Position numbers and translations under genes: made by a program | Source: Desulfovibrio legallii | GTDB taxonomy: Bacteria; Desulfobacterota; Desulfovibrionia; Desulfovibrionales; Desulfovibrionaceae | NCBI RefSeq assembly: GCF_004309735.1 | Contig: NZ_SIXC01000005.1 | Coordinates: 62,001 to 126,000 of the forward strand | Reading direction: 5' to 3' | Length of the DNA stretch: 64,000 nt | The notes under the pieces: generated by a model | What the model was told of the DNA's origin: nothing | The model's input: the letters and a program-made list of their open reading frames with translations, nothing else | Databases searched by the model: none | Shown: positions 1 through 64,000 of the stretch, piece after piece | How positions within the stretch are numbered: position 1 is the stretch's first letter | How the letters are laid out: each line of letters opens with the position of its first letter

Positions 1-276
1 AGTGACGCCGTGCAGCAGGGCCGCCGCGGGGCCGCCAACATCCGGCGGCAGAAGGAGCAGCTCTGGGCGCGGGTCAAGCCCACGCTGGTGCGCATTTCCG
101 GCTTGCGCCTGGTGGTGGACCGCGCGGGCCTGCGGGCGGACATGACCCAGGTCTATGCGGACAGCGCGGGCCACAGCGACCGGGGCACCAAGACCCTCCA
201 ACTGCGTTTCGACGGCAAGCGCTGGCGCATCGCCCGTGAGGACTGGGCAGCGCTGCCGCCCGCGCCCCAACCCTGA
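1..276 (+). CDS. C-terminal fragment of an L,D-transpeptidase/Cds6-like (SnoaL-like fold) protein
   Basis: The reading frame is open at the left edge of the window, so only the last 91 residues of a longer protein are present. The end reads KTLQLRFDGKRWRIAREDW. This resembles the C-terminal SnoaL/NTF2-like module found behind L,D-transpeptidase (YkuD) domains in Cds6-type envelope proteins, where such a module follows the catalytic domain. The catalytic domain would lie upstream of the window, so the enzymatic role is an inference. The stop codon is a TGA at 274-276, and the next gene starts 52 bases downstream on the same strand. An alternative is another periplasmic protein carrying the same C-terminal fold. 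Confidence 0.55.
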   Translation, partial: SDAVQQGRRGAANIRRQKEQLWARVKPTLVRISGLRLVVDRAGLRADMTQVYADSAGHSDRGTKTLQLRFDGKRWRIAREDWAALPPAPQP

Positions 277-328
277 CGCCGGTTGCGGCGTGGAGCCGAC
301 CTTGGGCTATAAGACCAACCTCTGCATC

Positions 329-1015
329 ATGTTCATGCCCGACGCGGGTCCGCGCCGCAGCTATCGGGTGCGGCAGGGCAGCTTCCGTCTGCTGCTTCTG
401 CTCTGCGCCAGTCTGCCTGTGTTCTGCGCACTGCTGGGCTGGCAGTGCTGGCGGCTGTGGCAGCAGAATCTACAGCTGCGCGAAAATGTGCTCCGTTTTG
501 AAAGCGATTACCAGGCCGCCCAGGCCACGGCCGAGCGCCTGGAAAATCTGGAGGCCCTGCTGCGGGAAGAAAATCTGTCCGGCAGGGAGCTGGTGCTGCG
601 CCGCCTCAACGCCGTAGACGAAGAGGAGGCCCCTCCTGCAGAGTCCGCGTCCGCCGATGGGCCGGGCCATGAGGCCTTCCCGGCCGTGGATACGGGGTAT
701 GTGGCGGTGAGCAACGTGCAGGTCCGCGCTTTGCGCGGGGGCAGGCTGCGCATTGCCCTGGACCTGCGCAATACGGACAGTCAGAAGATTGCCGTCGGCA
801 CGGTCAGCGCCGTGCTGCTCACGGCCGACGGCAAACGCCGTACCCTGGATGCGAACCCGGACAGCGCGGCCAGCTTTCGCATCAACCGTTTTAAGCGCGC
901 GGTCATGATGGTGGACGCGGGGCGCAGCCGTATGACCAACGCCCAGGTTTTCCTGGAAGTACATTCTCAGGATGGGGCGGTGGTCTTCCGTAATATTTTT
1001 CCTGTGGAGCGTTAG
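329..1015 (+). CDS. Hypothetical inner-membrane-anchored protein
   Basis: A 228-residue protein that I do not recognise. The first ATG in a sensible context is at 329, with a second in-frame ATG at 335; the open frame runs further upstream but overlaps the previous gene. A basic N-terminus (PRRSYRVRQG) is followed by one hydrophobic segment at about residues 21-42. Next comes a helical, coiled-coil-like stretch (about 47-90) rich in Q, E, L and A, an acidic linker, and a beta-rich C-terminal domain (about 115-228). This is the topology of a single-pass inner-membrane protein with a periplasmic domain. It follows the transpeptidase-like gene closely and may be co-transcribed with it, which hints at an envelope role. 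Its TAG stop lies inside the first palindrome of the downstream repeat. Confidence 0.7.
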   Translation: MFMPDAGPRRSYRVRQGSFRLLLLLCASLPVFCALLGWQCWRLWQQNLQLRENVLRFESDYQAAQATAERLENLEALLREENLSGRELVLRRLNAVDEEEAPPAESASADGPGHEAFPAVDTGYVAVSNVQVRALRGGRLRIALDLRNTDSQKIAVGTVSAVLLTADGKRRTLDANPDSAASFRINRFKRAVMMVDAGRSRMTNAQVFLEVHSQDGAVVFRNIFPVER

Positions 1016-1219
1016 GGCATTGCAATTTTGCAATGCCCTGGCGGTTGCGTAAGCAGACGCCCGCCGTGGAGGCGCAAGCGTAGCTGCAGCCGTTGCGGCG
1101 CAGGAGCTTGGCCCGTTACGGCGGGCAAAGACGGCAGCGCTATGCAGTTGCGCACGTAAGCGCCGGAACGCGCGTGCCGTAACCTTTCGCGTATGCATTC
1201 TCAAAGGTAATCTGCTCTG
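1014..1219 (+). repeat. Family A structured repeat, copy 1
   Basis: Begins with a perfect 26-base palindrome (AGGGCATTGCAA, two bases, then its reverse complement; 1014-1039). Next comes the block GGCGGTTGCGTAAGCAG, then GCCGTGGAGGCGCAAGCG, and it ends in a second hairpin (ACCTTT at about 1183, AAAGGT at 1203-1208). The same series recurs, complete or partial, at 6302, 9728, 18972, 25391 (inverted) and 34154 (inverted). It carries no open frame. The stop codon of the upstream gene is inside the first palindrome. With the next 100 bases it fills the gap before the M16 peptidase gene. Confidence 0.85.
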
Positions 1220-1327
1220 GCACGCGCGTATCTTCCTAGGGCGTCCGCAAAGGGCCGCCTTTCCCCACACGGGCCGACGCGCTGCCGTCGGCATCCCCAA
1301 AAATCCACTTCCTTTGAAGGAACAGCA

Positions 1328-4264
1328 ATGAACAAGCACGGTTTCACACTGTTTACGGAAAAAGATCTGCACGAGGTCGGCGGCACGGCGCGGCTCTGGC
1401 GGCACGAAGTCACGGGCACGGCGCTGCTTTCCGTCTGCAATACGGACGAGAATAAGTGTTTTGGGGTCAGCTTTCGCACGCCCCCGGCGGATTCCACAGG
1501 TGTGGCCCACATCCTGGAGCATTCTGTGCTCTGCGGTTCGGCCAAGTATCCGGTGAAGGAACCCTTTGTGGAACTGCTCAAGGGCTCTCTGCAGACCTTT
1601 CTTAATGCCTTCACCTTTCCGGACAAGACCTGCTATCCCGTAGCCAGCTGCAATCTGCGCGATTTTTACAACCTGGTGGATGTCTACATCGACGCCGTGT
1701 TCCATCCGCGCATCAGCGAAGACATCTTCAAACAGGAGGGCTGGCATGTGGAGGCCCCTGCGTCCGACGGTCCCTGGGCCTACAAGGGCGTGGTCTATAA
1801 TGAGATGAAGGGCGTTTATTCTTCGCCCGATTCCATCCTGGCCGAGCAGAGCCAGCAGGCCCTGTTCCCGAACACCCTGTACAGCCTGGATTCCGGCGGC
1901 AATCCTGAGCACATCCCGGACCTGACCTATACGGCCTTTCACGATTTTCACAGCCGTTACTACCACCCCAGCAATGCCCGCTTTTTCTTCTGGGGCGACG
2001 ACCCGGAGGAGGAGCGTCTGCGCCTGCTGGACGAAGCCCTGCAGGGTTACGCGGCCCGGCCCGTGGATTCCGTCGTGCCCCTGCAGCCCCGGCTCACCAC
2101 GCCCCGGCGGCTGGAACTGCCCTATGCCGCAGCGGCGGGCGAAACCCGCGCCCTGTTTACGGTCAACTGGCTGCTGGGCGAACGCGGCGACGTGCACCAG
2201 GCTCTGCTTATGGAAATGCTGGAGCACGTTCTGGAAGGTCTGCCCGGTTCGCCCCTGCGCAAGGCGCTGATCGCCTCCGGTCTGGGCGAGGACACCACTG
2301 GCTGCGGTCTGGAAACGGACCTGCGCCAGATGTACTACTCCACAGGCCTCAAGGGCGTGGCCCCGGCCGACGTAGCCCAGGCCGAGGCCCTTATTTTTGA
2401 TACGTTGGCGGACCTGACACGCACGGGCATTCCCGCCGCCGCTGTGGAGGCTGCCGTCAACAGCGTGGAATTTGCCTACCGCGAGAACAATTCCGGGCGC
2501 TTTCCCCGCGGACTGAGCGCCATGATTCAGGCCCTCTCCACCTGGCTTTACGACGGCGATCCCTTGGCCCCCTTGGCCTGGGAGGCGCCGCTCACCGCCA
2601 TTAAGGACCGTCTGGCCGCCGGTGAAAAGCTGTTTGAAGCGGCCATTGCCGACAACTTCCTGAATAACGCCCACCGCGCCACGGTGGTGCTGCTGCCCGA
2701 CGCCGGACTGGGCGCGCGGCGGGAGGCGGACGAGGCCGCCCGTGTGGCCGCCGTGCAGGCCGCTGCCGGACCGGAGGAACGCGCCGCCCTGGTGGCGGAA
2801 ACCCGTCGTCTGCAGGAAGCCCAGACCGCGCCCGACAGCCCGGAGGCCCTGGCCAGCATCCCGGCCCTGGGCCTGGACGATCTGCCGCGAGAAAACGCCG
2901 TTATCCCCCGCGCTGTAGCCCAATGGCCGGAAACGGCCCTCAGCCATGAGCTGCCCACCAGGGGCATTGCCTACGTCACCCTGTTGTTGCCGCTGGAAAA
3001 CGTGCCCGACCGCCTGGCCCCCCTGCTGCCCCTGTTTGCCCGCAGTCTCACGGAAACAGGCACGGCCCGGCGGGACTATACGGAACTGGGCGCGCTCATG
3101 GCCGCCAAAACCGGCGGCCTGGGGGCCGACCCCTTGCTGGGGGTGGTGCGCGGCAGCCGCAAGACCGTGAGCTGCCTCAGCCTGTCGGGCAAGACGGTGT
3201 ATGATAAGCTGCCGGATCTCTTTGAACTTGTGGCCGAAGTTTTGTTGGAGCCCCAGACCGATGCGGCTGTGTTGGGCGAGCGCCTGCGCCAGATGCTGCT
3301 GGAGGCCAGGGCGCGGCTGGAACACGGCCTGCAGGCAGCGGGGCACGCCGCTGTGAGCGCCCGGCTGCGGGCGCGGTACACGGGCGCGGGGGCCCTGGCC
3401 GAACGCACCACGGGCCTGAGCTATCTGGAAAGCGTGCGCGGCTATCTGCGGCGTCTGGAGGCCGAGCCGCAAGCCCTGCTGGACGATCTGGAAGAGCTGC
3501 GCCGTCGCATTGTGGCCCGGCCCGGCGCTGTGTTTGACTGCACGGCCGAGGCCGAGGGCCTGGCCCTGGCCGAAACCCACGCCCGGCAGCTGCTGCGGGC
3601 CCTGCCGCCCGTGCGGGCCGGCGGGCGGGGCGATTTGGGCGCGGCCCCCCTGGATCTGCCTGCTGGTGAAGCCTTTGTGGCCCCCGCCCAGATCAACTAT
3701 GTGGGCAAGGCCGCCAACCTCTATGATTTGGGCTACACCTATCACGGTTCGGCCAGCGCCATCCTGCGCTATCTGCGCATGGGCTATCTGTGGGAGCAGG
3801 TGCGCGTGCGCGGCGGGGCCTACGGGGCCTTTTGCGGTCTGGACCGCCTGGGCGGCACCCTGGTCTGCTCTTCCTACCGCGATCCCAATGTGGACGACAC
3901 CCTGAGCGCCTTTGACGGCATGGCGGATTTTCTGCGCTCCTTTACCCCAGATGCGGCCCAGCTCACCCAGGCCATTGTGGGGGCCATCGGCGATCTGGAC
4001 GCCTATCAACTTCCCGACGCTAAGGGCGCGCAGTCTCTGGCCCGCTGGCTCACGGACGATACGGACGCGGCCCGCGCGCTCATGCGTGAGGAAATCCTCG
4101 GCACCACGCCGCGTCACTTTAAAGAGTTTGCCGACGTGCTGGCCACGGCCGCGCGCGAGGGGGCCGTTTGCGTGCTGGGCGGGCCCAAAACCCGGGCCGC
4201 GGCTGCGGCCCACGGCTGGCCCATGCAGAAACTGGTGGAAACCCAGGGGGGCACGGAGAACTAG
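1328..4264 (+). CDS. M16C-family zinc metallopeptidase (insulinase/PreP-like)
   Basis: A 978-residue protein matching the presequence-protease branch of the M16 family, large two-halved peptidases that degrade peptides inside a closed chamber. The inverted zinc motif HxxEH is present as HILEH (H61, E64, H65), followed by SVLCGS and PVKEPF, which are typical of M16C proteins. The segment VVYNEMKGVYSSPD, about 100 residues on, contains the likely third zinc ligand. The C-terminal half has the family-typical segment YLRMGYLWEQVRVRGGAYG. The length fits the usual 970-1000 residues, so the gene looks intact. There is no signal peptide, so it is probably cytoplasmic. The start has GAAGGA eight bases upstream. 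The TAG stop overlaps the left end of a family B repeat. Confidence 0.92.
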   Translation: MNKHGFTLFTEKDLHEVGGTARLWRHEVTGTALLSVCNTDENKCFGVSFRTPPADSTGVAHILEHSVLCGSAKYPVKEPFVELLKGSLQTFLNAFTFPDKTCYPVASCNLRDFYNLVDVYIDAVFHPRISEDIFKQEGWHVEAPASDGPWAYKGVVYNEMKGVYSSPDSILAEQSQQALFPNTLYSLDSGGNPEHIPDLTYTAFHDFHSRYYHPSNARFFFWGDDPEEERLRLLDEALQGYAARPVDSVVPLQPRLTTPRRLELPYAAAAGETRALFTVNWLLGERGDVHQALLMEMLEHVLEGLPGSPLRKALIASGLGEDTTGCGLETDLRQMYYSTGLKGVAPADVAQAEALIFDTLADLTRTGIPAAAVEAAVNSVEFAYRENNSGRFPRGLSAMIQALSTWLYDGDPLAPLAWEAPLTAIKDRLAAGEKLFEAAIADNFLNNAHRATVVLLPDAGLGARREADEAARVAAVQAAAGPEERAALVAETRRLQEAQTAPDSPEALASIPALGLDDLPRENAVIPRAVAQWPETALSHELPTRGIAYVTLLLPLENVPDRLAPLLPLFARSLTETGTARRDYTELGALMAAKTGGLGADPLLGVVRGSRKTVSCLSLSGKTVYDKLPDLFELVAEVLLEPQTDAAVLGERLRQMLLEARARLEHGLQAAGHAAVSARLRARYTGAGALAERTTGLSYLESVRGYLRRLEAEPQALLDDLEELRRRIVARPGAVFDCTAEAEGLALAETHARQLLRALPPVRAGGRGDLGAAPLDLPAGEAFVAPAQINYVGKAANLYDLGYTYHGSASAILRYLRMGYLWEQVRVRGGAYGAFCGLDRLGGTLVCSSYRDPNVDDTLSAFDGMADFLRSFTPDAAQLTQAIVGAIGDLDAYQLPDAKGAQSLARWLTDDTDAARALMREEILGTTPRHFKEFADVLATAAREGAVCVLGGPKTRAAAAAHGWPMQKLVETQGGTEN

Positions 4265-4389
4265 AGCCGTTAGCGAATGAAATGAGCTAACTGCTCTGCA
4301 AGGATTTTCTTGAAAATCCTTGCCACGAAATGCGCGAAGGCAGGCTTTTGCCTGCCGTAAGTGAGCATTTCAAGTGTTAAATGCTCTAG
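4261..4389 (+). repeat. Family B four-hairpin repeat, copy 1
   Basis: A 129-base element nearly identical to those at 33881-34009 and 61453-61581, all in the same orientation. It opens with CTAGAGC and closes with TGCTCTAG. In between it folds into four hairpins in series: a TTAG/CTAA arm pair, AAGGATTTTC/GAAAATCCTT, GGCAGGC/GCCTGCC and GAGCATTT/AAATGCTC. Copy 1 has CCG where the others have CAG near the left end, which weakens the first stem. Its left end supplies the TAG stop of the M16 peptidase gene. No coding capacity. Confidence 0.9.
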
Positions 4390-4447
4390 GCTGACGGCCC
4401 CGGCAATATCCTCTTGCGCCGTGCAAGCGGGCGTGCGCGCCGCTGAA

Positions 4448-4521
4448 CAGAAACCCGGCCAGAAACCCGGCCAGAAACCCGGCAGGACAGGCAACCATGG
4501 CCTGATCCTGCCGGGTTTCTG
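4448..4521. repeat. Triplicated 12-base unit forming a long hairpin
   Basis: The 12-mer CAGAAACCCGGC occurs three times head to tail (4448-4459, 4460-4471, 4472-4483). Its reverse complement occurs once at 4510-4521. The third copy plus four bases pairs perfectly over 16 bp with 4506-4521, leaving an 18-base loop, and the other two copies offer alternative registers. There is no T tract, so it is not a standard terminator. The rest of the 4390-4906 gap holds only the sat promoter and leader. Confidence 0.7.
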
Positions 4522-4690
4522 CGCTGGTCTGGCGTCACGCCGGGGGCGGGCCGGGTTGTCTTCTGCATATTTTCCCGGACGGAAAAAGCAGCAGCGCGGC
4601 CAAGGCCTGCGCCATGCTTGAGAAAAAAAGCGCCATCAGCCTTTTTTGACGCCGGACGGGCACACTTTTTTCATATTTCCCCCTTCTCTT

Positions 4691-4719
4691 TTGCCGTGGT
4701 TCAGGCTATGCTGAATTAT
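4691..4719 (+). promoter_or_regulatory. Candidate sigma-70 promoter of sat
   Basis: TTGCCG (4691-4696), 17 bases, then AATTAT (4714-4719), upstream of sat. A second possible -35, TTGACT at 4791-4796, has only a weak -10 (CAAGAT) at the right distance. Either choice leaves a long 5' leader of roughly 90-180 bases before the start codon at 4907. Confidence 0.45.
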
Positions 4720-4906
4720 CCGTAAACGGGACAGCACCGCCCCCGGTCTTCTTTTTGGGGTGCGGAGCCGAGATTTTTTTGGGGAGATGGTTGACTTTTT
4801 GTTAGATTATTCACAAGATGCTTTTGAAAGCAGTCCTCCCTCTTGGCGCGCCGGCACGCCAGCCCCAGGGGGAGGCGCCCATAACCAAAACACGGAGGAT
4901 TTCGCG

Positions 4907-6178
4907 ATGTCCAAACTGGTAGCTCCTCATGGCGGCAAGGGCCTGGTCTGTTGCCTTCTGGAAGGCAAGGCCCTGGAAGACGAAAAGAAAAAAGCCGCTG
5001 GCTTGAAGCAGATCGAAATTTCTTCTCGCGCCAAGGGCGACCTGATCATGATGGGCATTGGCGGCTTTTCGCCCCTCAAAGGCTTCATGAACAAGGCCGA
5101 CTGGAAGAGCGTTTGCGAAAAAATGACGCTTTCCGACGGCACCTTCTGGCCCGTTCCGGTGACCCTGGACATCGCCGCCGCTGATGCCAAGGGCCTGAAA
5201 CCCGGTGAGGAAGTGGCCCTGGTCCGCAAGGGCGAGATTATGGCCACCATGAAGGTCGAGGAAGTCTACGAGATGACCGAGGCCGACAAAAAGTGGGAAT
5301 GCGAGCTGGTGTTCAAAGGCTCCGGCCCGGACTCCGAAAAGTTTTGGGAAGTGGCCCCCAGCGACCACCCCGGCGTGAAAATGGTGCTGGCCCAGAAGGA
5401 ATTCAACCTGGCCGGCCCCGTCAAAGTGCTTTCGCAGGGCGAATATCCTGAGAAGTTCCCCGGTGTGTACATGACCCCCGCCCAGCTGCGCGCCAAGATG
5501 GACGAACGCGGCTGGCAGAAAGTGGCCGCCCTGCAGCTGCGCAACCCCATGCACCGCTCGCATGAATACCTGGCCAAAATTGCCGTGGAAGTCTGCGACG
5601 GCGTGGTCATCCACTCTCTGGTGGGCTCCCTCAAGCCCGGCGACATCCCGGCCGAAGTCCGCGTGAAGTGCATTGACACCTTGGTGGACAAATACTTTGT
5701 CAAAGACTTCGTCATCCAGGCCGGTTATCCTCTGGACATGCGCTACGCCGGGCCCCGCGAAGCCCTGCTGCACGCCACCTTCCGCCAGAACTACGGCATC
5801 AACAACCTCATCGTGGGCCGCGACCACGCCGGTGTGGGCGACTTCTACGGCATGTTTGAAGCGCAGGAAATCTTCCGCAAGATTCCCCAGCCCGCCGAAG
5901 AAGGCAAGCGCCTGCTCTGCCATCCGCTGAACATCGACTGGACCTTCTACTGCAAAAAGTGCGACGGCATGGCCAGCATGCGCACCTGCCCCCACGGCAA
6001 GGAAGATCGCGTTATCCTGTCCGGCACCAAGCTGCGCAAGATGCTCTCCGAAGGCGCGGAAGTGCCGGATCACTTCGGCCGTGAAGAAGTGCTCGTTATC
6101 CTGCGTGAGTACTATTCCAGCCTCACCGAAAAGGTGGAAATCAAAATGCAGCGCGCCGCTTCCGGCTCGACCATGTAA
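4907..6178 (+). CDS. sat: Sulfate adenylyltransferase (ATP sulfurylase), dissimilatory type
   Basis: Forms adenosine 5'-phosphosulfate and pyrophosphate from ATP and sulfate, the first cytoplasmic step of sulfate respiration. The protein has 423 residues. The nucleotide-binding signature [13 protein letters not shown] and the later [12 protein letters not shown] loop are both intact. A Cys/His cluster near the C-terminus (CKKC, eight residues, CPH) fits the metal-site motif known in Desulfovibrio ATP sulfurylases. An upstream in-frame ATG at 4760 would add 49 residues without homology. The start at 4907 gives the family-typical N-terminus [10 protein letters not shown] and has GGAGGA upstream. 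The gene stands alone, without aprBA or a pyrophosphatase beside it, and has its own promoter and terminator. Confidence 0.97.
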
Positions 6179-6208
6179 GTTCGGCTCCGGAACAACGCCA
6201 TCACAACA

Positions 6209-6240
6209 TCAAGAGGCGCCCGCAAGGGCGCCTCTTGTTA
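6209..6240 (+). terminator. Rho-independent terminator of sat
   Basis: AAGAGGCGCCC, loop GCAA, GGGCGCCTCTT, followed by GTTATTTTCT. A strong GC stem with a T-rich tail 30 bases after the sat stop codon. Confidence 0.85.
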
Positions 6241-6301
6241 TTTTCTGCGTGGGCGCAAACGCCTTGCTGCAGTGTTGCCGCGTGTTGTGTCAGGAGGTTG
6301 C

Positions 6302-6345
6302 AGGGCATTTCAATGTTACAATGCCCTGGCGGTTGCGTAAGCAGT
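6302..6345 (+). repeat. Family A structured repeat, copy 2 (truncated)
   Basis: Only the first part is present: the terminal hairpin AGGGCATT/AATGCCCT (6302-6327), then GGCGGTTGCGTAAGCAG. The sequence then leaves the family consensus. It lies between the sat terminator and the lepA stop codon, which is 25 bases away. Confidence 0.75.
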
Positions 6346-6369
6346 GGCCAGCGCAATTGCAAGTGGAGC

Positions 6370-8175
6370 CTATTCGTCGCCCACTTTGAGCGCGGCCAAA
6401 AAAGCCTCCTGCGGCAGTTCCACATTGCCCATGCGCTTCATGCGTTTTTTGCCTTCCTTCTGTTTTTCCAACAGCTTACGCTTGCGGGTAATGTCGCCGC
6501 CGTAGCACTTGGCGGTCACGTCCTTGCGGAAGGCCGAGACGGTTTCGCGGGCAATGATCTTTTGGCCGATGGCAGCCTGGATGGCTACCTGGAAGAGCTG
6601 GCGCGGGATGCTGCGCTTAAGTTTGAGGGCCAGGGCCCGGCCGTAGGTATAGGCGCGGTCGCGGTGCACGATGACGGCCAGAGCGTCCACGGGTTCGCCA
6701 TTGAGCAGAATGTCCAGGCGCACCAGGTCCGCAGCGCGGTAGTCCAGCGGGTGGTAGTCCATGGAGGCGTAGCCCTTGGTGGCGGACTTGAGCCGGTCAA
6801 AAAAGTCGTAGACGATTTCGGCAAAGGGCAGTTCGTAGGTGAGCACCACGCGGTTGGTGGCCAGATAGTGCAGGTTTTTTTGGAAGCCGCGCTTTTCTTC
6901 GCACAGTTTCATGACGTTGCCCACGTATTCGTTGGGCACATGGATATCCATGTTCACATAGGGTTCATAGAGCGCGCGGATTTTGGTGGGGTCCGGCAGG
7001 CGGCTGGGGTTGTCGATCTCCAGGGTTTTGCCGTCGCTGGTTTCCACCTTGTAGATAACCGAAGGGGCAGTGGCGATGAGACCGACTTCGAACTCCCGCT
7101 CCAGGCGCTCCTGAATGATTTCCATGTGCAGCAGGCCCAGAAAGCCGCAGCGGAAGCCAAAGCCCAGAGCCTGCGAGGTTTCCGGTTCAAAGGTAAAGGC
7201 CGCGTCATTAAGCTGCAGCTTTTCCAGCGCGGCCTTAAGGTTTTCGTAGTCTTCAGACTCGGTGGGGTAGAGCCCGCAGAAGACCATGGGCTTTACGTCC
7301 TTGAAGCCCGGCACGGGGGCATCGGCGGGGTTGTCGGCCAGAGTAATGGTGTCGCCCACCTTGGCGTCGCCCAAGGCCTTGATGGAGCCGCACAAAAAGC
7401 CCACTTCACCAGCCTGCAGCTGGGGCACGTCCTTGGCTTCGGGGGAGAACACGCCCAGACGCAGCACTTCATATTCCTTGCCCGTGCTCATAAGGCGCAC
7501 CGTGTCGCCCACGCGCGCGCGGCCGTCCATGACCCGAAACAGGATTACCACGCCCTGGTAACTGTCGTACCAGGAGTCAAAAATCAGCGCTTTGAGCGGA
7601 GCTTCGGGGTTGCCCTCCGGCGCGGGCAGGCGGTGGACAATGGCCTCCAGCACCTGGTCCACGCCCTGCCCGGTCTTGGCCGAAACAGGCAAGGCCTCGG
7701 AGCAGTCCAGGCCGATGCTTTCTTCTATTTCGGCCTTGACGCGCTCCACATCCGAGCTGGGCAGGTCTATTTTGTTCAGTACGGGGATGATTTCGTGGTC
7801 GTGGTCCAGGGCCAGGTAAACGTTGGCCAGGGTCTGCGCTTCCACGCCCTGGGTGGCGTCCACCACCAGCAGGGCGCCTTCGCAGGCCGCCAGGGAGCGC
7901 GAAACTTCGTAATTGAAGTCCACATGGCCGGGCGTATCAATGAGGTTAAGCTCGTAGGTGCGGCCGTCGGCGGCAGTGTAGGGAATGCGCACGGTTTGCG
8001 CCTTAATGGTGATGCCGCGCTCACGCTCCAGGTCCATCCTGTCCAGATACTGCTGGCGGGCCTCACGCTGGCTGACCACGTTGGTCAGTTCCAGAATGCG
8101 GTCGGCCAAGGTGGATTTACCATGGTCGATGTGGGCAATGATGCAAAAATTGCGGATGTGGTCCTGTTTGGGCAT
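6370..8175 (-). CDS. lepA: Elongation factor 4 (translational GTPase LepA)
   Basis: A 601-residue ribosome-associated GTPase that back-translocates or remodels stalled ribosomes and is linked to ribosome biogenesis. The G1 loop AHIDHGKST lies at residues 14-22. The G3 motif DTPGH and the G4 motif NKID are present. The LepA-specific C-terminal part ends in [21 protein letters not shown] and has the expected length (about 600). The frame extends 26 codons upstream, but [10 protein letters not shown] at 8175 is the conserved LepA start and has AGGA ten bases before it. It is convergent with sat and monocistronic. Confidence 0.97.
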
Positions 8176-8215
8176 GGCGTGTTCCTGCGGCCTGAGTAAC
8201 GTTTTTGAGCAGAAT

Positions 8216-8244
8216 TCTATAACCAAGTTCCGCGCAAAAGTCCA
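8216..8244 (-). promoter_or_regulatory. Candidate sigma-70 promoter of lepA
   Basis: On the minus strand, TGGACT (8244-8239), a 17-base spacer and TATAGA (8221-8216), about 40 bases upstream of the lepA start. The rest of the 8176-8501 gap holds the atpE terminator and otherwise nothing I can identify. Confidence 0.5.
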
Positions 8245-8451
8245 TGTGTCCATGGGGCCGCGACAGCTTTGCGCGCGGTGGTTGCGGAGCAGAATCTACG
8301 CCCCCGCGAAGGGACGACCGAACAAGCCGCAATGACGCTGCGCTCGTCGGCTGCGGAGCAGGGCACAAGTGCGCCATGGGCGGGAGGAACTCCGGTTTGG
8401 TGCGGGCTCGCGCCGCGTGCCGCAACGCGGCGCACTGCCGCCCACGACACG

Positions 8452-8476
8452 AAAAAGGCGGCCCCGAGGAGCCGCC
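8452..8476 (-). terminator. Rho-independent terminator after atpE
   Basis: On the minus strand, GGCGGC, an eight-base loop, GCCGCC, then TTTTT. It lies 26 bases past the atpE stop codon and closes the atpZ-I-B-E operon. Confidence 0.75.
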
Positions 8477-8501
8477 CTTGTGGACAATGGCTGGTCCGGC
8501 C

Positions 8502-9639
<1,138 letters not shown>

Positions 9640-9727
9640 GAGCCATGCCTCCTGTGCCTAGGCGCTGTGCGCCGGTTGCTGTGTGGCCCGAGGGCCGTTC
9701 CCCAGAAAAATTGTCTTCCGCCGTTCT

Positions 9728-9864
9728 AGGGCATTGCAACCTTGCAATGCTCTGCGGTTGCGTAAGCAGCCGCCTGCCGTAGAGGCATAAGCGCAATTTG
9801 TTTGCGCGCTTAAGCGCCGGAACGGGCGTGCCGTAAACTTTGAGAAGACATATTCGCAAAGTTT
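9728..9864 (+). repeat. Family A structured repeat, copy 3 (inside the atp operon)
   Basis: The terminal hairpin AGGGCATTGCAA/TTGCAATGCTCT is followed by GCGGTTGCGTAAGCAG and a degenerate GCCGTAGAGGCATAAGCG. The end hairpin is AAACTTTG (9835-9842) with CAAAGTTT (9857-9864). Compared with copy 1 (ACCTTT/AAAGGT), both arms of that end stem have changed together. It lies between atpI and atpB, and the atpI stop codon is within the end hairpin. Confidence 0.85.
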
Positions 9865-10294
9865 ATCTGCGCTGGCGTCCGGCTTTGCCCTGTTCGTGCG
9901 CGGCCAGAGCGTAGCTGAGCAGCGCACAGGCGCAGGCCGTGGCCATGCCGCCCAGCAGAGCCAGGGGCGGCGCGGCCCAGTGGACCAGGGCGGCGTACAG
10001 AATCGCGGCCACCACGGCCAGCCGGCCCAGCCAGCGCACAATGACAATGCGCAGAAAGGCCGTGCTGTAATCGCCCAGGCCGCGGCGCAGAAAGAAACGC
10101 GCCAGGCACCAGAACGTCCAGGCCATGACGGCCAAACCTACCCCGAACCAGAAAACCCAGGGGGTAACCGCAAAGAGCAGACCCCCGCCCAGCAGCGCCA
10201 GCGCTGTGAGCAAAATTTCGTTGCGCAGCAGGGCCCGTACAGCGGGATGGTCAATGCCGCGTCGCCATAACCAGGCGTCAATGCTATGGAACAT
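9863..10294 (-). CDS. atpI: ATP synthase subunit I (AtpI-like)
   Basis: A 143-residue membrane protein with four predicted hydrophobic segments, in the usual position before atpB. Family members help assemble the c-ring. The start MFHSIDAW at 10294 overlaps the end of the upstream atpZ-like gene by 11 bases, which suggests translational coupling. The longer open frame to 10426 would overlap deeply and adds only low-complexity basic sequence. Identification rests on size, topology and operon position, because AtpI sequences are poorly conserved. Confidence 0.75.
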   Translation of the reverse strand: MFHSIDAWLWRRGIDHPAVRALLRNEILLTALALLGGGLLFAVTPWVFWFGVGLAVMAWTFWCLARFFLRRGLGDYSTAFLRIVIVRWLGRLAVVAAILYAALVHWAAPPLALLGGMATACACALLSYALAAHEQGKAGRQRR

Positions 10295-10874
10295 CCGTCG
10301 CACTCTGTTCACCCCGGTCGGCGTCCGCCGTGTTCCCCTGTGCCGCGTCCGCTGTCCGCCGCGTCGTCTTTTCCGGCAAAGCGTCGTCCTGTGGGGCCTG
10401 TGCGGCGGCTGCGTTCGCATCCGCAACCGTCAGCCGCGGCGCGCTTTCCGCTTGTCCTGCCGACGGCGGCACGGCTGTTGCGCGTTGTGCCGCTTCCTGC
10501 GTTCGCGCCAGGCCTTTGGCCTTGTCGGCGTTGCGCCCGTGGGGGCCTTTCCCCCCGGGGCTGTCCGCAGTGCGCTGCCCGGAAGGCTCCGCGTCCGCTG
10601 CGTGCGTCAGGGCGGCCCGGCGTGCGGCGTCCTGGGCTTCAATCTTGCGCAGCAGGGCGCGCGTGTCGCGGTAAACGTTTAAAAAACCCGCGCCGATGCC
10701 CACCACCAGAAAAATCAGTTTGCACCAGGGGCTGGTGCCCAGCCAGCGGTCAAGCCCGTACCCGATGGCAAAACCCACAGCGGGCCCGCTGACCAGATGC
10801 AGACCGATGACCCCGGTGTTGGCCATGGCCTCCAGGCCGCTTTGCTGCTGCTTGAGAAAATCCTTGAACCACAT
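10284..10874 (-). CDS. atpZ: AtpZ/AtpI-family protein with a long Ala-rich tail
   Basis: The 196-residue product starts with MWFKDFLKQQQ and has two hydrophobic segments within the first 80 residues. The segment GFAIGYGLDRWLGTSPW is the hallmark of the AtpZ (F0F1-ATPase subunit, DUF-type) family. Family members usually end near residue 80-110. Here a further 100 residues or so follow, rich in Ala, Gln, Arg, Asp and Thr and with no predicted structure. It is the first gene of the operon, with a strong promoter 53 bases upstream. The function of the tail is unknown; it could be a lineage-specific extension. Confidence 0.8.
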   Translation of the reverse strand: MWFKDFLKQQQSGLEAMANTGVIGLHLVSGPAVGFAIGYGLDRWLGTSPWCKLIFLVVGIGAGFLNVYRDTRALLRKIEAQDAARRAALTHAADAEPSGQRTADSPGGKGPHGRNADKAKGLARTQEAAQRATAVPPSAGQAESAPRLTVADANAAAAQAPQDDALPEKTTRRTADAAQGNTADADRGEQSATDVP

Positions 10875-10926
10875 GCGGCCTCCGGAACACACCCGGCGGA
10901 ACCACCGTGTACGCCCAACGCTGTTC

Positions 10927-10955
10927 AAATTATCACAGGCTCTCGGACGCGTCAA
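10927..10955 (-). promoter_or_regulatory. Sigma-70 promoter of the atpZ-I-B-E operon
   Basis: On the minus strand, TTGACG (10955-10950), 17 bases, TAATTT (10932-10927). Good hexamers at ideal spacing, 53 bases upstream of the atpZ start. Confidence 0.75.
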
Positions 10956-11131
10956 TGACTTTGGCCGGAAAAGCCCGCCGTCCTTTCCACATTTTTTGCG
11001 CTGCGGTTTTTTCGTCCGGGCTTCTTTACCCTGTTCCGCGTGCCGTCGTCCGCTTTTTCCTTGTTACCGCCTTGCGGCTGCCGCCCGCGTTGTTATGTGG
11101 CAGGCGCGTCGCTGTTTTTCCTTATTGGCGG

Positions 11132-12613
11132 CTACAGCCTTTGCCACAGGCTCAGGCATTCCACATGCGGGGTGTGGGGAAAGAGGTCCACCGCCGCCAG
11201 CCGCGCCAGCCGGTAGCCTTCGCGTAGCAAGGCGGCATCCCGCGCCAGGGTCGCGGGATTGCAGGAAATGTAAAGGATGCTCCTGGGCCGCAGCCGCAAC
11301 AGTGCCGCGAGCGCCGCCGGGGCCAGGCCTGCGCGGGGCGGATCCGCCAGGACCATATCCGCCGTTGCCGTCCGCTCCTGCAGCAGCAGCGCTGCGTCCC
11401 CGGCCGCATACCGGCAGTGGTCCACGCTCAGGCCTGCGGCATTTTCCCGCGCCAGGGCCACAGCGCGCGCATCCTGCTCCACGCCGTACAAACGGGAAAA
11501 GGCCGGGGCCAGCAAAAGGCCCGGCGCGCCCACACCGCAGTAAAGGTCCAGCAGTTCTTCTCCGCCCTCCGGCAGCAGGTCCAGGGCCGTGCGGGCCAGA
11601 ATCTGCGCCGCGCTGGTATTGACCTGAAAAAATGAGGCCACGTCCAGAGTAAAAAATCGGCCCAGCAGGGGCAGATGGAGCCGGGCGGCCTCCGGCCGGG
11701 ACCGGCCCGTGGCGTCCAGCACGTCCACCCGCCGTTCGCCCAGAGTCAGGGCGTCCGCTCGGCCGCGTTCTTCATGCACAAAGGCCGCCATGTGGGGGAA
11801 AGCGGCCAGCAGCTCCCGGCCCAGGCCGCGTACTGCGGCCCGCGCCGTGGCGTCGCCGGGGCTGGTGAGGCAAAGCGCCCACCAGCGCGGGCTGCGCAGA
11901 TCCGCCGCCAGGCCGCGCCGCAAGGTCAAAAAACGCCAGAAGCCGCCGGCCTGCTCCGCGTCCCTGCCCAGAAGCATCCGGTTCTGAAAAGTCCGGCTCT
12001 GCCTGCGCCGTGCGGGTTGATGGCGCTGCTCCGGGGCATTCCAGGCGTTCAGGCCGTTGCGGCGCGCCAGATCTTGGGCTAGGTTTTGGGCTGCTGCGGC
12101 CATGCGCAGGGCTTCGGGCGGCAGCAGGGTACAGCCCGGCACGGGCGTCACCCGGCGGCCGCCGCGCTCGCGCAGGCCCAGCACGGGCAGGCCTGCTGCG
12201 TCCGGGCCAAAGGCCAGCTCCATTTTGTTGCGAAAGCGTGTTGTGGCGGGCGAGGCCGCCACCGGTCCCAGCAGGGCTTCAAGCTCCGGGCGGGGCAGGC
12301 CGCCCACGCGCTCCAGGGCGTCCAGAACCAGGGTACGCTTCCAGGCCAGTTGACGCGCCTGCGGCAGCGTCTGCAAGGGGCAGCCGCCGCAGGCATCTCC
12401 GTGCGGGCAAAGGGGCGGAACCGCGTCCGGGGTTTGCCGCAGCACTTCCGTAGAGGCGGCCTCCCAGAAGCGGGGCTTGCGGCGCAGCACCCTGGCGCGC
12501 ACCTGCTGTCCCGGCAGGCCGCCCACAACAAAAACCACGGTTCCGTCCAGGCGCGCCACGCCCCGGCCGTCGTGGCTCAGCCCGTGGATTTCCAGAATCG
12601 GGTCTGCGCTCAT
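11132..12613 (-). CDS. rlmD: 23S rRNA (uracil-C5)-methyltransferase, RlmD/RumA type
   Basis: A 493-residue SAM-dependent enzyme that methylates carbon 5 of a uracil in 23S rRNA. It begins with a TRAM-like RNA-binding domain (LEIHGLSHDGRGVARLDG). Iron-sulfur cluster cysteines follow in CPHGDACGGC (C69, C75, C78), with a likely fourth Cys in PVPGC. The SAM-binding segment is DLYCGVGAPGLLLA, DPPRAG is present, and the catalytic Cys451 is in SCNPATLARD. RlmCD/TrmA relatives share this fold; the Cys cluster supports the RumA branch. The start overlaps the stop of the upstream MFS gene as ATGA, so the two are coupled. The target base is inferred. Confidence 0.88.
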   Translation of the reverse strand: MSADPILEIHGLSHDGRGVARLDGTVVFVVGGLPGQQVRARVLRRKPRFWEAASTEVLRQTPDAVPPLCPHGDACGGCPLQTLPQARQLAWKRTLVLDALERVGGLPRPELEALLGPVAASPATTRFRNKMELAFGPDAAGLPVLGLRERGGRRVTPVPGCTLLPPEALRMAAAAQNLAQDLARRNGLNAWNAPEQRHQPARRRQSRTFQNRMLLGRDAEQAGGFWRFLTLRRGLAADLRSPRWWALCLTSPGDATARAAVRGLGRELLAAFPHMAAFVHEERGRADALTLGERRVDVLDATGRSRPEAARLHLPLLGRFFTLDVASFFQVNTSAAQILARTALDLLPEGGEELLDLYCGVGAPGLLLAPAFSRLYGVEQDARAVALARENAAGLSVDHCRYAAGDAALLLQERTATADMVLADPPRAGLAPAALAALLRLRPRSILYISCNPATLARDAALLREGYRLARLAAVDLFPHTPHVECLSLWQRL

Positions 12614-13869
12614 GCGTTGCCTTTCTGCCCGGATTTGCGCGGGGCGTGGCGGTAGTGGGCCAGGCTTTCCGCCGCGTCGTCTTCCCGTAGAAACAGGGTC
12701 AGCAGCAGGGCCGTGCCCAGCGCGCCCATAAAGACCACGTCAGCAGCGGCGTATCCGCCGGTAAGGTCGTAGGCGTAGCCCATGATGGGGTAGCCGGCGC
12801 AGCGCAGAATAATGAAGATGGACACGAATTTGTAGGACGGCAAAAAGTTTTCGCTGCCGAAGTAGTAGGAAACCGCAGCGGGCAGCACTGTCCACAGGCC
12901 GCCGATGCAGGCGCCGAAGACTACGCTGAACACGGCGAGGTTGAGCAGGGTGTGGGGCAGGAAGCCCATGCCCATGCTGGCAAGACAGGTGGACATGACC
13001 AGACGCGAGGCCGTGAGGGGGGTGAGCCTGTCGCAGATCCAGCCCCAGAAGTATTTGCCCAGAGCGGCAAACAGGGCGGCAGTGCAGGCCAGCAGCATGG
13101 CGGGGTAGGGGGCCAGACCCAGGTCGGCGAAGCGGGGCTTCATTTGACTCATGACCGAAGACCCCACCATGAGGGCCAGGCCGAAGGCCAGCCCCATGCA
13201 GTAGGCCTGGGGCGTATGCAGCATGGCGTTGAAGGAGGTATCCTGGTGCTGCCGCTTTTTGGGCTGGTAGGGTTCGTGGCGGCGGCCATCGGGGTGCAGG
13301 CGCATGTCCTGGGGGGAGTCGCGCACCATGAGCCAGGAGAGGGGCGCCAGCGAACAGGTCAGCAGGCCCAGGGCCAGGTAGGCCGTGCCCACGCTGAAGG
13401 TATTGATGAGGACCATGCTCAGCAAGGGCAGGATGACGCCGGAAAGGGAGGTGCCCGCATTGGCCAGACCAAAGGCGCGGCCCCGGAAGTGGTGGAACCA
13501 GTTGCTCACGAGGGCGTTGCCCACCACGCCGCCGCAGATCTGGGTGGAAACCCAGGCCACGGTAAAGAGCAGGGTAAACAGGGGCAGACTCGTGGTGCCG
13601 CCCAGCAGGATGGTAGCGATGCCCCCGGTGAACGCCCCGATGGTCATGAGGCGTCGCAGGGAGTGGCGGGCGCAGAGCCCGGCGGCCAGGGGCATGGCGA
13701 TCTGCCCCACAAGAGTGGCCAGCCCCATGCCCACGTTGAGCTCTGCGCGCGTCCAGCCGTTGAGGGCGCAGAGGGGCTCCATAAAGGCGTTCATGCAGTA
13801 GAGCACCGTGCCCTGCAGCATAAAATTGCCGCTCATGGAAAGCAGGCTGATTTTCCAACCGTAAAACAC
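12610..13869 (-). CDS. MFS transporter, MCT/oxalate-formate-antiporter-like
   Basis: A 419-residue carrier with about twelve hydrophobic segments. The N-terminus FYGWKISLLSMSGNFM and the segment NGWTRAELNVGMG are typical of the MFS branch that carries monocarboxylates (MCT/OFA type). The substrate cannot be read from the sequence. I chose the GTG start at 13869 because AGGAGG lies five bases upstream and the protein then starts right at the family-typical FYGWK. The open frame runs on to a TTG at 14001 without homology. The ATGA overlap with the methyltransferase gene makes an odd but clear two-gene operon. Confidence 0.82.
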   Translation of the reverse strand: MFYGWKISLLSMSGNFMLQGTVLYCMNAFMEPLCALNGWTRAELNVGMGLATLVGQIAMPLAAGLCARHSLRRLMTIGAFTGGIATILLGGTTSLPLFTLLFTVAWVSTQICGGVVGNALVSNWFHHFRGRAFGLANAGTSLSGVILPLLSMVLINTFSVGTAYLALGLLTCSLAPLSWLMVRDSPQDMRLHPDGRRHEPYQPKKRQHQDTSFNAMLHTPQAYCMGLAFGLALMVGSSVMSQMKPRFADLGLAPYPAMLLACTAALFAALGKYFWGWICDRLTPLTASRLVMSTCLASMGMGFLPHTLLNLAVFSVVFGACIGGLWTVLPAAVSYYFGSENFLPSYKFVSIFIILRCAGYPIMGYAYDLTGGYAAADVVFMGALGTALLLTLFLREDDAAESLAHYRHAPRKSGQKGNA

Positions 13870-13929
13870 GCGGGCCTCCTGCACGGGGAGCGGCGCCGAC
13901 AATTTTTTGAAAGTGGCGTTGCGTTGTTG

Positions 13930-13958
13930 AACATAACGCCAAAGGCAGCGGCGCTCAA
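13930..13958 (-). promoter_or_regulatory. Candidate promoter of the MFS-rlmD operon
   Basis: On the minus strand, TTGAGC (13958-13953), 17 bases, TATGTT (13935-13930), about 60 bases upstream of the chosen GTG start. Its position supports the short form of the MFS protein. Confidence 0.5.
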
Positions 13959-14073
13959 GCCCACAGGGCCGTGAAAAGGAAAGATTCCTTACCGCTGGCA
14001 ACTGGGCACGATTTTTGCTTTATTCCCTCGGCAAGAGCCGCCGTCAGGGCGGCGACGCAAGGGGGCGCGGCGC

Positions 14074-15162
14074 ATGTTCGGCAAGCAGACGGATCCCAGC
14101 AGAACGGAACAAGCCACACCAAAACGGCGCAGCAAAAACCGGGAGGAGGGCAATGTTCCCAAGTCGGCGGAGCTGGGCAAGGCCGTGAGCCTCACGGCAG
14201 GGGTGCTCTGCCTGTATGCCCTGATCGGCCCCATGACCGAGCGGATCAAAGCCCTGTACCGGCATTTTCTGGGCCATGCCTGGGAGTTCGACCCCAACCC
14301 CGAAAACGTCTACAGCCTTAGTCTGGACCTCATGGCAGAGGTCGCCAAGCTCATTTTGCCCGTGCTGCTGCCCCTGGCCCTCTGCGCTTTGGCGGCACAG
14401 CGTCTGCAGGTGGGCAAGCTCTGGACCACCAAGGTCTTCAAGCCCAAACTGCAGCGCTTCAACCTTATCAAGGGGTTGAAGCAGATGTTTCTTTCGCCCC
14501 AGACCTTGCTGCGTTCGCTCAAAAGTCTGCTGTTTTCCCTGATTCTTACGCTCATTCCCGGCTATGTGCTCTATGCGGAGTATGAAAATTTTCTGCCCAT
14601 GTACTACGCCACCAGCGAAGGCGTGGCCGCCTACATGCTGCGCATGGCCTTCAAACTCGCCTGGTATGCGCTGCTGCCCATCCTGGCCATTGCCGCCTTT
14701 GACGTCTGGCAGACGCGCTTTGCCTACAACGAAGGCATGAAAATGACTAAGGACGAAGTGAAGGATGAGCAGAAGCAGGCTGAAGGCGACCCCATCATCA
14801 AAGGGCAGCAGCGCAAAAAAATGATGGCCGCCATGTCCAAGCGCATGCTCCAGAGCGTGCCCAAGGCCGACGTGGTGGTGACCAACCCCACCCACATTGC
14901 CGTGGCCCTGCGCTACAATACCGCCGAGGCTCCGGCCCCGGTGGTGCTGGCCAAGGGGGCGGACCACCTGGCGGAGAAAATCAAGGAAATAGCCCGCGAA
15001 AATCGCATCCCCATCAGGGAGAACGTGCCCTTGGCACGAGCTTTGTATAGTTCTGTGGAAGTGGGGGACATGATCCCCGAAGATTTGTACAAGGCCGTGG
15101 CCGCAATACTGGCCAGCATCTGGAAGCTCAAGCCCCGCGCGGCCGGCCCCGGTTCGGCCTAG
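14074..15162 (+). CDS. flhB: Flagellar export switch protein FlhB
   Basis: The 362-residue inner-membrane part of the flagellar type III export gate switches substrate from rod/hook to filament. It starts with the family-typical MFGKQTDPSRTEQATPKRR and has four membrane segments in the first 210 residues. The self-cleavage motif NPTH lies at residues 271-274 in TNPTHIAVALRY, so it belongs to the cleavable functional class. The length matches the family. It is followed by flhA after 44 bases and probably forms an operon with it. The upstream gap to the divergent MFS gene shows only a weak GGGGG ribosome site. Confidence 0.96.
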   Translation: MFGKQTDPSRTEQATPKRRSKNREEGNVPKSAELGKAVSLTAGVLCLYALIGPMTERIKALYRHFLGHAWEFDPNPENVYSLSLDLMAEVAKLILPVLLPLALCALAAQRLQVGKLWTTKVFKPKLQRFNLIKGLKQMFLSPQTLLRSLKSLLFSLILTLIPGYVLYAEYENFLPMYYATSEGVAAYMLRMAFKLAWYALLPILAIAAFDVWQTRFAYNEGMKMTKDEVKDEQKQAEGDPIIKGQQRKKMMAAMSKRMLQSVPKADVVVTNPTHIAVALRYNTAEAPAPVVLAKGADHLAEKIKEIARENRIPIRENVPLARALYSSVEVGDMIPEDLYKAVAAILASIWKLKPRAAGPGSA

Positions 15163-15206
15163 GTCCGGACGCAGCCCCTGCGGCCCCACAGTGAGGTGTC
15201 AGAATA

Positions 15207-17312
15207 ATGGCAACAGCGACCCTTCCGCAAATAGACTACAGCCGCTTTTCCAAGCACGGCGAAGTGGCCCTGGCCGCCGGCGTGGTCATCATTCTTTTTG
15301 TCATGCTGGTGCCTCTGCCCACGTTTTTTCTGGATATCATGCTCTGCGTGAGCATTTCCATCTCTCTGCTCATTCTCATCACCACCATGTTCATGACTTC
15401 GCCGCTGGAGTTCACCATCTTTCCTTCTCTGCTGCTGGTGACCACCTTGCTGCGGCTTTCGCTCAACGTGGCCTCCACCAGGTTGATTCTGCTCAACGGC
15501 AACATGGGGGCCAGCGCGGCGGGCGAGGTCATCCGCGCTTTCGGCCAGTTTGTGGTGGGCGGCAGCTATGTGGTGGGCGCGGTCATCTTTCTTATTCTGT
15601 TCATTCTCAACAAGGTGGTCATCACCGCGGGCACCACGCGCATCGCCGAAGTGGCGGCGCGCTTTACCCTGGACGCCATGCCCGGCAAGCAGATGGCCAT
15701 TGAGGCCGACCTCAACGCCGGGCTTATTGATGAGGAAGAAGCCACCAACCGCCGGGCCGCCATGCGGAAGGAGGCCGACTTCTATGGCGCTATGGACGGC
15801 GCGTGCAAATTCGTCTCCGGCGACGTCAACGCCGGCATGTTCATCACCCTGGTCAACATCGTGGGCGGCATCATCATCGGCATGGTCCAGAAAGATATGG
15901 ACTGGAACACGGCCCTGACCACCTATTCCCTGCTGACCATCGGCGATGGTCTTGTCAGCACCATTCCTTCCATCGTCACTTCCACGGGCACGGGCCTGCT
16001 GGTTTCGCGCGCGGCCTCCGAGGCCCGCATGGGCGAAGAATTTCTGGCCCAGCTCACCTTCAACGCCAGGGCCCTCAAGCTGGTTTCCGCCGTGCTGCTG
16101 CTGTTTGCCCTGGTTCCGGGCCTGCCCACCATTCCCTTTCTTATCCTCTCTGCGCTCATCTTCAGCGTGTCCCGCCTGAGCGCGCAGCGTGAGGAAGCCC
16201 AGGACGCCGCTGCGGCCAAAAGCAAGGCCAAAGCCAAGGCCAAGGGCTCCGGCGTTGCCGACACCCCGGAAGAAGTGCAGGCCCTGCTGCCCCTGGATAT
16301 TCTGGAGCTGGAAGTGGGCTACGGCCTCATCCCTCTGGTAGATGAGGAGCAAAGCGGCAATCTGCTGGCGCGCATCCGCTCCATCCGGCGGCAGTTCGCT
16401 CTGGATATGGGCGTGGTCATCCCCTCCCTGCACCTGCGCGATAACCTGCAGCTCAAGCCGGGGCAGTACGCCTTGCTGATCAAGGGCAACCAGGTGGCTT
16501 CGGCAGAAATACTGGTGGACCACTTCCTGGCCATGGACCCCGGCAACGTGACCACCAAGATCAGCGGCATTGAAACCCGCGAGCCGGCCTTCAACCTGCC
16601 GGCCCTGTGGATACCCGCCAGCCAGCGGGAAGAAGCCATGCTGGCCGGCTATACCGTGGTGGACCCGGCCACGGTTATCGCCACCCACCTCACCGAGGTC
16701 TTCAAACGACATTTGTCCGATTTTCTGGACCGTCAGGCCGTGCAGGCCCTGCTGGACACCCTGGCCAAGCACGCGCCCAAGGCCGTGGAGGATCTGGTGC
16801 CCAACGTTCTGCCCCTGGGCACAGTGCAGAAGGTGCTGCAGCTGCTGGTGCGCGAAAACGTCGGCATCCGGGATATGCTTACCATTGTGGAAACCCTGGC
16901 GGACTTCGGCCCTGGCGTCAAAAATGCCGAAATGCTTACGGAATATGTACGCGAACGGCTCTCTCGTTCCATTGTGCGGCCCTATCTGGACAGCCAGGGC
17001 GCGCTGCCCGTGCTGACCCTGGCCGCCAACGCCGAACGCGCAGTGCAGGAGGGCGTGCGCCATGCCGACAACGGCGCGAGCTTCCTTTCGCTCAACCCGG
17101 TCGTGGCGCAGCGCCTGGTGCAGAACATCAACGCAGCGGTGGAAAATGCCGTCAGTACCGACGGTCAGCCCGCCCTGCTGGTCAACCCCGTCATCCGGCC
17201 CCATCTGGCCCAGCTGGTGACGCGCTTTCTGCCCAATGTGCCCGTCATTTCTCAGGCGGAAATCCCCCAGGACATCCGTCTGCAGTCCGTGGGCGTGGTG
17301 GCGGCGGAATAA
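15207..17312 (+). CDS. flhA: Flagellar export gate protein FlhA
   Basis: A 701-residue FHIPEP-family protein, the main membrane component and ion channel of the flagellar secretion gate. Its N-terminal half has about eight membrane segments. The conserved cytoplasmic loop RIAEVAARFTLDAMPGKQMA and the following AGLIDEEEATNRRAAMRKEA are both intact. The cytoplasmic C-terminal half carries the chaperone/substrate docking domains. A Lys/Ala-rich linker (AAAKSKAKAKAKG) sits at about residues 334-346. GAGGTG lies upstream of the ATG at 15207. It follows flhB directly. No other flagellar genes are in the window to the right. Confidence 0.97.
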   Translation: MATATLPQIDYSRFSKHGEVALAAGVVIILFVMLVPLPTFFLDIMLCVSISISLLILITTMFMTSPLEFTIFPSLLLVTTLLRLSLNVASTRLILLNGNMGASAAGEVIRAFGQFVVGGSYVVGAVIFLILFILNKVVITAGTTRIAEVAARFTLDAMPGKQMAIEADLNAGLIDEEEATNRRAAMRKEADFYGAMDGACKFVSGDVNAGMFITLVNIVGGIIIGMVQKDMDWNTALTTYSLLTIGDGLVSTIPSIVTSTGTGLLVSRAASEARMGEEFLAQLTFNARALKLVSAVLLLFALVPGLPTIPFLILSALIFSVSRLSAQREEAQDAAAAKSKAKAKAKGSGVADTPEEVQALLPLDILELEVGYGLIPLVDEEQSGNLLARIRSIRRQFALDMGVVIPSLHLRDNLQLKPGQYALLIKGNQVASAEILVDHFLAMDPGNVTTKISGIETREPAFNLPALWIPASQREEAMLAGYTVVDPATVIATHLTEVFKRHLSDFLDRQAVQALLDTLAKHAPKAVEDLVPNVLPLGTVQKVLQLLVRENVGIRDMLTIVETLADFGPGVKNAEMLTEYVRERLSRSIVRPYLDSQGALPVLTLAANAERAVQEGVRHADNGASFLSLNPVVAQRLVQNINAAVENAVSTDGQPALLVNPVIRPHLAQLVTRFLPNVPVISQAEIPQDIRLQSVGVVAAE

Positions 17313-17315
17313 CAA

Positions 17316-17338
17316 GGGCCCCGCTTGTGGCGGGGCCC
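17316..17338. terminator. GC-rich hairpin between flhA and the convergent lipoprotein gene
   Basis: GGGCCCCGC, a short loop, GCGGGGCCC, four bases after the flhA stop codon. There is no T tract on either strand, so it is at best a weak or Rho-assisted terminator. Confidence 0.4.
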
Positions 17339-17407
17339 CCATGCAAGAAGCGGCGGCGCGGGCAGTCAGGGCCCGTGTCGCCGTTTCTTTGCGCCTGTGG
17401 CGGCGCG

Positions 17408-17797
17408 TTAAATATTCTCCGTCACCCAGTCCACCACCTGCGCCATGCGCTTGAGCATATAGCGGTGAGACGGCAGGGGCTGGGCCAGATCGTCCAGGTC
17501 GCCGTCCAACCGGTAGATGCGCCAGTCGCCTTCAGGCAGCCGTCCCGCGGCCACGTCGGCGTTGACGGCCGCCCTGGCCGCGCCGGGAGAACAGAACAGC
17601 TCAAAATCGCTGGCTCCGGGGTCCAGCACCACGTCCGCGCCGCCGGCGATATCAATGATGTAGTTGCCCGGAGCGTACACATAGACGTAGGGGCAGGGCT
17701 CCGAGGGGGGGGCCGGTGTGGGGGCCGGGGCGGGTTCCGGGGTTTTGACGCAGGCTGTCAGGACCAGACTGGCCATGAGAAAAAGGCGTGTGCGCAT
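17408..17797 (-). CDS. Small lipoprotein of unknown function
   Basis: A 129-residue secreted protein. The N-terminus MRTRLFLMASLVLTAC gives a lipobox (LTAC) with the lipidated cysteine at residue 16. A Pro/Ala-rich tether follows (about residues 20-34), then a compact domain containing the segment PYVYVYAPGNYIIDIAGG. I do not recognise the domain. The ATG at 17797 was chosen over the ATG six codons upstream because GAGG lies eight to ten bases before it. It starts 24 bases after the htpX stop codon, on the same strand, and is likely to be in the same transcript. Confidence 0.75.
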   Translation of the reverse strand: MRTRLFLMASLVLTACVKTPEPAPAPTPAPPSEPCPYVYVYAPGNYIIDIAGGADVVLDPGASDFELFCSPGAARAAVNADVAAGRLPEGDWRIYRLDGDLDDLAQPLPSHRYMLKRMAQVVDWVTENI

Positions 17798-17821
17798 GAA
17801 AACAAACCTCGCCAAAGGGGC

Positions 17822-18685
17822 CTAGCCCCGCTGCTGTTGCCGCGCCAGTGCCTGCAGGCGGCGGATGCGTTCCTCAATGGGCGGATGGGTGCTGAACAGG
17901 CCGGCCATCCCGCCGTGCGCAAACATGGGCGTGACAATGAACATCTGTTCCGTGCTGGGGTTGCCGTCCTGCATGGGGATGCGGCCGCTGGCCGCGCCCA
18001 GTTTGGCCAGCGCGCCCGCCAGGGCCAGAGGTTGCCCGCAAAGGGCCGCGCCCGTGTCGTCCGCCAGATATTCGCGTGAGCGGGAAATGGCCATCTGGAT
18101 GAGCCCGGCCGCCAGCGGAGCCAGCAAGGCCATCATCAGGGCCGCCAGCGGATTGGCGCCGCCTTCTCCTTCACGATTGCCGCCGAAAATGGCCGTGAAC
18201 TGAAAAATATTGGCCAGGGTGACAATGGCCGAAGCCATGACCCCGGCAATGGTCTGGATGAGGATGTCGCGGTTTTTGATGTGCCCCATTTCGTGCCCCA
18301 GCACCCCGCGCAGTTCCTCTGGCGAGAGCAGGCGCATGATGCCTTCCGTCACGGCCACCACGGCGTGTTCCGGGTTGCGCCCCGTGGCAAAGGCGTTGGG
18401 CGCGGCTTCGGGCACCACGCAGATGCGGGGCTTGGGGATGCCGGCATTCCGGGCCAGCTCTTCCACCATGCTGTGCAGGGCCGGGGCTTCTTCCGGGGCC
18501 AGCTCCCGCGCGCGGTACATGGACAGCACGATTTTGTCTGAATACCAGTAGCTGCCCACATTCATGAGCAGCGCCAGGCCAAAGGCGAAGACGACGCCCG
18601 TGCGCCCGCCCAGCAGGCCGCCCATGGCGATAATAATGCCCGAAAGCAGACCCAGAAGAAGAACGGTCTTGATCTGACTGGTCAT
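17822..18685 (-). CDS. htpX: Membrane zinc protease HtpX
   Basis: A 287-residue M48-family integral membrane metalloprotease for quality control of inner-membrane proteins. The zinc motif is HEMGH. The downstream segment SREYLADDTGAALCG provides the third ligand (E of the EYxAD motif), and the protein ends with HPPIEERIRRLQALA, as HtpX proteins do. It has two N-terminal and two further hydrophobic segments. MTSQIKTVLLLGLLSG at 18685 is the expected start; the upstream ATG at 18736 is not conserved. A good promoter lies 59-86 bases upstream. HtpX is commonly stress-induced, but I see no clear operator. Confidence 0.95.
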   Translation of the reverse strand: MTSQIKTVLLLGLLSGIIIAMGGLLGGRTGVVFAFGLALLMNVGSYWYSDKIVLSMYRARELAPEEAPALHSMVEELARNAGIPKPRICVVPEAAPNAFATGRNPEHAVVAVTEGIMRLLSPEELRGVLGHEMGHIKNRDILIQTIAGVMASAIVTLANIFQFTAIFGGNREGEGGANPLAALMMALLAPLAAGLIQMAISRSREYLADDTGAALCGQPLALAGALAKLGAASGRIPMQDGNPSTEQMFIVTPMFAHGGMAGLFSTHPPIEERIRRLQALARQQQRG

Positions 18686-18743
18686 GCCAACTCCTTTGCT
18701 GCAGAAAACGTGGGAAGGCGCGGCGCAAGGCCGCACTCAGGAT

Positions 18744-18771
18744 ACTATAAGCACAAGGGGGGCGCTGGCAA
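18744..18771 (-). promoter_or_regulatory. Promoter of htpX
   Basis: On the minus strand, TTGCCA (18771-18766), 16 bases, TATAGT (18749-18744), with the start codon at 18685. Confidence 0.6.
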
Positions 18772-18833
18772 GCGGTGCCGCGTCGGAAATGGGGCGCGGG
18801 GGAGCGCGAAAAGGCACGCGGGAAAAAAGGGAG

Positions 18834-18908
18834 AAGGGGCATACGCTGGCCGGGGCTTGTGCAGCCCTGCGGGCAGGGCCGTCAGGGCACGGCCAGCGTA
18901 CGCCCCTT
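18834..18908. other. Long inverted repeat in the htpX-sodC gap
   Basis: An 18-base arm (18834-18851, core TACGCTGGCC) pairs with 18891-18908 (core GGCCAGCGTA) with a single G-T type mismatch, enclosing a 39-base GC-rich loop that can itself fold. No T tract and no open frame. It sits between the htpX promoter and a family A repeat in a gene-free stretch of about 390 bases (18686-19076). It could be a small structured RNA, a transcript end or a decayed element. Confidence 0.6.
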
Positions 18909-18971
18909 CCCCGTCACAAGGCCCGCGCGACCCCCTTAATATACGACAGGCCGCGCGGGGCGGTATTATTC

Positions 18972-19076
18972 AGAGTGTTGCAACGGTGCAATACTCTGGC
19001 GGTTGCGTGAGCTGACGCCCGCCGTGGAGGCGCAAGCGCACCTTATTGGCGCGGTTGGCGCCGGAGCGAGCGGGTC
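18972..19076 (+). repeat. Family A structured repeat, copy 4
   Basis: The terminal hairpin reads AGAGTGTTGCA, four bases, TGCAATACTCT. Compared with copy 1 (AGGGCATTGCA) both arms have changed so that pairing is kept. It is followed by GGCGGTTGCGTGAGC, then GCCGTGGAGGCGCAAGCG, and then a shortened right part. It ends directly at the sodC stop codon. Confidence 0.85.
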
Positions 19077-19613
19077 TTATTTAATAACGCCGCAGGCTAT
19101 GCGCGCCCCGCCGCCGCCCAGCGGCGCAGGTATGTCGGCGTAGTTGTCGCCGCCGGCATGGATCATCAACGAGCGGCCGCGCAGGTCGGCAGTGGTCAGC
19201 CCCGGAGCGTGCAGCCTGGCCTTGACCATACCTTGGGCGTCGGCGGTGATGAAGGGCAGATCACCCTTGTGGCCAGGTTTGCCGGGGCCTTCGTGCCTGC
19301 CGCTGTGGGCGGGATCAAAATGCCCGCCGGCGGCCAGCCCGGCCACGTTTTTGCCGTCCTTGGGGGCCGGGGCGCACGAGGGGTTTTCATGAATGTGCAT
19401 GCCGTGGGGGCCTGGCGGCAGTCCGGTCATCTCCACCAGAATGTCCACCCCGCCCTTGCCGTCGTCGGTAAAGACCACACTGCCCAGTTCCTTATCCACC
19501 CCGGCGTCCGTTATCTTGTGCACGGGCGTCGTGAGGCTTTCGGCCCGCACATGGCCTGCGGCCACTGTCAGAATACCGCCCATAAGCAGCAGAAGGGGAA
19601 TGATTTTTTTCAT
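19077..19613 (-). CDS. sodC: Periplasmic Cu,Zn superoxide dismutase
   Basis: A 178-residue secreted enzyme that converts superoxide to oxygen and hydrogen peroxide in the periplasm. It has a clear signal peptide (MKKIIPLLLLMGGILTVAAG, then HVRA). Metal ligands are visible in HGMHIHENPSC, in GGHFDP followed by HSGRHEGPG, and in the late MIHAGGDNYAD. The C-terminal GGGGARIACGVI supplies the second disulfide Cys. The start at 19613 has AGGAGA upstream; the longer frame to 19712 overlaps the promoter. In an anaerobe it fits transient oxygen defence. The gene appears monocistronic. Confidence 0.96.
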   Translation of the reverse strand: MKKIIPLLLLMGGILTVAAGHVRAESLTTPVHKITDAGVDKELGSVVFTDDGKGGVDILVEMTGLPPGPHGMHIHENPSCAPAPKDGKNVAGLAAGGHFDPAHSGRHEGPGKPGHKGDLPFITADAQGMVKARLHAPGLTTADLRGRSLMIHAGGDNYADIPAPLGGGGARIACGVIK

Positions 19614-19642
19614 ATGGCTGTCTCCTGTGGGGGGCTTGCGAC

Positions 19643-19658
19643 GTACGGAGGTCCGTAC
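19643..19658 (-). promoter_or_regulatory. Palindrome in the sodC leader (possible operator)
   Basis: GTACGGA, two bases, TCCGTAC: seven-base perfect arms. It lies about 12-27 bases downstream of the expected sodC transcription start and before the ribosome site. It could be a repressor site or a 5' hairpin; no known regulator is recognised. Confidence 0.5.
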
Positions 19659-19677
19659 GCCTTTTTCACTTAGTAAA

Positions 19678-19706
19678 ATACTACAAAATTGCGGCGGGGG
19701 GGTCAA
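19678..19706 (-). promoter_or_regulatory. Sigma-70 promoter of sodC
   Basis: On the minus strand, TTGACC (19706-19701), 17 bases, TAGTAT (19683-19678). Close to consensus at ideal spacing. Confidence 0.75.
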
Positions 19707-19729
19707 CGGCAAAGCGGGATTTGCGCCCC

Positions 19730-19758
19730 TTGGCGAACTGCACCAAAAGGTGTATGCT
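19730..19758 (+). promoter_or_regulatory. Promoter of rlmE
   Basis: TTGGCG (19730-19735), 17 bases, TATGCT (19753-19758). The expected start is about 12 bases before the rlmE ATG, so the leader is very short. It is divergent from the sodC promoter 24 bases away. Confidence 0.55.
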
Positions 19759-19776
19759 CACCCGTTGGGATATGTC

Positions 19777-20388
19777 ATGAAGGAATATCGGGACCACTAT
19801 TTTCTTAAGGCCAAGCGGGAGCACTACCCCGCCCGGTCCGTGTACAAGCTCAAAGAGCTGGACGCCAAGTTCCGCCTGCTCAGGCCCGGTCAGAACGTGC
19901 TGGATCTGGGCGCGGCGCCGGGCTCCTGGTCTTTGGGCGCGGCGGAGCGGGTCGGGGGCAAGGGGTTCGTGCTGGCCTGCGACATCCAGAGCACGGACAC
20001 GGTTTTTCCCCCCCAGGTGGAGTTCGCGCAGGAGGACGTTTTTAAGCGTTCTCCGGCCTTTGAGGCCCGGCTTGCGGCGCTGGGGCCTTTTGACGTGGTG
20101 CTGAGCGATATGGCTCCGCGCACCACGGGCACGCGCTTCACCGACCAGGCCCGTTCTCTGGAGCTGGCTCAGGAAGCCCTGGCCGTGGCCCGACAATGGC
20201 TGCGGCCAGGCGGGCATTTTGTGGTCAAGATTTTTATGGGGCCGGACATTCAGGAACTGCTCGCGCCCATGCGCGCGGCTTTTGGCACGGTCAAGTCCTT
20301 CAAGCCCAAGAGCTCACGGGCGGAAAGCAAGGAAACGTTCTTTGTGGGCCTGCACTTTCACGGGCAGGACGCGCCGCCGGGCATCTGA
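19777..20388 (+). CDS. rlmE: 23S rRNA 2'-O-ribose methyltransferase RlmE (FtsJ/RrmJ)
   Basis: The 203-residue enzyme methylates the 2'-O of a uridine in the 23S rRNA A-loop using SAM. The N-terminal segment HYFLKAKREHYPARSVYKL includes the first catalytic lysine region. The SAM-binding motif is VLDLGAAPGSWS. The catalytic Asp is in LSDMAPRTTG, the next Lys in VVKIFMG, and the last catalytic Glu region is SRAESKETFFVG. The ATG at 19777 is the first in this domain. The frame runs further upstream, but only through the divergent sodC gene. Likely co-transcribed with yebC, 36 bases downstream. Confidence 0.95.
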   Translation: MKEYRDHYFLKAKREHYPARSVYKLKELDAKFRLLRPGQNVLDLGAAPGSWSLGAAERVGGKGFVLACDIQSTDTVFPPQVEFAQEDVFKRSPAFEARLAALGPFDVVLSDMAPRTTGTRFTDQARSLELAQEALAVARQWLRPGGHFVVKIFMGPDIQELLAPMRAAFGTVKSFKPKSSRAESKETFFVGLHFHGQDAPPGI

Positions 20389-20424
20389 ACTTTTTACACA
20401 CCGCAGGTTTTTTTCGGAGGTTTT

Positions 20425-21162
20425 ATGTCAGGGCACAGCAAATGGGCCAACATTCAGCACCGCAAGGGACGCCAGGACGCCAAGCGCGGCAAAGTCTTCA
20501 CCAAGGCCGCTAAAGAAATCATCATCGCCGCCAAGGGCGGGGGCGATCCTGCGGGCAACCCCCGTTTGCGGGCGGCCATCGCCGCCGCCAAGGCCGTGAA
20601 CCTGCCCAAGGACAAAATTGACGCCGCCATCCGCAAGGGCACGGGCGAGGACGCGGGCGGCGACCTGACCGAAACCTTTTATGAAGGCTACGGCCCCGGC
20701 GGCATTGCCGTTATGGTGGAAGTGGCCACAGACAATAAAAACCGCACCGTGGCCGAAGTGCGCCACCTCTTCACCAAACACGGCGGCTCCATGGGCGAAA
20801 ACGGCAGCGTGGGCTGGATGTTTGACCGCAAGGGCGTCATCAGCGTGGACAAAGCCGCCTACCCCGAAGACAAAATCATGGAAGCCGCCCTGGAAGCCGG
20901 AGCCGACGACGTCATTGACGATGAGGACGTCTGGACCCTCCACACGGCCATGGCCGATTTTGGCGCGGTGCGCGACGCTCTGGAGGCTGCGGGCATTGCC
21001 ATGCAGTCCGCGGAGCTGGCCATGGTTCCCCAGAATCTGGTGGCCGTGGATGCGGACATGGGCCAGAAGGTGCTGCGTTTTATGGACGCTCTGGACGACA
21101 ACGACGACGTGCAGAACGTCTACGCCAACGTGGATTTTCCCGACGATATGCCCACAGACTGA
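20425..21162 (+). CDS. yebC: YebC/PmpR-family protein (TACO1-type)
   Basis: The 245-residue protein starts with the strongly conserved [20 protein letters not shown]. The segment [13 protein letters not shown] and the C-terminal acidic part ([20 protein letters not shown]) are also typical of the family. Family members are described as transcriptional regulators, and some as factors that help ribosomes through proline-rich stretches; the sequence does not decide between these roles. GGAGG lies upstream of the ATG. In many bacteria yebC sits beside ruvC, but here it follows rlmE. Confidence 0.95.
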
Positions 21163-21167
21163 CGCGC

Positions 21168-21196
21168 TTGCGCGCCCGTCCTTCCCGGTCTATACT
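21168..21196 (+). promoter_or_regulatory. Promoter of mlaF
   Basis: TTGCGC (21168-21173), 17 bases, TATACT (21191-21196), 47 bases before the mlaF start. Confidence 0.6.
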
Positions 21197-21242
21197 GGTC
21201 AATGGCGGGCGCGTTGACGCGCCCCCACGCACAAGGAGCCGC

Positions 21243-22061
21243 ATGGAAGCCTGGGACATTGCATTTCGCGCCCTGAGCGCGGGCTACAGCGAGCACGTGG
21301 TGCTGCGGCAGATAGACGCCGTGCTGCCGGGAGGCAAGGTTTCCGTCATTCTCGGCGGTTCCGGCTGCGGCAAGTCCACCCTGCTGCGGCAGGTCATCGG
21401 CCTTTCACGTCCGCTGGAAGGCAGCGTGCTGCTGGGCGGGCGCGATCTGTTTGCCCTTAACCGGCGCGATTTTCGTCGGGCGCGCCGCCATATGGGCGTG
21501 CTTTTTCAGGACGGCGCCCTGCTGGGGGCGCTTACCCTGGTGCAGAACGTTACCCTGCCCCTGAGCGAGCATTTGCGCCTGCCTAAAGCGCGCATCCGCG
21601 AGGCGGGCCTGCGGGTGCTGCGCCTGGTGGGGCTGGAAGATTTCGCGGATTATTATCCCAATCAGCTTTCGGGTGGCATGCGCAAACGCGCGGGTCTGGC
21701 CAGGGCCATCATTGCCGAGCCGCGCGTGCTGCTCTGCGACGAACCCACCAGCGGCCTGGACCCCATCACCGCCGCGCGCATGGACGCCCTTTTGCTCTCC
21801 CTGCGGCAGCAGATGCCCAGCATGACCCTGGTGGTGGTGAGCCATGACCTGGCCAGCCTGCGCGTCATTGCTGACCATGTGCTGGTGCTGGGCGAGGGGC
21901 GGGCGCTGTTTTCCGGCTCGCTTGCCGAGCTGGAGGCCAGCCCGGACCCGTATCTGCGCCAGTTTTTGCGGCGTGAGCCCGGCCCAGACGCCGGCACCAA
22001 TCTTCAGGACCCGCCGGACCCCGTAGTGCGTCAGGCCCTGGACCACTGGCTGGCCTCCTGA
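21243..22061 (+). CDS. mlaF: Phospholipid ABC transporter ATPase MlaF
   Basis: The 272-residue ATPase powers MCE-type lipid transport between the outer and inner membranes. The Walker A loop is GGSGCGKST, the signature is LSGGMRKRAGLARA (MlaF-like, with the arginine/lysine pair) and Walker B is LLCDEPTSGLDP. The MEAWDIAFRA start at 21243 has AAGGAG eight bases upstream; the longer frame from 21168 begins inside the promoter. MlaD, MlaC and MlaA follow, but the permease gene mlaE that normally lies directly downstream is missing. A gap of 277 bases with a new promoter takes its place. Confidence 0.9.
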   Translation: MEAWDIAFRALSAGYSEHVVLRQIDAVLPGGKVSVILGGSGCGKSTLLRQVIGLSRPLEGSVLLGGRDLFALNRRDFRRARRHMGVLFQDGALLGALTLVQNVTLPLSEHLRLPKARIREAGLRVLRLVGLEDFADYYPNQLSGGMRKRAGLARAIIAEPRVLLCDEPTSGLDPITAARMDALLLSLRQQMPSMTLVVVSHDLASLRVIADHVLVLGEGRALFSGSLAELEASPDPYLRQFLRREPGPDAGTNLQDPPDPVVRQALDHWLAS

Positions 22062-22263
22062 CCAACCGCTGCGGGCGAGGCCGTTCTTTGAAGGCGGCGG
22101 GCTCGCCGGAGGCCGTCCTGCGGGAGTTGCCCTGCAAAAGTTTCCGGCTTGGCCCCGCGAGATCGGGCCCCCCCGGAACAGGCCGCCTTTTGGGCGGTGC
22201 GCGGCCTGCAGCGCCCCGTCGCGGGCAGCGGCGGTGTGCCGCTGACGCAGACGCACGCGGGGC

Positions 22264-22292
22264 TTGAAACTTTGCCCCCGTGTCCGTATAGT
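22264..22292 (+). promoter_or_regulatory. Promoter of mlaD-mlaC-mlaA
   Basis: TTGAAA (22264-22269), 17 bases, TATAGT (22287-22292), 47 bases before mlaD. This makes mlaDCA a transcription unit separate from mlaF. The rest of the 22062-22338 gap is GC-rich and holds no open frame that resembles MlaE. Confidence 0.7.
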
Positions 22293-22338
22293 TTTTTGTA
22301 GACCGTCACCCCGGTCAAACCGGCAAGCTGGATACCGC

Positions 22339-22791
22339 ATGAACTCTGCTCGTGAAACTGCCGTGGGCCTTTTTGTCCTCTTGGGCCTGCTTTGTGTGGC
22401 CTATCTCACCGTCAAACTGGGCAAGATGGAATTGTTCAGTTCTCAGGGGTTTGAGCTGGTGGCCCGTTTTGATTCCGTTTCCGGCCTGCGTGTGGGGGCG
22501 GATGTGGAGATGTCCGGCGTGCCCGTGGGGCGCGTGGTGGACATCCGCCTGGATCCGGACCCGTTGCGCAACCAGGCCGTGGTGCGCCTGCGTCTGAACA
22601 AGGACCTGCAGCTTTCGGACGACAGCATGGCTTCCGTCCGTACCAGCGGCCTTATCGGCGACAAATACGTCAGCCTCTCGCGTGGGGGCTCTGACCAGAT
22701 ACTCAGCTCTGGGGGCGCCATCACGGAAACAGAATCTGCCGTGGATCTGGGCGCCCTTATCAGCAAATACGCCTTCGGAGGAGTCAAATAA
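22339..22791 (+). CDS. mlaD: MCE-domain phospholipid-binding protein MlaD
   Basis: The 150-residue protein has one N-terminal membrane segment (TAVGLFVLLGLLCVAYLTV) and a periplasmic MCE domain that forms a hexameric lipid channel. Typical MCE features are FDSVSGLRVGADVEMSGVPV followed by GRVV, and SVRTSGLIGDKYVSLSRGG. The length matches single-MCE MlaD proteins. The ATG at 22339 was chosen because the membrane segment follows at once. The stop overlaps the mlaC start (TAATG), so the two are coupled. Confidence 0.94.
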   Translation: MNSARETAVGLFVLLGLLCVAYLTVKLGKMELFSSQGFELVARFDSVSGLRVGADVEMSGVPVGRVVDIRLDPDPLRNQAVVRLRLNKDLQLSDDSMASVRTSGLIGDKYVSLSRGGSDQILSSGGAITETESAVDLGALISKYAFGGVK

Positions 22792-23435
22792 TGCCCGCCG
22801 TCAGGCCCATGCGCCTTTTCTCCGCCTGCCTTTTCCTGCTGCTGGCCCTGGCTGTTGTTTTGCCGGGGGCTGCGGCGCTGGCCGCTTCGCCCGCCAGGCA
22901 AGCTCTGGAAACCTCCATCAGCCGCATTCTCGCCAGCATTAAAAATCCGGACTATGTCAACCCGACCACCCGCGGCCCCTTGCGTCAGCAGATTGAGGAC
23001 GAGGTGCTGCACATTTTTGATTTCGGCGAATTTTCTTCCCGCACTGTGGGGCCGCGCTGGCGCACCTTCAGCCCGGACCAGCAACGCCGCTTCAGTGACG
23101 CTTTCGCCGAGCTGCTTATCAATACCTATCTGAACAAAATCGACGGCTACAACGGCGAGCAGGTGCTCTACACCGGCGAAACCGTTTCGCCCGAAGGCCG
23201 GCGCGTGGAAGTGCAGACCCTTATCACCATGAAGGACGGCAAAAAGGTGCCCGTGGCCTACCGCATGCTGCCCAAACGCGGCTCCTGGTTTGTCTACGAC
23301 GTGCTTATCGAAAATCTCAGTTTGGTCAAAAATTACCGCACCCAGTTTCAGGACATCCTGAACAGCGCTAGCCCTGACCAACTTATTGCCAGAATCCGGG
23401 CCAAGACCCAGGAGGTAGGGCAGGGTGGCAACTGA
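22791..23435 (+). CDS. mlaC: Periplasmic phospholipid-binding protein MlaC
   Basis: The 214-residue periplasmic shuttle carries phospholipids between the MlaA outer-membrane complex and the MlaFEDB inner-membrane complex. It has a signal peptide (about residues 1-32, ending ALAASPARQ). The Tgt2/MlaC domain contains FDFGEFSSRTVGPRWRTFSP and a C-terminal VLIENLSLVKNYRTQFQDIL, both typical of the family. It overlaps mlaD by one base and mlaA by 11 bases, so all three are translationally linked. Confidence 0.93.
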   Translation: MPAVRPMRLFSACLFLLLALAVVLPGAAALAASPARQALETSISRILASIKNPDYVNPTTRGPLRQQIEDEVLHIFDFGEFSSRTVGPRWRTFSPDQQRRFSDAFAELLINTYLNKIDGYNGEQVLYTGETVSPEGRRVEVQTLITMKDGKKVPVAYRMLPKRGSWFVYDVLIENLSLVKNYRTQFQDILNSASPDQLIARIRAKTQEVGQGGN

Positions 23436-24273
23436 CCGACGCGCGCTTGCCTGGCGCTTTCTGCACGGTGGCCTGCTGGCGCTGTTTGCCTTGTTTTGTT
23501 GCCTGCGGGCCGCGCCCGTCACGGCGGCCCCCACTGCGGAGCCGACCCCTTCCGCTGTCTACGGCAACGCCCCGGCCCTGCCGCCCGGCGCCGTCACCGT
23601 GCATCCTTATGGAACTATGCGCGTTTCCGACAGTCTGGACGACTATGACGACGCGCCTCTCAGCGCCATCGCCGACCCCCTTGAACCCTGGAACCGCTTC
23701 TGGTTCCACTTTAACGACATTTTCTTCCTTTACGTTGCCAAACCTGTTTACACGGCCTGGGAGTACATCACCCCCCACCAGCTGCGCAGCGGGTTGAAAA
23801 ACTTTTTTTCCAACATTCTCTTCCCCGTGCGCTTCATCAATAATATTCTTCAGTTCCGCTTTATGGAGGCCGGGGTGGAGTTTGGCCGTTTTTTCATTAA
23901 CACCACCACCAGCGCGGGCTTTGCCGATGTGGCCAAAGGCCTCAAAACTGTGGTGCCCGTGGACCCGGCAGGCGAGGACTTCGGTCAGACCCTGGGGCGC
24001 TGGGGCCTGGGGCACGGCTTCTATCTGGTCTGGCCCTTTATCGGGCCCAGCTCGGCGCGCGACACCGTGGGCCGCGTAGGCGACCTCTTCGCCGAACCCA
24101 TGTTTTACCTGCAGCCCTGGGAGCTGAGCGCCGCAACGGGCGGAGGCCTGCGTTTTAACGCCTTGGGCGATGTGCTGCCCCTTTACGACGACCTCAACTC
24201 CGTGGCCGTGGACCCCTACATCGCCATGCGCGAAGCCTACGTCAGCTTCCGCCGGGCGCAAGTGCTGCACTAG
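23425..24273 (+). CDS. mlaA: MlaA/VacJ-family phospholipid-removal protein
   Basis: The 282-residue outer-membrane-associated protein removes phospholipids from the outer leaflet. Family motifs include DPLEPWNRFWFHFND, GVEFGRFFINTTTSAGFADV, GEDFGQTLGRWG and YLVWPFIGPSSARDTVG. It starts at a GTG (23425) within the end of mlaC. The N-terminus has a hydrophobic signal, but the CC pair in LFALFCCLRAA does not form a good lipobox, because position -1 is Phe. It may be exported without lipidation, unlike E. coli MlaA. It is the last gene of the mlaDCA unit. Confidence 0.92.
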   Translation: MATDRRALAWRFLHGGLLALFALFCCLRAAPVTAAPTAEPTPSAVYGNAPALPPGAVTVHPYGTMRVSDSLDDYDDAPLSAIADPLEPWNRFWFHFNDIFFLYVAKPVYTAWEYITPHQLRSGLKNFFSNILFPVRFINNILQFRFMEAGVEFGRFFINTTTSAGFADVAKGLKTVVPVDPAGEDFGQTLGRWGLGHGFYLVWPFIGPSSARDTVGRVGDLFAEPMFYLQPWELSAATGGGLRFNALGDVLPLYDDLNSVAVDPYIAMREAYVSFRRAQVLH

Positions 24274-24279
24274 CGCGCC

Positions 24280-25353
24280 ATGTGCTTGCCGCAGGCCAGT
24301 CCGCCGCACGCCGCGCCCGTCCCGCCGGCCTCCACGGCTGCAGGCGTGTCTGCCGCGCGTTCAGATTGCCATACCCCGGCGCAAGGGGCCGCCCCTCTGC
24401 TGGCGCTGGAAGGCCTGAGCGTATTTTTCCGCACGGATCAGGGTCTGCTGCCCGCTGTGCAGGGGCTTTCCCTGCAGGTAGCTGCAGGCGCCGCCACCTG
24501 CCTGGTGGGCGAATCGGGCTGCGGCAAAAGCCTTACGGCCAGGGCCGTGCTGCGTCTGCTGCCCGAAAACGCCGTACAGCGGGGCCGCGTACTTCTGGAA
24601 GGCACGGACCTTGCCGCCTGCACCGGGCGTGAGCTGCGGCGCGTGCGCGGCCGCCGGGTGGGCATGGTTTTTCAGGAGCCCATGACCGCCCTCAACCCCG
24701 TGCTCACCGTGGGCAGCCAAGTGGCCGAGCCCCTGCGGCTGCACCTGCGCCTTCCCCGCGCGGCTGCCCGTCGGGAGGCCACGGCCCTGCTGGCTGAAGT
24801 GGGCATTCCCGATCCGCACAGCCGTTACAACGATTACCCCCACCAGCTTTCCGGCGGCATGCGCCAAAGGATCATGATCGCCATGGCCCTGGCCTGCGGC
24901 CCCCGCCTGTTGCTGGCGGACGAACCCACCACCGCGCTGGATACGACCATTCAGGGGCAGATTCTCCGTCTGCTGGCCGCCCGCAGCCGGGAACGCGGCA
25001 TGGCCGTGCTGCTCATCACGCACGACTTGGGCATCGCCGCCCAAATGGCTGAAACCGTGGGCGTCATGTACGCCGGTCGCCTGGTGGAATGCGCCCCCGC
25101 CCAGGAACTCTTTGCCCATCCGCAACACCCATATACCCAAGGGCTGCTGCGCGCCGCACCGGCTCTGCGCCGGGCCGACCTGCGCCGCCTGCCTACCATC
25201 CCCGGCAGCGTGCCCGACCTCCGGCATATGCCCGCGGGCTGCCCCTTCCACCCCCGCTGCGCACACGCCCTGCCCCGCTGCGCAACAGAAATGCCCCCGG
25301 ACCAGAGCCAAAACGCGCACCGCGTGGCCTGCTGGCTGACGTGTGAGCCGTAG
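24280..25353 (+). CDS. Orphan peptide/nickel-type ABC ATPase (OppD/DppD family)
   Basis: The 357-residue ATPase has Walker A GESGCGKS, signature [14 protein letters not shown] and Walker [13 protein letters not shown]. The C-terminal oligopeptide-transporter extension contains CPFHPRC, eight residues further a Cys, and the usual closing Cys segment. The first 40 residues are Ala/Pro-rich and not part of the ATPase fold, so translation may start later. It begins seven bases after mlaA. No permease, binding protein or partner ATPase (OppF type) is beside it. It must work with subunits encoded elsewhere, or serve another complex. Confidence 0.85.
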
Positions 25354-25390
25354 GCTTACCTTCCCCTTACAAGCAGGTTTCTTGGAACAT

Positions 25391-25646
25391 AGAGTACTTT
25401 TGAGAATATGTATTCCCAAAGGGTACGGCACGCGCGTTCCGGCGTCTGAGCGCGCAACGACAGAGTGGTGCTGCACTCGTAGCGAGCGCTGTCTTTGCCC
25501 GTAACTAGCGCTGCTGTCTTTGCCCGTAACTTCCTTCGTCGTAACGGGCCAAGCTCCTTCGTCGTAACGGTTGCAGCTACGCGTGCGCCTCCACGGCGGG
25601 CGTCTGCTTGCGCAACCGGTCAGGACCTTACAACGTTCAAGGCCCT
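25391..25646 (-). repeat. Family A structured repeat, copy 5 (longest)
   Basis: In minus orientation it starts with AGGGCCTT/AAGGTCCT arms (25646-25622), continues with GGTTGCG, AAGCAG and GCCGTGGAGGCGCA, and ends in a hairpin around CCCTTTGGGAATACATATTC. Inside, two segments are duplicated in tandem (GCTGTCTTTGCCCGTAAC twice and CTTCGTCGTAACGG twice), which makes this copy longer. Its end supplies the TAG stop of thiE. It accounts for nearly all of the 25354-25644 gap. Confidence 0.85.
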
Positions 25647-26286
25647 AATATCCCGACTGCATGGCCTTGCGCAGGGCGGCCACTTTGGCGGGGATGTCCG
25701 GCGCACCCACAAGGTCGGTGATCAGGCAGCAGCAGCGTGCGCCGTGGCGGGCCACGTCGGCGATGTTGTGTTCCTTGATGCCGCCGATGGCCACCAGGGG
25801 CAGATCGATGTTCCGGCTCACCCAGTCCAGGTATTCCAGGCCCACGGGGTCCACCACGTCTTCCTTGGTGTGGGTGGCGTAGATGGGGCCCACGCCGATA
25901 TAGTCCGCACCCAGGCCGCGGGCGGCTTCAGCCTGTTCCGGCTTGTGGGTGGAAAGGCCGATGAGCATGTCCGGGCCCACCAGAGCGCGCACCTGGGGCA
26001 CGGGAAAGTCCTCCTGGCCTACATGCACGCCGTCGGCTTCAGCCAGAATCGCCAAGTCCACATAGTCGTCCACAATAAAGCAGGCGTTGGCCTCGCGGGT
26101 CAGGCGGCGGAGCAGGCGGCATTCCTCCAGCATGGCTCCGGCTTTGAGCTTTTTTTCGCGGTACTGCACAATGCGCACCCCTGCGCCCAGCAGGGCGCGG
26201 ACCACTTCTTCCAGGGGGCGGCCCAGGGAAAAGTTGGGGTCGGTGATGGCGTAGATGTCGGTTTCTCCGGGCAGAATTCTGGGCAT
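25645..26286 (-). CDS. thiE: Thiamine-phosphate synthase
   Basis: The 213-residue TIM-barrel enzyme joins the pyrimidine and thiazole phosphates to make thiamine phosphate in the cytoplasm. Typical segments are YAITDP at the start, QYREKKLKAGAMLEECRLL, FIVDDYVDLA, ADGVHVGQEDFP, LIGLSTHKPEQA, GADYIGVGPIYATHTKED and LVAIGGI. A triple cysteine (HGARCCCLITD) is unusual. GGAGA lies ahead of the ATG. It follows the DUF362 gene after 18 bases, so the pair is an operon. No TPP riboswitch is seen ahead of that operon. The TAG stop is formed by the end of a family A repeat. Confidence 0.95.
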   Translation of the reverse strand: MPRILPGETDIYAITDPNFSLGRPLEEVVRALLGAGVRIVQYREKKLKAGAMLEECRLLRRLTREANACFIVDDYVDLAILAEADGVHVGQEDFPVPQVRALVGPDMLIGLSTHKPEQAEAARGLGADYIGVGPIYATHTKEDVVDPVGLEYLDWVSRNIDLPLVAIGGIKEHNIADVARHGARCCCLITDLVGAPDIPAKVAALRKAMQSGY

Positions 26287-26304
26287 GGGCTTTCTCCTTG
26301 CCGT

Positions 26305-27285
26305 TCAGGGGTGGAATACGGCGCAGATGCGGCGTGCGCAGCTTTTGACAAGGCGCGCCGGGTGGAAAGACGTGTGGGCCAGACGCGCGGGCAGCACAAA
26401 GCCCGTGGCGTCAAAATCCTGGGGCCGCAGCAGGGGGTAGACCGGCGCGCAGCCCGCAGCAGCGGTGCCGGGAGCCTGACGGCGGATGAGCGCCGCGCCC
26501 AGGGGTACGGTGTGCGGCGCGCGGCCCAGCACGGCGTAGAGGGCTTCATCCAGGGCCGGGGCGTCGGCGCAGGCCCCCAGCAGGTTGAGGGCAAAGGGGT
26601 CGCCCTTGCCGGGGCCGGTAACGTGCATGGCGCGCACGCCGTCGGCCAGGGCCGCCACGGGCGGCAGGGCGGCCCAGAGGGCGGCCAGGCAGTCGGCAAA
26701 AAAATCCGGGTCGCGGCCTTCACGGGCGTGAACCACGGCCTTGCGCAGGCCGCAGACGCAGCCGAAGCAGTTTTTGACGGCCAGGGTCAGGAGCATCTGG
26801 CTGTGGGCCTTGACCCTGGGCAGGGAAAGGAGAGCGTCGCTTTCCAGGGCCAGACGGGCCACGCCGAAGCGCGGGGGGCGGCTGTGGTGCGGCGTGCGCC
26901 CGGCGGGCAGGGGCAGGGTCACGGGCACGGGGTCGTCCAGCTGGCGCACGTGCAGCCCCAGAGGCTTGAGGGCGGCCTCCAGCCCCACGGCGCGGGCCAC
27001 GCCTGCGGCGCGGCCAAAGCCTGGGGCGTCGGCCACGCGCACCAGAGCGCCCTGATCCAGCAGCCATGCGCAGGCGGCGGCGACCACCGCGGGTGTGCTG
27101 CAGGCCAGAGGGCGGGCTTGCAGCAGGTTGGGCTTGACCAGCACCCGCGCGCCGCGCAGGGAGAGGCGCTCTGCCAGACAGGCCGCGTCCAGGGTCGCGC
27201 CCACCTGGCGGGGCAGAGTCGGAGCCGCATAGTCCGGGCAGCGGGCCAGGGCCACGGGCGTTTGGGCGGGAACAAGGGGGGTCAT
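26305..27285 (-). CDS. DUF362-family protein
   Basis: The 326-residue protein belongs to the DUF362 family. This is supported by VLVKPNLLQARPLACSTPAVV near residue 50, VRVADAPGFG, and LLSLPRVKAHSQMLLTLAVK followed by NCFGCVCGLRKAVVHA. The family is often found near ferredoxin or corrinoid functions, but its biochemical role is not settled. No ferredoxin domain is attached here. It is the first gene of the unit with thiE. I infer no thiamine role from position alone. Confidence 0.85.
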   Translation of the reverse strand: MTPLVPAQTPVALARCPDYAAPTLPRQVGATLDAACLAERLSLRGARVLVKPNLLQARPLACSTPAVVAAACAWLLDQGALVRVADAPGFGRAAGVARAVGLEAALKPLGLHVRQLDDPVPVTLPLPAGRTPHHSRPPRFGVARLALESDALLSLPRVKAHSQMLLTLAVKNCFGCVCGLRKAVVHAREGRDPDFFADCLAALWAALPPVAALADGVRAMHVTGPGKGDPFALNLLGACADAPALDEALYAVLGRAPHTVPLGAALIRRQAPGTAAAGCAPVYPLLRPQDFDATGFVLPARLAHTSFHPARLVKSCARRICAVFHP

Positions 27286-27418
27286 GCCTGAACTATGCCG
27301 CTCGGTGCGGCGCTTGTAAAGCGGCTCTTTTCAAACGGACGCTCTTGACGTATGCACAGGCAAGCGTACGGCCGCGCTTTTTGCGGCGGACGCCACTCTT
27401 TTTGGCAAGGATGGCAGC

Positions 27419-30208
27419 ATGCGTGCAGTCATGATGTTTTGGGGCGCTGTTCTGGCGCTGGCCTGCGGGTTGTGGGTCGCCCCCGGCCCGGCAGGGGCGG
27501 TTTTGGCCGCCGAGAAAGCCGCTGTAGCAAGCCCGGCCAAAGCCGACCTGGACGCCAAGGGAGCAGCCAGAGCCGCCAAGGCTGAGGCCGCCAAGCCGGA
27601 GGCGGATAAAACTGCCGCCAAAACCGGTGCAGACAAGGCCGGCGACGCCGAAGCCGCAGACAAGGCCGACACCGGCAAGGCCAAAGACGCCAAGGCCGGT
27701 GCGGACAACGCGGCCCTGCCCCTGCAGGACCCGTGGGAAGCGGTCTGGACCAACCAGCGCACCATGCTGGATGAGGTGGACGACAAGGCCGCGCAGATGA
27801 GTGCGGATTTCAGCCAGCGCACGGTGAACCTGAGCGCCAGGGTGCAACCGTATACGGAAGAAGCCCGCCGTCTGCTGGTGTTGGTCAATACCTACAAAAA
27901 CTGGCCCAACCCCATGGAGTCCGTAAGCCGGCGCATCACGGTGGTCATTGTGGACCTGCGCAAGCTGCTGGACCCCATGACGGCGGCCCGCAGCGAAGCG
28001 CAGAGCCTGCTGGAGCGCATTGGCTACCTGGCGGACAGCTTGCCGGAGGATCTGCAAGACAGCAGTCTGAGTCCTGAAATCCAGGATTACGCCCGCCGTC
28101 TGACTTTGACCCGGCTGCGGCTTACGGCGGTGCTGGCTCAGTTTGACGCCACTCTGGCCCCTTCGCTGGCCCTGATCAAGCGGCTGGAAAAGACCAAAGA
28201 AGACATCGGCGCGCAACTGCCCGTGCTGTGGAAGGACTATTACCTGCAGCGGCCCGTGCCCTGGCTTAGCCCCGATGCCTGGCGCGATTTTTCCAAGCAG
28301 ATGAGTTACTCCCTGCAGGGCATGGTCCTGCGCCTGCCCGTGGAGATTCCTGTTACTCCGGACCGCTGGGGCACGGCCTTTGTGCGGCTGCTGGTGGGGC
28401 TGCTGGTTACCGGGGCCTTTTGCACGCTGCTCTATCGGCGCTATGCGGAGGCTGCCGCGCGTGACGCCACGGTACGGCACATCTTTCGGGTCAGTCTGCC
28501 CTGGCTTTGCGGGGGGCTGGCCCTGTTGGGCAGCTCCATTTCCGCCACGGGAGAGTTTTTTCGGCTGTTTCTGGCTGTGGGCAACCTCTGCCTTATTGTG
28601 GCCCAGCTCTATCTGGCCTGGGATCTCCGGCGGCTCAAGTATCCGGAGGTGACCCTGGAGCGCGCGCCGTTCTGGAACCTCATGCCCCTGACCCTGGGCG
28701 CGTATGTGCTGCTGTACCTGCCTTTGACCAAAGCGCTGGTGCTGCTCATCTGGCTGGGCATGGTCATTGCGGCCATGGTGCGCCAGCGCCGCCGCTCAAA
28801 ACTGGATCTGGGGCCCCTGCATGTGGAGGCCAGCGTGCTGGAATGCGAGCCGCTGGCGCTTTGGATCTGCCTGCTGCTGACCCTGGCCGGGCTGCACATC
28901 TACAGCATGGTGCTTTATCTGCTCTTTGCCTCCACCTCTCTGGCCCTGCAACTCTGTCTGGGCGGCATGGCCAAGGTCAGCGAGCTCAACGACAACCTGC
29001 CCAAGGAGGGCGTGCGCGCCGCATTGGCCCATCTGGCCGTGGCCCTGGCCGCGCCCGTGGTGCTGGTGGCCGTTGTGATGGGCGTTTCGCTTTGGGTGGG
29101 CACCCTGCCCGGCGGCATGGCCCTCATGCAGCGCTATCTGTTGCAAGGGGTCAGCGTGGGCAGTACGCAGTTCAATATTGTGCACCTGCTGCTGATTATC
29201 ACCATGTTTTACCTCACGCGCACGGCCGTGGCCATGGGGTCGCGCTTCCTGGCGCGTTTACCCAAGCAGGGGCTGAGCATCGACGCTACCCTGATCCCGC
29301 CCATGCAGACGGCCTTCACCTACGCCTTGTGGTGTTGCTTCGGCCTGTTTGTGCTGCGGGCGCTGGGCATGGAGCTGAGCAACCTGGCCATGGTGGCCGG
29401 CGGCCTTTCCGTGGGCATCGGCTTCGGCATGCAGACCATCGTCAATAACTTTCTTTCGGGCCTGATCCTTATTTTCAGCCGCACCCTGCAGGCCGGGGAC
29501 GTGGTGGACGTGGGCGGCATTCAGGGCCGCGTACGCAAGATCAGCGTGCGCGCCACCATGGTGGAAACCTTTGACAACGCCCTGATTATCGTGCCCAACT
29601 CCGAGTTTGTGGCCAGCAGGCTCATTAACTGGACGCGCAACAGCCGCACGGTGCGGCGGGAAATCAAGATCGGCGTGGCCTACGGCAGCCCGGCCGACGA
29701 GGTTATGAAAATTCTGCTGGCCATAGCCAACAGCCACAGCAACGTGCTTAAATATCCGCCGCCGGCCGTGTCCTTTGACGATTTCGGGGCCAGCACCCTG
29801 GATTTTACCTTGCGTTTCTGGGTGCGGGACTACGATGTGAGCGTTTCCACGTCGTCGGATATTCGTCTGGATATTGAAAAAGCCTTCCGCGAAGCCGACA
29901 TTGAAATCGCCTTCCCGCAGCTGGACGTGCACATCAAGGACGTGCCCGCGCCCAGGACGTCGCGCCCGGCCCCGCGCCCGGCCCCGCGCCCGGCGGCCGG
30001 TACGCCGCAGGGGACCGCGCAAAAGGCGGCCGCGGCCCCCAATGCGGCCCCTGACTCCGTCCGCCGCCCGCCGCTGCAGGCCAGCGGAGAACCGCGTCGC
30101 CGTCCGCGCCTGGTGGGCGGCAGGAGCCGCCGCAGGGCCGCGCCCGCTGCTGTGGCCCGGCCCGCCGCCAAAGCCGACGCAGCTGCTGCAGAGGCGGACG
30201 ACAGTTGA
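27419..30208 (+). CDS. Large MscS-family mechanosensitive channel (KefA-like)
   Basis: A 929-residue protein. After a signal peptide comes a low-complexity region of Ala, Lys and Asp (about residues 30-100). A periplasmic helical region follows (DUF3772-like, about 105-300), then many membrane segments, and the MscS domain at about 640-850. The pore-lining and beta segments read VGIGFGMQTIVNNFLSGLIL, FSRTLQAGDVVDV, then IIVPNSEFVASRLINWTR. The C-terminal 65 residues are Pro/Arg/Ala-rich. Such channels open under membrane tension and protect against hypo-osmotic shock. AAGGA precedes the ATG. The cupin gene follows after 33 bases. Confidence 0.93.
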   Translation: MRAVMMFWGAVLALACGLWVAPGPAGAVLAAEKAAVASPAKADLDAKGAARAAKAEAAKPEADKTAAKTGADKAGDAEAADKADTGKAKDAKAGADNAALPLQDPWEAVWTNQRTMLDEVDDKAAQMSADFSQRTVNLSARVQPYTEEARRLLVLVNTYKNWPNPMESVSRRITVVIVDLRKLLDPMTAARSEAQSLLERIGYLADSLPEDLQDSSLSPEIQDYARRLTLTRLRLTAVLAQFDATLAPSLALIKRLEKTKEDIGAQLPVLWKDYYLQRPVPWLSPDAWRDFSKQMSYSLQGMVLRLPVEIPVTPDRWGTAFVRLLVGLLVTGAFCTLLYRRYAEAAARDATVRHIFRVSLPWLCGGLALLGSSISATGEFFRLFLAVGNLCLIVAQLYLAWDLRRLKYPEVTLERAPFWNLMPLTLGAYVLLYLPLTKALVLLIWLGMVIAAMVRQRRRSKLDLGPLHVEASVLECEPLALWICLLLTLAGLHIYSMVLYLLFASTSLALQLCLGGMAKVSELNDNLPKEGVRAALAHLAVALAAPVVLVAVVMGVSLWVGTLPGGMALMQRYLLQGVSVGSTQFNIVHLLLIITMFYLTRTAVAMGSRFLARLPKQGLSIDATLIPPMQTAFTYALWCCFGLFVLRALGMELSNLAMVAGGLSVGIGFGMQTIVNNFLSGLILIFSRTLQAGDVVDVGGIQGRVRKISVRATMVETFDNALIIVPNSEFVASRLINWTRNSRTVRREIKIGVAYGSPADEVMKILLAIANSHSNVLKYPPPAVSFDDFGASTLDFTLRFWVRDYDVSVSTSSDIRLDIEKAFREADIEIAFPQLDVHIKDVPAPRTSRPAPRPAPRPAAGTPQGTAQKAAAAPNAAPDSVRRPPLQASGEPRRRPRLVGGRSRRRAAPAAVARPAAKADAAAAEADDS

Positions 30209-30241
30209 TCCCCCCCCGCACCCCAACCACGAGGAGGCTAT

Positions 30242-30589
30242 ATGATCCATCGCGCAAATGAACTGGAATCTTTTGAAAAGGAGATGTTCGGGGGCCCCGG
30301 CGCCGTACATTTTACCAAGATCGTGCCGGCCGAAGGCCTGGCCGACAAGGGCCGCCTGTTCAACATCGGTCTGCTGCGGCCCGGCTGCGCCGTGGGCGTG
30401 CACGGCCACAAGGGCGAAATGGAAATCTATTACATTCTGGAAGGCCACGGCCTGTATAATGACAACGGCAGGGAAGTGCCCGTGGGCCCCGGCGACGTTA
30501 CGGTCTGTCCAGACGGCGAAAGCCACGGTCTGCTCAATAACGGCGATACGGACCTGAAAATGGCGGCGCTGATCCTGTTTACAAAGTAA
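30242..30589 (+). CDS. Small cupin-domain protein
   Basis: A 115-residue single-domain beta-barrel protein. The metal-site pattern is visible as VGVHGHKGEMEIYYILEGHG (two His and a Glu), and the second motif has PDGESHGLLNNGD with a further His. It could be a metal-dependent isomerase, a dioxygenase or a binding protein; cupins of this size do not reveal their substrate. GGAGG precedes the start. It probably shares a transcript with the mechanosensitive channel and is closed by a strong terminator. Confidence 0.9.
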   Translation: MIHRANELESFEKEMFGGPGAVHFTKIVPAEGLADKGRLFNIGLLRPGCAVGVHGHKGEMEIYYILEGHGLYNDNGREVPVGPGDVTVCPDGESHGLLNNGDTDLKMAALILFTK

Positions 30590-30630
30590 TATCTGATTTC
30601 GCGTAACCCTTTGGCGACAACAAAGGGGAG

Positions 30631-30662
30631 AGGGGGCCGCCGTGAGCGGCCCCCTTTGTTTT
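30631..30662 (+). terminator. Rho-independent terminator of the channel-cupin unit
   Basis: AGGGGGCCGC, loop CGTGA, GCGGCCCCCT, then TTGTTTT. It touches the stop codon of the convergent chemoreceptor gene and may act on both strands, with a weaker T-rich tail on the minus side. Confidence 0.85.
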
Positions 30663-32805
30663 ATCCCCGCTCCATATCTTCGATCAGTTTGTTGAGCCGG
30701 TGGGCCTGGTCGGCCAGGCCGGAAACGGCCTGGGCCGCACCGGCCATGGCTTCTGCCGTCTGGTGGGACATGCTGCTGATGTGGCTGATGCTCTGGTTGA
30801 TTTCCTCGCTGGCGGCGGACTGCTCTTCGCTGGCGGTGGCAATGGCGTTGACCTGGTCGGCGGTGGCCTCCACGGTGCTGACGATTTCCTCCAGGGCCTT
30901 GCCGGACTGCCCGGCAAAGTCCGTGGCCTGGCCGATCTGGCGCACGGCATTGTCCACGCCTTCCATGCTTTTGGTTGTGCTGTTCTGAATGGCGGCAATG
31001 GCGTTGCCCACATCGGTGGTGGAGGCCATGGTCTTTTCGGCCAGTTTGCGCACTTCGTCGGCCACCACGGCAAAGCCGCGTCCGGCCTCTCCGGCGCGGG
31101 CGGCCTCAATGGCGGCGTTAAGGGCCAGCAGGTTGGTCTGGTCCGCAATGTCCGAAATAACGGCCATGATGCGGCTGATGGCCTGGGCGTGCTCATTGAG
31201 AAGGGCCATGTCTTCCTTGAGGCTCAGGGAGGCGTCGCGCACGCTTTCGATGCTCTGGAGGGACTGCTCCACAATGCGCGCGCCGGCCAGGGCGCGTTCG
31301 CGCGTTTCGGCGGAGGCTTCGGAGGCCTGACTGGCGTTTTGGGCCACTTCCTGCACGGTGGCGTTCATCTCGTTCATGGCTGTGGCGGCTTCGGTAAGGC
31401 GCTGGGCTGATTCGGCGGCCACGCGGTCGGACTGCTCAATCTGAGCTGCAAGCTCTGTGGAGGCCGAAGAAAGCACGCTGACCACGCCTTCGAGCTGTTC
31501 GGCGGCGGCCAGCATGCCGTCGCGCCGCGCATTTTCGGCCTTGGCGGTGGCGGCCTCGGCCTCACGGGTGGCTTGCCGGGCTTTTTCCGATTCCTCCTTG
31601 GCTTCGGCGGCCAGGGCTTCGGCCTTGCCGATGGTTTGCAGCAGGGAGTGGATCATGCCCTTGAGGGCGGTGCTCAGGGTCTTCATCTCGCCGCCGAAGG
31701 CGGCGTCATTAATGGAATGCTGCAGATCGCCGCCGGCAATGACTTCGGCGGTGCGGGCCAGATAGTTGACCGGCTGCAGCGAGCTGCGCACCAGCAGAAA
31801 GACGGCCAGCAGCAGCACGGCCAGCAGCGCGCCGCACAGGGTTAAGGTAAGCCTACTGATTGCAGTGGCCTGCGCCATAACTTCGCTCTCGGGCGCGGTA
31901 ATGCTCAGGTACCAGTGCTGGTCGCTGCCTGCAATGGGGATGGGGTGAAAATAGCGCAGCACAACGCCGCCAGGGGCGGAAACTTCTTCAAAATAGGGCT
32001 GGCCGGCTTTAAAGGCTGTGGTGGCCGCGGTTTTGTTGCGCAACGCGCCAATGTCAAAGACGCTTTTATCAAGCAAGTCTTTTCTGTGGTGGACCATGAT
32101 TTTCCCCTGGTCGTTCAGCAATGCGGCATAGCCCGTCGTGTAGGCCTTGATGTCGGTAATAATCTGCGTAAAACGCGCCAGAGAAATGTCCACCAGCACC
32201 GTTCCCCGAAAACTGCCATTGACCATTACGGGATAGACCACGGTGGACATGGGCACGCTTTTGCCGTTGATAGTGTAGGGCTGCGGGTGGGCAATATATG
32301 TCTTGTGCGTGGACTTGGGCACGGTGTAATAGGCGCTGGTCAGCTGGTCCCCCTGGTCAGAGATCTCGGCGCCGGTGGCAAAGTACGGCAGATATCGGCC
32401 GGAGGCGTCGCAGCCGGGGGCGGAGCGGTAGTCCGCATCCTTGCCGTCATAGGCGTTGGGCTCCCACATGGCCCCCACGCCGAAAAGATCCGGGTTGTTG
32501 CGCTGTACGCCCCGCAGCATGGTGTTCAAAACATCTCTGGAAGGTTCCTGCCCCTCGGCCAGAGCAAGGGCCAGGGCGCCGCCCAGGCTCCTGGTTTCAC
32601 CGACGGCGCCGTCGATGAAGGCGCGGATCAGGTTGCCGTTTTCTCCGCCCAGGGCTGCCAGTTCCCGCTTTGCCACGTCGGTTACGGCGGCGGCGCTGCG
32701 CCACTGGATCTGCCAGGCCAGCAGACCGAGGCCCAGGACAAGGATGAGCGCAACAGGAATAACGACCTTGGGAACAATGCGCATTTGTTTATAGAAATTA
32801 AACAT
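30661..32805 (-). CDS. Methyl-accepting chemotaxis protein with a dCache-type sensor
   Basis: A 714-residue transmembrane chemoreceptor. Membrane segment 1 lies at about residues 12-31, followed by a large periplasmic sensor (about 40-310) of dCache type. The sensor has [19 protein letters not shown] and [19 protein letters not shown], motifs seen in amine/amino-acid or organic-acid sensors. Then come membrane segment 2 (about 318-340), a HAMP region and a long signalling coiled coil. The conserved tip is [20 protein letters not shown]. No NWETF-type tether ends the protein. GGGAGG precedes the ATG. The ligand is unknown. An AT-rich leader lies upstream. Confidence 0.95.
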
Positions 32806-33068
32806 ATTCCCTCCCTGTACTGCATGGGCTATTTTCTGTTGATACTAGTAAGTTACATATGCAAATTATGTTATGATAGTTATCGTTACGACATTTTGCG
32901 TATAAAGTTTAGCCATAGCAAAAAAATTACAAAAATAGTTTGCTTATAAAAGATTTTTATATTCTGCATATACAGTGTGTTACTAAGGATGCAGGTCTGA
33001 GAGCGTGCAGTATGCGGGCATAATTATGTATATAACAATGTGATATATAATAGTAACAGATAAAATAT
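32806..33068. other. AT-rich gap upstream of the chemoreceptor gene
   Basis: About 260 bases of strikingly AT-rich DNA in a GC-rich neighbourhood, containing the leader and promoter of the chemoreceptor gene. No promoter pair stands out above the AT background, and no open frame is convincing. Low GC this local could mark a silenced or recently acquired regulatory region. Confidence 0.6.
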
Positions 33069-33099
33069 AAAAAAGCCGCTTCACAATGTGTGAAGCGGC
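33069..33099 (-). terminator. Rho-independent terminator of the TraT-like gene
   Basis: On the minus strand, GCCGCTTCACA, a short loop, GTGAAGCGGC, followed by TTTTTTAT. A strong, canonical terminator 28 bases past the stop codon. Confidence 0.9.
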
Positions 33100-33126
33100 A
33101 ATGTCGGCAGTTCTGGTCTGCAGGGG

Positions 33127-33822
33127 TCAGGGAAGGGGCACGTTGCCTTCAAGCTCCGGGCCAGGTCCGGCGTCCTGGCCGCCGGCATCGGGCAAAGAGG
33201 CTGCGCCAGCGGCGTCGCTGTCGGCAGCGTGCAAGGCCAGGGCCAGCTCTCGGGCCAGGGCCTCCATAAAGTAGGGCGGCAGGCTTTTGCCCTGGCCCAG
33301 ATCCTGCGCCAGCACCAGCCCCAGGCGCATCTGACTGCTGGAAATGGCGTTGCGGCTGCTGATGTTTTTGAGCTGGGCCCGGCCGGGCCGGGTTGCACTG
33401 GGCACCCGCCGCAGCACCAGCAGCACGTCCGCTACCATGGCAGTGGCTCCCCGGCCCGCAAGGCGCGAAGGCGCGTCGTAGCCCGCAGCGGCTACGGCCC
33501 GTGCCGTAGCCGGGTCCGTCTGGCCCGCGGCCAGCACGTTTACCTGCAGAATATAACCGGCCTGGCTGGGGTTGGGCACCAGCTCATAGCCGGTCTGGCG
33601 CAGCCGGGCCTCGGCCAGGGGGCGCAGGCCAGGGGCGCGGCCCGTATTGTCGCGCAGGCCCAGATAAACCTGTTTGGGGACGTCCACATCGCCGGCGGCG
33701 TCTTCCAGCGCGCCGGCGCGCACGACCTCCAGCCGGGCCGGGTCGCCCTGCTGGCGCACGCAGGCGCAGAGCGGCAGCAGGCAACACAACAGGGCCATAA
33801 GCACAGTACGGGGAAAAGCCAT
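33127..33822 (-). CDS. TraT-like lipoprotein
   Basis: A 231-residue exported lipoprotein with a lipobox-like LCAC at about residues 18-21. The segment VYLGLRDNTGRAPGLRPLAE, followed by YELVPNPSQAGYILQVNVLA, parallels the plasmid surface-exclusion and complement-resistance protein TraT, where a similar repeat of LQxKNTS and YxVxxxPxxAxYxLQxNVL occurs. The glycine-rich middle of TraT is reduced here. A Pro/Asp-rich tail ends the protein. GAGGC precedes the ATG. No conjugation genes are nearby, so a general envelope role is likelier than surface exclusion. Confidence 0.6.
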   Translation of the reverse strand: MAFPRTVLMALLCCLLPLCACVRQQGDPARLEVVRAGALEDAAGDVDVPKQVYLGLRDNTGRAPGLRPLAEARLRQTGYELVPNPSQAGYILQVNVLAAGQTDPATARAVAAAGYDAPSRLAGRGATAMVADVLLVLRRVPSATRPGRAQLKNISSRNAISSSQMRLGLVLAQDLGQGKSLPPYFMEALARELALALHAADSDAAGAASLPDAGGQDAGPGPELEGNVPLP

Positions 33823-33880
33823 AAAAGCCTCGGTGGGGTCCGTGGCCGCGCGGTCACGGGCAGGGGTGTGCGGTACAGCG

Positions 33881-34009
33881 CTAGAGCAGTTAGCGAATGA
33901 AATGAGCTAACTGCTCTGCAAGGATTTTCTTGAAAATCCTTGCCACGAAATGCGAGAAGGCAGGCTTTTGCCTGCCGTAAGCGAACATTTCAAGTGTTAA
34001 ATGCTCTAG
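33881..34009 (+). repeat. Family B four-hairpin repeat, copy 2
   Basis: 129 bases, CTAGAGCA to TGCTCTAG, differing from copy 3 (61453) by about two bases and from copy 1 by a few. It carries the perfect internal stems AAGGATTTTC/GAAAATCCTT and GGCAGGC/GCCTGCC. It lies about 60 bases upstream of the TraT-like gene, on the opposite strand. Confidence 0.9.
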
Positions 34010-34041
34010 GGGGCAGGCCGCGAGCGCCGTCTAAGCGGATT

Positions 34042-34136
34042 CGTACGGGGCTGAAACCGTACGCCCGCATCCGCGAAAGAAGCGGGAAACGTGCCTGTCC
34101 TGGCGGCAGGCCCATGCGGAACAACGTCCGCATGGG
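34042..34136. other. Two consecutive hairpins between repeat families B and A
   Basis: CGTACGG/CCGTACG (34042-34063) and CCCATGCGGA/TCCGCATGGG (34111-34136). They lie in the 525-base gene-free stretch 33823-34347, which is otherwise filled by a family B and a family A repeat. No T tracts or open frames. Confidence 0.55.
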
Positions 34137-34153
34137 CGGGCTTTGCGCTCTGG

Positions 34154-34330
34154 AGCAGCGTACCGTTGAGAATATGTATGTTCAAAAGTTACGGCTGCTT
34201 GCTCCGGCGTTTACCCGCGCAACTACATAGCGCTGCGGTCTTTGCCCGGAATTTCTTTCGTCGTAACGGCTGCAACTGCGCTTGCGCCTCCACGGCGGAC
34301 GGCTGCTGCATGGCAACGTTGCAATGCCCT
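34154..34330 (-). repeat. Family A structured repeat, copy 6
   Basis: In minus orientation it begins AGGGCATTGCAACGTTGC (34330-34313). About 20 bases present in copy 1 are missing, so the rest of the terminal hairpin and the GGCGGTTGCGT block are lost. It continues with GCCGTGGAGGCGCAAGCG and CAGCCGTTACGACG and ends with the hairpin containing ACATACATATTCTCAA. It sits 17 bases past the stop codon of the glycine-zipper lipoprotein. Confidence 0.8.
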
Positions 34331-34347
34331 GGCAGCGCGTCTTTGCT

Positions 34348-35052
34348 TTACGGCTGCAAGGCGTCCACGATTTTACGGCTCAGGGCGTCTTCCAGACCGG
34401 GCTGGCTGGCTTCGCGGCCCATGTTTTCGCCCTCGGCGGTGACGCGCACGCGGCTCCAGGCGTCGTCAGCGGGCTCACGTCCGTTGCGGCCGAAGCCCAC
34501 CTGGGCCTCCAGGCCCCAGACGTTATACGAGCCGCCGTCCGTGAGGCCGATGCCCAGGCCCAGCAATGCGCCGCCGCCCACGCCCCAGGCCGCGCCCCGG
34601 CCGCCGCCCATGGCGCCGCCCAGCATGGCCCCCAGCACGGCGCCCGTGGCCGTGCTGCCCAGGGCCCGGCCGCCGCTTGCAGGGGCGCTGCGGGAATCCA
34701 GCTGGCGGATGTTCTCCACCCGCACGCGCACCACAATATCCGCATTTGCCGTGGCGTCGGCCGGGGTCAGGCCCCGGTCGCTCTGCAGATAGCCCGTGAG
34801 CATGGAGGCGAGATCCGCATTGAAAGTTTCGCTGCCGCCGTGCACGCCCACATGCACGCTCTGGCCGGGCTGCGCCGTTACCTTGGGCAGCGCCTCGGAC
34901 CAGCCGGAACCGGCATTTTCGCCTGCCCCGGCGTCCGGACCCGAAGCGGCGGCCGGGCCGCCCGCGTCCCTGCTGCCGCAGCCCGCCAGCAGAAGGCAGA
35001 TCAGCACAAGGCTTTGGAACAAGGGGCGGAAAGGCTGCAATCTCGGCGGCAT
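34348..35052 (-). CDS. Glycine-zipper lipoprotein (possible TraT-like paralogue)
   Basis: A 234-residue lipoprotein with lipobox LAGC. After a Gly/Ala-rich tether comes a domain with FNADLASMLTGYLQ and ADIVVRVRVENIRQL. A long glycine zipper follows (ALGSTATGAVLGAMLGGAMG and more, about residues 128-165), then VWGLEAQVGF and a closing LEDALSRKIVDAL. The order (a small domain of the form xxADxxVxVxV, a Gly zipper, a beta segment, LExxL) parallels TraT. The neighbouring gene resembles TraT with a reduced zipper. The start at 35052 has AGAGGA five bases upstream; an alternative ATG lies 12 codons earlier. Confidence 0.65.
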   Translation of the reverse strand: MPPRLQPFRPLFQSLVLICLLLAGCGSRDAGGPAAASGPDAGAGENAGSGWSEALPKVTAQPGQSVHVGVHGGSETFNADLASMLTGYLQSDRGLTPADATANADIVVRVRVENIRQLDSRSAPASGGRALGSTATGAVLGAMLGGAMGGGRGAAWGVGGGALLGLGIGLTDGGSYNVWGLEAQVGFGRNGREPADDAWSRVRVTAEGENMGREASQPGLEDALSRKIVDALQP

Positions 35053-35083
35053 GACGTCCTCTGGCTTTACGGCAGATTGTATC

Positions 35084-35112
35084 TGCATAGCGCATATCCA
35101 GTTCCCTGTCCA
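35084..35112 (-). promoter_or_regulatory. Candidate promoter of the glycine-zipper lipoprotein
   Basis: On the minus strand, TGGACA (35112-35107), 17 bases, TATGCA (35089-35084), 31 bases upstream of the chosen ATG. This also argues against the earlier ATG at 35088. Confidence 0.55.
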
Positions 35113-35134
35113 GACCGGCTCCGGCGCGGCGTAC

Positions 35135-35162
35135 TTGACGCAATGCGGTTTTGTCGTATCTT
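35135..35162 (+). promoter_or_regulatory. Promoter of topA
   Basis: TTGACG (35135-35140), 16 bases, TATCTT (35157-35162), 51 bases before the topA start, divergent from the lipoprotein promoter. Confidence 0.65.
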
Positions 35163-35213
35163 GCCGTAACGGCGTCGGGGCATGACCGCACCGCCGCGCA
35201 ACACGGGGGCAGC

Positions 35214-37460
35214 ATGGGCAAACAATTGATTATTGTGGAATCGCCGGCCAAGGTGAAGACCATCAAAAAGTTTCTGGGGCCGCAGTACATGGTGCAGGCC
35301 AGCGTAGGCCATGTGCGCGACCTGCCCTCGGGCCAGCTGGCCGTGGATGAGGAGCACGACTTTGCCCCGCACTATGAAGTGATTGACGCCAAAAAAAAGG
35401 TGGTCAGCGAACTGCGCAGCGCCGCCGCCAAGGCCGAAACCGTGTTCCTGGCCCCGGACCCCGACCGCGAAGGGGAGGCCATTGCCTGGCACGTGGCCGA
35501 GCTGATCAAGGATAAAGCCAAGGACATCAAGCGCATCCAGTTCAATGAAATCACCGCCCGGGCCGTCAAGGAGGCCCTGGCCTGCCCCCGGCCGCTCAAT
35601 GCCCACTTGTTTGAGGCCCAGCAGGCCCGTCGCGTGCTGGACAGACTGGTAGGCTACAAGATTTCGCCCCTGCTCTGGAAGACCGTCAAACGCGGCATTT
35701 CCGCCGGGCGGGTGCAGTCCGTGGCCCTGCGGCTTATTGTGGAGCGCGAGGAAGCCCGCGAGGCCTTTAAGCCGGAGGAATACTGGCTCTTCCGCGCCTT
35801 GCTGGCCGGAGAGACGCCGCCGTCTTTCAAGGCGGATCTGGCAAAAATCAACAACAAAAAAGCAGTAGTGGCCAATGCGGCCCAGGCCGAAGAGCTGGAG
35901 GCCGCCCTCACGGGACAGCCCTTTGTGGTGCAGAGTGTGGAGGAAAAGGAGCGCGAGCGCGCCCCCCAGCCGCCTTTCATCACTTCTACCTTGCAGCAGG
36001 CCGCCAACCAGCGCCTGAGCTATACGGCCAAGCGGACCATGAATCTGGCGCAACGTCTTTATGAGGGCGTGGAGCTGGGCGACAAGGGGCTTACGGCCCT
36101 TATCACCTATATGCGTACGGACTCCACCCGCATTGCCGACGAGGCCCGCCAGGCCGCCAAGGAATACATAACCGCTGCCTACGGCAAAGAATATCTGCCC
36201 AAACGCGCCCGGATTTACAAGGCCAAGGAAAGCGCCCAGGACGCGCACGAAGCCATCCGCCCCGTGGATGTGACCCTCACGCCCGACCTGGTGCGGCCCC
36301 ACCTGCCGCCGGATCAGTTCAATCTGTACCGGCTCATCTGGGCGCGCTTTGTGGCCTCACAGATGGCCGGGGCGCGCTTTCACGATACGTCCGTGACCAT
36401 CGCCTGCGCCCACACCCAGTGGAAGGCCAAGGGCGAGCGGCTGCTCTTTCCCGGTTTTCTGGCGGTCTTGCCGCGCGGGGCCCAGGAGGAGGCCGCGGCC
36501 CTGCCGCCCCTGCACGCCGGTCAGACCCTGGATCTGGAAAAGCTGGAAAAGGAACAGAAGTTTACCCAGCCGCCGGCCCGCTACAGCGAAGCGAGCCTGG
36601 TGCGCGAACTGGAAGAGCTGGGCATTGGCCGTCCCTCCACCTATGCAGCCATTATTTCCACCCTGCAGGACAGGGAATATGTGACCCTGGCGGAGAGGCA
36701 TTTTATGCCCACGGATCTGGGCCGCGTGGTCTGCCGTCAGCTTACGGAAAATTTCGGCCGACTCATGGACGTGAGCTTTACGGCCAAGATGGAAGAAGAT
36801 CTGGACAAAGTGGCTGAGGGCAAGGAAGGCTGGGTGGACCTGCTGCACGCCTTTGCGGGCGACTTCAACCCCACCCTGGCCGCTGCGGCCAAAAATATGC
36901 AGAGCGTCAAGGGCGGGCTGCCCGCCAACCTGGCTTGCCCGGAATGCGGCAAACCCTTGATGATCAAGTTCGGCAAGGCCGGGGCGTTTTTAGCCTGTTC
37001 CGGCTACCCGGAATGCCGCTATACCAGCAATTTTGAGCGGCGGGAGGACGGCAGCGTGGCCCCCGTGGCCCCGCAGAAGCCGCAGTACGAAAAAGTGGGG
37101 CAGTGCCCCCAATGCGGACGCGACTTGGTCATCAAACGCTCCCGCACGGGCAGCAGCTTCATTGCCTGTACGGGCTACCCCGAATGCCGCTACGCCGCGC
37201 CCCTTTCCACGGGCGTGCCCTGCCCGCGCTGCGGCAAGGGCCAGTTGGTGGAAAAAAGCACCAAACGCGGCAAGATATTCTATTCCTGCGACCAGTACCC
37301 CCAGTGCGATTTTGCCTTGTGGGACAAACCCGTGCCCGGACCCTGCCCGCGTTGCGACTCCCCCTATCTGGTGGAGAAAAAACAGCGCGGCGGCGGGGTC
37401 AAAGTTGTCTGCCCGGTCAAGGGGTGCGGCTATGTGCGGGAGGAGGAAGAGCATGAGTGA
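35214..37460 (+). CDS. topA: DNA topoisomerase I
   Basis: The 748-residue type IA topoisomerase relaxes negative supercoils. The TOPRIM domain begins at GKQLIIVESPAKVKTI and has DPDREGEAIAWH. The active-site Tyr299 is in TYMRTDSTRI. After residue 575, four Cys4 zinc-ribbon repeats follow (CPECGK, CPQCGR, CPRCGK, CPRCDS, each with a later paired Cys), one more than the three of E. coli. The start MGKQLIIVE was chosen by homology; the upstream ATG at 35151 lies inside the promoter. The stop overlaps the next gene by eight bases, with AGGAGG of that gene inside topA. Confidence 0.97.
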   Translation: MGKQLIIVESPAKVKTIKKFLGPQYMVQASVGHVRDLPSGQLAVDEEHDFAPHYEVIDAKKKVVSELRSAAAKAETVFLAPDPDREGEAIAWHVAELIKDKAKDIKRIQFNEITARAVKEALACPRPLNAHLFEAQQARRVLDRLVGYKISPLLWKTVKRGISAGRVQSVALRLIVEREEAREAFKPEEYWLFRALLAGETPPSFKADLAKINNKKAVVANAAQAEELEAALTGQPFVVQSVEEKERERAPQPPFITSTLQQAANQRLSYTAKRTMNLAQRLYEGVELGDKGLTALITYMRTDSTRIADEARQAAKEYITAAYGKEYLPKRARIYKAKESAQDAHEAIRPVDVTLTPDLVRPHLPPDQFNLYRLIWARFVASQMAGARFHDTSVTIACAHTQWKAKGERLLFPGFLAVLPRGAQEEAAALPPLHAGQTLDLEKLEKEQKFTQPPARYSEASLVRELEELGIGRPSTYAAIISTLQDREYVTLAERHFMPTDLGRVVCRQLTENFGRLMDVSFTAKMEEDLDKVAEGKEGWVDLLHAFAGDFNPTLAAAAKNMQSVKGGLPANLACPECGKPLMIKFGKAGAFLACSGYPECRYTSNFERREDGSVAPVAPQKPQYEKVGQCPQCGRDLVIKRSRTGSSFIACTGYPECRYAAPLSTGVPCPRCGKGQLVEKSTKRGKIFYSCDQYPQCDFALWDKPVPGPCPRCDSPYLVEKKQRGGGVKVVCPVKGCGYVREEEEHE

Positions 37461-38541
37461 GATTGCCGGCGGCATGCCCGCGCCCCTGTGGGAAGAGACC
37501 TTGGAAGCGCGGGTGGTGGAGCTGCTGCGCCGAGGGGAAACCGTGGCCTTGGTGACCATTGTGCGCAGCGCAGGTTCGGCCCCGCGCCACGCGGGCACGC
37601 GCGCCTTGTGCACGGCCGCGGGCTTTGAGGGCACGGTGGGCGGCGGGGCGCTGGAGGCCCGCGCTATGGAGGCGGCCCGGCAGTGCCGGGAAAGCGGCCT
37701 CTCGGCCTTGGTGCGCTGCGACCTGACCGGCCTGGGGCCGGACAGCGACATGATCTGCGGCGGGCAGATGGAGGTGCTCTGCGAAGTGCTTACCCCTGAG
37801 GCCGCGGCGTTGTTTGCTTTGGCTACCGCCGCCCTGCGCGAGGACAAACGCGGGGCCTGGCTGGTGGACGTGAGCGAGCCTTCCCTTCCCCGACGGCAGT
37901 TGTGGCTGGAGGCCCTGCCCCCGGACCACGCCCTGCCGCCGCACGTTCTGGCCCATGCGGACGCGGCCCGCACGCTGCTGGAGGCCTGCGGCCGCAAGCC
38001 GGGCCTGGTGACGCAGGCGGGACGCAGCGTCTATGTGGAACCGCTCAGCGCGCCGCCTGTGCTGCTGTTGTGCGGGGGCGGGCACGTTTCGCTGGAGGTG
38101 GCCCGGCTGGCCCAGGCTTGCGGCTTTGTGGTGGACGTAGTGGACGATCGGCCCCAGTTTGCCAACGCCGAGCGTTTTCCCATGGCCCGGCACTGTCACG
38201 TGCTGCCGGAATTTGCCGATCTGGTGGAAACCTGCAACGTGGGGCGACGGCACTATGTGGCCATTGTTACCCGCGGGCACAGCTTTGACCGCGAGGTGCT
38301 GGCCCAGGCCCTGACCAGCCACGCGCGGTATATCGGCATGATCGGCAGCAAGGCCAAGAAGGCCCAGGTCTATGCGGCCCTGCGCGCCCAGGGCGTGCCC
38401 GACGCCGAGCTGGCTGCCGTGTGCTGCCCCATTGGCTTGCCCGTGGCCGCGGAAACCCCGCAGCAGATCGCCGTGGCCATTGTGGCGGAGCTTCTGGCTG
38501 TGCAGGCCGGGACGCTGCAGCGGCTGCGGCTGGAAGAGTAG
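37453..38541 (+). CDS. XdhC/CoxI-family molybdenum-enzyme accessory protein
   Basis: The 362-residue protein has both XdhC domains: an N-terminal one (ETVALVTIVRSAGSAPRHAG, then GTVGGGALEARAMEAA) and a C-terminal Rossmann domain (LLLCGGGHVSLEVARLAQAC, VVDDRPQFANAERFP, YIGMIGSKAKKAQ, CPIGLPVAAETPQQIAVAIV). Family members sulfurate and insert molybdenum cofactor into xanthine-dehydrogenase-type enzymes. No molybdenum hydroxylase gene is in the window. AGGAGG precedes the ATG, and the gene overlaps topA by eight bases, so the two are translationally coupled. That pairing has no obvious functional logic. Confidence 0.9.
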   Translation: MSEIAGGMPAPLWEETLEARVVELLRRGETVALVTIVRSAGSAPRHAGTRALCTAAGFEGTVGGGALEARAMEAARQCRESGLSALVRCDLTGLGPDSDMICGGQMEVLCEVLTPEAAALFALATAALREDKRGAWLVDVSEPSLPRRQLWLEALPPDHALPPHVLAHADAARTLLEACGRKPGLVTQAGRSVYVEPLSAPPVLLLCGGGHVSLEVARLAQACGFVVDVVDDRPQFANAERFPMARHCHVLPEFADLVETCNVGRRHYVAIVTRGHSFDREVLAQALTSHARYIGMIGSKAKKAQVYAALRAQGVPDAELAAVCCPIGLPVAAETPQQIAVAIVAELLAVQAGTLQRLRLEE

Positions 38542-38686
38542 GGGGCGTGCCGGTCGGCAGTGGCCGTTATTGCTTTTTCCCCTTTCGACAAACGTTTCTC
38601 CCCCTGTGTTCCTGGGCGCCATAACCTGACCGTCGCTTGACATTTGCCTTCCGTCACGACACTGTGAACGTGCACAGGCGGGTTTC

Positions 38687-39328
38687 ATGGATGCGACCAT
38701 CATTGCCGCGCTGGTTTTGTTCCTGGCGTTCATCATTTTTGACGCCCGCAGACGGACCGCGCAACAGCTCCGGCTTATCGCCGAAGAAAAGAGCGGCATT
38801 GCCGTGGCCTCCGGTATGACGGCCAGCATTGGCGTATTCTATCCCGACGTGCGCACCACGGTGGTCATGGGTGCTTCTGAAGACACCGGGATTTGCTACT
38901 ACCGCGTCCTGCGCGACGGCAAGGTCATCAACCGCAGCAAGATCAGTCTGGGCAACATCGATCGCGTGGATCTGCTGGTCAACGGCACGGCCTATCGGCT
39001 GCAAGTGGACTCCTGCCAGGCCACGAGCTTTCTCAAGGCTACGGACGTGGCCGGCCGTTGTATGAGCCTGTTTTCGCCAGCCCAGTTGCAGGCCGTGCAA
39101 CGCGCCGGGCTGCGTCTGGTCTTTCGGGACGAAGGCGGCGCGCAGAAGGCCCTGGACATCACCGTGCTGCGTATGGGCGATGAACGCCACCGCTTCAAGC
39201 GCATGGAATTATTTAAGGACGCCGTGTGGTGGCGCACTTTTCTGGAGAGTGCCGGCGCACAGGCCCGGCATGATGCCGTCCCGCCGGAGCAAGCCCCCCA
39301 GCTGGAACCCGGTGAAAAATCTTTGTAA
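38687..39328 (+). CDS. Hypothetical single-pass membrane protein
   Basis: A 213-residue protein that I do not recognise. One membrane segment (IIAALVLFLAFIIFDA) lies at the very N-terminus, followed by a basic stretch and a soluble domain rich in beta-strand patterns (GVFYPDVRTTVVMGASEDTG, YYRVLRDGKVINRSKISLGN, VDLLVNGTAYRLQVDS). The C-terminal 25 residues look disordered. The basic DARRR just after the membrane segment suggests the soluble part is cytoplasmic. GGCGGG is a weak ribosome site. The gene lies alone between the XdhC-family gene and the efflux operon. Confidence 0.75.
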   Translation: MDATIIAALVLFLAFIIFDARRRTAQQLRLIAEEKSGIAVASGMTASIGVFYPDVRTTVVMGASEDTGICYYRVLRDGKVINRSKISLGNIDRVDLLVNGTAYRLQVDSCQATSFLKATDVAGRCMSLFSPAQLQAVQRAGLRLVFRDEGGAQKALDITVLRMGDERHRFKRMELFKDAVWWRTFLESAGAQARHDAVPPEQAPQLEPGEKSL

Positions 39329-39538
39329 TTTTTTTTATTCAAAAAATACGCTAGGTTATAGCTTTTTTATACGGTCAGTTAACCCCCTGGAATAGCGCGC
39401 TTTTTAAAAAAGTTATGGTCGGGGGCGTTCTGTTGCTTTTTCGTATGAACTGTGTTCATTACAGTTCCGTTCCCCCCGACAGTGGGCTGGGACCGCGGTT
39501 TTTGGGCGCAGGAGCGCCTGCCATTACGGAGTGATTGC

Positions 39539-40651
39539 ATGATCAGACGAACGCTTTTTTTCCTTTCCCTCAGCCTGTGCTGCCTGCTGGCGGCCTGCAA
39601 GAGCGACGAGAAGACCGCCGGGGCGGACATGCGTCTGCCCGTTTCGGTGGTGGACGTGACCGTGGCGGACGCGCCCTGGCCGGCGGAATACCAGGCCCAG
39701 GCGGCCGGTTCGCGTGCCGTGGAAGTGCGCGCGCGGGTACAGGGCATTGTTGAGAAACGCCTCTACGAAGAAGGCGACTTTGTGAAAGAAGGGCAGCTGC
39801 TCTTCCAGATCGAGCGCGACCAGTATGAGGCCCAGATGCAGCAGGCTCAGGCCCAGTTCACCAATGCCGAGCGCGAGTGGCGGCGCATCCGTCCTTTGTA
39901 TGAAAAAAACGCCGTGTCGCAAAAGGACCGCGACAACGCCCTGGCCGCTTATGACAGCGCCCGCGCGGCCCTGCGCCAGGCCAGAATCAATCTGGACTAC
40001 TGTCAGGTGACGGCTCCGGTTTCCGGCTACAGCAGCAAGGAAAACGTCACCCCAGGCAACCTGGTGAGCAACAATTCTCTGCTCACCTATGTGAACCAGA
40101 CCGACCCCATGTACATCGACTTTTCCATCCCTGCACCTCGGCGCATGGCCCGGCAGACCCTGGCCGCGCAAGGACGGCTGCGCTTTCCCGAGGGCAACCG
40201 CTACAAGGCGCGGCTGCGCCTTCTGGACGGCAGCGTGCACCAGGGCGAGGGCGAAGTGACCTTTATTGACAGCCAGGTGCAGCCGGGCACGGGCGTCATC
40301 AAGGCGCGCGCGGTCTTTGCCAATGCCGACCGCAGCATCATGCCCGGTCAGTACGTGCGCCTGTATGTGGAAGGCGACGTGCTGACCCACGCCGTGCTCA
40401 TCCCCCAGAAGTGCGTTCTGCTGACCCAGAAGGGCTCTATGGTCATGGGCGTGGACAAGGACGACACGGTTTATCCCATCCCGGTTACGGTGGGCGTGGC
40501 TGTGGGCGACAAATATCTGGTGCTGGAGGGCCTCAAAGGGGGCGAACGCATCATCAGCGAAGGCATCATCAAGGCCCGCCCCGGGGCCAAGGTGCGCGTG
40601 CAGCAGGTGGGCGGCCAGAAGGCGCCCCAGGAAGCCGCGCCCAAGAAGTAG
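39539..40651 (+). CDS. RND efflux periplasmic adaptor lipoprotein (AcrA/MexA type)
   Basis: The 370-residue membrane-fusion subunit links the inner-membrane pump to the outer-membrane channel. The lipobox is LAAC, with the lipidated Cys at residue 20. The lipoyl/hairpin region reads VRARVQGIVEKRLYEEGDFV, then KEGQLLFQIERDQYEAQ, and the beta-barrel region has LTYVNQTDPMYIDFSIP. The ATG at 39539 is preceded by GGAG; the upstream ATG at 39452 would bury the signal peptide. It is first in a three-gene operon with no adjacent regulator. The 210-base upstream gap is AT-rich, but I could not fix a promoter. Confidence 0.95.
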   Translation: MIRRTLFFLSLSLCCLLAACKSDEKTAGADMRLPVSVVDVTVADAPWPAEYQAQAAGSRAVEVRARVQGIVEKRLYEEGDFVKEGQLLFQIERDQYEAQMQQAQAQFTNAEREWRRIRPLYEKNAVSQKDRDNALAAYDSARAALRQARINLDYCQVTAPVSGYSSKENVTPGNLVSNNSLLTYVNQTDPMYIDFSIPAPRRMARQTLAAQGRLRFPEGNRYKARLRLLDGSVHQGEGEVTFIDSQVQPGTGVIKARAVFANADRSIMPGQYVRLYVEGDVLTHAVLIPQKCVLLTQKGSMVMGVDKDDTVYPIPVTVGVAVGDKYLVLEGLKGGERIISEGIIKARPGAKVRVQQVGGQKAPQEAAPKK

Positions 40652-40658
40652 GTAGTTT

Positions 40659-43600
40659 ATGGCTGTTTCCACCAAGCCCAATTTCTTTTTGCGCAGGCCG
40701 GTTCTTTCATCAGTCATCTCCATTGTCATTACTTTGGTGGGCGCGCTGGCCATGAAGGCCCTGCCCATTGCCCAATACCCCGATCTGGTGCCGCCCACGG
40801 TCAATGTGTCGGCCGCGTATCCGGGCGCTTCTGCGGAAACCATCGCCTCTACGGTGCTGGCCCCGCTGGAAGTGAGCATCAACGGCGTGGAAAACATGCT
40901 CTACATGACTTCCACCGCCGGCTCCGGCTCCGGCTCCGGCAGCATCAACGTCTACTTTGCCCTGGGCTCCAACCCGGACATGGCCCTGGTTAACGTCAAC
41001 AACAAGGTTAACTTGGCCCAGACCACCCTGCCCGAAGACGTGCGCCGCCAGGGTGTGAGCGTGGTCAAACGTTCGCCGGCCATGCTCCAGGCCTTTGCCT
41101 TCTTTTCGCCAGACGGCCGCTATGACCAGATTTACATCCACAACTGGATGCAGATCAACGTGGTGGACGAGCTCAAGCGCGTGGAAGGCGTGGGCGACTG
41201 TTCCGTCTTCGGCTCCATGGACTACGCCATGCGCGTCTGGCTCCAGCCGGACAAGCTGGCCAAGTACGGGGTTTCCGTCAACCAGGTGAAGGCCGCCATC
41301 CAGGAGCAGAACTCCCAGTACGCTCCCGGACGCCTGGGCGATATGCCTACCAGCGCCGACACCCAGCTGGCCTGGCAGATAGACACCCAGGGGCGTCTGG
41401 TGACGCCTGAAGAATTCGGCGAAATCATTATCCGTTCCGGGCCGGACAGCGCCATGCTGCGTCTTAGGGACGTGGCCCACATTGAAATGGGCGGCAAGGA
41501 CTACAGCGTCAGTTCCACCTACAACGGTATGGTGGCCCGCATGGGCGCAGTTTACCTGCTGCCCGGGGCCAACGCCATCGCCACCGGCGACCGCGTTAAG
41601 GCCAAGCTGGCCGAAATCGGCCAACGCCTGCCGGACGGCATGGAATACAAAATCGTGGTGGACACCAACGACTTTGTGCTGGAGTCCATCCACGAGGTGC
41701 TTTCCACTCTGGTGGAAGCCATGATCCTGGTCATCATCGTGGTCTATGTCTTTTTGCAGAACTGGCGGGCCACGCTCATCCCCTGCATCGCCGTGCCCGT
41801 GTCCATCATCGGTACTTTTGCGGGCCTCTACGCCTTCGGCTACACTATTAATACACTTACGCTTTTCGCTATGGTGCTGGCCATCGGCATTGTGGTGGAC
41901 GATGCCATCGTGGTGCTGGAAAACGTGGAACGCATCATGAGTACGGAGCATTTGCCGCCCAAGGAGGCCACGGCCAAAGCCATGAACGAGGTTACCGCCC
42001 CGGTGGTGGCCATTGTGCTGGTGCTCTGCGCCGTGTTTATCCCGGTTTCCTTTATGGGCGGTCTGGCCGGGCAGATGTACAAGCAGTTCGCCATCACCAT
42101 TTCCGTTTCGGTGGTGCTCTCCGGCGTGGTGGCCCTGACCCTCACCCCGGCCCTCTGCGCCCTGCTGCTCAAGCCCCACGATCACGACTACAAACCCTTG
42201 CGGGGTTTTGTCTGGTTCAACTACGCCTTTGGCCGGGTGACCCGCCGCTACGTCAATATTGTTCGCTTTATCAAAAAATCCACGGTGCGCGCCCTTGTGC
42301 TTTGCGCCATCATGGTGGCCTTTACGGCCTGGCTTTTCCGCGTGGTGCCCGGCGGCCTCGTGCCCAACGAAGACCAGGGTTACATGCTGGGCATGTACAT
42401 TCTGGACGACGGCGCGTCCCAGCCCCGTACCGCCAAGGTGGGCGAGGTGATCACCGGCTTTCTGACCAAACAGCCTGCCGTGGAGGCCATTACCACCATC
42501 AACGGCCTGGACATCACCTCCATTTCCGTCAAGAGCAACTACGGCACCTTTTTTGCCAAGCTCAAACCCTGGGAAGAACGCACTGCGCCGGGCATGTCCG
42601 CCGACGACGTCACGAGCAAGGTCATGGCTGTTACCATGATGCAGCCCGAAGCCGTGGTGTTGGGCTTTACCCCGCCGCCCATCAGCGGCATGAGCACCAC
42701 CGGCGGCTTTGAAGGCTATGTGCAGATGCGCGGCACCGGCAGCCTCAAGGACATGGAGGCCATGGCCAACAAACTTGTGGCCGAGGCCTCTGCCAAAAAG
42801 CCCGACGGCACGCCCAAATACCCGGCTATCGGCATGGTGCGCAACCTCTTTTCCACCGGTTCCCCTCAGCTCTACGCCAACCTGGACCGCGACCGCTGCA
42901 AGGACATGGGCATCAGCATTGCCGACGTGTTCACGGCCATGGGCGGCACCTTTGGCGGGGCCTACGTCAACGACTTCAACTACCTGGGCCGCACCTTCCA
43001 GGTGCGTCTGCAATCCGAACACAACTATCGCGACTTGCCGGAAGACCTGAACGACGTCTACGTGCCCAACAACAAAGGCGAAATGGTGCCTCTCACCGCG
43101 GTTATGACCCTTGAGCGCCGCACGGCCCCTCAGGTGGTGGAGCGCTATAACGTTTTCCCCGCCGCCCACGTCATGGGTTCTCCCGCGCCGGGCTATTCTT
43201 CCGGTCAGGCCATCGCGGCCATGGAAGAAGCCGCGGCCGCTGTGCTGGACACCGACTATCAGCTGGGCTGGGTGGGCTCGGCCCTGCAGGAAAAGCTGGC
43301 CAGCGCCGATACCACCACCATCTTTGTGCTGGCCCTGGTCATGGTTTTCCTGATTCTGGCCGCCCAGTACGAATCCTGGTCCCTGCCCCTGGCCGTGCTC
43401 ACGGCCGTGCCCTTCGGCGTGTTTGGCGCGCTGCTGGCCACCTGGGCGCGGGGCCTTTCCAACGACGTCTACTTTCAGGTGGCCCTGGTCACCCTCATCG
43501 GGTTGGCCGCCAAAAACGCCATCCTCATCGTGGAGTTCGCCGTAGAGGCCTGGCGCGCCGGCCGCAGCCTGGACGCCGCAGCCTTGCACGCCTCCAAGCT

Positions 43601-43862
43601 GCGCTTCCGGCCTATCATCATGACCTCCCTGGCCTTCATTCTGGGGTGCGTGCCTTTGGCCATCAGTTCCGGCGCGGGGGCCAACAGCCGCCACTCCATC
43701 GGCACGGCGGTCATCGGCGGCATGCTGGTGGCCACCTGCATCGCCACGCTTTTCATCCCCTTCTTCTTCAAGCTGATCATGCAGATCTCGCTGAAAATCC
43801 AGGGCAAGACCGATCCCCACGAAGGCCGTAACTCCGTGGGGGACGAACAGGAGGAAATATGA
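40659..43862 (+). CDS. RND multidrug efflux pump, HAE1/AcrB family
   Basis: The 1067-residue proton-driven exporter takes substrates from the periplasm and membrane. It starts with FFLRRPVLSSVISIVITLVG, has twelve membrane segments and two large periplasmic loops. The proton-relay Asp pair is intact in AIGIVVDDAIVVLENVER. The second half carries LALVMVFLILAAQYESWSLP, and GLAAKNAILIVEFA. The length is slightly above AcrB (1049). It starts seven bases after the adaptor gene and overlaps the outer-membrane factor gene by four bases (ATGA). Likely substrates are hydrophobic drugs, bile salts or solvents; this is inferred from the family. Confidence 0.97.
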   Translation: MAVSTKPNFFLRRPVLSSVISIVITLVGALAMKALPIAQYPDLVPPTVNVSAAYPGASAETIASTVLAPLEVSINGVENMLYMTSTAGSGSGSGSINVYFALGSNPDMALVNVNNKVNLAQTTLPEDVRRQGVSVVKRSPAMLQAFAFFSPDGRYDQIYIHNWMQINVVDELKRVEGVGDCSVFGSMDYAMRVWLQPDKLAKYGVSVNQVKAAIQEQNSQYAPGRLGDMPTSADTQLAWQIDTQGRLVTPEEFGEIIIRSGPDSAMLRLRDVAHIEMGGKDYSVSSTYNGMVARMGAVYLLPGANAIATGDRVKAKLAEIGQRLPDGMEYKIVVDTNDFVLESIHEVLSTLVEAMILVIIVVYVFLQNWRATLIPCIAVPVSIIGTFAGLYAFGYTINTLTLFAMVLAIGIVVDDAIVVLENVERIMSTEHLPPKEATAKAMNEVTAPVVAIVLVLCAVFIPVSFMGGLAGQMYKQFAITISVSVVLSGVVALTLTPALCALLLKPHDHDYKPLRGFVWFNYAFGRVTRRYVNIVRFIKKSTVRALVLCAIMVAFTAWLFRVVPGGLVPNEDQGYMLGMYILDDGASQPRTAKVGEVITGFLTKQPAVEAITTINGLDITSISVKSNYGTFFAKLKPWEERTAPGMSADDVTSKVMAVTMMQPEAVVLGFTPPPISGMSTTGGFEGYVQMRGTGSLKDMEAMANKLVAEASAKKPDGTPKYPAIGMVRNLFSTGSPQLYANLDRDRCKDMGISIADVFTAMGGTFGGAYVNDFNYLGRTFQVRLQSEHNYRDLPEDLNDVYVPNNKGEMVPLTAVMTLERRTAPQVVERYNVFPAAHVMGSPAPGYSSGQAIAAMEEAAAAVLDTDYQLGWVGSALQEKLASADTTTIFVLALVMVFLILAAQYESWSLPLAVLTAVPFGVFGALLATWARGLSNDVYFQVALVTLIGLAAKNAILIVEFAVEAWRAGRSLDAAALHASKLRFRPIIMTSLAFILGCVPLAISSGAGANSRHSIGTAVIGGMLVATCIATLFIPFFFKLIMQISLKIQGKTDPHEGRNSVGDEQEEI

Positions 43863-45421
43863 GCGTTCTCCGCTCCGTCCGCGCCACGCCTCTGCTGTGG
43901 ATGCTGGCCTGCCTTGCGCTGCTGTCGGGCTGTTCTCTGGCGCCTCACTATGATCGGCCCGATCAGGAGCTTCCCGCCCAGTGGCGCAGTGTGGACCTGG
44001 GCGCGACGCCGCTGCACACGGACTGGTGGAACCGGTTCAACGATCCCGTGCTCAGCGCACTGGTGGAGGAGGCCCTCAAGAATAATCAGGATCTGGCCCA
44101 ATCCCTGGCCAACATAGACTCCGCCGCCGCCCAGGTAGGGGTGGCCACCGCCGGGCTTCTGCCCCAGGTTTCGGGCTCGGGCGAGGCGCTGTCTTCCAGC
44201 GCTTCGGAAAAAGCGCCCAATACCGGCTCCTACGAAGACAAGGGCCTTACCCGTTCATCCACCACGTATCAGGGCTCGCTCAGCGCCGCCTGGGAACTGG
44301 ACTTCTGGGGCAAGCTGCGCAACCGGCGCACCATGTTGGGCGACGTGCTCATGAATACGGTTATCGGGCACGAAGCCAAACGCCTGGCCGTGGCCGGAGA
44401 AACCGCACAGGCCTATTTCTCTCTGCTGGCTCTGGACATGCAACTGGATACGGCCCGGCGCACCCTCAAAACGCGTGAAGATGCCTTCAGCATCTACTCC
44501 AGCCGTTACAAGCAGGGCGACATTACCGAGCTGGACTGGCAGCGCGCCCGCGCCGAAGTGGAAACCGCCCGCGCCCAGGTGCACACCAGCACCGTGGCTG
44601 TGGACAAGGCCGAAGCCGCCCTGGCCGTGCTGCTGGGCCGCTCGCCCCGCGACATCATGGAGCGCGCCATGGTCCGTGGTCAGGCCATCAGCATGCTGCC
44701 TGCGCCGCCTGCCTTGCCGGCCGGTCTGCCTTCGGACCTGCTGGAACGCCGCCCGGACATCCGCGCCGCCGAGTTTCTGATTATGGCTAATAACGCCAAT
44801 ATCGGCGTGGCCCGCGCTCAGTTTTTCCCCTCCATTTCCCTTACGGGCATGCTGGGCACGGTCAGCTCCTCCGTGGGCAGCCTGTTCAGCGGGCCGGCCG
44901 GCGTGTGGAGTTACGGGGTTTCGGGCAATGTGCCCCTGCTGGACTTCGGTAACAACTGGTACAACCTTAAGGACGCGGAAGCCAAAAAGCGCGCCGCCAT
45001 TGCCGAATACCGCAAGGCTGTGCAAAACGCCTTTGCCGACATTCGCACGTCCCTCACGGCCCAGCGCGAGGCCGACGCCATTGTGCGCAGCATGCAGATC
45101 CAGGTGGAAAGCCTGCGCCGCTCCACCCAGATCGCCCGGCTGCAGTACGACAACGGCTATACGGACTACCTGACCGTGCTGGACGCCGAACGCCAGCTCT
45201 TTGCCGCCGAACTGCAACTGGCCGGCGCCCTGCGCGACCGTCTGGACAGCGTGGTGGGCGTGTGCATGGCCCTGGGCGGCGGCTGGCAGGACAGCGGCGC
45301 ACGGCCCGGCTTGCTGACCACAGACGCGCAGGAACTGGCCCGGCGGCAGCAGGCCCACCAGACAGCCACGCCGGCAGCAACCCCGGCAGCAACCCCGACC
45401 GCCCCGGCCAGGGCGGAGTAG
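43859..45421 (+). CDS. RND outer-membrane efflux channel (OprM/NodT type)
   Basis: A 520-residue lipoprotein of the TolC-like outer-membrane factor family. The lipobox is LSGC (Cys25). The two OEP repeats are recognisable by WWNRFNDPVLSALVEEALKN and LPSDLLERRPDIRAAEFLIM, then FFPSISLTGMLG and a closing YDNGYTDYLTVLDAERQLF. It completes the tripartite pump and is translationally coupled to the AcrB-type gene. The last 30 residues are Ala/Thr/Pro repeats (TPAATPAATP), a low-complexity tail not needed by the fold. A large hairpin follows 38 bases after the stop codon. Confidence 0.95.
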   Translation: MSVLRSVRATPLLWMLACLALLSGCSLAPHYDRPDQELPAQWRSVDLGATPLHTDWWNRFNDPVLSALVEEALKNNQDLAQSLANIDSAAAQVGVATAGLLPQVSGSGEALSSSASEKAPNTGSYEDKGLTRSSTTYQGSLSAAWELDFWGKLRNRRTMLGDVLMNTVIGHEAKRLAVAGETAQAYFSLLALDMQLDTARRTLKTREDAFSIYSSRYKQGDITELDWQRARAEVETARAQVHTSTVAVDKAEAALAVLLGRSPRDIMERAMVRGQAISMLPAPPALPAGLPSDLLERRPDIRAAEFLIMANNANIGVARAQFFPSISLTGMLGTVSSSVGSLFSGPAGVWSYGVSGNVPLLDFGNNWYNLKDAEAKKRAAIAEYRKAVQNAFADIRTSLTAQREADAIVRSMQIQVESLRRSTQIARLQYDNGYTDYLTVLDAERQLFAAELQLAGALRDRLDSVVGVCMALGGGWQDSGARPGLLTTDAQELARRQQAHQTATPAATPAATPTAPARAE

Positions 45422-45458
45422 GGCGAACTGGACGAAATTGGCGAAAGCCAGGTTTATT

Positions 45459-45505
45459 ACGGGGGAAGGGGGAACTTTTGTTCACAAAAGCGCTCCTTCC
45501 CCCGT
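45459..45505. other. Large nested hairpin after the efflux operon
   Basis: The outer arms ACGGGGGAAGG (45459-45469) and CCTTCCCCCGT (45495-45505) enclose an inner hairpin CTTTTG/CAAAAG (45475-45490). It could end the efflux transcript, but lacks a T tract. The rest of the 45422-45808 gap contains a smaller hairpin (GGCTAT/ATAGCC at 45724-45750) and the tRNA promoter. Open frames there have no recognisable product. Confidence 0.55.
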
Positions 45506-45752
45506 GCCTCCCCTTCCTTCAAAAAACTTTTTCTGGGGCGCGGCGGGTTCGGCCTGCGCGCCTCTGACCAGAGTCGTGTTTGTTGCTGCGCTGACAAGCA
45601 CGGCCATTGTTTTTCCAGCCGTCCTCTTTTGGTCCATTTTCGGCTTTGGCTCGCAGGATGCGGTACGGAAGTTTTGCGCGGGCGGGCGCTTGGCAGAGGC
45701 GGGCGCTTGCCGCCACCAGGCGTGGCTATACCTGCCCTGCGGGCATAGCCGC

Positions 45753-45781
45753 TTGACAAAATAGGGCGTTTTGCCTATTGC
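45753..45781 (+). promoter_or_regulatory. Promoter of tRNA-Ala
   Basis: TTGACA (45753-45758), 17 bases, TATTGC (45776-45781). A consensus -35 at ideal spacing, with the start expected about 20 bases before the mature tRNA. Confidence 0.75.
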
Positions 45782-45808
45782 TGTTGTCCTGCGCAGTTGG
45801 CGCTGTGT

Positions 45809-45884
45809 GGGGAAGTAGCTCAGCTGGGAGAGCATCGCCTTCGCAAGGCGGGGGTCGAGGGTTCAAATCCCTTCTTCTCCACCA
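45809..45884 (+). tRNA. tRNA-Ala, anticodon CGC
   Basis: 76 bases including an encoded CCA end. The acceptor stem GGGGAAG/CTTCTCC contains the alanine identity pair G3:U70. The D arm is GCTC-AGCTGGGA-GAGC. The anticodon loop TTCGCAA gives CGC, which reads the alanine codon GCG. The variable loop has five bases and the T arm is GAGGG-TTCAAAT-CCCTT. It has its own promoter and terminator. Confidence 0.97.
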
Positions 45885-45890
45885 TTTTTC

Positions 45891-45927
45891 AAGGGGTTAC
45901 GGTGAAAACCGTGACCCCTTAATTTTT
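45891..45927 (+). terminator. Rho-independent terminator of tRNA-Ala
   Basis: AAGGGGTTACGGT, loop GAAA, ACCGTGACCCCTT, then AATTTTTT. It follows the tRNA by six bases. Confidence 0.92.
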
Positions 45928-45949
45928 TGTACACATTATCCTGTATACA

Positions 45950-46069
45950 GGCTCTACACCAAAGACGGGGGCAAGCGCCTTCAACGGACCGCTGTGCCCC
46001 CGTCTTTGAGGTAGAGCCGGCAAGCGCCTTCAACGGACCGCTGTGCCCCTGTCTTTGAGGTAGAGCCCC
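45950..46069. repeat. Family C hairpin repeat: one full copy plus a partial tandem copy
   Basis: The full copy (45950-46018) is a nearly perfect long palindrome. GGCTCTAC pairs with GTAGAGCC, AAAGACGGGGGCA with TGCCCCCGTCTTT, and AGCG with CGCT around the loop CCTTCAACGGAC. Directly after it, 46019-46069 repeats only the loop and right arm (AAGCGCCTTCAACGGACCGC onward), like a slipped duplication. A third copy lies at 47105-47169, beyond the toxin-like gene pair. Confidence 0.85.
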
Positions 46070-46116
46070 CTTTTTAAGGGAACCGGGCGCTTCAAAATAT
46101 GTTGTTATCAGACTGG

Positions 46117-46590
46117 CTAGGATAGCCTTTTGTAATTACAGAAGGAGTTATCCAGAATAGTCACTTTGTCCGCCAGCGCAATAGCTTTTGGCAAATTTTC
46201 AAGGCTGCGGCTAAAACGGCGGATAACATCCCGAGGCGGAACTCTATGTCCCCCCCGTGACGCGCGAGCCGCAACTCGTTTCAGCGCAAGCATTTCTGAC
46301 GCAAGGCATATGTATACAAGCTCAATTTTATAGCCTCGCTGTTTTGCCTTTGCCATCAGCGTGAAGTCAAACCTGGCGGTAAGGGTAGACTCTCGCGCAA
46401 ATGAAACTCCCTCTTCCAGAAAAAGGTGAGCCATACGAGCAGCAGCCTTACCAGCGGCTATGGGAGACAAGCCTTCTGCAGCAAGTTTATCAGGGTCAAT
46501 AACCAGCAGATTTTCCCGCATAGCAATCGCCCTTGAAAAAGTGCTCTTGCCTGCCCCATTTGGGCCGCAGATGCACAAGAGCGTGGGCAT
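46117..46590 (-). CDS. Zeta-toxin-like P-loop kinase
   Basis: The 157-residue protein has a Walker A loop GPNGAGKSTF at residues 9-18, the segment VIDPDKLAAEGLSP, the ARESTLTARFDFTLM segment typical of zeta-type kinases, and RVAARASRGGHRVPPRDVIR with the catalytic arginine region. Zeta toxins phosphorylate UDP-activated sugars and block wall synthesis. The protein ends at ILDNSFCNYKRLS, apparently about 30 residues shorter than chromosomal relatives, so it may be C-terminally truncated. It starts within the stop codon of the small upstream gene (TAATG). GC content is visibly lower than in the surrounding genes. Confidence 0.8.
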   Translation of the reverse strand: MPTLLCICGPNGAGKSTFSRAIAMRENLLVIDPDKLAAEGLSPIAAGKAAARMAHLFLEEGVSFARESTLTARFDFTLMAKAKQRGYKIELVYICLASEMLALKRVAARASRGGHRVPPRDVIRRFSRSLENLPKAIALADKVTILDNSFCNYKRLS

Positions 46591-46778
46591 TACCTGACCT
46601 GTTGTTGGGCTTCGTTGAGTGACATCGTTTCCGTGTGACCATCGGGATAGCGAAGGGTATACTGCCCATTTTCATCCAGGTAGTTCAGCGGAACCCCCTT
46701 TTTTTTCAGTTCAAGCTCAAGGATTACGCGCTGATTCTCTATGGCAGTTTCGACCAGTTCTTCAAGGGTAAGCGACAT
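46590..46778 (-). CDS. Small partner protein of the zeta-like kinase (putative antitoxin)
   Basis: A 62-residue protein directly upstream of the kinase gene, overlapping it by one base. An N-terminal helix (SLTLEELVETAIENQRVILE) is followed by a charged segment, then a strand-rich part (YTLRYPDGHTETMSLNEAQQ). Size, order and coupling fit a type II antitoxin. The segment LRYPDGHTET resembles small proteins found beside such kinases, but I cannot name the family. The ATG at 46778 has only a weak ribosome site (GAGG). Confidence 0.65.
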   Translation of the reverse strand: MSLTLEELVETAIENQRVILELELKKKGVPLNYLDENGQYTLRYPDGHTETMSLNEAQQQVR

Positions 46779-46874
46779 AATGCCTCCGTCCCCACAGATT
46801 ACGGGTAAGCCTGTTGCCGGTCAACGGCCTGTGCCTGTGTGGCAAACAAGGGATGAAGCGCAGGCTGCCGACCT

Positions 46875-47060
46875 ATGCAAGCGCCACAAAGGCAAAACCT
46901 ATCATCTGAGGGAGGTGATGCCGAGCAAATCCTGCTGGCTATTCTGGCCCAAGTTTTGGGAGGGGCACCCGGCCACCCCTGGGACGATCCTGCAAGCCGT
47001 TTTTTGCAATCTGTGCAGCAGGCCCCCAAGGACAAAGCCTATTCCGAAGTGCAGGCGTGA
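46875..47060 (+). other. Possible remnant of a small gene
   Basis: A 61-codon frame from an ATG contains GGDAEQILLAILAQVLGG and HPWDDPASRFLQSVQQAP, which read like real protein rather than a shadow. A neighbouring plus frame just upstream (TRDEAQAADLCKRHKGKTYH, about 46846-46905) also looks coding but is out of phase. The two could be parts of one frameshifted gene. No family is recognised and no ribosome site is clear. Confidence 0.3.
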
Positions 47061-47104
47061 AATTTTTGCGGCCTAGGTGGGGGCACAGGGGAGCCTCTGT
47101 TGTT

Positions 47105-47169
47105 GGCTACACCAAAGACGGGGGCAAGCGCCTTCAACGGACCGCTGTGCCCCTCCCTTTGAGGTAGCC
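47105..47169. repeat. Family C hairpin repeat, copy 3
   Basis: 65 bases: GGCTAC pairs with GTAGCC, then AAAGACGGGGGCA faces TGCCCCTCCCTTT (now mismatched in the middle), with the same AGCG/CGCT and loop as copy 1. Relative to copy 1, two bases are missing from each outer arm (GGCTCTAC to GGCTAC, GTAGAGCC to GTAGCC), so pairing is kept. It bounds the toxin-like module on the other side from copies 1-2. Confidence 0.8.
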
Positions 47170-47210
47170 CCCCCCTTGATGTAGCTCCTGTTTTTCTCGG
47201 ATAAAGCCGT

Positions 47211-47246
47211 AAGACCCGCCCTGTTTTGAACATCAGGGCGGGTCTT
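47211..47246. other. Perfect 13-bp hairpin upstream of the nuo operon
   Basis: AAGACCCGCCCTG (47211-47223), ten bases, CAGGGCGGGTCTT (47234-47246). A short T-poor tail follows, so a terminator is possible but unproven. The remaining gap up to nuoA (to 47631) is AT-rich leader and promoter DNA. Confidence 0.55.
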
Positions 47247-47497
47247 GTGCGCTTGTGACGGGATATTTTTGCACTCCGGCGCGGCTTGCGGTCTTGCCGG
47301 AATTTGGTCTGCTGCCGCCCTTTGGCGCCGGTCAGGCTCGGTCCTCGCGGGGGCTGCTTTTTTTTGCTAATGCACGAACATTCCATGTATTATTACCGTG
47401 AAAACAGGTGCAGTGTCTGTGAATGTCCTATTGGGATAGTCAATTATAATTTTCTTTAGGAATTTGTTGTGAATTTTTGCACTGAGTAAATATTTTT

Positions 47498-47527
47498 TTG
47501 AAAGAGTCGTTGACACAACTATATAAT
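47498..47527 (+). promoter_or_regulatory. Promoter of the NDH-1 (nuo) operon
   Basis: TTGAAA (47498-47503), 18 bases, TATAAT (47522-47527). An overlapping alternative is TTGACA (47510-47515), 17 bases, TATTCC (47533-47538). Either gives a leader of about 85-100 bases to nuoA in AT-rich DNA. Confidence 0.7.
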
Positions 47528-47631
47528 TTTTGTATTCCACAAAACAATATAAAAAGGGAATAGACTGGTTGCGCAGTCAATATCTCCTTTGAAAATATTT
47601 TTGTTGTCTTTTACACAGAGTGAGATGCTCT

Positions 47632-48042
47632 ATGGCCGCCAATGATGTTATGGACCTTGTCTACATTATGGTTTTTTGCCTGGGGGGCATCAGCTTTGCG
47701 CTGGGGCCATTTGTACTGGTCTTTTTTCTTGCGCCGCGTCTGACGCGCAACACTGTCGGCAAAACCCGGCAGATAGTTGAATGCGGCATAGACCCCATCG
47801 GCGACGCCTGGATAAAGTTCGGCGCTGTGTACTATATGTATGCCTTGCTTTTCCTGGCTTTTGCCGTGGATATTCTGTTTCTCTTTCCCGTGGCCATTAT
47901 CTATGCCAAAACTACAATAGTCAGCGACTTGCGGGCATTTGTGGAAGTCTTCCTCTTTGTGGGCATTTTGTCCCTGGTTATCGTGTACGCGTGGAAAAAG
48001 GGAGTGTTCCAGTGGCAGAGGAAAATGTTTTCGGATCGGTAG
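47632..48042 (+). CDS. nuoA: NADH-quinone oxidoreductase subunit A
   Basis: The 136-residue membrane subunit has three hydrophobic segments. The conserved loop is [20 protein letters not shown], which holds the Cys-Gly motif and the acidic residues near the quinone site, followed by [18 protein letters not shown] chose the ATG at 47632; a GTG four codons earlier is also possible. It is the first gene of the nuo operon, and its end overlaps nuoB by 31 bases. Confidence 0.95.
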
Positions 48043-48617
48043 TCCAGTTTTCGAGTCTGGACCGGCTGCTGGATTTGTGCCGGGCCAATTCGCTCTGGCC
48101 CATGACCTTTGGTCTGGCCTGCTGTGCCATTGAGATGATGGCCGCCGGCGCGTCACGCTTTGATCTGGCCCGCTTCGGGGCGGAGGTCTTTCGGCCGTCG
48201 CCGCGCCAGAGCGACGTGATGATCGTTTCCGGCACGGTCAACAAAAAAATGGCCCCGGCCGTGCAGACCCTGTACGACCAAATGCCCGAACCCAAGTGGG
48301 TCATTGCCATGGGCAACTGCGCCATTTCCGGCGGGCCCTTTGTCTACGAGGGGCAGTACGGCATTGTGGAAGGGGTGGACAAGCTCTTCCCCGTGGATGT
48401 CTACATTCCCGGCTGTCCGCCGCGGCCCGAAGCTCTTATTGAGGGCATCCTCAAGCTGGAAGAAAAACTCACGGGCAAGCGGCGCTGGCCCGTAGTGACG
48501 CCGCCCCCCCTGCCCGGACCCGCCGCCGCGCGGGAGGCGTCGGCCCAGGCCGCGCCCCAGAGCGACAACGACACGGACGCGCCCCTTGCCATGGAGGTGA
48601 ACGGTCATGTTGCCTGA
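48012..48617 (+). CDS. nuoB: NADH-quinone oxidoreductase subunit B
   Basis: The 201-residue subunit carries iron-sulfur cluster N2, the last electron donor to quinone. The four ligands are the tandem Cys37-Cys38 in [10 protein letters not shown], Cys103 in GNCAISGG and Cys135 in [10 protein letters not shown]. It starts at a GTG within the end of nuoA, with GGAG eight bases before it, giving [12 protein letters not shown]. An Ala/Pro-rich tail of about 35 residues follows the conserved core. It overlaps nuoC by 11 bases. Confidence 0.95.
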
Positions 48618-49230
48618 GGCCCCCCGCATGAGCGCAACCCCCGCGCACGCGGATCCGGCAGCCCTGCGCGCGCGTCTTGCAGCCTTGCCGGGCGTGAGCG
48701 TGCGGGACACGGATCACGCCGCCCTGGGCTATGACCTGGAGGTGCGCGTGCCTGCAACGGCCGTTCCGGAGGCTGTGGGCCTGCTGGATGCGGCAGGGTA
48801 TTTTCTTGAGGGCATGACCGGCGTGGACTGGCTGGGCGAGCGGGAAACCCTGCTCAAGGAGGCCAAGGCCAAAGCGGCTGCCGCCGCCAAAGCCGCGGCA
48901 GACGCGGAAGCTGCGGCGGACGGCGCAGCAACGGCCCCTGCGGCAGCCCCGCAAGAGGCGGCCCCCGGCATTCCCGAAGAGGACGAGCTGGAAGTGGTTT
49001 ACGACTGCAACCGCTATGCGGCCCGGCACCGGGTGTCCGTGCGGGTGCGCGTGCCGCGTTCCGCCCCGCAGTTGCCGAGCATTGCGCAGATCTACCCCAT
49101 AGCGCATTGGCACGAGCGCGAAATTCATGAATTTTTCGGCATTGTGTTTACGGGGCATCCCTATCTTGTGCCCCTGTTGTTGCCTGAGGACGCGGATTAT
49201 CACCCCCTGCTCAAGGATTATGGCGCATGA
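48607..49230 (+). CDS. nuoC: NADH-quinone oxidoreductase subunit C
   Basis: The 207-residue 30-kDa-type subunit of the connecting module. The conserved C-terminal part has [20 protein letters not shown] (the family-typical WxERExxDxFGIxFxGH pattern) and ends with [11 protein letters not shown]. In the N-terminal half, an insertion of about 45 residues made almost only of Ala, Glu, Lys and Asp ([20 protein letters not shown] and on) splits the domain between the [10 protein letters not shown] segment and [10 protein letters not shown]. It overlaps nuoB and nuoD. Confidence 0.92.
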
Positions 49231-50345
49231 ACTTCCTGGCCCAAAGTCCCACCGACGAGCGTTTCGTCCTGAACCTGGGGCCGCAGCATCCCGCCACGCA
49301 CGGCGTGCTGCGCGTCAAGGTCGTCATGGACGGGGAGTATATTGTGGAGGCCGAGCCCGTGCTGGGCTACATCCACCGTATGCACGAAAAGATGGCTGAA
49401 AACCGCACCTGGGCGCAGTTCATGGCCAATACGGGCCGTATGGACTACCTGCACGCCCTGGCCTACAATTTCGGTTACGCCTGTGTGGTGGAGCGCGCCG
49501 CTGGCATTGAAGCGCCGGAGCGCGCCCAGTACATCCGGGTCATCACCACGGAGCTCAACCGCGTTTCCAGCCATTTGCTCTGGCTGGGGGCCTTTGTGTT
49601 GGACCTTGGCGGCTTCTCCCCCCTGCTGTATGCCTTTGACGACCGCGAACAGATTCTGGACCTGCTGGAGTCCGTGACCGGATCCCGCCTGACGTACTGC
49701 TATTTCCGCTTCGGCGGGGTCTACAACGACGTGGACGAAAATTTTGTGGCCGGGACGCGGGCCTTCATTAAAAGGATGCGTTCCCGTCTGCCCATGTACC
49801 ACAACCTGGTTACCAAGAATCTTATTTTCCGCCAGCGCCTGGAAGGTGTGGGCATTGTCTCTGCGGAAATGTGCCGCAAGTACGGGGCCACGGGACCGGT
49901 GGCGCGCGGCGCGGGCATTGCCTTTGACGTGCGCCGCCACGAGCCCTACAGCGTCTATGACCGCTTCCGCTTTGACGTGCCCGTATACCATGAGGCCGAC
50001 TCCCTGGCGCGCTACAATGTGCGCATGGATGAGATGGAACAGAGCCTGCGTATCATTGAACAGGCTCTGGAGCAGCTGCCCGGCGGGCCGGTTATGGCGG
50101 CCAAGGTGCCCAAAAACATCAAGCCGCCCAAGGGCGATTACTACCACGCGGTGGAAACGGCGCGCGGCCTTCTGGGCATCCACGCCGTCAGCGACGGCAC
50201 GGGTTCGCCCTGGCGGCTTAAGCTGCGCACGCCCTGTTTTTCCAACCTGCTGGTCTTCGGCGAGGCCTGTAAAGGCATGCTGCTGCCCGACGCTCTGGCG
50301 CTTCTGGGCAGCCTGGACCTGGTGATCCCCGACATCGACCGCTGA
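49227..50345 (+). CDS. nuoD: NADH-quinone oxidoreductase subunit D
   Basis: The 372-residue 49-kDa-type subunit forms much of the quinone-binding cavity with NuoB. It has LNLGPQHPATHGVLRVKVVM, GYIHRMHEKMAENRTW, ELNRVSSHLLWLG, GVYNDVDE and a C-terminal GSLDLVIPDIDR. The Cys pairs that hold nickel in the related hydrogenases are absent, so it is a complex I-type subunit and not an Ech-type hydrogenase. It is coupled to nuoC through an ATGA overlap, and nuoH follows after 12 bases. Confidence 0.96.
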   Translation: MNFLAQSPTDERFVLNLGPQHPATHGVLRVKVVMDGEYIVEAEPVLGYIHRMHEKMAENRTWAQFMANTGRMDYLHALAYNFGYACVVERAAGIEAPERAQYIRVITTELNRVSSHLLWLGAFVLDLGGFSPLLYAFDDREQILDLLESVTGSRLTYCYFRFGGVYNDVDENFVAGTRAFIKRMRSRLPMYHNLVTKNLIFRQRLEGVGIVSAEMCRKYGATGPVARGAGIAFDVRRHEPYSVYDRFRFDVPVYHEADSLARYNVRMDEMEQSLRIIEQALEQLPGGPVMAAKVPKNIKPPKGDYYHAVETARGLLGIHAVSDGTGSPWRLKLRTPCFSNLLVFGEACKGMLLPDALALLGSLDLVIPDIDR

Positions 50346-50357
50346 GGAAGGCACGTC

Positions 50358-51350
50358 ATGAACTGGAACTCCGAACCCCTGCGCCTGTTGCTCTACCTTT
50401 TGGGCTTCCTCGCCTTTGTGGCCCTCAACGCGGCCTATCTGGTCTGGGTGGAGCGCAAGGTGGCCGGGCACATCCAGCGCCGCATCGGCCCCAAGGAAGT
50501 GGGGCCCTACGGTCTGTTGCAGCCCATTGCCGACGGCGTCAAGCTCATGGTCAAGCAGGTCTTTATCCCCAAGGATGCCGACGGCGTGCTGTTCTGCCTG
50601 GGGCCCGTATTGGTCATGACCCCGGCCTTTCTCAGCTTTGTGGCCCTGCCGTACGGGCCGGGGCTGGTGGCCCGCGACCTGAACCTGGGCTTGCTGGCCA
50701 TCTACGCCTTCGCCTCGGTCAACGTCATGGGCCTTTTGCTGGGGGCCTGGGGCTCACGCAACAAGTTTGCGGTCATTTCCGCGGCGCGTGTGGTTTCTCA
50801 GAACGTAGCCTATGAAATTCCCATGCTGTTGGTGGTGGTCAGCCTGGTCATGGTCACGGGCACGCTCAATCTGGGCACGACGGTGGCCGAACAGTCCGGC
50901 GGCTTCTGGCACTGGAACGCTTTTCGCCTGGGGGCGAGCCCCCTCATGCCCGTGGCCTGCGTTATTTTCTTTATCTGTATGCTGGCTGAAACCAACCGCG
51001 CCCCCTTTGACATGGCCGAAGCTGAAAGTGAGCTGGTGGCCGGGGCTTTTACGGAATATTCGGGCATGGGCTTCGGCGTCTATTTCATGGGCGAGTACGC
51101 CAATGTGGTGGTGGGCTCCACCTTGCTCACCATTTTGTTTCTGGGCGGCTGGGATTGCCCCTTGGGTCTTTGGCCCGGTCCGCACTGGCTGCTTATCAAG
51201 CTCTACGCCGTCATCTTTACCGTGGTATGGATACGCTGGACCTTTCCGCGCACCACATTTTACGGCTTGCTGAACCTTTCGTGGAAGGTGCTTATCCCCG
51301 TGGCGCTCATTAACCTTCTGCTCACCAGCGCGCTGCTCAAGGTGTTTTAG
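50358..51350 (+). CDS. nuoH: NADH-quinone oxidoreductase subunit H
   Basis: The 330-residue membrane subunit connects the quinone cavity to the ion-pumping arm and has eight membrane segments. Family signatures are VWVERKVAGHIQRRIGPKEV, then GLLQPIADGVKLMVKQ, and ETNRAPFDMAEAESELVAGA with its conserved glutamates, followed by FTEYSGMGFGVYFMGEYAN. GGAAGG lies upstream of the ATG. nuoI starts two bases after its stop codon. Confidence 0.97.
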   Translation: MNWNSEPLRLLLYLLGFLAFVALNAAYLVWVERKVAGHIQRRIGPKEVGPYGLLQPIADGVKLMVKQVFIPKDADGVLFCLGPVLVMTPAFLSFVALPYGPGLVARDLNLGLLAIYAFASVNVMGLLLGAWGSRNKFAVISAARVVSQNVAYEIPMLLVVVSLVMVTGTLNLGTTVAEQSGGFWHWNAFRLGASPLMPVACVIFFICMLAETNRAPFDMAEAESELVAGAFTEYSGMGFGVYFMGEYANVVVGSTLLTILFLGGWDCPLGLWPGPHWLLIKLYAVIFTVVWIRWTFPRTTFYGLLNLSWKVLIPVALINLLLTSALLKVF

Positions 51351-51351
51351 C

Positions 51352-51792
51352 ATGACCACATACTTCAAAAATATTTTTGCCGGCGGCTGGAGCCTGGTGG
51401 TGGGCATGGGCATCACCCTGCGCTATTTTTTCATGCCCGTGGTCACAAGCTGCTACCCGCGCGAAACGCCGCCCATCCCCCCGCGTTACCGGGGGCACAT
51501 CGACCTGGTGTACGACCCGGAAACGGGCAAGGACCGTTGCATTGTCTGCGGTTCCTGCCAAAAGGCCTGTCCGTCCGGCTGCATTTCTTTGGAAGGGGAA
51601 AAGCTGGAGGGCGCCAAGAAAAAAACGCTTACCCGCTACGAACTGGATTTTACCCGCTGCAGCCTGTGCGGCATGTGTGTGGAAGCCTGCCCCACAGAGG
51701 CCCTGACCTTTTCACGCGAATACAACCTGGCCGGCTTTGACGCGAAGGACTACCATTTCGATCTCGTCCGGCGGCTCAAGGAGCGTCCGTGA
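51352..51792 (+). CDS. nuoI: NADH-quinone oxidoreductase subunit I
   Basis: The 146-residue ferredoxin-like subunit has two tetranuclear iron-sulfur clusters (N6a/N6b type) that relay electrons to NuoB. The first motif is CIVCGSCQKACPSGC from residue 63, and the second CSLCGMCVEACP from residue 103. With NuoEFG absent, this subunit is the likely docking point for an external donor such as ferredoxin. The N-terminal amphipathic segment is present. The stop overlaps the nuoJ start (TGATG). Confidence 0.96.
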   Translation: MTTYFKNIFAGGWSLVVGMGITLRYFFMPVVTSCYPRETPPIPPRYRGHIDLVYDPETGKDRCIVCGSCQKACPSGCISLEGEKLEGAKKKTLTRYELDFTRCSLCGMCVEACPTEALTFSREYNLAGFDAKDYHFDLVRRLKERP

Positions 51793-52316
51793 TGTTCAGC
51801 CCGCAGACCCTGGCGGCTCTGGCCGAAGGCATTTTCTGGTTCTTTGTGGTGGTGACCTTTACGGGCGGCGTGCTGGCCGTGGGGGCGCACTCGCTTATCC
51901 GCCGGGTGGCGGGGCTGGCCCTGTGCTTCACGGGGGTGGCGGGCCTTTACTACTATCTTTCCAGCCCCTTTGTGGCTTTTATGCAGATGCTCATCTATGT
52001 GGGCGCGCTTTGCGTCACCATCACCTTTGCCATCATGTTGGCGGAAACCACCGACGCCCGGCGCGCGCCCCGGCGGCGGGGCTTTACAGTGCTGCTGGGC
52101 GCGGCGGGCAGCGTTTTGGTGACGGTGGTTCTGGCGGGGCAGGCATTGTATGGCGTATGGCCGCAACCCCCCGCTGCACAGGCCCCCGGCACGGTGGAGC
52201 GCGTGGGCGAGGCTCTGTTGAGCACCTACTCCATGAGTTTTGAGCTTATTTCCGTGGTTCTGGTGGTGGCCATGGTAGGCGCGCTGGCCCTGGCGCGCCA
52301 CGGGAGGGAGAAATGA
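51792..52316 (+). CDS. nuoJ: NADH-quinone oxidoreductase subunit J
   Basis: The 174-residue membrane subunit has five hydrophobic segments. FFVVVTFTGGVLAVGAHSLI and FVAFMQMLIYVGALCVTITF, with its conserved YVGA kink in helix 3, identify the family. A GTG one codon earlier is an alternative start. It overlaps nuoI by one base and nuoK by four (ATGA). Confidence 0.94.
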   Translation: MFSPQTLAALAEGIFWFFVVVTFTGGVLAVGAHSLIRRVAGLALCFTGVAGLYYYLSSPFVAFMQMLIYVGALCVTITFAIMLAETTDARRAPRRRGFTVLLGAAGSVLVTVVLAGQALYGVWPQPPAAQAPGTVERVGEALLSTYSMSFELISVVLVVAMVGALALARHGREK

Positions 52317-52636
52317 TCGCCAGCGCAAGCCAGTCGTTGGAAGCGTACCTGATTATCGGCGCGGGCCTGTTCGGTCTGGGCTTGTTTGGCATGGCCGTGC
52401 GGCGCACCTTTATCGGCATGCTTATCGCTTCGGAGCTGATCCTCTGCGGAGCTTCGGTGAATTTTATGGCTTTTGGGCGCTTTACGGCCCCGGACCCGGT
52501 GGCGGGGCAGGTGGCCACCCTGTTTGTCATGGCCATTGCGGCGGCAGAGGCGGTCATCGTCCTCTCCATTATTCTGGCCGTATACCGGCTCTACCGCTCC
52601 ATTGAGACGGACGGGCCCTCGGATATGCACGGCTAG
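52313..52636 (+). CDS. nuoK: NADH-quinone oxidoreductase subunit K
   Basis: The 107-residue MrpC-like membrane subunit has three segments. It shows FIGMLIASELILCGASVNFM (conserved first Glu) and LFVMAIAAAEAVIVLSIILA (second conserved Glu), the two charges of the ion pathway. It ends the first, tightly overlapping part of the operon; a 149-base gap with hairpins follows before the antiporter-like genes. Its TAG stop is inside a CTAGAGCA sequence. Confidence 0.95.
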   Translation: MIASASQSLEAYLIIGAGLFGLGLFGMAVRRTFIGMLIASELILCGASVNFMAFGRFTAPDPVAGQVATLFVMAIAAAEAVIVLSIILAVYRLYRSIETDGPSDMHG

Positions 52637-52660
52637 AGCAAGGTTATTTTGCCATTGCTC
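52636..52660 (+). other. Intra-operon hairpin between nuoK and the antiporter genes
   Basis: GAGCAA (52636-52641) pairs with TTGCTC (52655-52660), with a GG/CC extension inside. A second GC hairpin (GCCCC/GGGGC) follows within 15 bases. The first begins with CTAGAGCA, like the ends of family B. There is no T tract, so it could be an attenuator or mRNA-processing point that gives the two halves of the operon different levels. A weak internal promoter (TTGAAA at about 52704) is possible. Confidence 0.4.
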
Positions 52661-52785
52661 CAGAGGCCCCGGCAGGGGGCTGACGGCGCAGACCGTGGGC
52701 AGTTGAAAGCTGCGGTCGGGATTTTTTACAGCTCACACGGCGCGAGGGGGGCAGACCCCCGCGCGCAACCGCTCTGGGGGAGCAC

Positions 52786-54282
52786 ATGGAAATGGTTGCA
52801 TCCGTCATACCCCTGGCCGCCGTATTCTCCGGCCTCGTGGGCGCCTGCCTGGTCGTGCTGACCGGGCGCTGGCCCAACGTGCGCGAGACGGTCTCCTTTG
52901 TCACGGCGGTGGTCATGTTTGCCCTGGTGGCCTCCATGATCCCCGACGTGGCCCCCGCGCCTGTGGGGCGCGGCCTCACCCTGCACCAGACGCTCTTTCC
53001 CATTCTTCCGGGGCTTTCGGTAAGTTTTCGGGCCGACGCCTTTTCTATGGTTTTTGCCCTGGTGGCTTCATTTTTGTGGATTATCACCGTGTTCTACTCG
53101 GCGGGCTACATGCGCGGCCTCAAGGAGCACGCCCAGACCCGCTTCAGCGTCTGTTTCGCGCTGACCCTGTTCGGAGCCATGGGCGTGGCCTTTGCGGACA
53201 ACCTCTTTACCCTCTACCTGTTCTATGAGGTGGTCAGCATCTGCACCTACCCCCTGGTGGCCCACCACCAGGACGAAGAGGGGTATGAAGGCGCGCGCAA
53301 GTATATCGTCTACCTGACCACTACGGCCAAGGGTCTGGTGCTGCCCGCCATGATCGTCATCTACGTGCTCACGGGCAATCTGGACTTTGCCCACAACAGC
53401 CACGAGGGCATCTTCCACGGCGGGGTCAGCAATGCCCTGGCCACGGTGCTCTACGTCTGCTGCCTGCTGGGCTTTGCCAAAAATGGCATCATGCCGCTGC
53501 ACCACTGGTTGCCGGGGGCCATGGTTGCGCCTACGCCGGTGTCGGCCCTGTTGCACGCTGTGGCCGTGGTGAAGGTGGGCGTGTTCTGCACCACGCGGGT
53601 CATGCTCTACGTCTTCGGCACAGACCTGATGAAAAGCCTCAACCTGGGCGTGCCCACGGCCTATTTTGTTTCCTTCACCATCCTTACGGCCTCGGTCATC
53701 GCGTTGACCAAGGACAACCTTAAGGCGCGGCTGGCCTATTCCACGGTGAGCCAGCTTTCCTACATCATTCTGGGCGTGGCCCTGCTTACCGTGGACGGCA
53801 TTCAGGGCGGCATTGTGCACATTGCCAACCACGCCTTTTCCAAGATTACGCTCTTTTTCTGCGCCGGGGCTATCTATGTGGCCACGCACAAGAAGTGCAT
53901 TTCGGAGATGAGCGGCCTGGGGCGCACCATGCCCTTTACCTTTGCGGCCTTTGCGGTGGCTTCTCTTTCCATGATCGGCGCGCCGCCCGTGGCGGGCTTT
54001 GTGACTAAGTGGAAGCTGCTGACCGGGGCCATGGAGATGCCCGCCCATGCCGTGGGCATCATGCTGGTGCTGCTGGCCAGCACCTTGCTGAACGTGGCTT
54101 ACTTTGCCCCGGTGACCTACAAGGCCTTTTTCGGCAAGCGCCCGGCAGGAGAGGCGACGCAGGGCATCCGCGAGGCCCCGCTGGCCATGGTGGTGCCCAT
54201 TCTTCTGGCCGCAATCGTGTCTGTGCTTCTGGGCGTCTATCCCGACGCCATCATGTCCTTCGTGAAGGCGGTGACAGGATGA
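52786..54282 (+). CDS. Antiporter-type NDH-1 subunit, NuoL/MrpD-like (first)
   Basis: A 498-residue protein with about 14 membrane segments from the proton-pumping antiporter family (NuoL/M/N, MrpA/D). The membrane glutamate is in FTLYLFYEVVSICTYPL, and the lysines of the channel are in GFAKNGIMPLHHWLPGAMVA and VHIANHAFSKITLFFCAGAI. It lacks the long lateral helix that ends true NuoL proteins, so its length is like MrpD or NuoM. It is therefore called by family and not by exact subunit. GGGAG precedes the ATG. It opens the second half of the operon. Confidence 0.88.
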   Translation: MEMVASVIPLAAVFSGLVGACLVVLTGRWPNVRETVSFVTAVVMFALVASMIPDVAPAPVGRGLTLHQTLFPILPGLSVSFRADAFSMVFALVASFLWIITVFYSAGYMRGLKEHAQTRFSVCFALTLFGAMGVAFADNLFTLYLFYEVVSICTYPLVAHHQDEEGYEGARKYIVYLTTTAKGLVLPAMIVIYVLTGNLDFAHNSHEGIFHGGVSNALATVLYVCCLLGFAKNGIMPLHHWLPGAMVAPTPVSALLHAVAVVKVGVFCTTRVMLYVFGTDLMKSLNLGVPTAYFVSFTILTASVIALTKDNLKARLAYSTVSQLSYIILGVALLTVDGIQGGIVHIANHAFSKITLFFCAGAIYVATHKKCISEMSGLGRTMPFTFAAFAVASLSMIGAPPVAGFVTKWKLLTGAMEMPAHAVGIMLVLLASTLLNVAYFAPVTYKAFFGKRPAGEATQGIREAPLAMVVPILLAAIVSVLLGVYPDAIMSFVKAVTG

Positions 54283-54530
54283 TAGTCAGAATCATCGAAT
54301 TTTTCCGCGCCAGGCTCAAGGGCACTATCCGCGCCTGTCTGGTTTTGCTGGCCTTGGTGGTGCTGTGGGACGCCCTGTTTGTTCCCAAGGAGCATGTGCA
54401 CACCTTTATGGAGCGCCTGCCAGGTTTCTGGGCTGTCTTCGGCTTTGTGGCCTGTGTTGTAATCATCATCGTTTCCAAGTGGTTTGGCCATTTGGGCATC
54501 ATGACCCGCGAGGATTATTACGATGACTGA
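54279..54530 (+). CDS. Small two-helix membrane protein within the nuo operon
   Basis: An 83-residue protein, overlapping both neighbours (ATGA at 54279 and an 8-base overlap at its end). Two hydrophobic helices (ACLVLLALVVLWDALFV and WAVFGFVACVVIIIVSKWF) form a hairpin, and the C-terminus is acidic (TREDYYDD). I do not recognise it as a standard NDH-1 subunit. The tight overlaps show it is translated with them, so it is a candidate accessory subunit. Confidence 0.75.
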   Translation: MIVRIIEFFRARLKGTIRACLVLLALVVLWDALFVPKEHVHTFMERLPGFWAVFGFVACVVIIIVSKWFGHLGIMTREDYYDD

Positions 54531-56313
54531 ACCCTGGATCCATCCCTCTGCCGTGCTCCTGCTGGGGGCTGCGCTGTTGCCCTTTGTGCCCAGGGCGGCG
54601 CGCAAGGTCTTTCTGGTGCTGGTGCCCGTGCTGGCCTTTGCCGCCGTGCTGCTCATGCAGGGGCACAACGGCGTGTACGGCGTGGTGCCCTTCATGAAGT
54701 GGACGCTGACCTTCGGCCGGGTGGACGCCCTGAGCCTGGTTTTTGCCTACATCATGACGCTCATGTGCATCATCGGCACCGTTTATGGCCTGCATGTGGA
54801 GCAGCCGGCCCAGCACATGGCTGCCTGGATCTATGTGGCGGGCTCTCTGGGCGTCATCTTTTGCGGCGACTACCTGACGCTTTTTCTGTTCTGGGAGGTC
54901 ATGGCTTTTTCATCCGTATTTCTGGTCTGGTTCCGGGGGCGCAAGGCCTCGCTGGGCGCGGGCTACCGCTACCTGCTGGTGCACACGGCGGGCGGCCTGC
55001 TGCTGCTGGCCGGGCTGGTGCTGCGCTACCGGGCTACGGGCGACCTGAGCTTTGGGCCCATAGGCGTGACCGACCCGCAGGCGTATACCTATCTGATTAT
55101 GGCGGGCTTCATTCTCAACGCCGCCGTACCGCCCCTGCACGCCTGGCTGCCCGACGCTTACGGCGAAGCCACGGTGACGGGCGCGGTGTTCATGTGCGCC
55201 TTTACGACCAAGACGGCCGTGTACGTGCTGGCGCGCAGTTTTGCGGGCATGGAGGTGCTGGTGCCCCTGGGCGTGGGCATGGCTCTCTACGGCGTAGTCT
55301 ACGCCGTGCTGGAAAACGACGCCCGCCGGCTGCTGGCCTACCACATCATCAGCCAGGTGGGCTACATGGTGGCAGCCGTGGGCATAGGCACGCCCCTGGC
55401 CATCAACGGGGCCTGCGCCCATGCCTTTGCCCACATCCTGTACAAGGGCCTGTTGTTTATGGGCTGCGGCTCGGTGCTGCAGATGACGGGCGTAAGCAAG
55501 TTTACCCAGTTGGGCGGGCTGTATAAAAAAATGCCCCGGACCTTTGTGTTCACGCTCATAGGGGGGCTTTCCATTTCGGCCTTCCCGCTGTTCAGCGGCT
55601 TTGTGAGCAAGGCCATGATCGTGTCCGCCGGTTTTGAGGCCCACAACTACTGGGCGGGCTTTCTGCTTACCCTGGCTTCGGCGGGAACCTTTTTGCACAC
55701 AGGGCTGAAGGTGCCGTACTTCATCTGGTTCGGCAAGAACAACTGCTCTGAAGAAACCTGGAAGCGCGCCTGCGATCCGCCCAAGAACATGCAGGTGGCC
55801 ATGGCCGCGGCGGCCTTTTTGTGCATCTTTATCGGCTGCTACACGCCGTATCTCTACAACATGCTGCCCTTCCCCGAAGCGGCGGCCGCCTATGATCCGT
55901 ACACGGCGGCGCACATTTCAGAGACGCTGCAAATCCTGCTTTTTACGGCTCTGGGCTTCTTTTTGCTGCTCAAAAAGCTCACGCCCGAACCCACCATCAG
56001 CCTGGACCTGGACTGGTTTTACCGCATGGGCGGGCGGCTGTTCTACTGGTTTGCGCGCAAGCCCGTGCAGTCTGTGGATACGGCCGTGGGCCAGACCTGG
56101 AACCGGCAGGGCATAGTGCCGCTGATGCGCTCCGCGCGCTTCTGGTCCTGGTTTGACTGGCACGGCATAGATACGGTGGTGGACGGCGCGGCTCGGAGCG
56201 TGCGCGCTCTGGGCGGGGTGCTGCGCCTGGTGCAGAGCGGCAGGCTGCAAACCAATATTGTTTCCATGGTCGCGGTAATGGCTGTGGTGCTCACGCTGCT
56301 GGCGCTGGTCTGA
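54523..56313 (+). CDS. Antiporter-type NDH-1 subunit, MrpD/NuoL-like (second, long)
   Basis: A 596-residue antiporter-family protein. The membrane Glu is in TLFLFWEVMAFSSVFLVW, and channel Lys candidates are in CAFTTKTAVYVLAR and HAFAHILYKGLLFMGCGSVL. After about residue 480 there is an extra C-terminal part with ISLDLDWFYRMGGRLFYWF, then RSARFWSWFDWHGIDTVVDG and a last membrane segment. This tail is known from stand-alone cation/proton antiporter D-type subunits. It makes this a fourth pumping-type subunit beyond the usual L, M and N set. The ATG at 54523 overlaps the small gene. Confidence 0.88.
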   Translation: MTEPWIHPSAVLLLGAALLPFVPRAARKVFLVLVPVLAFAAVLLMQGHNGVYGVVPFMKWTLTFGRVDALSLVFAYIMTLMCIIGTVYGLHVEQPAQHMAAWIYVAGSLGVIFCGDYLTLFLFWEVMAFSSVFLVWFRGRKASLGAGYRYLLVHTAGGLLLLAGLVLRYRATGDLSFGPIGVTDPQAYTYLIMAGFILNAAVPPLHAWLPDAYGEATVTGAVFMCAFTTKTAVYVLARSFAGMEVLVPLGVGMALYGVVYAVLENDARRLLAYHIISQVGYMVAAVGIGTPLAINGACAHAFAHILYKGLLFMGCGSVLQMTGVSKFTQLGGLYKKMPRTFVFTLIGGLSISAFPLFSGFVSKAMIVSAGFEAHNYWAGFLLTLASAGTFLHTGLKVPYFIWFGKNNCSEETWKRACDPPKNMQVAMAAAAFLCIFIGCYTPYLYNMLPFPEAAAAYDPYTAAHISETLQILLFTALGFFLLLKKLTPEPTISLDLDWFYRMGGRLFYWFARKPVQSVDTAVGQTWNRQGIVPLMRSARFWSWFDWHGIDTVVDGAARSVRALGGVLRLVQSGRLQTNIVSMVAVMAVVLTLLALV

Positions 56314-56338
56314 ACGGATCGGGAAGGAGATGGCCACC

Positions 56339-57862
56339 ATGGATTTTTTGAGCATGAACACCCTGGGCTTTCCCATTCTTTCACTGCTGATTTTTCTGCC
56401 CCTGGCCGGGGCGGCGGTGGTGCCTCTGCTGCGCGGCGACAACCTCGTGCGGCTCTGGACGCTGGCCGTCACCTTGGTCAATGCCGGGCTTTCCCTGCCG
56501 CTGTACACGCATTTTGACCCCACGTCGTCCCTGTTCCAGTTTGGCGAGCACCGCCCGTGGATTGAGACCTTCAATGTCAATTATACCTTGGGGGTGGACG
56601 GCATTTCGCTTTTGCTGGTGCTGCTGACTACGCTCATCATGCCCATCTGCGTGCTGGGCTCCTGGCGGTATATCCAGAGCCGGGTCAAGGAGTTTATGGT
56701 CTGTTTGCTGGTGATGGAAACGTCCATGCTGGGCGTGTTCATGGCCCTGGACCTGGTGCTCTTTTACGTGCTCTGGGAGGCCATGCTCATCCCCATGTAC
56801 CTGCTTATCGCCGTGTGGGGCGGTCCGCGCAAGGCCTACGCTTCGGTGAAGTTTTTCCTGTACACTCTGGCCGGATCGGTTTTTCTGCTGGTGGCCATTG
56901 TGGCCCTGTACATCAATCAGGGCACCTTCAGCATTCCGGCGCTTATGGGGCAGCAGTACGCCGCCAACTTCCAGCTGCTGGTCTTTCTGGCCTTTTTCAT
57001 CGCCTTTGCCATCAAGGTGCCCATGTTTCCCTTCCACACCTGGCTGCCCGCAGCCCATGTGGAAGCGCCCACGGCGGGCTCCGTACTGCTGGCTTCTGTT
57101 CTGCTCAAGATGGGCACCTACGGCTTTCTGCGCTTTTGCCTGCCCATTACGCCGACGGCGGCCATTGACCTGTTGCCGGCCCTGCAGTGGCTTTCCGTGG
57201 CGGGCATCCTTTACGGCGGCCTGACCGCCCTGGCCCAGCAGGACATGAAAAAGCTCATTGCCTATTCCAGTGTGGGGCATATGGGCTTTGTGACCCTGGG
57301 CATCTTCTCCCTGAATCAGCGCGGTCTGGAAGGGGCCATGCTGCAGATGATCAACCACGGCGTGACCACGGGCGCCCTGTTCCTCTGCGTGGGCATGGTC
57401 TACGAACGCTCCCACAGCCGGGAGCTGAACGACGCTGCCGGCCTGGGCAAATTTATGCCCATCTATGTGACGTATCTGACGTTCTTTTCTCTCTCGTCCT
57501 TAGCCTTTCCCGGCACCAACAGCTTTGTGGGCGAGTTTCTCATCCTGGCCGGGGCCTTTTTTAACAACAAGATCGTGGCGGTCTGCGCCGTGCCCGGAGC
57601 CATCCTGGCCGCCGCCTACATGCTGCGGATGCTGCAGCGCGTCATCTGGGGCGGCACGCACAACCCGGACCAATCCCATATGCGGGATCTGGGCTGGCGT
57701 GAAACCGTGACCCTGGCGCCTTTGCTGGCCTTTGTTTTCTGGATAGGCCTGGCCCCGGAGCCCTTCCTCCGGGTCATGCGGCCAAGCCTGGACCATCTGC
57801 TGGCCCAGACCGGCTACCAGGCCCACAACGCCCTGGCCCTGGCCGAGCTTTTTGCGCGTTGA
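56339..57862 (+). CDS. nuoM: NADH-quinone oxidoreductase subunit M
   Basis: The 507-residue proton-pumping membrane subunit. Its N-terminal part has VNYTLGVDGISLLLVLLTTL. The Glu of helix 5 is in LVLFYVLWEAMLIPMYLLIA, and MFPFHTWLPAAHVEAPTAGS, then LLKMGTYGFLRFCLP, and YSSVGHMGFVTLGIF are classic NuoM signatures. The ATG at 56339 was chosen because GGAAGGAG ends nine bases before it; the ATG at 56330 touches the ribosome site. It follows the long antiporter gene after 25 bases. Confidence 0.96.
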   Translation: MDFLSMNTLGFPILSLLIFLPLAGAAVVPLLRGDNLVRLWTLAVTLVNAGLSLPLYTHFDPTSSLFQFGEHRPWIETFNVNYTLGVDGISLLLVLLTTLIMPICVLGSWRYIQSRVKEFMVCLLVMETSMLGVFMALDLVLFYVLWEAMLIPMYLLIAVWGGPRKAYASVKFFLYTLAGSVFLLVAIVALYINQGTFSIPALMGQQYAANFQLLVFLAFFIAFAIKVPMFPFHTWLPAAHVEAPTAGSVLLASVLLKMGTYGFLRFCLPITPTAAIDLLPALQWLSVAGILYGGLTALAQQDMKKLIAYSSVGHMGFVTLGIFSLNQRGLEGAMLQMINHGVTTGALFLCVGMVYERSHSRELNDAAGLGKFMPIYVTYLTFFSLSSLAFPGTNSFVGEFLILAGAFFNNKIVAVCAVPGAILAAAYMLRMLQRVIWGGTHNPDQSHMRDLGWRETVTLAPLLAFVFWIGLAPEPFLRVMRPSLDHLLAQTGYQAHNALALAELFAR

Positions 57863-57893
57863 CCCGAACCCCAAGCACAGACAAGGCCCACGC

Positions 57894-59318
57894 ATGAACG
57901 CACATCTCTTTGCCCCGGAACTGGTTCTTCTTGCCGGCTGCCTTCTGGCCTTCGGCATGACCCTTACGGCATGCCGCCCGCAGAGCCTGCGCCTGGTGGC
58001 GCTGGGTGTGGGCGCGGCCTTTGCCGTGGCCTGTTTTGTCAGCCTTTCCGCCACGGGAGAGCTGTTTTACGGCGCTTACCGGGTGGATCTTTTCTCCCAG
58101 CTGGTCAAATGCGCCCTGGCCACGGGCTTTACCCTGCTGACCCTGTTTGGTGCGGACGTGCGGGGTGTTTCCGTGCGGATGCGGGCGGAATACTACCTTT
58201 TTCTGCTCACGGCCCTGCTGGGGCTGACCCTGCTTTCCAGCAGCGTGGAGCTGATCACCCTGTTTGTGGCCCTGGAGCTTTCTTCCTATTCCCTGTACCT
58301 GCTGGTGCCCATGCGCACGCCGTCGGAGAGCCTGCGCCTGCCCATGGAAGCGGCGGTCAAATACCTGCTGTTCGGCGTGACGGCTTCGGGCATCATGCTC
58401 TTTGGCATGAGCTGGATTTTTGGCCTTACGGGCACCACCTATCTGGCCAAAGCCCTGCCCGTCATGCACGCGGCCGGCGTGCAGGTTACCGCCGCCATCG
58501 CCCTGTGCATGCTGCTTTGCGGCATGTTCTTCAAGTTGGCCGTGTTCCCCTTCCATTTCTGGGCGCCTGACGTCTACCAGGGCGCTTCCAACGACACCAC
58601 AGCTTTTATTTCCTCCTTGCCCAAGGTGGCGGCCGTGGCCGTGCTGGCCCGCTTCTGCGCTTTGGCTGAACCGGGCCCCGGACCGCTGGTCTGGCTGCTT
58701 ACGGCGCTTTCCATCGCCTCCATGTGTTACGGCAACCTGGTGGCTCTGGTGCAGACGGACGTCAAGCGCATGTTGGGCTTTTCGGGCATTGCCCACGCGG
58801 GCTATATTTTGCTGGGCATGGTGACCTTGCAAAGCTGGGGCTTTGGCACGGCCCTGTACTACGCCACGGGCTATCTGTTCATGATGCTGGCAGCCTTTCT
58901 GGTGCTCTGCGCCGTGGCCCCGCAGGGCGAGAACCCGGCCGTGCGCGACCTTAACGGCCTTGCCGGGCGCTCACCCCTGTTGGCTTTTGTGCTGGGCGTG
59001 AGCATGTTTGCCCTGGCGGGCATTCCGCCCTTTGTGGGCTTTATGGGCAAGTTTCTGCTGCTGACCGGGGCCTGGAAGGCGGGGCACAGCGTTTTGGTGG
59101 TTATTGCCGCCATCAATACGGCCATAGGCATCTATTATTATTTGCAGGTGGTGCGCGCGGCCTACACTGAAGCCGCCCCTGCGGAAGCGGCCGCGCCGGC
59201 CCCGGCCGTGGGCACGCGTCTGGCGGGCATCTGCCTGGTGGGGCTGGTGGTGGCCTTGGGCGTGGCCCCTGAAAGAATGGTGCAACTGGCTATGGAGGCC
59301 GTGCAGTCTATCTGGTAG
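57894..59318 (+). CDS. nuoN: NADH-quinone oxidoreductase subunit N
   Basis: The 474-residue pumping subunit next to NuoK/J in the membrane arm. The helix-5 Glu is in ELITLFVALELSSYSLYLL. Further signatures are FKLAVFPFHFWAPDVYQGAS, TDVKRMLGFSGIAHAGYILL and GIPPFVGFMGKFLLL. An Ala/Pro-rich loop (EAAPAEAAAPAPAVG) separates the last helices. MNAHLFAPEL at 57894 has AAGG nine bases upstream. It is the last gene of the nuo operon and is followed by a strong terminator. Confidence 0.96.
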   Translation: MNAHLFAPELVLLAGCLLAFGMTLTACRPQSLRLVALGVGAAFAVACFVSLSATGELFYGAYRVDLFSQLVKCALATGFTLLTLFGADVRGVSVRMRAEYYLFLLTALLGLTLLSSSVELITLFVALELSSYSLYLLVPMRTPSESLRLPMEAAVKYLLFGVTASGIMLFGMSWIFGLTGTTYLAKALPVMHAAGVQVTAAIALCMLLCGMFFKLAVFPFHFWAPDVYQGASNDTTAFISSLPKVAAVAVLARFCALAEPGPGPLVWLLTALSIASMCYGNLVALVQTDVKRMLGFSGIAHAGYILLGMVTLQSWGFGTALYYATGYLFMMLAAFLVLCAVAPQGENPAVRDLNGLAGRSPLLAFVLGVSMFALAGIPPFVGFMGKFLLLTGAWKAGHSVLVVIAAINTAIGIYYYLQVVRAAYTEAAPAEAAAPAPAVGTRLAGICLVGLVVALGVAPERMVQLAMEAVQSIW

Positions 59319-59341
59319 GTCTGCCGCTGCCGCCTTGCTTT

Positions 59342-59367
59342 ACGGCCGCCTTGGGCGGCCGTTTTTT
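59342..59367 (+). terminator. Rho-independent terminator of the nuo operon
   Basis: ACGGCCGCC, loop TTG, GGCGGCCGT, TTTTT. It begins 23 bases after the nuoN stop codon. The remaining gap to 59635 holds the dctA-side hairpin and no open frame of note. Confidence 0.92.
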
Positions 59368-59572
59368 GTGGCGCGCCGGTTCGCCGGAAGCGTGAAGATC
59401 CTTGTGTCGCGCTTGCCGCAGCATATGGACGGGGCGGAGCACCGGTCGCAGCCGCCAAAGAGTGTTTGCTGCGGGGTGCAGAGGGGCATCGCGGGGTAGA
59501 GAATTCGGCCGTGTTGCGGCAGGGGGCGGCATTGAAGTGCAGAAAAACGGCCCCGCAGGGGCGAAATTGCGC

Positions 59573-59611
59573 GCGGCCCGCCGTACGGAGAACTTCCGTC
59601 CGACGGGCCGC
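59573..59611 (-). terminator. Hairpin after the dctA-type gene
   Basis: GCGGCCCG (59573-59580) pairs with CGGGCCGC (59604-59611), with an inner ACGGA/TCCGT stem. It lies 25 bases past the stop codon on the minus strand. No T tract, so it is only a probable transcript end. Confidence 0.45.
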
Positions 59612-59635
59612 GGCATAACGGATGCGGAGTCAGCG

Positions 59636-60923
59636 TCAGGCGGCTTCCGCTGCCAGGGCTTCTCCCTTTTTATCAAGCACGTCGCGCATCCTGTCGCCGT
59701 CGAGCTGACCGGTCATCTTGGCCACGGCGATGGTGCCCACGCCATACCCCACCAGGTTGGTGAGGGCGCGGGCTTCGGACATAAAGCGGTCAATGCCGAA
59801 GATGATGGCAATGCTTTCGGGCGGGATGCTGCCCACGGAACCCAGGGTGCCGGCCAGCACGATAAACGCGCCGCCCGTTACGGCTGCCGCGCCCTTGGAG
59901 GATATGAGCAGCACGGTCAGCAGGATCAGTTCGTCACTGAGGGTCATGGGCGTGTTGGTGGCCTGGGCCAGAAAGACCGAAGCCATGGTCAGGTAAATGG
60001 CCGTGCCGTCCAGGTTAAAGGAATAGCCGGTGGGGATGACCAGGTCCACCACGCTCTTATGACAGCCAAGGCGCTCCATCTTGTGCAGCATATTGGGCAG
60101 CACGGATTCGGACGAGGAAGTGCCCAGCACGATGAGCAGCTCTTCCTTGATGTAGCGGACAAATTTGAGCACGTTGAAGCCGCAGAGCCTGCCGATGAAA
60201 CCCAATACCACGACCACAAAGAGGATGCTGGTGATATAGAAGCAGACGATCAGCTCACCCAGCGAAACCACCGAACCGATGCCTTCCTTTGCCGATGGTG
60301 AAGGCCATGGCCCCGAAAGCGCCCAGGGGAGCCACATACATGATGATCTTGATGATGCGGAACATGACTTCCGAAAAACTTTTGATGAAATCAAAGACGA
60401 TTTGCCCCTTGGCTCCGCTGAAGTGCAGCGCAAAGGCAAAAAGAACGGCCACCAGCAGCACCTGCAGAATTTCGCCGCTGGTAAAGGCTGAGGCAAAGGT
60501 CTTGGGAATGATGTTCATGAAAAAGTTGACCAGGTTGTTGCTGTGAGCCTTGCCGGCGTACTGATCGGCCAGATGTCTTTCGGCTTCGCCGAAGGTGCTC
60601 ACGTCCACATTCATGCCTACGCCGGGCTGCGCCAGATTGACGACCACCAGGCCGATGATCAGGGCCACAGTGGTGAGCACCATGAAGTAGGCCAGCGCGA
60701 TGCCGCCGGTTTTGCCCACAGACTTCACGTCCGACATGCCGGCAATGCCCGTAACAACGGTACAGAAGATCAGGGGGGCGATGATCATTTTGATGAGATT
60801 GATAAAACCCCTGCCCAAAGGCTGCATCTTAACGGCGATATCGGGGTAAAAATGTCCGAGTAAAATGCCGATGGCAATAGCGATCAGCACTTGAACATAA
60901 AGAATTTTAAGATATTTCAGCAT
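59636..60923 (-). pseudogene. dctA: Dicarboxylate/cation symporter (DctA type), frameshifted
   Basis: Read together, two adjacent frames give one protein of about 428 residues of the DctA/GltP (DAACS) family, which imports C4-dicarboxylates or acidic amino acids with cations. The first part (60923 down to about 60285) runs from [20 protein letters not shown] to GAMAFTIGK. The second continues [20 protein letters not shown] through [18 protein letters not shown] and [20 protein letters not shown] to the stop at 59636. The break is one extra base: the minus strand reads AAAGGAAGGC where AAAGAAGGC would keep the frame (extra C of the plus-strand CC at 60286-60287). Everything else looks conserved, so it is either a very recent null mutation or a sequencing error. 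Confidence 0.88.
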
Positions 60924-61452
60924 AAGGCCCCCTCGTGTTGTTGCAGTTCAGTCTTTGCGGCAGCACCTTCAAGAGTACGATAGTTTGGCGTGGGAGGTGG
61001 ACGGTCTTGCGGGACGGCCGACGCAGGCCGTTATACCGCGTTGTTGTCGGCGGTGTTCGGGTGTGGGGGAGGGGGGCGGGAGGCATTACGCCGCAACGAG
61101 AGGTGTTTTTCAGGCCTGTGGGCGTGATTTCGGCGGCGTCCCCGGCAGCGGGACGGCTCGACGCAGTGGTCAGTATGCCTGAAGGTACAGATGGTTGGCG
61201 GATCGTAGGGTCGGTAATCCATATGGAACCTCTGCGCTGCAGGTGCAAACCGTGGAACCTTTCGCATACGGACAAGATCTGTTTTGGATAAAGTCATATT
61301 TTGATACCGCATCGCCGCAATTATTGGCAATCAAAAGAAAAATTTCGCAGCCGTTTTGGTACAGCTTTTTTTGATAACTGCGTATAATAAAAGGATGAAA
61401 ATAATTGTTGCAACTATATCCACAAAAAGGTGCGGTCGCTTGTGCTGTGCGG
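60924..61452. other. Long leader region upstream of the dctA-type gene
   Basis: About 530 gene-free bases. The first 360 are GC-rich, with overlapping open frames on both strands that resemble no protein. The last 170 (61280-61450) are AT-rich and contain a TATAAT (about 61383) without a good -35. GAGGGGG just before 60923 is the ribosome site of the dctA-type gene. No sigma-54 site of the TGGCAC-TTGC type was found, although dctA genes often use one. Confidence 0.5.
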
Positions 61453-61581
61453 CTAGAGCAGTTAGCGAATGAAATGAGCTAACTGCTCTGCAAGGATTTT
61501 CTTGAAAATCCTTGCCACGAAATGCGAGAAGGCAGGCTTTTGCCTGCCGTAAGCGAGCATTTCAAGTGTTAAATGCTCTAA
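61453..61581 (+). repeat. Family B four-hairpin repeat, copy 3
   Basis: 129 bases from CTAGAGCA to TGCTCTAA, with the last base of the right terminus changed. The internal stems AAGGATTTTC/GAAAATCCTT, GGCAGGC/GCCTGCC and GAGCATTT/AAATGCTC are perfect. Located between the dctA-type gene and cstA, both of which are on the minus strand. Confidence 0.9.
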
Positions 61582-61676
61582 GCGTCGAAGGGGGCATCTT
61601 GCTGCCAGCGACAATGCATAGGGGCAAGGCCGCTTGCCAACGGGAAAAGGTTGTGAGGGCGCAGGCAGGAAAGGGC

Positions 61677-61714
61677 AAAGAAAAGCCCCCGCACGGTCTG
61701 GCCGCACGGGGGCT
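61677..61714 (-). terminator. Rho-independent terminator of cstA
   Basis: On the minus strand, AGCCCCCG, a 15-base loop with some inner pairing, CGGGGGCT, then TTTCTTT. 52 bases past the cstA stop codon. Confidence 0.8.
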
Positions 61715-61765
61715 GAGCTGTCCAAAAGGGGCGTGGAGCGCCCCCCCAATACTGTGTTTGTAACC

Positions 61766-63607
61766 TTACTCTTCGGCCAGGACGCGCACGGATTCTCCAT
61801 AGGCGTCCTTGACGGTAGTCTTGATGCCCATGAGTTCATTCCAGCGGCGGAAGGTGCCTACAAAGACGAAGATCATCAGCACCATGACCAGGCAGGCCAG
61901 GGTGGCCAGCAGATACTTGCCGTTGGGGATGTAGTCGCCCGCCACCTGCAGATAGCCGGCCCAGAACGTGACCGCCGCCATGAACACGCCGGGTATGGCC
62001 GTGAGCAGGCAGAGCTTGCCGCGGTTCATACGCAGCAGCATGGTGGTGCTGACGATCAGGGCGCAGGCGGCCAGCAGCTGGTTGCTCATGCCAAAGAGCG
62101 GCCAGATGCTGCTGATGTTGCCGGTGTAGACCAGGTAGCCCCACATGGAGGTGAAGATCAGGCTGGTAATGACCACGCCGGGGGCCCAGTTCTTATCGCC
62201 AAAGGGCGCGTAGACCTTGCCCAGCATTTCCTGCAGGAAAAAGCGGCCCACGCGCGTGCCGGCGTCAATGGCGGTAAGGATGAACACCGCCTCAAACATG
62301 ACGGCGAAGTTGTACCAGTAGGCCATCAGGCTGTCCATGTACGGGATTTTGTGGAAGATATGGGCCATGCCCACGGCCAGAGAAACGGCCCCGCCGGGAC
62401 GGGCGTGCAGGTTCAGGCCAATTTTTTCTTCAAAAAATCCCAGGTCCACGGTATTGAGGGCCGGGTGCGCGGCTACCAGGGCGTCGAACTTGGCCGGGGT
62501 AGCGTTGATGGCAAAGTAGTCGCCGGGCATGAGCGTGCAGGCGGCGATAAGGGCCATAATGGCCACAAAGCCTTCCGTCAGCATGGCGCCGTAGCCCACA
62601 AACAGAATGTCGCGCTCATTGGCGATCATCTTGGGTGTGGTGCCCGTACCGATGATGGCGTGGAAGCCGGAAACGGCCCCGCAGGCAATGGTGATGAAGA
62701 TGAAGGGCAGCACAGGCCCGCCGATGACGGGGCCGCCGCCGTTGATGAAGGGGGTAATGGTGGGCATGAGCAGCGTGGGCCGCACAAAGATGATGCCCAG
62801 GGTCAGCATGAGGATGGTGCCGATTTTCAGATAGGTGGAAAGATAGTCGCGCGGCACCAGCAGAAACCACACCGGCAGCACCGAGGCGATGAAGCCGTAC
62901 ACGGCAATGGCAATGGCCACGGTGTTGCGGTTCCAGTCAAAGGCCCAGCCCAGCACGTCCTGTTTCATAAGGTCGTGCCCGCTGAGGATGCCGATAACCA
63001 GCAAAACCACGCCCACCACGCTGGCCAGGATGACGCTGTTCTGCTTGTAGCGCATGATCAGGCCCATGAGCATGGCTATGGGCATGGTGATGACCACGAT
63101 GAACAAAGACCAGGGCGCGTTGTGCATGGCGCTGATGCAGGCCAGCGAAAGGCCCGCCAGGGTCAGAACCAGGATGCAGAGCACGGCGATGCCGGCTACG
63201 GTGCCGGTTACCGGCCCCACTTCGCGCGTGGCAATGGCCGCAAGGCTCTGCCCTTTGTGGCGCACGGAAGCAAACAGAATGACCATATCGTGCACGGCGC
63301 CGCCCAGCACGCAGCCGATCAGAATCCAGAGCGCGCCCGGCAGATAGCCGAACTGCGCGGCCAGCACCGGGCCCACCAGCGGGCCAGCGGCGGCGATGGC
63401 GGCAAAATGGTGCCCGTACAACACAAATTCATTGGTTTTGACATAGTCGTGGCCGTCGGCAAAGCGCACGGCCGGGGTGGGGCGGCTGCCGTCCAGCCGC
63501 AACACTTTGTTGGCAAGAAAAATGCCGTAAAAACGGTAGGCGATGGCAAAAACGCACAATGCCACAAAGACCAGAGTCAGGGCATTGATATGCTCCAGAG
63601 CTTCCAT
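61766..63607 (-). CDS. cstA: CstA-family carrier (carbon starvation protein; pyruvate/peptide uptake)
   Basis: A 613-residue integral membrane protein with 16 or more hydrophobic segments. Family signatures include DYVKTNEFVLYGHHFAAIAA followed by AGPLVGPVLAAQFGYLPG, then GAVHDMVILFASVRHKGQSL, and GAVSGFHAIIGTGTTPKM. Members import pyruvate or peptides. Pyruvate uptake would suit a Desulfovibrio, but the substrate is not shown by the sequence. MEALEHINALTLVFVA at 63607 was chosen, with GGGAG upstream; the frame to 63826 is non-homologous. It is shorter than E. coli CstA (701), as many relatives are. Monocistronic. Confidence 0.94.
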   Translation of the reverse strand: MEALEHINALTLVFVALCVFAIAYRFYGIFLANKVLRLDGSRPTPAVRFADGHDYVKTNEFVLYGHHFAAIAAAGPLVGPVLAAQFGYLPGALWILIGCVLGGAVHDMVILFASVRHKGQSLAAIATREVGPVTGTVAGIAVLCILVLTLAGLSLACISAMHNAPWSLFIVVITMPIAMLMGLIMRYKQNSVILASVVGVVLLVIGILSGHDLMKQDVLGWAFDWNRNTVAIAIAVYGFIASVLPVWFLLVPRDYLSTYLKIGTILMLTLGIIFVRPTLLMPTITPFINGGGPVIGGPVLPFIFITIACGAVSGFHAIIGTGTTPKMIANERDILFVGYGAMLTEGFVAIMALIAACTLMPGDYFAINATPAKFDALVAAHPALNTVDLGFFEEKIGLNLHARPGGAVSLAVGMAHIFHKIPYMDSLMAYWYNFAVMFEAVFILTAIDAGTRVGRFFLQEMLGKVYAPFGDKNWAPGVVITSLIFTSMWGYLVYTGNISSIWPLFGMSNQLLAACALIVSTTMLLRMNRGKLCLLTAIPGVFMAAVTFWAGYLQVAGDYIPNGKYLLATLACLVMVLMIFVFVGTFRRWNELMGIKTTVKDAYGESVRVLAEE

Positions 63608-64000
63608 CTGGCTTCTCCCGTCAGAACTGTTTACGAATCCAGCGGTCACGCATCCTTGAGACCGTGATCGTGGCAATAGCCAACATACTTGAATTATTGC
63701 TTCCTTCCCCCCAAACGCCTCCTTGCTGCAAAATTGTGCGTATACACATGGGCGGGCTGTACCATGCCGAACATTCCCGCTGGTGTGCTCAGATAGTGAA
63801 GATGTACTTTTGCCTACACCAAACAAGTTTTACTGTCCATAACCCCGCACGGCGCGTGGCGCGTGGGTTGTGCGGCATACATTTCCCATTAAATACGTCA
63901 GGAATATATCCGTTGCGCGCCAAGGCCCTGCCCTCCGTCCGGCTTGCCGCCCTTGCATTCGCCCCGGCTCGGTACTATGGTAAGACATACCGGCTGGGGG
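63608..64000. other. Gene-free right end of the window
   Basis: Leader and promoter region of cstA on the minus strand, of mixed composition. A candidate -35 (TTGTTT at about 63828) has no convincing -10. An AT-rich stretch near 63890-63915 could hold a promoter for a plus-strand gene beyond the window. No open frame or RNA is recognised. Confidence 0.4.

Follow-up and report, generated by a model that had tools for sequence, protein, structure and literature searches.

The window, a stretch of 64,000 nucleotides from Desulfovibrio legallii, contains a nuo operon with the gene order A-B-C-D-H-I-J-K-L1-s-L2-M-N, in which all genes lie on the forward strand and from which nuoEFG and nuoL are missing (Table 1). 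L1 and L2 are two large antiporter-like genes, and s is a small gene between them, sharing 4 bp with L1 and 8 bp with L2. The open reading frames, coordinates and NCBIfam scores agree with the first-pass annotation of this DNA, which had described two NuoL/MrpD-like proteins of 498 and 596 aa and an 83-aa two-helix protein overlapping both. The families matched by L1 (NF006236) and L2 (NF009310) both bear the NCBIfam name antiporter subunit D. The gap between nuoK and L1 is unremarkable in RNA folding (z -1.5).

Table 1. Genes and putative signals of the nuo operon, in window positions
Feature	Position	Strand	Basis
Promoter-like site 5' of nuoA	47498..47527	+	11/12 consensus positions; consensus match only; 7 such sites vs 3.5 expected
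nuoA	47620..48042	+	NuoA family NF005839, E 9e-21, under cut-off
nuoB	48012..48617	+	tblastn matches in relatives' nuo operons and translation; GTG start at 48012 conjectural
nuoC	48607..49230	+	TIGR01961, E 3e-23, under cut-off
nuoD	49227..50345	+	NF004739, 437 vs cut-off 360 bits
nuoH	50358..51350	+	NF004741, 325 vs cut-off 305 bits
nuoI	51352..51792	+	TIGR01971, 118.9 vs cut-off 113 bits
nuoJ	51789..52316	+	NF005168, E 2e-28, under cut-off
nuoK	52313..52636	+	NF004320, 76 vs cut-off 57 bits
L1, antiporter-like, 498 aa	52786..54282	+	NF006236, 794 vs curated cut-off 663 bits
s, member of the L1-L2 module, 83 aa	54279..54530	+	s profile
L2, antiporter-like, 596 aa	54523..56313	+	NF009310, 755 vs curated cut-off 564 bits
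nuoM	56330..57862	+	TIGR01972, 615 vs cut-off 264 bits
nuoN	57852..59318	+	TIGR01770, E 4e-96, 323 bits, just below cut-off 332.6
Terminator-like hairpin 3' of nuoN	59342..59362	+	9 pairs, T tail; consensus match only; 25 such vs 17.7 expected

The small protein s belongs to no NCBIfam family and reaches the cut-off of no Pfam family. A profile built from 41 sequences matches all of the loci having both L1 and L2 (92/92); about 40 of these loci built the profile and their matches are circular, while the 12 Mrp-type loci lie outside it. The counterpart of s in S. meliloti is 84 aa long.

Sequence comparison supports the view that L1, s and L2 replace NuoL in this nuoABCDHIJK-MN operon, as had been suggested from the window itself. 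Neither L1 (205 bits) nor L2 (153 bits) passes the cut-off of the NuoL model TIGR01974 (407.5 bits), and a search for a second, true nuoL elsewhere in the same genome (completeness 100) returned nothing above that cut-off, the top match scoring 222.9 bits. When the NuoM loci of the order are considered (n = 21), L2 adjoins 11, NuoL adjoins 10 and both adjoin none. The same exclusion is seen among 150 listed NuoM loci of the phylum, where L2 (E ≤ 1e-150) lies within 10 kb of NuoM at 37 loci, NuoL (E ≤ 1e-110, one sub-cut-off match left out) at 109, both at 0 and neither at 4. Because the two exclude each other at NuoM, a complex without the module would have no distal subunit. A phylogeny of the NuoL-like proteins, proposed in the first-pass annotation, places L1 with NuoL in a FastTree tree (SH-like support) of the window and 26 of 58 complete nuo-context loci; the tree holds no MrpA, as the MrpA search gave no match above cut-off and five partial matches were left out. 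A broken-gene origin of the L1/L2 pair was rejected, as the window and most of the relatives' loci have both frames open. Single internal stops occur in two L1-like matches within the order and in one L2 match in the phylum.

The two large proteins differ at their C-termini. It had been stated that neither ends in the usual lateral helix, and a D-type tail had been assigned to the longer one. The first statement holds for L1, in which 90 residues follow the TM12 Lys, but not for L2, in which 233 residues follow it (NuoL median 238, range 214-253, n = 7) and which is predicted to end in a lateral helix and anchor of the NuoL type. L2 aligns to TIGR01974 in one stretch, residues 56-593 on 68-629 of 630, albeit under cut-off. 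The D-type tail is contradicted by the final 170 aa of L2, which hit a seven-sequence profile of canonical NuoL tails (E 7e-10), and by the AlphaFold model of the single L2 chain, in which one helix of 74 residues (497-570) is followed by a second, the presumed anchor (575-595), with a confidence of 60-84 across the tail block. At E ≤ 1e-3, the NuoL-tail profile recognizes 78 of the 82 L2 from a nuo context, among them those of the window and S. meliloti, and none of the Mrp-context L2 (0/12), L1 (0/84) or shuffled sequences (0/98). Structural comparison ties MrpD and NuoM chains with NuoL chains (Z 44.9 vs 45.2), the top NuoL row being aligned only as far as residue 529. The tail of an Mrp-type L2 is modelled as helical too (494-553), with a block pLDDT of 46-72 that is too uncertain to exclude a lateral helix; a lateral helix as such may therefore not set complex I apart, as its NuoL-type sequence does.

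In L1, L2, NuoM and NuoN alike, the column of E. coli NuoL E144 holds the helix-5 Glu, as previously noted for all four large subunits. L1 keeps E144, K229, H254, H334, H338, K342 and K399 of NuoL (E. coli numbers) as well as V259, and departs from NuoL at T257, M258 and, with three exceptions, T260. In L2, K229, H254, T257, M258 and V259 are all missing. An alignment of 84 L1 and 96 L2 sequences from the kept loci (reads outside 430-700 aa dropped) shows that the helix-7 Lys position is taken by Asn in 96/96 L2, in the window L2 (Asn199) and in both rhizobial L2, and by Lys in 84/84 L1, in 12/12 D-like subunits of Mrp-like clusters and in E. coli L, M and N. The missing helix-7 Lys of L2 had been overlooked in the first-pass annotation, and no mention of Asn at this position was found in the literature searched, as far as its text was available. 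Every aligned L2 keeps the helix-5 Glu, helix-8 Lys230 and helix-12 Lys363, and nearly all nuo-context L2 keep His300, His304 and Lys308.

A division of NuoL functions between L1, with the channel residues, and L2, with the lateral helix, is plausible from these alignments and models. The earlier proposal of a functional split stands in so far as L1 has the seven tested NuoL channel residues and L2 the lateral helix, and is weakened by the differences of L1 at three of the four further helix-8 positions. An extra ion channel and a different stoichiometry, also proposed, are possible, with caution, because the Asn puts pumping by L2 in doubt and counts against plain pumping by this subunit. L2 may instead be a non-pumping spacer that bears the lateral helix, with N, M and L1 as the three antiporter-like units that pump. 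The consistent replacement of Lys by Asn fits this reading, as does the severe drop in complex I activity that the available text of one study reports for NuoL K229A (PMC4938563). The same substitution leaves the Mrp model system of that study almost unaffected (PMC4938563), however, and the Glu, Lys and His residues retained in L2 exceed the needs of a spacer, so that we consider this reading possible while leaning against it.

L1-s-L2-M-N corresponds to the membrane-arm module of the green complex I of rhizobia, so that this kind of arrangement was known before. According to the parts of the literature that were accessible, two MrpD-like subunits stand in for NuoL in green complex I (PMC9040806), its NuoG has additional FeS clusters (PMC4967309) and its gene order is rearranged (PMC7415380). 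S. meliloti pSymA and Ensifer share the J-K-L1-s-L2-M-N block with the window, small partner gene included, and S. meliloti L2 likewise has Asn at helix 7 and a NuoL-type tail without insertion. The rhizobial operon contains nuoEFG and reads J-K-L1-s-L2-M-N-A-B-C-D-E-F-G, with I and H encoded on the opposite strand, whereas the order in the window starts at A-B-C-D-H-I and lacks EFG, hence also NuoG. No report of an EFG-less complex I of the green type was found in the literature searched, which was seen in part, and one may exist.

Relatives of L1, s and L2 were found in a nuo operon context at 83 of the 99 loci collected and in Mrp-like antiporter clusters at 12 (L055, L057, L060, L061, L064-L067, L105, L116, L124 and L125); the genome-contig loci represent the best 80 among 571 confirmed stretches and are biased to close relatives. 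The Mrp-like clusters have L1, s and L2 in the same order as the window, but differ from it by MrpE, F, G, B and C-like genes, by one more D-like subunit (L125 being the one locus whose domains were checked) and by an L2 tail that is not NuoL-like. The accessible portions of the literature searched hold no mention of the L1-s-L2 module in Mrp-like clusters. Such clusters, together with the NCBIfam names of L1 and L2, would be expected if L1-s-L2 were a separate Mrp-type cation/proton antiporter sharing only the operon, a reading that the first-pass annotation had tied to a phylogenetic placement with stand-alone Mrp antiporters. The 12 Mrp-like loci lend that placement some substance; the window copies themselves lie in a nuo operon. 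MrpB (PF04039) and MrpE (PF01899) have no match in the whole genome, with positive controls, L2 and NuoL never share a NuoM among the 150 listed loci, and L2 bears the NuoL tail in the nuo context and not in the Mrp context. A separate antiporter is accordingly rejected as highly improbable.

Besides the absence of nuoEFG from the operon, NuoF is absent from the genome: the sole PF01512 protein is RnfC-like and lies beside a microcompartment gene, and an NADH module elsewhere (sought as NuoF) was rejected on this ground. Matches to NuoE, F or G, with E. coli queries, occur in two nuo-context loci out of 83, in one case on the opposite strand; just 45 of the 83 contain B, D, N and a 4 kb flank. 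Complex I of the 11-subunit form, without NADH module, is assumed to have one NuoL. Judging from partly seen reports, it resembles the window in its nuoABCDHIJK-MN genes, while the window encodes three proteins where the single canonical NuoL would be. Complex I-like enzymes of 11 subunits without NuoEFG are described in Desulfovibrio gigas (PMC4287179) and Desulfitobacterium (PMC11238625), and the text seen of both proposes another donor such as ferredoxin and does not take up the NuoL position. More than three antiporter-like subunits are also found, according to the part of the source consulted, in the 2M complex I of Nitrospira and in Complex_I_3 of Ca. Manganitrophaceae, the latter likewise with two MrpD-like subunits; in both, NuoM is present in an additional copy and the lateral helix has an insertion of ~26 residues (PMC9040806). 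The window, by comparison, has a single NuoM and no such insertion, the L2 tail being of NuoL length and thus leaving no room for a 26-residue addition.

The locus probably encodes a complex I that lacks the NADH module and has L1-s-L2 in place of NuoL, with L2 as a clamp by NuoM and L1 as an added distal pump. L2 would occupy the NuoL position beside NuoM, and its lateral helix of ordinary length would clamp M and N. L1, attached via s, would be the added distal antiporter-like subunit and may conduct protons, possibly Na+. The spatial order of complex I subunits is L-M-N from distal to proximal, and the gene order L1-s-L2-M-N runs parallel to it; M precedes L1 in two loci. We infer the order L1-L2-M-N from helix length and gene order. 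If L2 were instead most distal, with L1 between L2 and M, the lateral helix would reach M only and the anchor would be sited unlike that of ordinary complex I. This placement has a precedent in solved complex I, where the helix-bearing NuoL is the distal subunit in the text available (PMC3274701). We regard it as unlikely, given that the L2 tail, anchor included, fits the canonical NuoL tail and is of ordinary length, whereas a third neighbour should need ~26 more residues, as in the accessible description of Ca. Manganitrophaceae and Nitrospira (PMC9040806).

With L1 as the added distal pump and L2 as the clamp, electrons would pass from ferredoxin or another low-potential donor, as the lack of NuoEFG suggests, to menaquinone, or in reverse, and the greater driving force of such a donor could pay for the added pumping step. 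A broader and more tentative proposal, which we would not expect to hold in full, is that L1-s-L2 acts as a portable distal module with repeated transfers between complex I and Mrp antiporters. L2 in complex I would have the NuoL-type clamp and invariant Asn, and L1 would be a fourth, distal pump; together with NuoEFG loss, this might give sulfate reducers, Verrucomicrobiota and other groups a near-reversible ferredoxin:menaquinone pump that moves >4 protons per two electrons. The module offers a natural test of the parts of NuoL, with channel residues and lateral clamp placed on separate proteins, L1 and L2, of which L2 is without a Lys reported to be universally conserved. It is also relevant to the question whether added subunits can raise the proton stoichiometry of complex I, and to how ferredoxin and menaquinone may exchange electrons in sulfate reducers without NADH module.

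The nuo genes of the window form a single collinear operon (A-B-C-D-H-I-J-K-L1-s-L2-M-N), on the + strand throughout, in which L1 and L2 are the two NuoL/MrpD-like subunits and s is the tiny protein between them. nuoB was assigned from its position and from matches in relatives; nuoE, nuoF and nuoG are absent from the operon. L1 and L2 exceed the curated cut-offs of NF006236 and NF009310 (NCBIfam, both named antiporter subunit D) and both fall far short of the NuoL cut-off. The gene for s shares 4 bp with L1 and 8 bp with L2, and these overlaps suggest that the translation of s is coupled to that of both neighbours. The helix-5 glutamate, reported in all four large subunits by the first-pass annotation, is retained in the alignment.

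Features of the window, with two loci from elsewhere
Feature	Position	Strand	Remarks
L1	52786-54282	+	498 aa
s	54279-54530	+	83 aa
L2	54523-56313	+	596 aa
nuoK-L1 gap	52637-52785		149 bp; about 66 bp in two same-genus relatives (L051, L052)
Promoter-like site	upstream of nuoA		consensus match only
Terminator-like hairpin	downstream of nuoN		consensus match only
tRNA-Ala(CGC)	45809-45884		near the zeta-toxin-like gene
Zeta-toxin-like P-loop protein with upstream partner	46117-46778	-	toxin-like protein 157 aa, PF06414 E 5e-12; partner 62 aa, no Pfam family; possible toxin-antitoxin pair
Sodium:dicarboxylate symporter (PF00375)	59636-60923	-	two overlapping ORFs in different frames (profile 194-387 and 1-195, respectively); apparent frameshift
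CstA-family carbon starvation protein	61766-63826	-	686 aa
RnfC-like protein	L163:5649-7532		own genome; adjoins BMC shell protein; probably a bacterial microcompartment locus
NuoL adjoined by two NuoM genes	G130:C62:25264-30368		phylum sample; 2M-like complex I in the phylum

The suggestion that NuoL has been replaced is borne out by gene content and neighbourhood. None of the own genome's proteins (completeness 100; nine PF00361 matches) exceeds the NuoL cut-off, the best scoring 222.9 against 407.5 bits and coming from another cluster. Among the 41 genomes of the order Desulfovibrionales, where neighbours were matched by hand from coordinates, 21 NuoM genes exceed the cut-off; L2 adjoins 11 of them, true NuoL adjoins 10, and none has both. 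Of the 150 NuoM loci listed for the phylum Desulfobacterota (148 genomes), 37 have L2 within 10 kb, 109 have NuoL, none has both and four have neither (within 2.5 kb: 35, 108, 0 and 7, respectively); 37 of the 74 phylum L2 loci listed are without a listed NuoM nearby. Among these loci L2 and NuoL never share a NuoM neighbour, and on this sequence evidence L1-s-L2 is a replacement of NuoL, not an addition. Neither MrpE nor MrpB has a match in the own genome, which makes it very improbable that the module works as a separate Mrp antiporter. Three further own-genome clusters (L069, L070 and L071) hold PF00361 subunits with NuoB/D/I-like genes and are perhaps group 4 hydrogenases.

L2 exceeds the cut-off in 3 of 25 genomes of the same genus (own included), each time in nuo context, and in 12 of 16 genomes from the rest of the order, eight in nuo context and four only in an Mrp-like cluster; a further genome with a truncated contig (L068) shows J-K-L1-s-L2. 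Across the 99 loci examined, a sample including the best 80 of 571 stretches, L1/L2 context was nuo in 83, Mrp-like in 12 and unclear in four. By record titles, the nuo form occurs, among others, in Desulfovibrio, Desulfobulbaceae, Desulfobacterales, Desulfuromonas, Geobacteraceae, Verrucomicrobia, Opitutia, Methylacidiphilum and Thermodesulfovibrionia. NuoE/F/G matches were found in two of the 83 nuo-context loci (45 of which include B, D, N and a flank of 4 kb or more): in L143, E, F and G sit between D and H, and in L073 a G-like match lies on the opposite strand. A profile search detected s in all 92 loci having both L1 and L2, the profile having been built from about 40 of these loci, with the 12 Mrp-type loci outside it. 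Two loci (L086 and L087) carry nuoM ahead of L1, in the order K-M-L1-s-L2-N, and a Desulfotignum contig (L121) carries an L2 with Mrp-type tail followed by NuoE- and NuoF-like matches.

For L2, the initial view that neither NuoL-like protein ends in the long lateral helix in the usual way proved incorrect. A tail profile of seven canonical NuoL proteins matched (E ≤ 1e-3) 78 of 82 nuo-context L2 tails, with E values of 7e-10 for the window L2 and 1e-11 for the S. meliloti L2, and matched no Mrp-context L2 (0/12), L1 (0/84) or shuffled tail (0/98). The AlphaFold model of L2 (54 sequences, mean pLDDT 88.6, tail block confidence 60-84) predicts a helix at residues 497-570 (74 residues) and another at 575-595. 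In structural comparison, its top match was NuoL chain 8e9g_L (Z 45.2, rmsd 3.8 over 518 residues, spanning model residues 3-529), but chains of MrpD and NuoM score equally well. The alignments of the latter stop near residue 452, while several E. coli NuoL chains aligned to about residue 594 with rmsd near 13. Compared with the L2 from an Mrp-like cluster of Desulfotignum (L105), the window L2 shows 76% identity across 511 columns, beyond which the two tails do not align. As the Mrp-type tail is also predicted to be helical, at low confidence, the contrast between the two tail types lies in sequence and need not extend to shape.

Channel residues were read from one alignment of 199 proteins (E. 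coli NuoL numbering for the Lys229 column). This helix-7 column holds lysine in L1 (84/84), further NuoL (6/6) and E. coli NuoL, NuoM and NuoN, and asparagine in L2 (96/96), as in the window L2 and both rhizobial L2; D-like subunits of the Mrp-like clusters likewise carry lysine at this position (12/12). L2 retains Glu125, Lys230 and Lys363 in every row, the helix-8 residue Lys230 being shared with E. coli NuoM and NuoN; His300, His304 and Lys308 occur in nearly all nuo-context L2 and vary in some Mrp-type L2. L1 shares NuoL Glu144, Lys229, His254, His334, His338, Lys342 and Lys399. PMC4938563 examined four helix-8 positions as common to NuoL and MrpA. Two of them, H254 and V259, are retained in L1, T257 and M258 are not, and the T260 position is lysine in all but three rows; by its aligned residues, L1 thus resembles NuoL in the charged chain without being the same.

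A FastTree phylogeny (107 proteins, 438 columns; SH-like support, unrooted splits) groups L1 with NuoL (1.0), L1 alone (0.875), L2 alone (1.0) and L2 with L1 and NuoL (0.893). In this phylogeny, proposed as a check, both the L1 and the L2 clade mix nuo-type with Mrp-type copies. This mixing suggests repeated exchange, although support is low at several inner nodes. The Mrp-like cluster L125 runs MrpE-F-G-(MbhD/E domains)-B-(NuoK/MrpC-like)-D-like-L1-s-L2.

PMC9040806 describes the green complex I of certain rhizobia, in which two MrpD-like subunits replace NuoL and MrpD is without the 26-residue lateral-helix insertion present in Complex_I_3; the other four-pump form is termed 2M complex I. 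On S. meliloti pSymA the order is J-K-L1-s-L2-M-N-A-B-C-D-E-F-G; here the two large subunits flank an 84-aa 'hypothetical protein'. The four-subunit complex with a tiny protein noted in the first-pass annotation thus has a precedent of the same kind, from which the window's operon is set apart by its canonical gene order and by its lack of EFG, present in S. meliloti. EFG-less nuo operons of Desulfovibrio are known from PMC4287179, with ferredoxin or similar proposed as donor; its available part does not address the NuoL position.

Given the ordinary lateral-helix length, the NuoL-like anchor and the order L1-s-L2-M-N, L2 would take NuoL's place beside M, clamping M and N, and L1 with s would form the tip of the membrane arm. 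The midpoint potentials of ferredoxin and menaquinone are about -450 mV and about -75 mV, respectively. Transfer of two electrons between them would yield about 0.75 eV and could cover four to five protons at 150-180 mV, a number of which NADH as donor would fall short.
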